DNA of 41,547 nucleotides, from the NCBI GenBank assembly GCA_000310025.1, contig FN649740.1, forward strand, positions 2,589,981 through 2,631,527. Direction: 5' to 3'. Under the pieces are notes generated by a model. That model searched no databases, was not told the DNA's origin, and worked only from the letters and a program-made list of their open reading frames with translations. This document shows, piece after piece, positions 1 to 41,547 of the stretch. This stretch comes from Ectocarpus siliculosus. Its lineage: Eukaryota > Sar > Phaeophyceae > Ectocarpales > Ectocarpaceae. Both the position numbers and the translations under genes were made by a program. Numbering within the stretch: position 1 is the stretch's first letter; every line of letters starts with the position of its first letter.

Positions 1-560
1 GTGTCAGACGTGTCAGACCTATACCAAACAGGCTAGACGCGATCTTTTATGCCGTCGGGGGGGTTGTCATCACTGTGCACCACATCCTAGCTCGTGCTCG
101 TACAACAGCAGTACACGACAAGGGGTGCGGACAGCACACAGCAAAGCAAACGCCTCTCCTTTCCCTAACGATATTTCCCTGCTTAGTTGCCCCTAAAGGA
201 CATCCAAATCTACCCCGAAGGTTGTTATTGCCCCTATTGTAAAACCGTCAGATGTTTTTCATGCTCTATTCAGCCAGTGCGCCCGGGCAACTACGTAGTT
301 CTTTCTGCTAACCTACATCCGCGTTGGACAATTCTTATGGTACTGACAGCGCAGCATTTCGGCGGAGTTTCTTTCCCGAAACAAACCCGATTTTTTGGAG
401 CTCGTTGATGTTTGCTGTCTTCGACCTCTACTCAGCTTTCTCACGGCAGTGACTTCTGGTATGCAAACGGCTAGCGCCCGCGCCCAAGAACTAGGCAGTC
501 AAGAAGTTCATGCTCAACATTATATCAAACACAGGAACTTTAGCATCACTTGTGAGTCCG

Positions 561-1049
561 GTTAAGAACTTGGCATGTAAGAACTTGGCAGTTAAGAACG
601 TGGCAGTTAAGAACATGGCAGATAAGAACGTGGCAGTTAAGAACTTGGTGGTTAAAACCGTGGCAGTTAAGAACGTGGCAGATAAAAACGTGGCAGTTAA
701 GAACTTGGTGGTTAAGAACGTGGCATTTAAGAACATGGCAGTTAAGAACTTGGCGGTTAAAAACGTGGCAATTAAGAACATGGCGGTTAAAAACTTGGCA
801 GTTAAGAACATGGCGGTTAAAAACGGGGCAATTAAGAACATGGCGGTTAAAAACGTGGCAATTAAGAACATGGCGGTTAAAAACGTGGCAGTTAAGAACA
901 TGGCGGTTAAAAACGTGGCAGTTAAGAACATGGCGGTTAAGAACGTGCCAGTTAAGAACGTGGCAGCCAAGAACTTGCCAGTTAAGAACTTGGCAGCCAA
1001 GAACTTGGCAGCCAAGAACTGGCATCTAAGAACTTGGCTGTTGAGAACT
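561..1049. repeat. 15-bp/30-bp minisatellite
   Basis: About 33 copies of a 15-bp unit, consensus GTTAAGAACNTGGCR, often alternating with GTTAAAAACGTGGCA as a 30-bp double unit. The unit length is divisible by three and lacks stops, so several frames on both strands stay open. Those reading frames are an artefact. The array lies in the myosin intron left of exon 6. Similar 60-70-bp sequences flank it on both sides (about 490-560 and 1041-1115). Confidence 0.95.
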
Positions 1050-1143
1050 TCATGCTCAACACTATTGTATATATCAAAACATGGCAACTCGAGCACCGTT
1101 TACGAGCCCAGTCAAGCAAGCCCTCCTCGTCGTTCGTCCGTAC

Positions 1144-3426
1144 CTGAAGGTCCTTCGAAAGGCCAGACTTCGCCGCCCCCTTCACAAGCTCGTACAGGAT
1201 GTGGAAGTTACGCTCCCCCTGCATTCAGCGCGCGTCCCATGTAGCCCGGCCAACGCAACGCAAACCAGCGATGGATGACATCAGAAACGTACGAGGAAGA
1301 GCGAAAGAAACAGCTGGCTCGTCTGACCCTACCCCTAACCCTAGGCTACTGCTGCTGTTGCTGTTGCTGTTGCTGGAATATTTCAATGGTCGGCTGGTCG
1401 GTGCGGCCAATGCTACATCAGAGACAAACCCACGAGATCTCACAATGACAAAAACCGGAAACACTACACCAATACCCAATTTCACAAACTACCTCGCAAG
1501 TACTTCTACAACATCAGAGACAAACCCACGAGATCTCACAATGACAAAAACCGGAAACACTACACCAATACCCAATTTCACAAACTACCTCGCAAGTACT
1601 TCTACAACATCAGAGACAAACCCACGAGATCTCACAATGACAAAAACCGGAAACACTACACCAATACCCAATTTCACAAACTACCTCGCAAGTACTTCTA
1701 CTTCGACAACGAACGTCATGAGGTAACAATCACCTTGCACTGGGTAAGCACGCGGCTCTTCTCCAGCAGGTAGGTCTCGATGAACGCTCCCGCGAGGCGG
1801 TACTTGTCCCTGGTGAACTGCATCTTCAGGAACTTCCCGAAACGCGAAGAGTTGTTGTTTCGCAGCGTCTTGGCATTTCCGAAAGACTCTAAGATAGGAG
1901 AGGAGTCCACTACCTTCTGTTCTAGGCTCGTTACGCCTCCGACGGATCGATGTGTCAAAAACCTGACGAAGAGAGGGGGGGGGGGGGGTGACGTGGGAGC
2001 GCGGGGAGGGAGAAGCGAAGAAGAAACGGTAGCCAATATGAAAAATCCGAAAGAAGGTGGTGGAATCACTTGTACAAGGAGTCCGCGCGAGAGGACTGCG
2101 TGCCTTTTCGCATCTCTCGCCACGCTCCCACGTGTACCCAAAAAAATTGCCCTTCGAATAATTCTTTTGCTTGGCTCGTGTATCTCTCGCATCAGTGCCA
2201 AAGCACATGCCGAACGCGCCTCCCAAACCATCCATCATGACCACCAATAAACTTTTGACAAGAGACTCGCACCCCTCTCAAGGATATATATCCCTTCCTT
2301 CTATTATCGACAGCTCTCTCCTTGTTGTAAGACCCTGCAATAAAAAGGAACGCCCGGGACCCATTTTTTGACTACTGCTGTATTGTCTCACTTTAGAATA
2401 ATCTTGGACGACTCCGTCTTCCCCGCCCCGCTCTCTCCCGACACGATGATCGACTGGTTGGCCGCCTTCCGTCCCGCTCCCAACCGCATCTGGTGGTAGG
2501 ACAGCTGTTGCAGCACACACACATGCATACACACGCACGCCAGCCAACGAGAACATGAAGACCCGTGCATTTGGGTCAGCCAATCGTCAGAGTGGTGCAA
2601 CCGACTACCAACATGCACAAGGAGAAAAGCATGCACACACACATACATCAAAATTCACGGGCAAGAGTCAGACCACCACACCAGTTTGTTGACAGAAGGG
2701 TGCATAGGAAGAAACCGCCTCGACGATTCGAGAAGCTAAAGAACGCCCACCGCCAGCCAAGGACCTCGGTACCCACCAAGTAACCGGGAGACACCACCGG
2801 GGCGGGAAACCCGTATTCGTCGAAAACGAAACCATACAGCACACGTATCATCGAGACGAGCTAGAGATATCGAGATATCGAGAGAGACATGCCGAGAGAG
2901 AGAGAGAGAACAAATCGAAAAACAAGTTGTGCGCGTGCACACTGCTACCGTTGCCGCTGCGGTCGGGAAGGCGGCACGCAGCAGCTGACGATGCACATCT
3001 CACACACCTCGGCGATGGCATAGGGGTGAGGAGTCTCCGGGTTGAGCGGCCGGTTCATGAAGCTCTCCATGGGGGGGTCCTCCAGCCTACGCAGCGGGTT
3101 CACGGCGATCAAGACAGTTCCCTGCCGGTGGATGACGTCGTGCAGTTTGGGGGGGGGGGGGGGGGCGCACTCATGTTTTGCATACCCGTAACAGTTTGGC
3201 CATGCGTCCTCGAGAGGGCGGAGCGTTGTTCCAACAAGACCGATCACCGATGGTCAATCGTTCCTTCCCACGTGGCCAAACGGTGGCTCAAAATGTTTTC
3301 GTTACCCGTGTAGGTTGGGGGGGCAAGATGGGACGAACGCGTTGCGTAGAAAGGAATAGGGATAGACAACAACACGACCTCTGCATGATAAAAGCATGGG
3401 ATCGACAGCAGCAGCAGCAACAACAA

Positions 3427-3464
<38 letters not shown>

Positions 3465-6440
3465 CTGGCGTCGGTGGGATCCCGAAGAACAACAAAATAA
3501 CGCCATAACAACACCAACTGCTGTCGCTTGGCTCCTACCGAAATCTTCAAAACGACTCCAAGCACGACAACCAACATGGACGATCCACACGCTGGCACAT
3601 CAGAGCGTCCCCCAAAGCTCATCATGATCGCCATTCCCCACCCAAGAAGAGAAGGGCTGACCATATTGCTAACCAATCCTGGACTCTTGAAAAGTGGACA
3701 GATGCCTTTGATTCACTTTTGTAGGACCACCGCCAAGAAGCACACAAAAAAACAAGCGTCTCTCACCATGAATGTGTAGGCCTTCTGGTCCTTGATCTGG
3801 GCCCTCTGCCCTAGGTTGTGCAGGATACCGGCCTCGTGGATGTGGTGCAGCGACGTCATGTCCGCCACCACCTTGGGGTTGTGTGGGTGGGCCTCCCCGA
3901 ACCCCTGAGCTCACCGTCGCACACAGCACACACACAACACAACACAACACAACACACCGAGAGCAGCAGACGACGGCAAGAAAAGGCCAAGCGAGGGAGA
4001 AGAACACGCGGGAATGCGGACATTACTATCGGGGGCAAGGTAGAGGGGGGGTGTACTCATGTCAACGCATGCCGCAATCGCAAGACCATTGACCTCGCAT
4101 CCCGACAAAACCGGGACTGAGCGATATGCCGGGTTTTCGCCGGTCAAGCTTACGTTTCACAAGGATGGACCAGAAGCTGGTCATCCTCCTTGCGTTTGCT
4201 GTGCCAAACCAGATATGCCATGGTTTGATTGGGCATCCCGGCTAAACAAACGCTCCACATATTCGGTAGGCACGAGTGTGCTGCAAGTACCGCAAAGGGA
4301 CTTGTGAAGGTGGGGGGTCGTAAGTGTGTGGGGGTCAGTTCGGCGTAGTTGTAGTATCCGAAATGCGCGGTTGTTTTCTGGCCTCGAGCCCTTTGTGTTG
4401 AGGGGGCAAACACCAGGCATGCCAGGTCGGAATCCTTCCGCTCCCTGTCGCCTGCTCAATCTTGTGTTAACCGTCATTCTAAACATCTTTTTGCCCCCCC
4501 CTAGATGTAGAATACCACGCGCCAATACGCGAAGGGGGAGAGGCACCGAGGGGCCCCGCCCCCGTTGCCATCTTTGTACACATGTCTCTTGAGTCCTTAC
4601 AAATACACGGCAGGTTCAACCAAGGTTGGTATTTACTATTACCACATCTGGTATCTTTTTCGCGGAAGGGCAAGCGTGCGTGCATGTTACGTCCAAAGAA
4701 CTACGGGGGGGTACCGAGAGGTCATTCTCGACAGAAGCTGCTCTCGGGTGGATTCTCTTCCTTCAGGTTGGCACAATTGCCGGTAGCCGGGCAACCCCCG
4801 GCACACTCGTATGGTATACGAAATGCTCTTCTGCCCGCCCCCCCCCGAGGTCAACGATTAAGAGGGAACGCGCCAGGGCATTTTGCCCGAAACTGGATTA
4901 AGGACCAAATCGAGAGAGGGAAGGGTACTACCGTAACTCCGGAGGAGGGCTTAGTATTGATCTACAAAACCTGTAGCACACCACTTGTATATGGGTTTTA
5001 GAGTGCGGTACTATTGCAGGTGAAGTAAAGTGAGATGCTGCACATTGTACTATAATAATACCTACTGCTGTAGGATGAAGGACAGTCATTTGACTATGTA
5101 GTCCGCGGTGACGATAACTCGTGTTCGCGGATCCAACAGCATGAACAGCTCCTTCGTGGTCTTCGACTCTCTCCCTCTCTCTCTCTCTCCTCCACGAATT
5201 GATCCCCTCAGCAAGTTATGTTCCTCTTCTCACTGGCTCTTTGGAATCACACCGCTGTCACGCTTCTGTTGCGTTACCAATCACCATAATTGATTGCAAA
5301 ACTGGCCTCGCTCTCACGACCTGCGACGCTTATCTACAGTAGTCGCGGCTCGGACATAAGAGGGTACCTGAATAAGAGGGGGCTTCGATAAAGGGGATCG
5401 AAATCGATTGTCACTCACCCGACCCTCTTACAATCGTAACTCGAGTGCTCTCTCATTCCGGTATAAGGGGGGCTCCAACATATGGTATCTAAGAGGGCCG
5501 AGGGCCTTTGTCAAACCACCCTCTTGTACTACTATTATACTAAAATCGGAGCCACGACTGCTGCACCAGTGAGTGCGAGGTGTGGAGATGGGAGTGATTT
5601 GAAGCTCCCGCTTTGAGCGGCACAAGCAGATTTTACAAGCAAAGAGGCCATGGTACAGTACTGCTGGACGTTGTGAAGTTTCTTGGTGGTCTCCACTTGG
5701 TCCTTCACCACGACAAAAAAAAAGCACCAAACAATCCCCGGATAGATGCCGGTGGGGACACACATGTCCACGTTAAATTTCTCGTATTTAGGTAGACGTT
5801 CGCGCAGTACACAGCAGCAAGGGCCGCCCCGTAGCTTGCTGTGTGTCCCAACGATATAGTGACGCATGTTGCGACTGCTGTGAACCGTACGTATGTTCTG
5901 TCGAGACGAGGCGTCATGAGCGAAGAGCACAGCAGCAGTTGCAATAGCGAGAGAACGGCCCTCGACGTGATGGTTTGCTGCGGACAGCTGCGCGGTGCAC
6001 CCATCGGCGTGGGCGGCGGGATGTCCGTTTTCTCTTCATCTCTCACGCACAAGCAGAAATGAGAATAATATTTAGCTGGTGGACGAGGGCCGTGCGGAAA
6101 ACACGGAAAGGAGAGTAGGCTAGAGGAGAGCGGTCGAGTGTGTCGAAGGTTACCTACCCACGTATATAAACCGCATCCTTATGCATAGCACCGTAGGAGG
6201 TGCTGTGAAAGGCAGTCTGTTTCTTCTTCTCACCAGATCGATCTCCTGGGTTTCGCCAGTAGCCTTGTTCCGCACCCGCAGCAGCGTGTTGTCCTGCGAC
6301 AGCACCTCTACCAGGACCCACATCTTGTCCGGGTCCTCGGTCCACACCAGAGACCCGTCGGGCCTCTTGTCCGCCCTGAACGCCTTCTTAGACATGGACG
6401 ACACGATGCCCCTTGGAGGGGCTGTGTTGTTCGGCGGCAT
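1144..6440 (-). CDS. Myosin heavy chain, N-terminal part of motor head (partial, 6 exons)
   Basis: This gene encodes an actin-based motor ATPase; only the first part of the head is in the window. Exons on the minus strand are 6440-6234 (or from the Met at 6395), 3904-3767, 3121-3008, 2504-2392, 1962-1734 and 1218-1144. All have GT donors, AG acceptors and matching phases. Exon 1 holds the SH3-like N-terminal subdomain ([18 protein letters not shown]). Exon 2 reads [20 protein letters not shown], and exon 3 has [10 protein letters not shown] and PHPYAIAE. Exon 4 has the P-loop GESGAGKT. Exon 5 has [10 protein letters not shown], switch [11 protein letters not shown] and [13 protein letters not shown]. 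Exon 6 begins [11 protein letters not shown]. These are in the normal family order, with no frameshift or lost ATP-binding residue. The relay, actin-binding, neck and tail regions must lie left of the window. The class cannot be assigned from this part. Two in-frame Met codons (6440, 6395) could be the start. The introns carry many repeats. Confidence 0.93.
1415..1702. repeat. Three near-identical 96-bp tandem repeats
   Basis: Copies start at 1415, 1511 and 1607 and are essentially identical, which implies recent duplication. The array sits in the myosin intron between exons 6 and 5 and ends about 30 bp from the exon 5 donor side (1734). A plus-strand frame through it encodes a 32-residue repeat with several N-x-T sites, but it is antisense to the gene and starts over exon 6, so I do not call it a gene. 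Confidence 0.95.
3238..3312 (-). mobile_element. Short fragment of a LINE 3' tail
   Basis: This block is similar, in reverse orientation, to 12815-12890 downstream of the LINE relic in NPL4. Shared parts include the stretch with ACCGATCACCGATGG and the stretch with GGTGGCTCAAAA. It lies in myosin intron 2 and represents a 5'-truncated copy of the same family. Confidence 0.6.
3406..3463. repeat. CAG/CAA trinucleotide microsatellite
   Basis: About 19 CAG or CAA triplets in the myosin intron between exons 3 and 2. All frames are open across the repeat, which generates spurious Gln, Ala/Ser and Cys/Leu reading frames. Confidence 0.9.
4035..4110. repeat. Dispersed poly-G-led repeat, copy 1
   Basis: A G tract is followed by TGTACTCATG, GCATGCCG and AGACCATTGACCTCGCA. 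The same ordered blocks recur at 13750-13845. It lies in myosin intron 1. A shorter resemblance (G tract, then ACTCATG) occurs at 3149-3180. Confidence 0.6.
5337..5530. repeat. Cluster of ATAAGAGGG-like motifs, possible DNA-transposon end
   Basis: ATAAGAGGG, ATAAAGGGG and ATAAGGGGG motifs recur about every 15-20 bp from 5355 to 5395 and again near 5463 and 5492. Inverted versions (CCCTCTTA, CCCTCTTG) lie at about 5420 and 5518. This resembles degenerate pogo/Tigger-type termini, but no transposase is present. It lies in myosin intron 1. Confidence 0.35.
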
Positions 6441-8119
6441 GTTTCTGGTTACCTCTCGCCGATATGCAGCGTTCGCTCTCGCGCGTACGTCGGTGTGACA
6501 CCTTTTGATAGCCCGGGGGAGGAAGGATGCTTCGTGCAGCTTTCTTGCACAAGCCTTGCCCGCGAGGAAGAGGTGGATCAACGGACAACCCCCTCCACTA
6601 CTGCTGTACCCACCCAAGCAAGCCGGAGTGAACGGGCAGCACAGCAAGAGAAGGAATTGGTAACACAACACAGCAGTAGTTCTGTGTCTGATCACAGGTA
6701 TTTTTGGAACCTCCCACCCTTTCACCAATTCCGATTCTGCGTTCCCCCTCCGGGCTTGCTGCCGTGTCTGTTGTGTCGCATGTTTTCCGCCTGCCCTTAC
6801 GGAACCTGCTGGAAAACTGCTGTCGGGAAGCTTATACCAAATACCAACCATCGGCACGCACCATCCGAACGAAACGGTTTACGCATTTAGTTCTGGCATG
6901 TGCTTGCAGAAATCATGAAGCTCTCTTGGTGTGTGCGTAAAAAACTAAAAAACAGCGTCCACGCTTCAAACTCTTAGCGGTTCCATACATCTACACATAC
7001 CATCTACGTTGCATTGCCACAACCCCTGTGGTTGGTGAAGACTCATGCATAGAGAAAAACTCGTGTTCCGAACCTGAAATTCATGTTCGCACTCCATCCG
7101 CACGCACGCTCGGAACTTATCTGTCTATCGCTGCTTGTGCTGGTACGAATGAATAACTTCGCATTCCTTCCGATTAGGCTATTGTAGGAGCCGAAGTAAG
7201 GTGTAAGTGAACCATTGTTCCAAAAGAACTACTTCCAAAAGTACTTCAATTACAAAGGCTACAATTGTATCTATCCAATTGGAAAACCAGATCCATTCCC
7301 ATTAGACTCGACCTGTTGATAATGGTCAGCCCTGTTACATCGAAAAGCCAAAAGTCCGGCGATGCCGCGCCAACGATGAAAAAATGACGACTAAACAACG
7401 CTGCCGCGACAGCAGAGTATCGCGCCTCACATAATACATACATGGCCAAGCAAGGACAAATCGTACCCCTAGCTCGGGGATGGATACCTCCATTCAATTA
7501 TGTCCACCCGAACACCAACGTCTAGAGGTGTAGAGGTAAGAGGAGAGTGTCGATACAGGCTAACATCGTACCGACTAGCCCAGGCGAGGGAAGCGCGGGT
7601 TTTGTCGAGATGTCTGTCCGTTTTACACGTGTAGTGCATTTTCTGGACGTATGAGCCGGGGAAACGCAGAGAGTGCAATCCGGAAATCCTGGTGGATACA
7701 CCGCTGATCGGAAATTATAATTGTTATTTAACCTTCAACTTTGGGTGGCGTGTGGAAGAAGCAGGCCATCCAGACACAACACGTTTCGAGCCCCGTCCAT
7801 AAGAAAACCATCCTCGACCAACACCCACACCAACGAATGAAACGAAAGAGGCCACTTGAGAGCAGTGCACACCGAAGGGAAGCAAGCCACAACACTAGAC
7901 CTCAAAGGGGGCAAGGCAAACAACACGTTTTCTTGCTTCAACACAGGGAAAACCTACAAATCATGGGGCAGGCTCGGACTACACACTCTATACGCCCCAT
8001 GAGCAGCAGTTCTACACGCCCAACAACCAAAAGCAAGGCAGTTCTATCTCAATACATACATGACCGCAGCTGCTGCCTCAGTATGATTCTCATGTTCAAA
8101 CGTTGATGCACGACTCTTA
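6441..8119. other. Intergenic: myosin upstream region and 3' flank of the ASAF gene
   Basis: No supported exon on either strand. It should contain the myosin promoter and 5' UTR and the 3' UTR of the plastid-targeted gene. A TACTGCTGTA site at 6599 is about 160 bp upstream of the myosin start. No convincing TATA box can be assigned. Confidence 0.55.
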
Positions 8120-9138
8120 TCATGCCGTCTCCCCGTCCCCGACACCGGCATCTCCACCGTCTGCCCCTTCTTCATCGCCATCGTCATCCCCGTTGCCATC
8201 TGCGGCGGCAGCGGCGGCGGCGGCGGCGGCTTCCGCGGCCTTCTTCTTGTTCTTCTCGATCACGTCGAAGAGCGCGTTGGCGTCGCTCCCGAACATGCTC
8301 GTCGCCGCCCCTGCCGGCTCCACTACTTTCCCGGAGAACTGGTCGCGGGAACACAACAGCAAAGTCGTAGCGGACACCCGAGGGTTACATAGACCAAGGT
8401 CGAAACGCTACACTGCTGTAGAGATGGAAACCAACTGGCCCTAATGACGCGTCTTGAAACATGATTAATTGTTGTCGCATTTCTTTGGGCGGAAACGCGC
8501 CTCATGACGTGGAAGATGACGAGGAAGGAAAGTACATCAGGACGACAACCAGGGCAACTACCATGTCTCTGCACCCCGACCTTCTTCGGTCTGAACGACC
8601 CTCAAACAACCACTCCCCCGGCGCAGCGGCTTACACGTTGGGTTATGAGGGACGGCGAGAGGAGCTCGCTAGTAACGTGGAGTCGCTCGACAGGCGGCGG
8701 TGGGCATCCTGTTAGAGTTTCCGCCAAACGCTGCAGCAGCAAGTTGCCATGATACGTCGTCCCATTCCAAGTTGACAGCACGGGGTCAACATAGATAGGC
8801 CAACCAACAAAGCGTGAGGGCAGCACAGCCAGCCTCCTTGCCGGGCCACGCAACTAGAAAAAAGCATTCTTGATTGACCGGCGGTCGTTCCTCACGTTTT
8901 CCTCCATCTCGACCTTGACCTTCCTCTTGATGCCGTGGAGCGGCGCCAATCTCTCCGCGCGCTTCGCCGATCGCGAGGAGGAGGAGGCGGAGGAGGATGG
9001 TCGTGGTGGTGATGATGAGAGGAAGGCGGACGCCGGCGACAGAACAACGAGAAGGGCCGCCAAGAACAACGCCAACAGTGGCCGTCCCGTGCGGCAGCTG
9101 CTTCTGCCGCGAAGGCCGGTGGGCCGTCTCGACAACAT
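8120..9138 (-). CDS. Small plastid-targeted protein with ASAF presequence (2 exons, hypothetical)
   Basis: Exon 1 is 9138-8896 (81 codons, donor AAAAC|GTGAGG) and exon 2 is 8338-8120 (acceptor CGACCAG, stop TGA), giving 153 aa in one continuous phase. Residues 1-18 are basic, and 19-38 form a hydrophobic signal core (LLALFLAALLVVL) ending SPASAF. A Ser/Pro/Arg-rich stretch lacking acidic residues follows. This is the signal peptide plus transit peptide layout, with Phe at +1, that heterokont algae use for stroma-directed proteins. The mature part has a basic-acidic stretch (KRKVKVEMEEN), then FGSDANALFDVIEKNKKK. It ends in an Ala run and a Gly/Asp/Glu-rich tail. I do not recognise the mature domain. 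Targeting is well supported by family knowledge; function is unknown. The exon 1-2 junction is inferred from splice signals and phase. The gene is divergent from NPL4. Confidence 0.72.
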
Positions 9139-10328
9139 GTTTCCCCGCGTGTGAAAAGAGCAGTGTTCGGTTCGCCTGTTGTCGTGTGCATACGCAAGAC
9201 AGAGACAAAGGAGGTTGTAGAGGGTTGCTTCATGTTGCAAGTTTACAGCAGGAATATTTTTGTTTATCGTGGGGCAAGGAAGCACCGACTACAAGGCATC
9301 GCGGGCCAACTCTTCTATATACCACGACAAGTACTGCCTACAAAAGTACCAAACTTCGACTACGGTTGGAATGCATCACGACATCAACCTAAAACACTAT
9401 GTTACACCCCCACATCAATACTTACCCTCACCGTCCCGTCTTGGATAAGGCGTAGTTTTTGCGTTCAGCACAGAGGGCGTTTTGGAAATAAATGGTGATA
9501 GCAGCAGCGCAGTCGGCGGCGCAGAAGGCACAGACCACAAGACGCAGGGAAGAGGGGTTGAACCCTGTATTGTACATCCCTTTCAGACTACTGCTGTACT
9601 GCATACTACTGTATAGCATCAGACCTGATGCGTACCAGGTACATGTGGGTACATGCGCACCTGCTGTGTATATATACAAGTACATCGCTGCTTTAAATCG
9701 CTACCAAGACGCTCCTTCACAACGCCTACTCTCACCTGCTTTGTTCTCCACACACCGCTCAGCACACCAGGCTCCTGCTGTGCTCTCTGCTGACTCTACT
9801 CTCAGCTCTGGACTGCGAAAAGAGGAGTTAGGTGGGGCTCCGCGAAATACAACGCATCCATAGACAAAATAGTACATCCCTGTCCAGTTTCGGTCTATAC
9901 TCTACGCGAAGCCCCATCGGGCTGATGCTGGACTCGCGAAGTGCGAGCACCTCACCAGCCTGGCTCAGCTCACCTCTCATCATAGTTGGCTCTCCTTATC
10001 TGGTTGAGAATTCAGGCCGTTTGCCTTGGTCTATCAGTTTTTCACGGTAAGTGCAACCACGGGTAGTGCAACAGAGCTGTTCATGTAGCGGTACTCCTGT
10101 AAATACCCCCAGGCAACAGCAGTACTGTATCTATGTGCTCTGCGCTTGCCAGGTGTGATGATCCTACACGCGCTAGCAGGCATGCTACCACTGCCCGATG
10201 ACGCCAACACCACATGTACATTGATCTCTCTTGTGCAATCACTCCGTACAATACCGCTTCTCCTGTACACGCTGTCAACTATCTTGCTCGCTGGTCAGAG
10301 CGATTTGTTCAAGACCCATCCAGCAGAC
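9139..10328. promoter_or_regulatory. Divergent intergenic region between the ASAF gene and NPL4
   Basis: The two start codons face away from each other across 1.2 kb, so both promoters must lie here. A TACTGCTGTA site is at 9589, followed within 15 bp by the variant TACTACTGTA. A further 9-of-10 match is at about 10113. No exon is supported, although an NPL4 5' UTR exon could be present. Confidence 0.5.
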
Positions 10329-13300
10329 ATGCAGGCCCCGACAAGGGCAACATCAACAGCAGCCCGCTGCCGATGGCGTCGACAGCCGCAGAGCTACCAC
10401 ACGCACCAAGCACCGCTAAACAACAACAACAACATCAGGAGAAAGAAACCCCCACGCCGGCGTAGCAGTAGTTCCGCGTTCTCCACCTCCCTGTCCCTGG
10501 TACTACTTTTAGCGGTCTGCTGCTGGTGCGGGCGAGCGGCGGCGGCGGCGGCTCCAGGAAGCCCGCTAACGCTGCGCGTTCGCATGCCGGACGGCGCCGT
10601 CAAGCGCGTGAAAGCGACGGGCGCGGACACGATCGACGGCATACTGGGCAAGTTGGGGATGGAGAAGGGCGACGGGGGCAGCGGGGAGGGGTTGAGCACG
10701 GACGCCTCTGCAGGGAGTTCCACGGCGGACGGTGCGACGTCGGTGGCGGCCCTGGGTCTAGGGAACGGGGACTTCTTGTACGTCAAGGTTAGTGTGCGTA
10801 TCATAGGTGGCCTTTGATGTTAGGAACACAAATACGTGGGGGTGCTTATCCACCGGGTGACGAGCTAGTCGTGCTCGTCGTATGGCCATTCCGCTCCGTG
10901 TGATGCTGACTCGATTTGTCTCGTGCACAAGTCTCTCTTGTGATGTAGCCAAAGCCAAGGGTATCGATACATTGGCGGCGCACGCCGGGCGTGATGTTCC
11001 ACGACACGTTGCGACGTAGCCGTCAAGCCCTTGCTGTTTGTGAACGGCCTAACAAGATTTCAAGGGCAAACAAGAACAACGGAGACATACTTTTTCGCTG
11101 GTTTGGTGTGCAATCCTTCCTTCGCCCTGTGAGGGCAACTTCCCTGTGCCCCAAGCGTAAAAGCAACAGCCGCCGCTCCGCTGGCGAACATTTCGTCGTC
11201 TTTTTCTTCCTTCCGCCACAGAGCGATTCGGCCGCGCGGGCCGCGGCGAAGGCGAAGTCGGACGCCTTGGGGAGGATGAAGGCGGCGGTCGTCGGAGACA
11301 AGACCGGCGGGAGCAAGTTCGTGCCGTTTCCCCAGCACGCCAGGTATGGCTTTTTGGAGGTGTGCCTGGTGGTGGGTGCGCTTGAGCTTTGGTGTTGTTG
11401 CTGCTCTGCTATTTCCGACCGTGCTCGGAAAGGGATGCTTGTTTCTGGTCACGGCAAAGCTACAGTAGGCTCATCTGTCCCTGGCGATGTTGTAGCTTCT
11501 TTCCGTAGCGATTTTGTAGGCTGAAATTGTCGTGTCGTCTCGCCGGTGCTTGCTCCGTGGAGGAGTGGACACTCGGTGGACGTGTGTGAGGACCCTGTTC
11601 GGCAGCTTCTTAAGTGGTTGAGCAGGCTTATGGTGCTCGCTGAAAACACACCCCATTACTTTTGTCAAACGGGGTGGGTCTATAACGGCAGGCCGCCGCC
11701 GCCACGAGCGACGAAGCGCGTCAAGACCTGGCAGGACATCGAGGCCATGCAGGCGCAGACCTTCTCCCTCAAGCCTCAGAAGGACTCGAACGTCAAGAAG
11801 ATCAGCGTGGAGCAGTCCGCCATGGACGACTTCGTTGGGTGAGCCCCAGCACTCCTTTTCCTGCGCTTTTTTTTTCTTTTCTTTTTTTCCAACTTCTCGC
11901 GCTTGATCCAGCGTGTCGTATTCGGACTTGTGTGTGTTTGCGTTCTCAGGGGCTTGAGCTTCGGGCCGAAACATGGCTGGGTGCCGTGTTTACTTCAATT
12001 AGCTTTTGGAAGACACTGCCGTAACTACAAAGACAAATTGGCACGTCGTGGGGTTATGAACGCGTGCCCTCCTGCGCGCGCGCCGGCATCGTCATGTCCA
12101 ATATTAATATTCTGGTGGTAAAGGGTGAGGCTAGAAATGAAGACCCCCCACCTCGGGCGACATGGCAGTATCGCATGTGCAGGATGGGAGAGGAGAGGTT
12201 GCCGAGAATAGTATTGGAGGCGAAGTGGGCAAACAAAAAGAGGGGTAGACAACCCACGGAATGGGCCAAGGTTGTAGAGGACGTGTGGAAGGGGTTCGAC
12301 GAAGGCGAAACGCTGGAAACGGAGGGTCTACACGGGTTCAAGGAGAAGATATCTGTTGCTTGTGCCGAGAGAGAAGAACGGAATCTAAGGAAAGAAACCG
12401 AGGATAAGGAGGGTCTAGAACTGTACGGAATGTTGGAAAGAAGGCATAGGGTTCAAAGATCACCTACATGGACCAATGAATGCAGGGACAACGCTTAAGG
12501 TCAAATTCAGGACCGGGGACATAGGCCTTCGAGAACGTCGACGAAGACATAGGACGGTAGGCGACGAAGACGACAAGTTCAAATGTGATTGCGGCTTCGA
12601 ATGCGAAGACCGTGTTCATGTAGTCGCGGAATGTCAGTAGTACGAAGAGGAGAGGGAAGTGTACATGACTGAGCTGGGAAAAATACAAGGGAGGTACAGG
12701 GAGATGTTTGAGGCATAGAATAGAGAGGAGAGGACGGTAGCTGTACTGGGGAGTAGGAAGTGGTTTGAAAAGGCGGGAAGGGTTGTCGTTAGGATAGATA
12801 GATAGACTAGGGACGACATTTTTGAGCCACCTTTGGCAAAGTAGGAAGGAACGATTGGCCATCGGTGATCGGTCATGTGGAAACCATGCTCCGTCCTTGC
12901 CCCTCATTTGCGGGGCTCCTCTTTCGGACCTCTCGCCTTGCTCGTCGGGTGACTCCCGGAGCACTGCTCTTCCGCTGACATCGGTGACTTATTAAACCTC
13001 TCGTGTGTGTGGTTTGCCTACAACCATACCAGCACGAGCGACGCGCTCCTCCGCAAACGGAGGCAGGTGTGAGGGTCATCGGTGTTTTCACAGCTGACGA
13101 CGTGCCTGACCAAAATGACCACACCTCCCGCGCAGCAGCAGCAGCAGCAGCAGCAGCAGCACAAAAAAATCCTACCCGCTTTTCTTAAGGCCCCCCTCCG
13201 CCCCGACCCTTTGCGCGACGACGCCTCCTTCGAGCAGATATCTCAAGCAGACGGGTCTGCGGAAGCACCGGTGCGCCCTGCTGTTCGGGCGCGTCAGCCC

Positions 13301-16300
13301 AAGCACCAACGGCGTCAAGGTGGAGGCGATGTACGAGCCCCCTCAGCAGCAGCCGCAGCGGCAAGAGGGAGGCAGTAGCAGCAGCAGCAGCAGCAGCACG
13401 TACGATCCGTCCGCTCTGGCGGAGGCTGCCAGGGTGGCGGTGGCGGCGGCGACGCTGGAAGACGGTGGGAGTAGGGAGTGCGAGGCCGAAAGCTCCGCGG
13501 CGGCGGCGGACGTNNNNNNNNNNNNNNNNNNNNNNNNNNNNNNNNNNNNNNNNNNNNNNNNNNNNNNNNNNNNNNNNNNNNNNNNNNNNNNNNNNNNNNN
13601 NNNNNNNNNNNNNATTGCAAGCCCAAGGGCTCCGGGGGGGCGGCGGACTTTCCCCGGGTTGGGGGGGGGGCGGGGCTTTGGGGGTGGCGCTGGGGGGGAG
13701 GGTCCTTCCCCCCCGCCAGGGGAAAAGGGCCAGGAGAGGGAGGGGGAAGGGGAAAGGGGGGGGGGGGGGGGGGGGGTGTACTCATAGTCGTTCATAGTCG
13801 TGCATGCCGTAGTCGTTAGACCATTGACCTCGCAGTAGGGGGGGGGCGCAATAACGATTGGACTGCAGCGGAAGTTGCGGCGTTGTTTTGCCGTAGTGCG
13901 TTTGCTTGTCGGCAGGGTAAGGCCGTGCGCCACATGGCTCGTGCAGCGCGCCATGAGAGATGCCCCCCTGTCTCTCCCATCCACAGGGGTTTCGCAGTTC
14001 ACCCACTGGTCGGCGGTTCTAACTTCGGTTTGATCTCGGTTTTTAGGTTTGTGCTAACCGTTTGTCTTTCTTTCGAAATACTCAAACGTTTTTGTTCCCA
14101 CCTCACGAACCACTTTGGCGACTGGGAGGTGCCGTGCCGATATAGCCCCGAGAGTCTTTGTGTTATTGCTGGTAGAGCCGTGTGTCCTGGCTTGGGTCCG
14201 ACTCCGACAGTACTCGCTCGCCCTCCGTCGCTTCTTGTTCCGTTTTTTTTTCCCTTTTTCCAAAAAGAGGGAGCACTTCATGGCGGCCGCGGACGTGGCG
14301 ACGGCGGCCGCCCTGCAGCTCATGTCGATGGCGGACAAGGGCAAGGAGGAAGGCGTTCTCGTGGCCACGGTGACGGTCCCAGTCAACGCGACAACTGGAG
14401 AGGTACGCACGAGATACAAACTGTGAAAGCGAAGGCCTATCGATCCTTTTAGTGCTTTTGGATTTTAAAGCTAGAGGTGTCAAAGAAAAAATGCCGCAGG
14501 GGTAGCTTGTGGCAGCCAAGCGTTCGTGACGACGTTGCTTGTGTGCGTTCTTCGATGTGTGCTCGCTCAGCTACCCATCGCATTTTTAGTGGACGGTGAT
14601 GGTGACTACCGCCGGTGACAGTTCGCGTCACTCGAGAGGGTGTCAATTGGCTTTGCTTTGAGCCAATAGTGTGGCTGGAATGTTTTCGTGCGTAACGTTT
14701 CGTGTTTGCGCGGTACGGAACGCGCCGCCACTTAAAGAACAAAGGGGTTAAGATGTTGAGCCTCAAGAATATCAAAAGTTTTTAAGAACTTGAGCACCAT
14801 TTGTGAGCTCGGATAAGAACTACTACGCTAAAACCTATGGAGCGACCATGTCGTAGCATGACCCCAGGAATACGGTAAAGAACCCCACCCTCGGCCGAAC
14901 TAAAAAGAGGTTCTCAAGTGGTGGTGCGTTCTGTAGTGATTGGAAATTTCATGTGTTGGTGTGTAAAGTTTTCGTGTTTGCCTCCGTCATCTGTTTCGGT
15001 GACAACACCCGTTGCACGGCAAAAAGCGAAATTTGAGCAACCGGGTGGGCGTTGGATTAGATATTTTCATGTCCAACAAGCGTGCAGGCTCAATCTTCCC
15101 TTGCACATGTACTCAAATTTACGCCTCCGCTGTTGACCTTGTGCGCCCGCGAACACCCGCACACACACACACAAAAAAATAGATGGCGACGGAAGCTTTC
15201 AGCGTCAGCAACCAGACCGTGCAGATGTTCAGCGAGGGGGTGCTTGGGCACCACCAGCCCGAACCAACCGCGGGCAGGTGAGGACACTACTGTTGCAGTA
15301 AAAAAGAACACGGTGTCTTTTTGCCATCGTAGCGCAATTGTGATCCAGTACAAGGTCGCATGAAGTTGGCGCCGGTCGCCCTGTTCAAGGCCGGTGAAGT
15401 CGAGTGACACCGATGGGATATTCGAGCTGTCTCATTCATGCTCTCGAGAAATGTCATTGGTTCGGTAGAACGCCCGTCAGCCCAGATCCCTTGGCACCGT
15501 CGTGCGGCTTTAATCAGGGCAGCACAACTAGTTTATGCGTTTGTTGTGACGCGCTCAAGTCAAGCCAGGACCGAGCGAGTCGCAAAAGTACCTCTTTTCT
15601 TAAATGCAGGTGCTGCTGCTGCGCGTCGGTTTGCGCGGGGCGGTTTCTGCCATTCCTGCGTTTTTTTTCACTGCTGAGACTTCGTTTTTTTTTTCTAGTC
15701 CGTGACGCCGCTGCGTTGTGCCGCCTAGCTGGTAGACCAACTGGCCGTGGCGTAGCGAGCCTAGTCCCGTTGATCCTGCGCTCATCCTGACTGCCTGCCG
15801 TCTGTTCCGGCGTCGTCAGCGGCGACGGTAGCAGCTTTTGGTGGTGTGGCCTATAGCCCCACCTCCCTCTCCTGCCCTGTGCACAACACGAGAACCGTTG
15901 TTGATATGTAGTACTTCCCCCCCCAACCCCCCGTGCTTTCCGTGGCTTGCGTTGGCTCGGCGTCAGGGTAGCAACTACGGCGGCGGTAAAGGAGGGAAGC
16001 AAGGAGACAACGACACCGGAGACGCTCGGACTGATCTGTAACGTGGCTATCGTTCAGCACGAGGGGGTGTTGCAGACGAGGTGGGACCGGGGTACGGCGC
16101 CCCTCTGGATGTTTTTGTGTCGTTCGCTCGCTGTTCGTGCTGTGCAGTGGGCGGTACGCGGGGGGCCTGTTCTGCCCAACGGGCTTGTGTGGTTTCCTCA
16201 GGAATATAGTAGGCTGCGTGTGTTCTGAGCGTTAGTTCCGACGGTAAGTGTAACGTATCTATTTGTCTCTCTTTCTCTCTTTGTATCACTCTGTCTCTGT

Positions 16301-17375
16301 CTCTCTCTCCCCCCCTCTCTCTGCCTGCCTCCGTCGATCTCCCCCTTCGGTTTATCTGTCTGTCTGCCTGTCTGTCTGTCTCACTCTTCTATTCCCTCCC
16401 TCTCTCCCTCTGCCCCCCCTCTCAATCTCAACCTACGCCGGGGCTGTGACTAAACGCACAGATTCCCCTCGGCGAATCGATCGAAGGCAGCGTCCCTTTC
16501 TGACCTCAAGGAGTGCCTCTTCGGGAAGATTGGATCCAAGGCTGCAGCAAAGAACCAGAAGAAGCAAAAGCAGCCGTCCTTTTTGAAGCGTCTGTCGGAC
16601 TTTCAGCTCCTGTTGTTTTTGTCTCGTCAGGTGTGTGTTGTGTGTGTGTGGGGGGGCTCGCCTTAGAATGTAAAGTTTGACACGTCTGACGACGGCTGCC
16701 GGACTTTCAGCTCCTGCTGTTTTTGTCTCGCCAGGTGTGTGTTACGGGGGGGGGGCGGGGGGGGCGGGGGGGCGTATAATATATAGTTTGACACGTCTTC
16801 TTGCAGGAACGAAACGCTTTCTTCCGCGGTGGTGGTTTTCCTCCGCGGTGGCGATCTTTGCCGATGCGTTCATACCCTAGGTGACGCAAGATATCACCCT
16901 CCCCCAGACCGATTTTCAAGGCTCGGTTTTTGTCCACGATGAAGAGGATATGAAATTAAACCTCGCGTTTCGGAAAGCTCTCGATGAGACGGCGCCAACG
17001 CCGCGCTATTTTTTAGCTCCGCCGCTCTGTCTGTTGTGGAGTACTCGGGTTTTAAAAGTCGGTCCAGGGTATGTGGTATATCTCGGTTATCTCGGTGAGG
17101 TGTGACTACGGCATGAAGCACATCACGCCCAAAAAAACATGTCTGGCAGAGACGCGGGGAGTCTCTTCTCCTCCTCCTCCTGCCCGCCTTCCCTTTCCGC
17201 GTGCCCTGGCTGACGCTCGTGTCGCGCTGTGTGTATCGCGCGCGCTCTCCTTTCTTCTCAGATGGGGTTCTCGAGAGATTTCGAAGAGCTGTGCTCCGTG
17301 GTGCAGAAGCGAGACGGAAAGAGCCCCGCCCTGGACAAGCTCAAGGTCGTCCTGGAAAATCTCTGCGACGCATGA
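10329..17375 (+). CDS. NPL4: NPL4-type CDC48/p97 cofactor with hydrophobic leader (9 exons seen, gap inside)
   Basis: NPL4 works with UFD1 and CDC48 to extract ubiquitinated proteins. Exons are 10329-10787, 11222-11343, 11692-11838, 13238-13513 (runs into the N gap), 14268-14402, 15183-15277, 15967-16080, 16462-16630 and 17262-17375. Apart from the joins across the gap, every phase agrees. Exon 1 has a ubiquitin/UBX-like fold (LTLRVRMPDGAVKRV, then GNGDFLYVK). Exons 3-4 carry KRVKTWQDIEAMQ, a YLKQTG segment and the MPN-like LLFGRV with MYEPPQ. Later exons carry EAFSVSNQTVQMF, GLICNVAIVQHEG, FPSANR and the C-terminal signature LSDFQLLLFLSR. It ends EELCSVVQKRDG to ENLCDA and TGA. No Cys/His zinc finger is visible, as in plant NPL4. 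The VGWIF-type segment is missing and is probably in the gap. The start at 10329 is the nearest upstream in-frame Met and places SLSLVLLLAVCCWC before the domain. That leader is unusual for cytosolic NPL4. The acceptor of exon 5 (AAAAAG) is weak. Confidence 0.88.
11839..13237 (+). other. NPL4 intron 3 (1.4 kb), host of the LINE relic
   Basis: The donor is GTTGG|GTGAGC and the acceptor CGAGCAG|A. The phase joins FVG to YLKQTG, as expected for NPL4. It contains the LINE fragment and, close to the acceptor, a (CAG)n run at about 13133-13160. Confidence 0.85.
12120..12890 (+). mobile_element. Decayed LINE (non-LTR retrotransposon) 3' fragment
   Basis: The conceptual translation has the C-terminal signature of many non-LTR reverse-transcriptase proteins. 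It shows CRMGEERLPRIVLEAKWA and KKRGRQPTEWAKVV, then after a frameshift near 12485 FRTGDIGLRER and a CxC...H...C block (CDCGFECEDRVHVVAEC). In-frame stops follow (near 12639, 12717 and 12804). The reverse-transcriptase and endonuclease domains are absent, so it is 5'-truncated. It sits in NPL4 intron 3 in the sense orientation. Confidence 0.75.
13514..13613. other. Assembly gap, 100 Ns
   Basis: Exactly 100 Ns, usually a placeholder for a gap of unknown size. It interrupts NPL4 exon 4 inside a low-complexity region. The next 160 bases are extremely G-rich with long homopolymers, so the sequence just right of the gap is of doubtful quality. Confidence 0.98.
13750..13845. repeat. Dispersed poly-G-led repeat, copy 2
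   Basis: A run of about 20 G is followed by TGTACTCATAGTCG, CATGCCGTAGTCG and AGACCATTGACCTCGCA, matching the order of blocks at 4035-4110. It lies in NPL4 after the gap. Part of the same motif (GACTACGGCATG, its complement) also occurs at about 17103 and 24809. Confidence 0.6.
14749..14822. repeat. Single copy of the minisatellite-flanking element
   Basis: This stretch (ATCAAA, AAGAACTTGAGCACCATTTG, GAGCTCGGATAAGAAC) resembles both flanks of the 15-bp minisatellite in the myosin gene. It lies in the NPL4 intron between exons 5 and 6 and is not amplified. Confidence 0.55.
16262..16432. repeat. CT-rich low-complexity tract
   Basis: TCTC, CTGT and CCCTCT repeats in the NPL4 intron just before exon 8. 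It may serve as a very long polypyrimidine tract for the acceptor at 16461. Confidence 0.8.
16691..16801 (+). pseudogene. Partial tandem duplication of NPL4 exon 8 end and following intron
   Basis: The last 40 or so bases of exon 8 (encoding DFQLLLFLSRQ) and the donor GTGTGTGTT recur about 104 bp downstream with only a few changes. A shared GTTTGACACGTCT follows each copy (16675, 16786). The second copy has no acceptor before it. Reading through to its donor meets a stop, so it is a non-functional exon fragment. Confidence 0.85.
16872..17096. mobile_element. MITE-like inverted-repeat element, diverged copy
   Basis: The left arm (ATACCC..., GACCGATTTTCAAGGCTCGG) and the right arm ending near 17096 are imperfect inverted complements. 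Both resemble the better-preserved copy at 19640-19862. It lies in the last NPL4 intron. Confidence 0.7.
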
Positions 17376-19210
17376 TTGTATGTAGATACCGCCCGGGCAG
17401 CTACACTCGGACGGGTGGCGCTTCGCGACAAAGGGGGCGGGCGGTACTCGAGGGCAGAGTAGCATCGGCGGCTGCGGGTGCTTGAGGCGGCTGTAAGCGG
17501 GGCGGTGCGGACTTTGCGGGTGCGTTTGGGTTATCGGAACCAGCTCTGGAGCTTCCGCACTTTGTGTGTGTCGTGCGCTGCTGCAGTGGGTGTTTCGGTG
17601 CATGGTTGACAAGGAAGGATGCGCTCTGTTCGGTCGCGGGGACAGAGGAGTTGGCTGCTACTGCAATACATACCTACCAGGATGTTTGCCGTGTGCGGGC
17701 TGACTGGCGTGTTGCGATATCCGGCGCGTTGCTGCGACACAGACGTTGTGTAGAGAAGCTGTGTTGGGTATGCATGCGAGCGGGTGGGGGAGCAGAGTTG
17801 CCGCCGTGCATGGCGCGGACGAGGCTCAGCGGTGCACAGCTAGAGAGATAAGTGTTACGGTCGATAGTGTGTGTTGAAAGGAGCAGTTTGGCGCACATGG
17901 TGGCGTATTAGTCTATCTAGATGAATGGTAAATTGGATGTCTTCGGTAGAGTATAGGCATGGGAAGTGCGTTGTTCGTGGTTGGCACGCTGTCAGATTTC
18001 GTCGAGTCGGATGCATGCGTATTTTTGCGAAGAAGGTGGTTGTTGTTGTGTTCGTTTGTGCACCTGGTTGCGCTAGTGATGTAACTCCGTTAATCTTGGT
18101 GGGAATAGCCGAAAAATCGTGCCTTGTGTTTTCGTTCGAAAATGGAAGAAGAGGGTTGATGCCCGTAGTTGCTGCGTTCATTCACGAGGTATTTCATTGA
18201 AAACGGCATGGGGGCAGGAACAAAGTAGCCAAAGACTAGCTTCCTGTACACATCCATACGTGCCCTGACTTGCCCCAAGTTCCAATTTGACGGGCCGATA
18301 GCTCACCGTTGCATTCATATACGGTCGTGATAGAGCCCACGAAGGTTGACATTAAAACCATTAAGTACGGTGCTTCGAGGTATATATTTTTTTCGTTCGC
18401 CGGCAAGAAGAACTGAACGAAATGGAGTGCAATCTATAGCCTAGTCAGCGCGAACGTACAGAAGTAGTTCGACGGAGGGCTAAAGAGGTTGATGTCCGCA
18501 GAACAAACGTCGGCAGTGTAGTGGGCCTTACAGAGATAAAACACGACCGCCGAAGTCACCATCATCGTGTGTGCAGCATCTACTACTGTACCACCTGCAC
18601 GGTCTACTGTAGACATCCCATGAAATGAATCCAACACTCCATCATTACTTGAACGGCTCCTTTTGCTTGTACATGTAGAGAGAGTTGCCTTCTGGCACCA
18701 AGCCCTCCAAGGCATTTCGATGTAGAACAATCACTGCTGTAGATTGCATCAAACAACATCCCTCGTTCTCGAAAGGGTAGTCTAGACGTCTAGACTCCTG
18801 CGGCTTCGGACGTATTAGTCTTTTCAGTGAGACTGTTGTGTGAGTATTTTCTAAGAACAAGCGCTGCAGGGAGAGGAGACTCCGTACAACATCTGGCGAG
18901 CTACTGACGGCATCCGGAGAAGCGGCGAGTGCCCGGCTCTTTGGCTCAGCGTAGCCAACCGCTCATGTTTCGTTGAGCACATGAATATCGACCAAACAGT
19001 GTTATATGTGTACTGTATAGATATCAACTTATTTGGATGGATCAACTTGGATGGTGTCGGATCGATCATACAGCACTTCTTTTCTTCACCCGCCCGGAAA
19101 AGGTAACCGTCGACACCCTTGTTTTTTTTTTTTTTCGTGTGCCGACATCGTGCAGAGTCAAACTGCGTGCAACAGGATGCAGAGACCTGTACGCTGCACA
19201 GACCAATAAC
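17376..19210. other. Intergenic: NPL4 3' flank to GAF gene upstream region
   Basis: No supported gene. A 95-codon plus-strand frame at 17564-17851 resembles nothing I know and probably falls in the NPL4 3' UTR. A 9-of-10 TACTGCTGTA match lies at 18733. The last 100 bp contain T-rich sequence ahead of the GAF gene start. Confidence 0.55.
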
Positions 19211-22200
19211 ATGAGCTCACCAGAAGCATCAGCTGCTTACCTAGAGCGCTACAACTTCAAGGCGCTCATGGAGTGGCTGACAGCCAGGCGAGTCACTCCT
19301 GTTGGGAGCGTCGAACGTCGGCTCGGCCGTACAGTAGTCTAGGCTTGAGATTTGACTTGGGAAGCGTGTCACAAAATATGCATACATACGCAAAATACTG
19401 CTGTACAAGCATGCGAGTTCGAAACAAGCGTATCTACAGCAGTAAAGTGAAGTGGCTGGCCACCTTTCGAACGGATTCACGATCTTCAACCTCGTGCCGT
19501 TCATAGGTCAATATATCTACAAGTGCGTTGTGGGGGAGCACTGGTCAATATCAGTACAAAACTAGGAATGAGTATGTACCACATTGGAACCACACATGTA
19601 GACTATTGACTACATAGGGCCGTCTACAGCACAGCACATATACCGTATATGACACAAGATAACACACCCCCTTGGCCGATTTTCAAAGCTCGATTTCTCA
19701 ACAGCAGGAAGAGTCACAGCGCCGAAAACGGCGGCGTTGGAACCGTCTCGTCGAGAGCTGTTCGAAAACGTATTGTTTCATTTATGCATCCTCTTCGTCG
19801 TGGAGTAATCGAGCTTTGAAAATCGGTCCAGGGGGTGTGTTATCTTGTGTCATATACGGTATCTGACTTTGGCACGTCTCTATCGTTTCTGCGTATGCAT
19901 ACATACATATGGAACATAAAAATGGGGGATATCCCATGGGCTGTCCGGCGAACAGATACATACGCACGCGCAGATGCCGTCTGTCCCGTTGATGTGTGCC
20001 GTTCGTTCCTCGCGGCAACATTACAACGCGCATACCGTCGTGGTAATTTTTTCTTTCTGCTTCTGTCACGCGATAGTCTACAGCTTTGTAGACCCCCCGG
20101 CTTATTTGGATGCTGATCGTTTCCAGCTCTCTCTCCACCCTAAGTTTTTGATTTGCACATACAAAACTTACTTTTTCACCATATGTACTCCCCAAACCCA
20201 AAAACAATTAATTAAATCAAACACCCCCATATATATATATAGTTTATTCTTTCCCTGACACCACCCATGGCTGGCTTGTGACCACGGAGGAAGGCATCCG
20301 CGTCAGTTGGACCAGTACGGACAATAGAAGTCATTGAGACGAGACCCAATGGTTTTGAAAAACTTTTGTGAGCGCGCCGATTAGTCTATTTTTTTTTTTA
20401 CTCCCCAACACATGCGATAGTGTGCAACAGCAGTGCCATGAAAAACGAGGAGGCAATCGAACATATACCAAACACGCGGATCGATGGTAGACTGTATGAG
20501 GAGTCAATAATTGTGCGTCAGCTGTGCATATGTACGAAGAACCAACCTCTCTTTCGACATTAAGACTATTGTACGTACGTTGTCGTATTGTGGGCATTCG
20601 TCCAGTGTTGTGCGCGGTGTGCGGTGGCGCGCCGATCGAGTCTGTGTGCTGATGGTGATTACGGTTCGCTATCTACAAAAGACGCGTGCACGACGTAAAA
20701 GAGCATGGGTCAACTGGTACCTACCCATTGACGTCCTACAGCAAGCATTCATTTGCCTCGGATATGGCCTTGTACTATGAGCAACGCTGCCTTCTTGTCC
20801 CTAGACTATCAGCCCAGCAATTGATCGCAGTGCGTGCGACTGGCGATGCCTGTACTCTCCAAGCTCTCCTTCTGACTGCAAAAGCTGTGTCCGTTCGTAG
20901 GTGGCGGCTTCTTGTCCGTCGTTCATATAGCCCTGAGTTGGTGCTGGTTGGTATGGGTGCAGCGTTTTCAATCTACACGCACAGCCGAAACCATGAAAGG
21001 CGATCTCACAAGAATAGCTCGTGTGTACATGGTCGTTGCACGCTGTACCTTGACGTTTGGAACCCCCACTCTGCATGGAATGCCTCGCATGTTGTACAGT
21101 AGATAACCCACCCTTCGTATCCGCCAAACGTGCGGCAGATCTATCCTACACCGCCCGGACGATCCGATGGTATTCTGTCGAGACTTGCTGGAAAGGAGCA
21201 TTGGAGAACGGGACGGGAAAACGGCCGCGTACGACCCGACCTGCCCGGCTCGGTTGCTGAAGGTAACTGTTAACTGGACCAAGCAATGCGGGTCTGTTTC
21301 CTTGGCAGGCCTATCGGCAATAATAAGACCAGGCGAATGTTCTAGGCAAGCATACGAAGGCCAGCCTACATTGACGGGTCTCCACTCTGATAGTGTATCA
21401 GCCGCGTTCATCGGAAAGACGTCGACGCACACAAACGTTTTCGCTCGAGGAGTGCCCGCTGGTGGTTGGGTGAGCGAGTGTCCACCGTCTTTCGTGCCAT
21501 GGGGGCTGGGGAGTAAGGACAGTCATCGGACATGTGACTCGAATCGGATTGTTGCAATCAAGTCCTCCACGTTCGAAAAAAAGGGATTTGCCGCTAGCCC
21601 TTGATCTCGAACCACACTCACTGAGAAGAAAGCCTCGAACGAAACCGCACGTTCCGTCGCAATATCGAAAAAAACAAAGGGATGCGTTTGTCTGCACAAA
21701 TGGCAACGCCACAAAGATGGACGAACCAAGGTTGTTTGATATGCCGCCCGCTTGTCCTTGCTGCTGAAGCTATGTTTATTGCGGTACCTGTCGGGAGGCC
21801 GTGCCCAGACACAAGCAAAATCCACTGCCGCGTTCACGGCAACGGACATTTCACTTACCCGCGGGCCACGAAAGCGTCACCTGTACGGACTTTACCATTT
21901 GACACGCTAATTGACGCTTTTAGGAAATTATGATGCTTTCCGTAACCCATCTCCTAGCACCGAACCGCCGACAACACCACAACACGGCGGCAAACACACA
22001 CACACGCAGGAGTGCTACGACGACGCGATGAACGCGGCGGACGAGCACGGCATCATCCACCCGGAGGCATGCCCCCACCCAGCCACCGGGAGAAGAGTGG
22101 ACGGTGATGTCTCCGCCGCCGCCGCCGCCGCCGGCACGGGTGGGGCCGCGAAGGACACGACAAGCAGCAGCAGCAGCGGCGACGGCGGCCCGACCGGCAA

Positions 22201-22278
22201 TCCGGCACCAGCACCCGGCGACGACTCTTCTGTCCAACCCGTGCCCGCCGCCACGGGCAGTCACACCCCACCTGCACC

Positions 22279-22317
<39 letters not shown>

Positions 22318-25300
22318 AGAAGGAGACGAAGCGCCCGGGGATGTTGGGCAGGGAGCGTCAACGGGGGTCGGGGGGAGTTCGGTACGTCAAGCCGCGGGCG
22401 AAGTGATTCGACCGCTTCTGCTCGGGGTGATTCGGGAGCTGTGTGAACTCGAGAGACCTGAGGTTGCCGCGGCGGCCGTGGTGGCGGGAGCGTGCAAGGT
22501 GACGCGATTATTCTGGTCAACGTAAAAAAAACAAATTCCGGGATGGGAGAAGGCGGGGAAGAGGGCAGAGGTCGCTCGCGTGAGGGATCGGGTGTATACG
22601 AGTATGGAGCAACGTACCACGATCCGTCCGGTTACATCAAACAACGAAACCGGCGTCCTTCTCAGGAGTAAACCCATCACCCCCATCGCCATTCGGGGCC
22701 CAACGTAGTGTTCTTGCGGGTCTGAACCCAAACTTCCGGAAGCCGTCGTTTTGTCACCTGTCACCTGCACGTGACGGCAGCACACCTCGAAACTTCTTCT
22801 GCTCCAATCCCCTCCCCCCATGCAGCAGTTGTTATCGTAGTGTTGTTGTGTCCTCGTGCACCATCAGAGCGTTTATGGCAACACGGCTTCCACCTGCTAC
22901 ACCGTTACCAGCCGCTAGCCTCTGAAGTTCTCCTCGGGGAGTCCTTCCCGCAGCAGGGGAAACACGGTATGTTGCGTACGCGTCAGAGACAAGTGCTTGG
23001 TGCCGTCGCTGTAGGCACCTCCTACCATCTCCCATTCAAGAAAAACAGCCAGCGCAACGTACAGCACGAGACATCTCTGTCCATTCATTGTCGTCGTCCT
23101 CCCGGTTTCGTCACCTCTCGTCCCTGTGCTGCAGGCCGTCAACGCCGGTCGGGCCGCGCTGTTTAAGCTGATCGGCGAGGACGGCACCTTACAGGAGGTG
23201 AAGTACTACATATCTAATCCGTCGCCCGAGCCAAGATAGGGTCATCCAGCTGGACTTGCGGTCGAGTAAATCGCAAATTCCCGCTAACAGTTTGTTTCGA
23301 GAATCAATGGCGGTGCTGCTCGAGTGACCAATGCATCAGGGTCCGGGGTTCGTTCTTGAATGTAGGAGTGCGGCCAATGCCTCGTTTGTACCGTTGACGG
23401 ACAACGTGTTTTGTGGGGTAGGTAAACATCACGTTTTGAACGATGACGGCCCACGAATGATGACGTCGCCCCGCCCACGTGTCCAACCTATCAGAGGAAG
23501 TGGCAATGAACTACTCTAGTTACATACTTGGCTGCTTTGGGATAGGGAACGTCTTGTTGGTTCGGACGACGTTCCAAGACATTTGACGACTCCGGCGCGT
23601 CTTGACCGGGAGAAAAGTCCGGCTGCTGCATCTCCGTGTGTCGACTGCCAAACCTCGTCCGAACGGTACGGGGGGAAATATACGCGTCGGCTGAATACCG
23701 GCAGCCAGTTTGTCCTTTGCAGCCACCCACCATGGCGTGCGGGATGGCTAGAAAACCAGCTCTAATGGGCACCTGCCCTAAACTTAGAACATCGGGTGCA
23801 CAGCCGACCAAGTCATGTAGCAGAAAACGAGGTTCCCTCTGTGAATATGAGTGTACGTGTCAGTGAAAATAATGTTCCTCGTGAGCCTTCTGGAGGCATT
23901 GTGGTGCCCGACTCGCCACGTGCTCACCGTCGGCTTGGTTCAGATTAGGCCAGGGGACAAACGACGGCATCACCCGTTTGATTGAACACGTCATGGTGAC
24001 ACAGCAACCGTGCGACTGACCTAACCCGCCGGACCTCTAACCGCAGATGGGCAGCGGAACCTCGAACCAGCGGATCGTCGAGCACGGCAAAGGCTTGGTG
24101 GGGCGGACGGCGGCGGCGGCGGTTGCAGCAGGAACGGGGGCCGAGGGGCGTGGTGCTGGGGCCATCCTGACGACGAAAGATCCGTCCAAGGAAGATGGGT
24201 TTTGCGCAGAGGTGGACCTGCCGCCTTGTGAAGATCCGGCGCGAGAGACAGCAGATTGGTGAGAGCAAGAGATGAGGAGCGTAAAGCGCGGCGGTCTTGC
24301 GACAGATGTGTCATGGGGTTGTGTGCTTTGTTGACGCTCGATTCTATCTTACCACCGCCGGGTTGTCTCAAGTTTGGGGGAAGTTGGAGAGAGAACGATG
24401 AACCCGCGATCGTTCGATTGGTAGTTGGTCGTATTCTTCACATGTGTCACACACGCAACACTACTTCATGGCTTTGACAGATGACACGTGGGAACACCGA
24501 TCTATGCAGGTCAGGTTCCCACAAGACGCACGCCGCACCTCGCTACCGCGGTCGTACCTAGGACAACGGTGTCCCCTGTGCACCTCTATGAAATTCCTTC
24601 GGTCCCGCGTTCAACCCCGCTTTTGCGAGCAGGAGCACGTCGGGACTGATCTGCGGTCCTGTCACGGACGGCTTGGGCGAAACTTGGGGGGTGCTGGTCG
24701 TGGCGGAGCCTTTGGGCGACGGGGGCGCGTTCGACGAGGAAAAAGTCGACGCCTTCAGGTCCGTTCGTCTCTATTCCCCTTTCCGAATCCTTGCGGGGCA
24801 AAGACCAAACGACTACGGCATGCTACCGCCGCAAGCCAACGGGGGTTGTGGGAGTTTTTTTCCCGTGTCTCACGAAATGCCCGACCACTCTCCTTTTTCG
24901 AGCTGGAACCATACCAAATCTCCCTCAGATAGCATAGCTTTACCGCGAACCCTAACTGAACGTAAGCCCCCTCTGTCAGGTAAAAGGGGCTGGCCCATTA
25001 GTCCGCACCGACAGTGTGGTCTATAGGACTAGCCCCACTAACACAGCAAATAAACGTCTCGCGGATTCGATTCCCGGGACCCACAATGATTGCATTTACG
25101 CGCGCGCCATGCGTGAACAGGACCGTATCTACGATGGCTGCTGTATCGATGCATAACTCGGAGGTATACGGGCAGGGCCAGACCGGGTGCGAGAAGTTCC
25201 GAAACATGATCGAGGTCATCGAGGCCACGAACGACAACCTCGGGGTAAGCATGGGAACTTCCTGCTACTGTTGCGTGTTAGAAGGGCTGGCCGCTTCGCC

Positions 25301-28099
25301 ATCTCAAACGATATTCCAACGGGAACATTGCCGTGCCCCACAGTACAGCGACAAATGGAGACGCGTGCCCACAGCCCTTGTCGGTTCCATAGCGCGTGGT
25401 AGAGGAGTTTCGATGAGTGGAGGATCGTCCTTTCCAGTCCGTGGAGGCCAAATAAAACACTAAAAGGTGTCCGAATCTTACTGCTGTACCCCTCGAATTG
25501 GTGGTTGTCTCATTTCGAGAATTCACAACAACAACGTCAGTGCTGGTAGCAAAACGTTGCGTCTTGGGAGGTCGACTTCGTGGACAACATCCATGAAAAA
25601 ACGAAATACGGCGTAGGCAAGAATTCGATGTGGTGAACCAAGCGGCGCCTACAAGCTCCCTCATCTAGTCATTTCGTTGCCATCCGTCTCTCACTACGGT
25701 CACCACCACCACCAATAACACCATACCTACCTGTGACACGTGAACCTCACCGTCAATATTCCAGCAACAACCTCATACCCAATCACGCTAGCATCATCAG
25801 CTCCATCTCCCGCACCAGCATCAGCACCAACGACAACGCCACCATAAAGCCATAAGCACAAGCAGAACCGTTTGCCAGCAAACAACGCTATCAGCAACAC
25901 CACCACCGAAATGGTAAACCAAGGCGGGGTACTCGACCAACCAACAATAAATTGCCGATTTCCCCCCAAGGTGAACCACCTGCTCTACACGATAGCCAAG
26001 TGCTTGCCGGTCATATGCGAGGCACAGAAGTGCACCTGCTTCCTCGTGGACGACGACAAGGACCAGCTGTGGGTAGTCCAGGGGGAGGTCAATATGAGGG
26101 TGCCCAAGAACAAGGGTATCGCGGGCGCGGTCGCCACCTCGGGGCACGTGAGTGAACGCAACCCCCGAGGCTTGCTATAAACGTTTGCGGGGGGGAGTTG
26201 CGGATGGAGGCTTTCCGTCTCGCATGCACGACGCCGAGGGTACCGACGAACACCAGTATTGAGACATAGGTGTATTTCTGCCGCGGGAGAGAAGGACCAA
26301 AGGAAGATGTCAAAGGGGGTTGTTGTAAGGGGGCTTGGAGCGTGCCGAGGGAAACTGGTCCCGTCCCGACTGGTGGATTCATTTTCTGCGCGATAAAAAT
26401 GCTGGCGGAGAATGGATGAACATTTTGACACTGCTTGCACGAACTCACGTCAAGACAACAGTTCGCCCCCAAAGCTTCGTTTGGATGTATGCTCTCTCAC
26501 TCATCTTGACGCCGTATACGTTTCTCGCACTAAAAAAGGCGGAGAACATTTCCGACGTGTACGCCGATCCTCGTTTTAACAAGGAGGTGGACTTGGAAAC
26601 GGGGTTCCAGACGCACTCCATCCTCGCCATGCCCGTGAGGGGAGGGGAAGAAAACAAGTCAGTGAAGCACGTAGCACTACATACCTACAAAGTTTCGCGT
26701 TCCCCCCGCTCCTATCATTGTGGTTGTGTTTACGGGAACCATTTTGTCGCGTGCGCAGTTCGCTCTCTGGCAATCAGAAAGCGAAGTCGATATGGGGCAC
26801 TTCAAGGAGCAAACAACCAGTTGGGCGCGCTTGGTGTATCGTGGACGGTCGTTCGCTCTGTCCTGGCTATGTGCGAGGCGCAAGCGATCAAAAACAACGT
26901 GTTGCTCGAGGTATTTAGTTTGCGCAGAGCAGCTGCGTAGAAGCACCATCCTCAGGAAGGCCCACGTGATCCGTTGACGTACTCCCTCCGAAACACAACA
27001 ACACCGTCAACCAGACCCAGTACGTTTCGTGATGGCACCACCTGTACCGCATCAGGGTGATTGCAGTGGTGCAGCTGATCAACAAGCAGGGGAGGATGCA
27101 TGAAAGCGGCCGTCGCGACTCTTGCACCGGCATGCACTTCACTCCTCAAGACATGGCCATCATCGGAGCCTTCCTGTCTCTGCTCGGCCCCCGCATCTTC
27201 GCGTCCAGCATGCTGCAGCCGAAGCGCAAAATGCACATAAAGGTTTTTTTCTTTTGTCGAAAAGAGAGTGAAATTTACGCCCCCCTCCTCGCCTGTCCTT
27301 CAAGTTAGCATCCAATCAGGTACCGAGGAAATCACTCCGGTCCCATATGCCGACTCCCTCTCAAATGTTTATCCTCTCCATTCTCAATACGTGCCACCGA
27401 TGTTCACGGTTGACAGCGATTGGTTTGATTCCATCACCTACCCGTAGCCTGTTGTTTGTAACCACCTATGAAGGGGCAGAAAACTGCGGGTTCGTTGTGT
27501 GAGCGGCGCTCTATAGCGTAATTACCATTAGTCTATGTGTTACTTCGAACGTAGGATTTTAGCCTATCCTTATGATCTTGCTGTCACCTCCGACGGGGTC
27601 TCGCTTGCGCTCGAGTGCCGTGGGGAGAAACTTTCTCAAAGCTAAATGTGTACAAAGCTGTCGTACCCGATTGTCACAGTGTGCCATGCTTACGTCCGTT
27701 AGGGGGAAACGCTTTTAAGTGCTAGTGGGGCCCGAACCACCCTTCGGGGTACGGTACAGTAGTAGATGGCCCCTTCCGCCGGAATCGCCGTACCTTTTTA
27801 TGTAGAGTCCAATTCCACCGATTCTCTTGCGCCTCTCAGCGCGTCGCGCCCAATCAAAATGCGTGCGCACCCAGGTGAATAAAGTCGGCGGCGACGAGGA
27901 AGCGTTTCCCGAGAACCAAGGCATCATGGACAGAATGAAACGAAGGCAGAAGTCGACGGGCTCGCTCTTGATTGGGCTGGATGTTCAGCGATTCGAGGAG
28001 AACGAGAACGAGAACGAGGACGAAGACGAGGAAGCGGCGGCTGACAACGACCGTGAAGCCACGTCTAGCCTGGGAAGCTCTTCCGTCCAGTCCAAGTAA
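19211..28099 (+). CDS. RIIa/Dpy-30-like plus tandem GAF domain protein (640 aa, 11 exons)
   Basis: Exons are 19211-19287, 21139-21262, 22010-22498, 23135-23197, 24047-24258, 24633-24758, 25121-25244, 25971-26147, 26539-26657, 27056-27242 and 27875-28099. They sum to 641 codons with every phase consistent. The N terminus (AAYLERYNFKALMEWLTA, then RPDDPMVFCRDLLERS) resembles the RIIa/Dpy-30 docking-dimerisation helix pair. Residues about 68-230 include a Ser/Gly/Pro/Ala-rich linker with a short AGAGAG repeat. GAF-1 spans exons 4-7 (RAALFKLIGEDGTLQE, GLVGRTAAA, WGVLVVAEPLG, FRTVSTMAAVSMHNSEVYG). GAF-2 spans exons 8-10 (CTCFLVDDDKDQLWVV, NKGIAGAVATSGH, DVYADPRFN, VIAVVQLINK, FTPQDMA). The acidic tail ends VQSK. 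No phosphodiesterase, cyclase or kinase domain follows. GAF domains commonly bind cyclic nucleotides or chromophores; NK...FxxxD is present in GAF-2, so ligand binding is possible but unproven. Intron 1 uses a GC donor. The gene is convergent with the TMEM19 gene. Confidence 0.88.
19288..21138 (+). other. GC-AG intron 1 of the RIIa-GAF gene
   Basis: The donor is AG|GCGAGT and the acceptor GCGGCAG|A. The joined codon (AG+A) links LTA to RSILHRPDDP, restoring one RIIa-like helix pair, which supports the non-GT donor. The intron holds the best MITE copy and two opposed TACTGCTGTA sites 30 bp apart (19396, 19435). Confidence 0.7.
19640..19862. mobile_element. MITE with 55-bp terminal inverted repeats
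   Basis: The arms 19640-19694 and 19808-19862 are inverted complements with only about two mismatches or indels, starting ATACCGTATATGACACAAG. Weaker pairing continues inward to about 80 bp per arm. There is no coding capacity, so it is non-autonomous. The target duplication is unclear (perhaps TA). Confidence 0.88.
22271..22320. repeat. AGGAGC hexanucleotide repeat inside a GAF-gene exon
   Basis: About seven GGAGCA units encode an Ala-Gly run in the linker between the RIIa-like segment and GAF-1. The reading frame is preserved because the unit is 6 bp. Confidence 0.85.
25014..25084 (+). repeat. tRNA-like/SINE-like segment (weak)
   Basis: TGGTCTATAGG fits the pol III A-box pattern. About 45 bp downstream, ATTCGATTCC resembles a B box with one deviation, followed by CGGGACCCACA. 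The ends TGTGG and CCACA can pair. The D and anticodon arms do not fold well, so it is at most a tRNA-derived relic in a GAF-gene intron. Confidence 0.25.
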
Positions 28100-28523
28100 A
28101 CGAGCTTTGAAAACAGTGGAAAACCGTCGACATGTGTTGTAAGACAGCCAGCCGAGAAGTTTCTCTGGAGTGGCTACTTTGGCACCTCTGATAGCAAAAA
28201 TAGCGCCCTCCACTTTGGAATACCACATGCTCAAGCGTCATCATCTGACGTAAGGGGCGATGGGAAGCTGGAACATAAAACTGCAAAGTCCCCCCTTCAA
28301 CAACAGCCCAGAGAGTCTTTTCTGACGAGCGCCAGCATTCTTCGGACCCACCCGTGGTTCGCACTGCTTCGGAGCAGTTGTGCAGAAAAATATTGGCACG
28401 AGGTTTCTTGGGCCATTGAAAGAGCGGTTTATCGAGTACCCGTGCGGAGAGCGCGGCAAGAGATGGAGAATGTTGGCTTTGTAGCAACAACTGTTTCGAT
28501 CGCGATCCCGCCAGTAGCATGGG
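28100..28523. other. Convergent intergenic region
   Basis: The GAF gene (plus) stops at 28099 and the TMEM19 gene (minus) is inferred to stop at 28524. The 424 bp must hold both 3' UTRs and polyadenylation sites, so the transcripts may overlap. No exon is seen. Confidence 0.5.
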
Positions 28524-31500
28524 CTATGTAACCCGTGCAACCTGGTCACCTATATAGGCAAGACCAAACAAGAGCGAGAAAAACTGCGAGCGACGGTCAT
28601 TCATCGGGATGAAGACACAAAAAGGCCTGTTCAGGAGATGATCATCTCCGGAGAACAGCTGTACGGCACCGACTCCTCGAGCAAAAGCCACGTCATCTGG
28701 GACCATGGCCGCAAAAGCCCTGAGACCGCACGCCGTACGCGCCCACACAAATCCTTCCTGCACAACACATGCGCGAAGGCGCCACCACGCAAGAACCCAA
28801 CAGAGCCTATACATAGAGTAGCACGAAGCGCCTGTTCTCATCGTCAACTCAAGTCTCCATCTTTTGAGCCTGAAGTTCTTGACTCGCACGTTATGAAAGC
28901 AAAGGGGCACTCTTTTTCCGTGCTTGGCCCTTTTTGACAGGTGTCCGATCGACCTTCCTTGTGGAAAGGAGGAACCGCACTCACCCACCAACTCACAAAC
29001 CAACCCCTGAGTGCGTACGTGTGCGCACCAATCACGCACACATCAACTCATGTGTTGATTATGTTGCACATCCCATGTGTTGTGCTACTGCGCCCTCCTC
29101 CCCCATCGACTGATTGGCTCTCGTCCGGGTGCTGCACGAACAAGGAGGCATGCAGGTGCCTACAAAAGGACGACCACGAATAGAAAACACGTAAATGCCC
29201 CGGCTTTGCTAAGCTTAGCTCGTCGATATCTTGTCGCCGACGCCTTCGGGCAATGCAAAGATTCGAAAGCGCGAGCCGCCTACAACCGCTGGATGGATCT
29301 TTTTCAAAACAACAGGGACCCCAACAGCCCAGCCAGAACAGATGTCACTACCGCCTGCCGAATGAGACGAGAGAGAGAGAGAGGGAGAGAGAGAGGAAGA
29401 GAGAGGGAGGCAGACAGACAGAAAGACAGTAACAGATACGGAAGGGACAGAGATAGAGGGCAGGGGGTGGAGAGAGGAAGAGAGAGATGATGATACCGAG
29501 GACGCGGGAAAAGCCGAGATCATCAGGCAGGCAGGCCACGTCTATCGTCAACTCTGCAAAGAAGCCACTAGAGCCTTTCGCTGTTCCAGCAGGGACGACG
29601 TACCGAAAGGCGTTGAAAAAGCAAAAACACAAAAAGAGATGGTTTCGTTGTGTCATGTTAAGAAAAATAAAAAAAAGGAACCAAATCTCTGCCCTTTCAT
29701 TGGAAGTGTGCGGTCAAACATGTTATCGTTTTTTGGTGCTCAAACATGCCGCATAAGCGGGGGAATTTGAAACGTATCCGAACTACTACAGTACAGCGGC
29801 GTGTGTGTGGATACATTCAAATACGATGATGCCGTGGCCGAATCCGAGTACGTACGGTGACATTCCGAACTGGTCACGATACAAGGGTTACGTAAGGGGC
29901 ATCTATCCTAAAGGGTGTCGAAGCGTCGGTGGTTAAGCCGCACCTTAGACGAATAGGCAGCAGTTACGTTTCTTCAAGGAGGCAGTCTCGGCCTGAGACC
30001 TGTCTACTAAAAAACTCAACCCCCCGGAAAAAGAAGAAAGAGAAGCCTGTCCACTGACATGACCGTATCACACGTATACTTGCCCACCTGTCGTTCGGAT
30101 CACACGTGCCGCTATTCGGACGTAATGAGACCGTCAATCTGAGCTCAAACCAAGCCAAGACCCGATCGCGAGACAACAGCTGGAGAGACCGCGAGAAGAC
30201 CCAGGACTACAGGGTCAGGCCGCAGTGAGTCGCCAGCGTTCGCAAAATAAGAGCAGGCGTTACTGGCATCTTTCGACCCCTATGACATGGAACCAAGCTT
30301 GACGAGAGATGAGTTTACTACTAACTCTACCCTGTACGGTGTGTACATGTCACGTAAGCTGAATGGAAAATTCCGTCTGTGCACAGTCTGTCAGGAGGAA
30401 CACCCTAAACTCCTCCATCTTCAACCCTTGGCTAAGGAGCCAACACATAAGACAGCATCAACAACATAAGACAGGCTAAGCGGACTCATTTCGGTGGACG
30501 CCTTGACTCTCAGCACCCCCATTGTTGTCTTTCATCAGTTGAGCAACTCGAGGTCCATTGGGTTCTGGGAACCCTTGCGCTTGAAAAATCCTCTTTGCCA
30601 TTGGATGCAGCTAACATCGGACTCAATGTTAGCTGCAGCCAAAATGGTGAAGGAGATGCTCGCAAGCGGAACGGCAAGCAGCACACAATGGACCGAGTTG
30701 CTGAACAGATGAAAGCCAACAAGGGGGACGAGACAGCATACACTTGTTGGAGCTTCCGCCGGAGAGCCCGATTACCCTGTCTTGTCTTAACGGTGCTGTC
30801 TTCTTTGGGGACTCCTCAGCCATGTACCTTCAGGTCGAGATGGAGGAGTATTGGGTTTTCGTCATGACAAGACGAAGCACAGACGGAATGGTCCGGCCAG
30901 TGGTCTGACATGTGAACAACGTGCAGGGTGTAGAGATGTTTCTCAAAGTCATCCCCGTCAAGCTTGGCAAGCACCGATACAAGACCAGACACCAAAATGC
31001 TCTCACCGACACCACGTTAACTTGCTCATTGGTGAGGATGTCTCGGCCGGATATCCTCTTCAAGTCTCCACTCGCGACCGCGGATGCCGACGGTTTCTCG
31101 ACGATGACCTTGCGTTTCCTGGTTATTTTTCACGCGCGTGTGTTTTTTTATTCATTGCACAATCTTTTGCCTATTCATTTCGTTGTTTTGGTCTACGAGA
31201 AGGCACGTCGTTTAAACACAAACGCACACAAATGAATTGAACAATCCGGTGCTCTACGTGTGGTGACCGTGCGATCCCTCTTTCTCGCCGTCGTTCATTT
31301 CGCTGCCAAGCACACACGCACGGGCATTTACCAGGGAGAAGACCCAAATCGTCAAGTCTCTCATCCCATTGAGATATATGGAACGTCGCCCGCAGTATCT
31401 CACATGTATTGTGTGGGTTTTTCCTCTGTAACTGAGGTGATCAATCCGGGGTCACACAGCACGTGTTCTCGGCGGGGGCAAACCTGTACTGTTAAACGCG

Positions 31501-32178
31501 AGGAAGACACATGATAAAAAAACACCGAAATACAACCGGATCCAAGATGCGTCTAGTCCCCGACCGCACCTTTCGTTCTTCTTGTTTGTTCTGAACGTTT
31601 ACGACCACACGGCACAATTGAAGATGCGCAGCAGCGAACTAATCAGGGGCATGTGTCGACCTGGACGAAGAGGGGCACAGGGCACAACAACAACACGACA
31701 TCACCACCACAACACGACGCGCCGACCGCCTATCCCCCTCACGTGTCAAAGTACGACGCCTGAAGGACGGCGCCCATGAGCGAGTCGAGGATAGACCCCG
31801 CCAGCCCGCTCACGCCCCCGAGCAAAACCAGAGGGAGTTGCGAGGAGGAGGAGGAGGAGGAGGAGGAGGAGGAGGAGGAGGAGGAGGAGGGACTGCTGTG
31901 TCCAGCCGGGGATGGTGGGGACAGCCGGAAGGCCCAGCCAAAGCACAGGAAGCCTTGATGGTTCAAAACAAGGTCGTGAGAGCACGCAAAAGGAGGGGGG
32001 GAAGGGTGAAGGAAGGCGGCCGGTCCCAGGCGGGGGTGAAAGCACGCCGGTGTTTTTGGCGGCGGCGGCCTGTGCGTTTGCGATGGGTGTGCCAGGGTAT
32101 TGGGGTTGGCGTGCTGAAGGAACACATTTCGTTTTCAAAGCTGACACGGGTGCCCTTTCACCGTGCTGCGGCCGGCGC

Positions 32179-32209
<31 letters not shown>

Positions 32210-34813
32210 AAAATTTTAAAAGTACAGTACTGTTTTCTGACAAAATCGGGCGAAGGGGCGTGCTCTTCGTTGTTTGCCTTAGTCATCTTACCATGGACCA
32301 TGTGTCACCCCTTTGCAGACAGAGCACAGGTCCTTTTCCTGCTGGAGATGGCACCAGGCCACCTAGTGGGCGGTATTACACCCCTTGTAACGACCAAACA
32401 CACACAGCCGAAGCTGTTAACAGTTTTCGGTGGGTTCATATTCGTCGCTCCATGCAGCGAGCATAGGACCTGGTCGGGCACAACAAAACACCAACACAGC
32501 ACACAACCAATTGCCGTTTTAACTACACCTACCGGCGCCCATCACCACGCCGGCGGCCACTGATGCCACCGTCCCCATCAGCGACATCCCTCCGTTCGTC
32601 CCCTAGACATGATGAAAACAACCGCCGTGGACGCGGAACCCAGGGGAGAAGCCGAGCCCCCCGCGGAAAAGAAGCATCGAAAGGACGCACGGACACGGAA
32701 CAGACCGGAAGACAGACGCATGCGGTTGAGTGTGTAAGAGTCAGGAGCGGCCCTGTAACGAGATTGGCTCTCGATATATATCAGGTGCAAGATAGCTCGC
32801 GTCAATATTGGTGGTAAAAATAACGCCAACAACATTCATGGGTTATTTCCAGCGAGGAGAAGGTGGTGATCGTCAGGGAACGAGAGGGGAAGAGGAAGAG
32901 GGGGGTAACTTGGGCCGAGCCAGAAGCTCCTAGAGAAGTGCCCGGTGCTTTTGGACGTTGTTTCAGTCATCGAAACGCCCATCTCGCTTAAAAAACGGCT
33001 GCCCGCCCTCGAATGCTCTGCCGAACCGAGGTCCGCCACATACGGTGGCAAAACCGCCATATATCTACATAACACAAAGGGAGTCGACATTCTACATGTA
33101 CACCAATCGACGCAGTGTCATCCCTGGAGACTAGCACCGACTCTGCGCTTGCGTACAGCAGGCGGCCGCAGAAGCACACAAGCAATTTTTCTCACGGGAG
33201 GAACGGTTTTCCATGGCTTGGTGATCAGCCGAGGAGGGGTTTTGCTGAGAACCCCGAGCTCCGAGCTCCTGCACGGACAGCAAGAAGGGGGAGGGAGGGG
33301 GGGCGCCACGTAAGGTCAATCGATCCGGGGCGAACAAGGCGGCACGTGTTGTACTCGGTGGCCACCGCCGTGGTTGTGCTCACGCATCGGAGGAGAAACG
33401 TTGGCTGGCACGCTCTCACTCCTCGTTACGCCATACGTCTCCGGCGCAGCTGTAAAACAGCAGAGGGCTTACAGTAGACGTGCTTGATTTTTCGAATGAT
33501 ACCTCGAGAGCAACAAGCACGGTAGCCCTGCCAAGGACAATACGCCGTTGCAAAAGAAACGCTGGGAGGCGCGTTGCGATCGTCGAGTTCGAGTCCTCAC
33601 CAAGTGTCGCCCGCGCAGCACGCGTAGAACCCGAGGTAAGCGCAGAGCAGCGCTCCGGCCAGCGGGTCGGACTCGAAGTCCACCAGGCTGTCTCCTGCCC
33701 CCGTCACAACCGTGTGGTGCACCGCTAGGATGGTTGCGAAGAGGGAGCACGACAGCACCTGGGCGGCGCCGCGCTGTCCCCCTTCCTAACGAAAGGAAAA
33801 GAGCCAGCAGCAAAACGAACGTCGCCAAACGAAACGTCGCTAATGTTTGAGGGTTGGTGCGTGTCTCCTTTCAACCAACGGGTTTGAAGGTGTGGGTGCA
33901 GTAGAAGCCACACTGCAAATCGGTTCTAGGGGGTATGGCATCTTACGTTACGCAGCCTACCGGATACTTACCTTGTAGTCATCTGTGAGCTTGGCCTTGC
34001 GCTCGAAGCCGACTTTGGTGAGGATGGAGCTCGACTTGTAGAAGAGGATCAACGTCAGGCCAAGGCGCAGAGAGAGTCCGAGTGAAACCAACCCGACGAA
34101 GAACGCCTGCGTGTTGCAGCACAGTGCATCAGATAGCATAAACAAGAAAGGTGTGCGCGACGACACAGGTGCGAGTGAGCGGCGCGGAAACCGCACGGAA
34201 AGCGTACACATCGGTGATTTTATCCGCAGTATTCAGCCGTACCACCATGGCATGTCTGTCGGCCATGCTTTCCGGAAAGAAAGTCGGTGGCACGCGATCA
34301 CCACACGATCATTTACAGCGGAGTCTATTACTGAGTGACTGAGACAGACACAGACACAGTTTGTTACTGCTGTAGCATGCATATCTGTGGTGGTGTGCAT
34401 GTGGAATGCGGCGAATTAGGGCAGATTGGAATCCGTGTTTGGACAGCACCACAACAGCAGCAACTTGCCCACAACACGTTGCATGATCACCCGAAACAGG
34501 AATGTGGCAACGGCATTGCACTCATACGTATTGCCAGGCGGATATGTACAGCGTACAAGTAGCATTAGTCCAGCGGGCGCACCTCTTGCATTTGACCGAA
34601 TATGTATACTCTCACCGCCATTGCCCCGCTTCGGTTCAGCGACTTCTTCTTCAAACCACTGACGCTCATGTAGCTGGCGAGGACTGAAGCCACCCCCCAT
34701 CGCCCCAAAGGCCACCACTGGGCCAGTTCGATGCCCATGCAAGACAGCACAACACACGCGGCAACAGGAGGAAGGAGGAGGAGTGGCCTCTGATGCCTGG
34801 TGCCGGATCCCAT
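28524..34813 (-). CDS. TMEM19/DUF92 family integral membrane protein (8 exons)
   Basis: Minus-strand exons are 34813-34616, 34106-33972, 33785-33601, 33268-33196, 32602-32529, 31892-31743 (or from 31895), 31118-31007 and tentatively 28583-28524. They give 328 aa in one phase, close to the usual length of about 330. Family hallmarks in order are GLKKKSLNRSGAMA, a hydrophobic segment then LFYKSSSILTKVGFERKAKL, DDYKEGGQRGAAQVL, the CAGDTW/SSELGVLS junction, LITKPWKTVPPGTNGGMSL, GLAGSILDSLMGAVLQ and RISGRDILTNEQVNVVS. The family includes plant VTE6, a phytyl-phosphate kinase that returns chlorophyll phytol to tocopherol synthesis. A similar role is an inference only. A (TCC)n tract adds a poly-Ser run at the start of exon 6. 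The last exon (FFSLLFGLAYIG..., TAG) is chosen because its acceptor, phase and hydrophobicity fit; the first seven exons are much surer. Confidence 0.87.
29367..29487. repeat. GA-rich low-complexity tract
   Basis: GAGA, GGGAGA and CAGACAGA repeats inside the TMEM19 gene's last intron; no other content. Confidence 0.85.
30606..30637. repeat. Perfect hairpin, 12-bp arms, 8-nt loop
   Basis: TGCAGCTAACAT at 30606-30617 and ATGTTAGCTGCA at 30626-30637 are exact inverted complements. No flanking U tract or element is recognised. Confidence 0.75.
31841..31891. repeat. (GGA)n microsatellite forming a poly-Ser exon start in the TMEM19 gene
   Basis: About 16 GGA triplets read as TCC (Ser) on the minus strand immediately after the acceptor CACAGCAG. 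Repeat length would change protein length without a frameshift and also changes the exon start context. Confidence 0.85.
33913..33953. mobile_element. Single arm of the MITE family
   Basis: AAATCGGTTCTAGGGGGTAT and ATCTTACGTTACGC resemble the right arm of the element at 19640-19862. No opposite arm is found nearby, so this is a truncated copy. It lies in TMEM19 intron 2. Confidence 0.5.
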
Positions 34814-37008
34814 AATGTAGTCGATCTCGCCGCATCAGGTACTATCCGCGAGCCCCCCCCCCGCTCGTCCCCCAAGTCATCCCTCGTCATCCAACACCAA
34901 AGCCAACAGGCCACAACGAACTGCAGCCTACCAACTGCTGTGTATTCGCCTGGGCCGGGGTAGCTGGCGGGGGTGGTGAGCCTTGACGCTGGTGGGGATC
35001 GGATTGCGGGACGTTACCGGATCACCTCGACACTACAACTACGCACAGCAGCACCAACGGAGCAGCGTATTTGTCGGAGGGATGGGATGCAGCGGCAGGC
35101 GAGTTGGTTCGCGTGTATGGGGTGGAGCATAGCCGTTGGAGACGCAGGGTGTTGGCTGTTTGCCATCGAAGCAGTCAACTGCCACCTGCTGTCGCTCTCT
35201 GCTGCTGCAAATTGTGCCACGGGACTGCAATTTCGGGACTCAAATCATGTCACCCTACGCAAGCGTAGTTGATGTTGGCGTCAAGCTCTGGCACACCCCG
35301 CCAAGCTCGCTGTCGTTCCTCTTGCTCCGCCGGCCTACACTGTAACTGTCGCGCAGTTGCTTCGAAGTCTAGGACGCTGTGCTGTGGGTATGGGGGGAAA
35401 GCATGTGAATCCAGGAAAGGCGAACTGCAGCAGTTTTATACCTGGCGTACTACTGTATCCCGAAGACATGTTCATCAGTCGCAAAATCATCATCTAAGCG
35501 GCATAGTCTATTTAGTCTACAGACCGACCAGAGAGTGCGAAGCGGCACCCTCTCTTCCCTGACGGTCTGACGGTGTACGAGGTGATCCACTCCTGCTGCT
35601 GCTGTTCATATCTACGATGCGGCTGTACTAACGTGTCCTGTAGCAGCACGCGCGCGCGCACACACACACACACACACACATGCAACCTAGGATGTTGGTA
35701 TCTTCCATGCTGGTCAAGTGTATCCACGTGAGCTTTTTCGCTCCGCTCAAGGTTTTCAGCACTTCCAACGCAAGGTCGTCTATGGTATGCACACAAAACC
35801 TATGAATCCATTGCTAATCCGTCTCAGACTATTTTCTATGATAGAGATGGTTTCGTTGTGTCATATTAAGAAAAAAACAAAAAAAACAGAACACGCTTCC
35901 GGCTGCGTCGATTGAGAGACAACTGCGGTGCTCTCTTTGAAAATGTGTATATATCTCGCGCTGGCGAGTACGTAAAACCCGTCGACCTCTATTAATAGTG
36001 CTGTTTGCATCCTTCGGCGCCTCGACAGGATGACACGAACCCGAACAAATATGACCCTCGCTGCAAGATAATGTTCTGTAGCAGAGAAACCCACGCGGCG
36101 AAGCGGCGATACACGCCCCATCACTTGAATAACTATTTCGTCTGGGCCTCAACCGGTGCATCCACAAGCTCGTTCCTCCCTGATGGTTGTTGTTGTTGTT
36201 GGTGGTGGTGGTGGTACACGTTACAAACCGTCACAGTCATTCTGTGCTCAGTGCCTTCCGTACTGGTTCAACCATTGCGGACTCGGTCCGTGGTCGGAGG
36301 CTAACTACAGTACCCCAAATCGTATTAGGTATTTGATTACCAACCAAGAGACAACTATTCAGTAAATCAGCGCGGCGCCAAAGCGGTAGCGTGAAATTAT
36401 TAACCACAGAGGAGGTCATCAGTGTATTTTGGTTCCTGAAATTTCCCGTATTCAGCGGACACACACGTATGCCAACTTGTTACCTTTGCATGTGGCACCT
36501 CGCACCAGACGCGAGCCCAATAGCACAGTCGGGTGGGGGCACGCACAACACGACCTTTGCCTGGGTGACTTGCTCTTGGACCCACAGCTGATGCCTTTGG
36601 GCACGAACGAACGTAGGGCCCGTTTTGACGTGTGTGCAGGCAGAGGTTGGGCTATCGGATCTGCAGCATGCCGGGGCGGGGTACGGCCACACACAGCGAC
36701 ACCCAATTTCGATTTGTTTACGTGTTTGACGTTTATGAGGTTGGCGGGCTGCCAACACGTTGGCGCTGCTATGTAATACCTCCGGCTGTACCACGACAGG
36801 TGCTGCTGCTATGTTTTTTTTAGGGTGTGAGAGATCAAGGCGCCTCCTTAATATACCGTTTGTTTTTGAGATTTCGACGACGAAGCAGCACGTGCTGGCG
36901 TGCGGGCCGAAGAAGCGCTCGCCAACGCAAAGCGAGCAGCAGCAGCAACATCACGACCAATTACAACAACCGTTACAATTACAGCGATAGAATCGCGTGT
37001 ACAACAGC
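34814..37008. promoter_or_regulatory. Divergent intergenic region between TMEM19 and kinase genes
   Basis: Start codons face away across 2.2 kb. It contains a (CA)n run (35659-35680), a (GTT)(GGT) run (36187-36215) and a dispersed repeat at 35844. No gene is supported; a kinase 5' exon could be hidden here. Confidence 0.5.
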
Positions 37009-40000
37009 ATGTTACGACTAACGAAAAACGGTTACAACATTTACGCCCGCTGTGCACCGCTTTCATTGCCACTCCACGACCCGACCGACCCCGACGAAAC
37101 GCGAACAAACGACAAAACCAGCAAGGGGACTGGAGGAGGGGTGCGGGGCGACCAGTTCTTGGCGGAGCTACCGTCGACGGCGCCAGGCAACAGCACCAAG
37201 CAGAAGAGCTTCGGCCTGAGCCGCAGCCTGGCGTGGATCCAGGAGACCAACTTCGAGGACAAGTTCGAGGTCGTCAAGGTTATCGGGTACGTACGTGGGG
37301 AGGGGGACCGACCACGAAAAGGCCTCACATCGCCATCCGCAGTTATCGCGGCGTCTGCTTTTTAGGAACAGGGCAAGGGATTCACCGCCACCAACAAGCG
37401 CGCAGTCTGCTTTTAGGAAGAACGAGGAGAGGTTTTGTTGTTGAGCCTCTGCTGTTGCCGCGCTGGTGGTGGAACTGGCTTGCTGGTCTTTTGAACCCCC
37501 TGAACGAACGACTGTTCGCGCCGTGCATACATTTAGTCGATTTCGCAAGATTTTCAAATTTCGAACCCTGCCCGAGTCCGAAAACAGTGGATCCGATCCA
37601 TCCGGAAGAGGACCTGCACTTTTGGGCGGTGCTCCCGCATGCGCCCTTGCTGTTGTGGTGCCCCTCGTGCTTGGACCCGTGCTCGGTGGAGTGTAGCGAG
37701 TTATGATGGGCGTTTCCGGCAACTTCAATCCCGTATATTTTGTATAACGCTTTGCATGCACGCTGATTTGTAGCTACAGGCGTCGCTTAGGGACCCACCA
37801 ACACCACCGGTAGCGTCGGGTGAGAGAGAAAACATCGTCGTCCAGGCTGTAGCTTTGGTTTGAGTGCAAACCGTGAAAGGTGCAACGTGAGAGCTGCCGG
37901 GCAAGCACCAAAACACGAGGCCTTGGCCGCAACTCGCGTCGCATCAAACACGCACCGCCCGCCGCGGTTGGCTCCAGTACCAAGCAAGGTTTTGGGGCGA
38001 AGCGAAGAAATGGCGTACATTCTTTGTGCCGTAGGTATAATATATATATATATATATTGTTATGCCGTAGGTACATATATGCAAGGACGTTATTGACAGG
38101 AGACAGGTCTCGTTCCCATGGGCGGGGGCCTTCGGGTGGGGCCAGTCGTGCCTACAGCAATTTGTTGGATGCGCTTTTTTCACGACCGTCCACACGCGTG
38201 TGTGCTGTCGCCACGTGCTTCCATTTTGATTCTCCCTGTCTGCCGTGCCCCCCTGCTTCCCTTTTGCCGTCCCTCTGTTCATTTTCGTTACCCTGTACTG
38301 CTGTACCGGTTCCCTGGCTTCTTTTCATTTGCGTCCTTTTTTAACACTCTGGAAAGGCAAGGGAGCATTGGCGAGGTGTCCATCGTCCGACGGAAGTCGC
38401 TCTGCTCTAGCGCGCACGGCGGCAGCGCCCACGGCCGCGTGAACAGCTTCTTCGACGGCCACCACCACGGCAAGGCGGGCGTCCAGAGAGACCTCTCTCA
38501 CGTGACGTCACCGCCTATCGAGCTCAAAGACCCCTCGTTCGGGGACGGGGAGGGGGGAGAGAAAGGGGCGTCCGCGGGCCCCCCGCCGGTCCCGTCGGGC
38601 GGCACGGTGAGAGCGAAAGGGAGACGCACGGGTGTAAGGGTGGCATGCCGTAGCAGCAGCCAGGCACGACTAAGCGTCAAGACGGCGGACCAGACAGACA
38701 CACAGGATAGGATAAGACAGGGCAGGGCAGGACAAGAGAGAGAAAGAGAGTGACAGACAGATACCTACGAAGGCGACGGGTTAAGAGAGGCGCACCTTCT
38801 GTGGTTAGATGTGTTGACGGGCGTCCAGATGTAGGTTGGAGGCTGTCGTTTCGCCGGGTGGCTGTGTCTCGTCTTTGTCACCGGCGAGTTCGTTTTCTTG
38901 GGGGCCAAGGAGAGGGATGTGTTGCGGCCACCGCCTTACCCGTCCGAGACCTCCTGAAGGGTATTTTGATCCTACGGGCACGGTGAACTTGTGATGTAGT
39001 GGAGGTTGGAGGTTTTGTTTTTCAAATACCAACATCGTCCCCGCACCCTCGCACGCCCTCCGCGCGTGCCGCCTTGGTCTTGTCGTCGCCCACCGTCGTT
39101 GCGGGGTGGTGGATGTCCAGGGTGAACGCCTGTACGCCATGAAGTCCATCCACGTAGCGCGTCTTCACAAGCTCCGGGTGGAAGAGTTCAAGAACGAGGT
39201 ATGCGGGGGGATTGAGGCCGTTTCGTTGTTCCCGGAGGGGTTGATTTGTGCGCGCGTGCGTCCGCTTCGGCGTGTCATTGTTGGGTTGATGTCGTCGGTA
39301 ATGCTGCCACCGCCGCCACCACCGCAGCAGCGGCGGCGGCGGCGGGGGCGACAGCAGAGAGCTTCCAAGACATGCAGTCGCGGGCATGCCAAGGGCGGGG
39401 AAGTGTGTGTGTTGTTGTCATGCACGGTTGCGAAAACAAAGGTATGTGGTATCGCTGCGCTGTTTCTGCTGCTAGTAGAACTATCCAAAGACTGAGCCTT
39501 ACAGGACTATTTTGAAATATTCCATGTTTGGCGAGCGCTTCGTTCGTTTTTTTGGTCGTTCGTCTCGTGAACGTCACAGTTTTGCCCTGCCAGATCCGCG
39601 TTTTACGCAGTAATAACGTCTTCTCGGGTCATACCCAACCAGCTTCGTCGCATGTTTACCGCTGCTGGGCGCCGCTCTTTCTGTTGCCCTCGCCGCCTTA
39701 CCGTTCTCCCGCCCTAAGTTTCAAGTTTGTTTGTTTCCCGCAGCTTGAAGGCTAGTTTTTCTGTTCTCCAAGTGTCGAGGCGTTCTTTTCGGTACTTTTC
39801 ATGACACTTTTTGTGCGTTTTTCTTGTCTTTAGTTGTGTGGATACTTTTCACGAGATTTTGTGCGTTTTTATTTTTTTCTTACGGGACGAAAACCGCGGA
39901 ACAACGAAACCGACAGGTGGCGATGCTTCAGCAGCTCCACCACCCAAACATCATCCAGCTGAGAGAAGTCTTCCACTACAAGAAGAAGATCTACATGTGC

Positions 40001-41280
40001 ATGGCCCTGTGTACAGGTGCGCTTGCGCTTGCGAGTACAGACACGCACGTCTGCTGCATCTCTGGCGTTTTCGTGTTAAACGCATTGCTTTTGCCCGACA
40101 ATTTTCGAGGACTTGACCATTTCCGAGTTTTTCCCCTCGCGGTCCTTTGCGAAGTGCGTGCGTGTTCGTACACGTCAGTCCTCCTCCATGGTCCTCCTGG
40201 TGACATGTAGGGTAGCTGTGTGTGGTGTGTTATCTGTAACGGCATGCATCTTGGCAAGGACGCAGTACAGATAGACCTTTTGGGCTGCGAGGTTTGCTCT
40301 GCCTGCTGGTTTTGCCCGTCGGGGTCTTTCTTTTTGCCTCTCCATCACGATGGCTGTCTGTTTGTCTCTGTCTCTCTTTCTCTGTCTGTCTCTCCCTCCC
40401 TCCCCCCCCCCTTTCTCTCTCTGTTTTGCTCTGCCAGGCCTTGTCTTATCCTGTCCTCTCTTTCTCTCTCTCTCTCTCTTTGTCTTGTCCTGCCCTGCTC
40501 TGCCTTGTTTTATCCCGTCTGTATGTTTGATGGCCGTCTTGACGCTCTGGCCGCTTGCTGCAGGCGGACAGCTGAACGAGCGATCGTTCACCGAGAACCA
40601 GGTGTGCTCGGTCATGAGCCAGGTCATCCGAGCCCTCGTCTACATGCACGAGACCGCCAAGATTTGCCATCGTGACTTGAAGGTAGCGAGAGCCGCCAGC
40701 CAAAGCTTGGACGGAAAACTTTTTTTTTTTGTGCTCTGGTTGTTGTTGCGGACACGCACTTCAGAAGCCGAAATCAATTCATAGACCTCACGACTAACAT
40801 TCTTAGAAGCCGAAATCAAATCATTTGACGGGCCAACCCACGGCTAACGTTTTTTTGCGCCGAAAATGAACCAGGAGACTAGCCAGGGACCATCAGACTG
40901 GTCAGCGGCTGGCTAGTCTAACGGTTTGATTTCCGCTTCTAGACCACGCATTCTCCTGTGTGTCCACTGAACCCCGAGCAACAAACATACAGCAGTTTGA
41001 TGGCCATCTTGCGTACTAAACCACAAACCGGGCATCGGCAAAATTGCACGCCTTCCCTTTTACGTGCAGCATGTTTTTTTGGTGCGCGTCTCCTGCTGCG
41101 GCATTTGACTCCCTGTGACACCCCCCCCCGCGTTTCCGCCTGCAGATGGAGAACATCATGCTGGAGTCTCAGGACGAGCCGCTGGTGGTGAAGCTCATTG
41201 ACTTCGGGCTTTCGAAGGTGTTCACGGAGGGCGACAAGATGAGAACGGCGTGCGGAACGGTCTACACGATGGCACCGGAG
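37009..41280 (+). CDS. CDPK/CaMK-like Ser/Thr protein kinase (partial, 6 exons)
   Basis: Exons are 37009-37286, 38357-38606, 39121-39198, 39917-40016, 40564-40682 and 41146-41280, all phase-consistent (320 codons so far). The sequence runs off the right edge. Visible kinase elements are the glycine loop GQGSIGEV, the ATP lysine in LYAMKSI, the helix-C glutamate in FKNEVAMLQQLHHPNIIQL, CTGGQL of the hinge to helix D, the catalytic loop HRDLKMEN, DFGLSKVF and CGTVYTMAPE. The activation segment FTEGDKMRTACGT is typical of calcium-dependent and calmodulin-dependent kinases. EF hands or a regulatory tail would lie beyond the window. An extra segment of about 75 residues, rich in Gly, Ser, His and Pro, separates the glycine loop from the catalytic lysine. 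The start at 37009 is the first in-frame Met after a stop; an upstream exon is possible. The last donor (GAG|GTGATG) is the best guess. Confidence 0.9.
38037..38058. repeat. (TA)n dinucleotide repeat
   Basis: About ten TA units in kinase intron 1 (37287-38356), in a stretch with flanking GTAGGTA repeats (38031, 38065). Length is likely to vary between strains. Confidence 0.85.
40355..40505. repeat. CT-rich low-complexity tract before kinase exon 5
   Basis: TCTC, CTGTCTGT and CCTG repeats upstream of the acceptor at 40561-40563. It resembles the CT tract ahead of NPL4 exon 8. Confidence 0.8.
40804..40941. mobile_element. Fold-back element with nested palindrome in a kinase intron
   Basis: TAGAAGCCGAAATCAAA (40804-40820) and TTTGATTTCCGCTTCTA (40925-40941) are inverted complements with one mismatch. 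Inside, GACTAGCCAG (40877) and CTGGCTAGTC (40909) form a second perfect inverted pair. A direct copy of the left end (AGAAGCCGAAATCAATTCAT) lies at about 40763. Confidence 0.65.
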
Positions 41281-41547
41281 GTGATGAGGAATGCGCGCGT
41301 TGGTGGATAGAGGCAGGGGGGGAAGCGAGTCCGTTGTATGGTCTGGTGCGCTTGAGGTGTAAGGAGAGTTTGGTGCAAAGCCATCGGCTCAAGCTTCATG
41401 TATCTGTGTTTTCTGATGGGTGTGCGAGGTGAGTTTGATGTACGTTAGCATCCATACGCTGTTTCACTACCCCCCCCCCCTTCTCTTTCCCCACCTTTTT
41501 CACCCCCCCCCCCCTTCCCCAAAGGAAATCCCGGTTGAGGTTTTAGG

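Follow-up and report, generated by a model that had tools for sequence, protein, structure and literature searches.

An intron-rich algal NPL4 gene without the central zinc cluster, preceded in frame by a hydrophobic stretch of doubtful status

NPL4 is a helper of Cdc48, a protein-pulling machine. In the stretch of DNA analysed here (the window, 41,547 nucleotides), the ubiquitin-like (UBL) domain of an NPL4 gene is preceded in frame by a hydrophobic stretch, which raises the question of whether the gene encodes the symbiont-type NPL4 of the periplastid compartment, as the preliminary description suggested, or an NPL4 in which this stretch does not work as a periplastid address. The question matters because symbiont copies of the ERAD machinery are evidence on the integration of red-derived plastids. 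For now, it counts as an unexceptional representative of a known family, with a provisional 5' end.

The gene and its family assignment are firm: this is a real nuclear, intron-rich algal NPL4, encoded in one reading frame that runs through nine exons to position 17375 and ends in TGA. Its parts are as follows.

10557..10787, plus strand: exon 1, ubiquitin-like (UBX-like) domain, recognized by coding-type composition, structure matches and a model
11222..11343, plus strand: exon 2, linker
11692..11838, plus strand: exon 3, linker and start of the MPN-like region, without a cysteine cluster
13238..13513, plus strand: exon 4, MPN-like region (YEPPQ), its 3' end meeting the assembly gap
13514-13613: assembly gap of 100 N in exon 4
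14268..14402, plus strand: exon 5, start approximate (~14268), phase from exon 4 masked by the gap
15183..15277, plus strand: exon 6
15967..16080, plus strand: exon 7
16462..16630, plus strand: exon 8, NPL4 signature FP..NR .. LSDFQLLLFL
17262..17375, plus strand: exon 9, including the stop codon TGA

All seven introns readable from both sides have GT-AG borders, and the splice phases are consistent at every readable junction, the exon 4/5 phase being hidden by the gap. The readable exons contain 0 frameshifts and 0 stops and show a strong third-base bias; exon 4 carries a low-complexity QP/S-rich insert. The G+C content of the window is 54.0% and the mean length of the seven intact introns is 666 bases, values compatible with a brown alga though no proof of one: for three brown algae, a table of PMC6418280 (excerpt) lists a G+C content of 54-56% and introns averaging 530-740 bases.

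The NPL4 identity proposed earlier was borne out by 2 matches, that of exons 5-9 to the Pfam family NPL4 (PF05021; 3.1e-07, 30.5 bits, curated cut-off 24) and that of the whole protein to plant NPL4-like protein 2 (PDB 9m3z chain G; 3.3e-10), the best match among solved chains. Exons 1-4 matched no NPL4 or UBL family in Pfam at E up to 1; the same half retrieved plant NPL4 by BLASTP (1e-06), and its UBL retrieved the human NPL4 UBL (3.2e-04), the segment from the linker to the MPN-like region being not significant alone (0.57). The UBL is nearer to the human than to the plant protein, whereas the C-terminal half is nearer to the plant one. Pattern scans matched 0, 31, 78, 3, and 42 stretches in a viral contig collection and 42 and 23 stretches in a genome contig collection, none of which was confirmed as an NPL4 relative.

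Several other features were observed in and around the gene. The G-rich DNA following the gap at 13514-13613 resembles the end of exon 4 (33 bases, 79%) and is perhaps poorly sequenced or misassembled. The 3' end of exon 8 with its splice donor (16589-16656) is tandemly copied at 16693-16760, 104 bases downstream within intron 8, with 84% identity. Intron 3 contains the apparent tail of a broken non-LTR retro-element (~12054-12830; CDCGFECEDRVH motif, in-frame stops), the pieces of which gave 0 matches when scanned against Pfam; a search of the viral contigs with a flawed query found no relatives of it. At 19637-19865 lies a hairpin element whose 66-base arms are 92% complementary, and a degenerate look-alike of it was recognized by eye, and not reported by the repeat finder, in intron 8 (~16880-17110). 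Elsewhere in the window, 39749-40207 and 40275-40781 encode two successive parts of a protein kinase domain, seemingly a split gene (profile positions 43-83, 2.3e-06, and 91-126, 2.2e-06, both below the curated cut-off). A 15-base tandem repeat of 32.6 copies, open in several frames, occupies 561-1048, and 3 near-identical copies of a 96-base unit occupy 1415-1701. Weak matches, both below cut-off, were obtained to Myosin_N (6153-6878, minus strand, 7.8e-04) and GAF (26329-26937, plus strand, 0.0026), and a search for RNA families returned 0 matches.

That ordinary NPL4 opens directly with the UBL, as the preliminary description stated, was confirmed for plant NPL4-like protein 2, in which this domain occupies the first residues, and the human chain agrees. 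In the gene studied here, 3 features lie ahead of the UBL.

10329..10556, plus strand: putative leader of 76 codons, judged from frame, composition and hydrophobicity, its translation being putative
10492..10512, plus strand: possible intron end, a pyrimidine-rich tract (pyrimidine fraction 0.76) with TAG at 10510-10512, after which an exon would begin at 10513
10047..10052, plus strand: best upstream donor-like site, with 7/8 consensus bases, at which an exon would end at 10046

The frame from the ATG at 10329 to 10787 (plus strand) comprises a basic n-region (10329-10487; residues 1-53, with 12 K/R and 0 D/E), the hydrophobic residues 54-67 (SLSLVLLLAVCCWC, 10488-10529), GRAAAAAAP and the UBL. 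The best 14-residue window of the leader has a mean Kyte-Doolittle value of 2.47. The frame is open upstream to 10089, with in-frame Met codons at 10158, 10182, and 10329; there is none between 10329 and 10584, the latter falling within the first UBL strand. In a single-sequence AlphaFold model of low confidence (mean pLDDT 58.8), residues 54-66 form a helix, and the UBL opens with strands at 79-85 and 91-97. The letters from 10329 to 10787 do translate as described earlier; the stretch is a putative part of the NPL4 protein, and the tests that bear on this conflict.

Hydrophobicity equal to that of the leader was found in 33 of the 562 other stop-free 76-codon reads of the window (3951 tiles in all), 13 of the 562 also reaching its von Heijne cleavage score, computed here and below with a matrix entered by hand. 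Among random stop-free reads, 102/3000 were as hydrophobic when drawn with the intron composition of the gene, 17/3000 with the composition of 9300-10556 and 1/3000 with the composition of the leader itself, so that these chance tests conflict with one another. The composition score per codon is −0.05 for the leader and −0.42 for its hydrophobic part, against 0.36, 0.40, and 0.21 for the held-out UBL, exons 2-4 and exons 5-9, respectively; 23% of 215 non-coding reads score at least as high as the leader and none reaches the UBL score, and the sub-stretch 10377-10451 is coding-like (0.29). This score carries no decisive weight, because hydrophobic targeting codons would depress it even if real. 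The synonymous-codon evidence is mixed as well: the leader scores 0.019, a value reached by 8.8% of the 215 null reads, and scores as low occur in 0.44% of 5000 exon bootstraps and in 8/238 contiguous exon stretches, while the third bases of the hydrophobic codons are coding-like (0.13).

The possible intron end at 10492..10512 overlaps the hydrophobic codons. Its pyrimidine fraction is attained by 1.8% of AGs window-wide and by 3/8 of the other acceptor positions tested, the remaining five lying at 0.33 to 0.57; since these five fall below 0.76, a pyrimidine tract is neither required here nor proof of an intron. As a control, we inspected in-frame reads ahead of each remaining exon, eight in all. 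The one before exon 5, presumed to be intron, nearly equals the leader (69 codons open, Kyte-Doolittle 2.36, matrix score 9.19, no Met), that before exon 2 is weaker (91 codons open, with Met and a basic stretch; 1.01 and 3.7), and the remaining six are not leader-like. A first exon was sought further upstream, among donors with at least 5/8 consensus bases in 8800-10480 joined to acceptors 10513 and 10558. An exon ending at 10046 would be untranslated at most, because it offers no ATG in the needed phase. Five donors, all 5/8, have an in-phase ATG, and none yields a short, clean N-terminus. With in-phase donors weak and N-termini odd, no satisfying candidate for an upstream coding exon emerged.

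In periplastid proteins, a signal peptide comes first and a transit-peptide-like region next, the +1 residue not being Phe (excerpt of PMC12136025). In the ATG 10329 model, cleavage is predicted after residues 67, 72, and 70 (9.3, 8.7, and 8.0), with G, A, and A, and hence no Phe, at +1. The distances to the UBL (residue 79) are 11, 6, and 8 residues, and this span of 6-11 residues leaves little room for a transit-peptide-like part, which is not seen after the putative signal peptide in this model. About 53 residues precede the hydrophobic core. For 63 diatom plastid (not periplastid) precursors, 13-42 residues between cleavage and the mature start are given in the available part of PMC3774753. 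The ATG 10329 model fits a SELMA protein poorly, and a different spliced N-terminus could alter this.

A second feature of the protein is that it lacks the central zinc-binding cysteine cluster, a new observation. Only a single Cys is present within the 108 residues C-terminal of the UBL, and the zf-NPL4 profile gave 0 matches at E up to 1. A zinc-finger exon sought in introns 1-3 yielded 2 Cys-rich reads (11386 in intron 2 and 12419 in intron 3), neither convincing; both were rejected by eye as the NPL4 cluster, the read at 12419 being part of the retro-element, with no Pfam match. According to an excerpt of PMC1949818, the central cluster is an ancestral feature that the plant lineage has lost; in human and fungal NPL4, the zinc fingers rest on the D1 ring of p97/Cdc48 (PMC7785736, in part). 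The protein encoded here would presumably dock on Cdc48 without them. If red algae share the loss, a red-algal origin would account for the missing zinc cluster in what is probably an ochrophyte; an independent loss is a possible alternative source of this build. In a four-way alignment, the protein retains 28/47 of the residues common to the other three, compared with 28/39 for plant, 28/34 for human and 28/34 for yeast NPL4, and by this measure it is the most divergent of the four, which is also a new observation. Its identity in pairwise comparison is not unusual, at 24.7% with plant, 25.0% with human and 21.5% with yeast NPL4 (plant-human 31.2%, plant-yeast 24.1%, human-yeast 39.0%).

How, then, should the hydrophobic stretch be read? 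We give about an even chance to an NPL4 in which it is not a working periplastid address. Such a protein would pair with Ufd1 and be docked on Cdc48 by its UBL, its MPN-like and C-terminal parts presumably receiving ubiquitylated proteins that are to be extracted, in the manner of ordinary ERAD. The stretch may lie outside the translated NPL4 sequence, as an intron end or 5' leader that happens to be in frame, in which case the genuine first coding exon would be an upstream one that the search did not reveal; or it may belong to an N-terminal extension that would lack the second part of a bipartite signal. The leader is doubtful because of its composition, the pyrimidine tract with TAG, the false leader before exon 5, the 33/562 equally hydrophobic reads and the 6-11-residue spacing. 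Against this reading count the lack of an ATG at the UBL, an upstream exon reachable only through weak donors, the coding-like 10377-10451 and hydrophobic third bases, the 1/3000 reads of the leader's own composition and the mere 3/8 of other acceptors that are as pyrimidine-rich; a host NPL4 might also be expected to keep its zinc cluster. The reading with an appreciable chance, although short of even, is that of a leader acting as a genuine signal peptide, by which a symbiont-type NPL4 would enter the ER and pass on to the periplastid compartment, there probably helping the symbiont Cdc48 to draw preproteins across the second outermost plastid membrane (SELMA); its transit-peptide-like part would have to be very short or lie inside the UBL. 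The h- and c-regions are locally good, with the 3 matrix scores and +1 residues given above, no in-frame ATG follows before 10584, zinc-cluster loss is reported in the plant lineage (excerpt of PMC1949818), the residue retention is the lowest (28/47 versus 28/34 to 28/39), and a periplastid Npl4 exists in diatoms (PMC5756292 and PMC6610115, both in part). Conversely, the n-region of ~53 residues is long, 6-11 residues from cleavage to the UBL compare poorly with the 13-42 of diatom plastid precursors (PMC3774753, in part), the composition of the leader is not clearly coding and has an intron look-alike before exon 5, the identities to plant (24.7%) and human (25.0%) are not extreme next to the plant-yeast value of 24.1%, and the UBL has its better match in human rather than plant NPL4. 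A more specific version is unlikely, if worth stating: a periplastid brown-algal NPL4 that kept its red-algal donor's zinc-less build, in which case zinc absence would mark symbiont as opposed to zinc-bearing host copies, and whose signal peptide would lead almost straight into the UBL without a separate transit-peptide-like part. If the difference in zinc cluster does separate the two, it would provide a simple sequence test across algae.

The signs of divergence could also be those of a decaying copy, interrupted by mobile DNA and burdened with a low-complexity insert. The lowest retention among the four NPL4s, the retro-element tail in intron 3, the partial tandem duplication of exon 8 and the QP/S-rich insert in exon 4 are in line with decay, but the exons read without frameshift or stop, the readable splice phases agree and the third-base bias is strong, making decay improbable. 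Slimmer still is the chance that the leader is translated and serves as an uncleaved membrane anchor tethering NPL4 to the ER. Its basic N-flank (12 K/R, 0 D/E) and the helix modelled with low confidence at 54-66 would suit an anchor; however, the hydrophobic core is short and, by the positive-inside rule, the basic flank stays cytosolic, which would put the NPL4 part in the lumen, where Cdc48 is absent.

The primary paper on the periplastid (SELMA) Npl4 of diatoms is Stork et al. 2012. A periplastid Npl4 alongside the host one has already been reported in diatoms (excerpt of PMC5756292), and Table 2 of PMC6610115, as available in part, lists host and symbiont Npl4 for Phaeodactylum and no symbiont copy for two Nannochloropsis species. 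Compared by description, a diatom periplastid Npl4 would resemble the gene studied here in having a start of signal-peptide type with no Phe at +1 and differ from it in that no transit-peptide-like part is visible in the latter. Human and yeast NPL4 share the YEPPQ and SDFHLLLF-type signatures and the UBL (human, 3.2e-04), but bear zinc fingers on the Cdc48/p97 D1 ring (PMC7785736, in part), where the protein described here has one Cys in 108 residues. Plant NPL4-like protein 2 (9m3z chain G) has the UBL, MPN-like and C-terminal parts in the same order, is likewise zinc-less and is 24.7% identical across the 288 residues aligned from the linker onward; it starts at the UBL, whereas the algal gene has an in-frame extension ahead of this domain, a longer linker and a Q/S-rich insert in exon 4.
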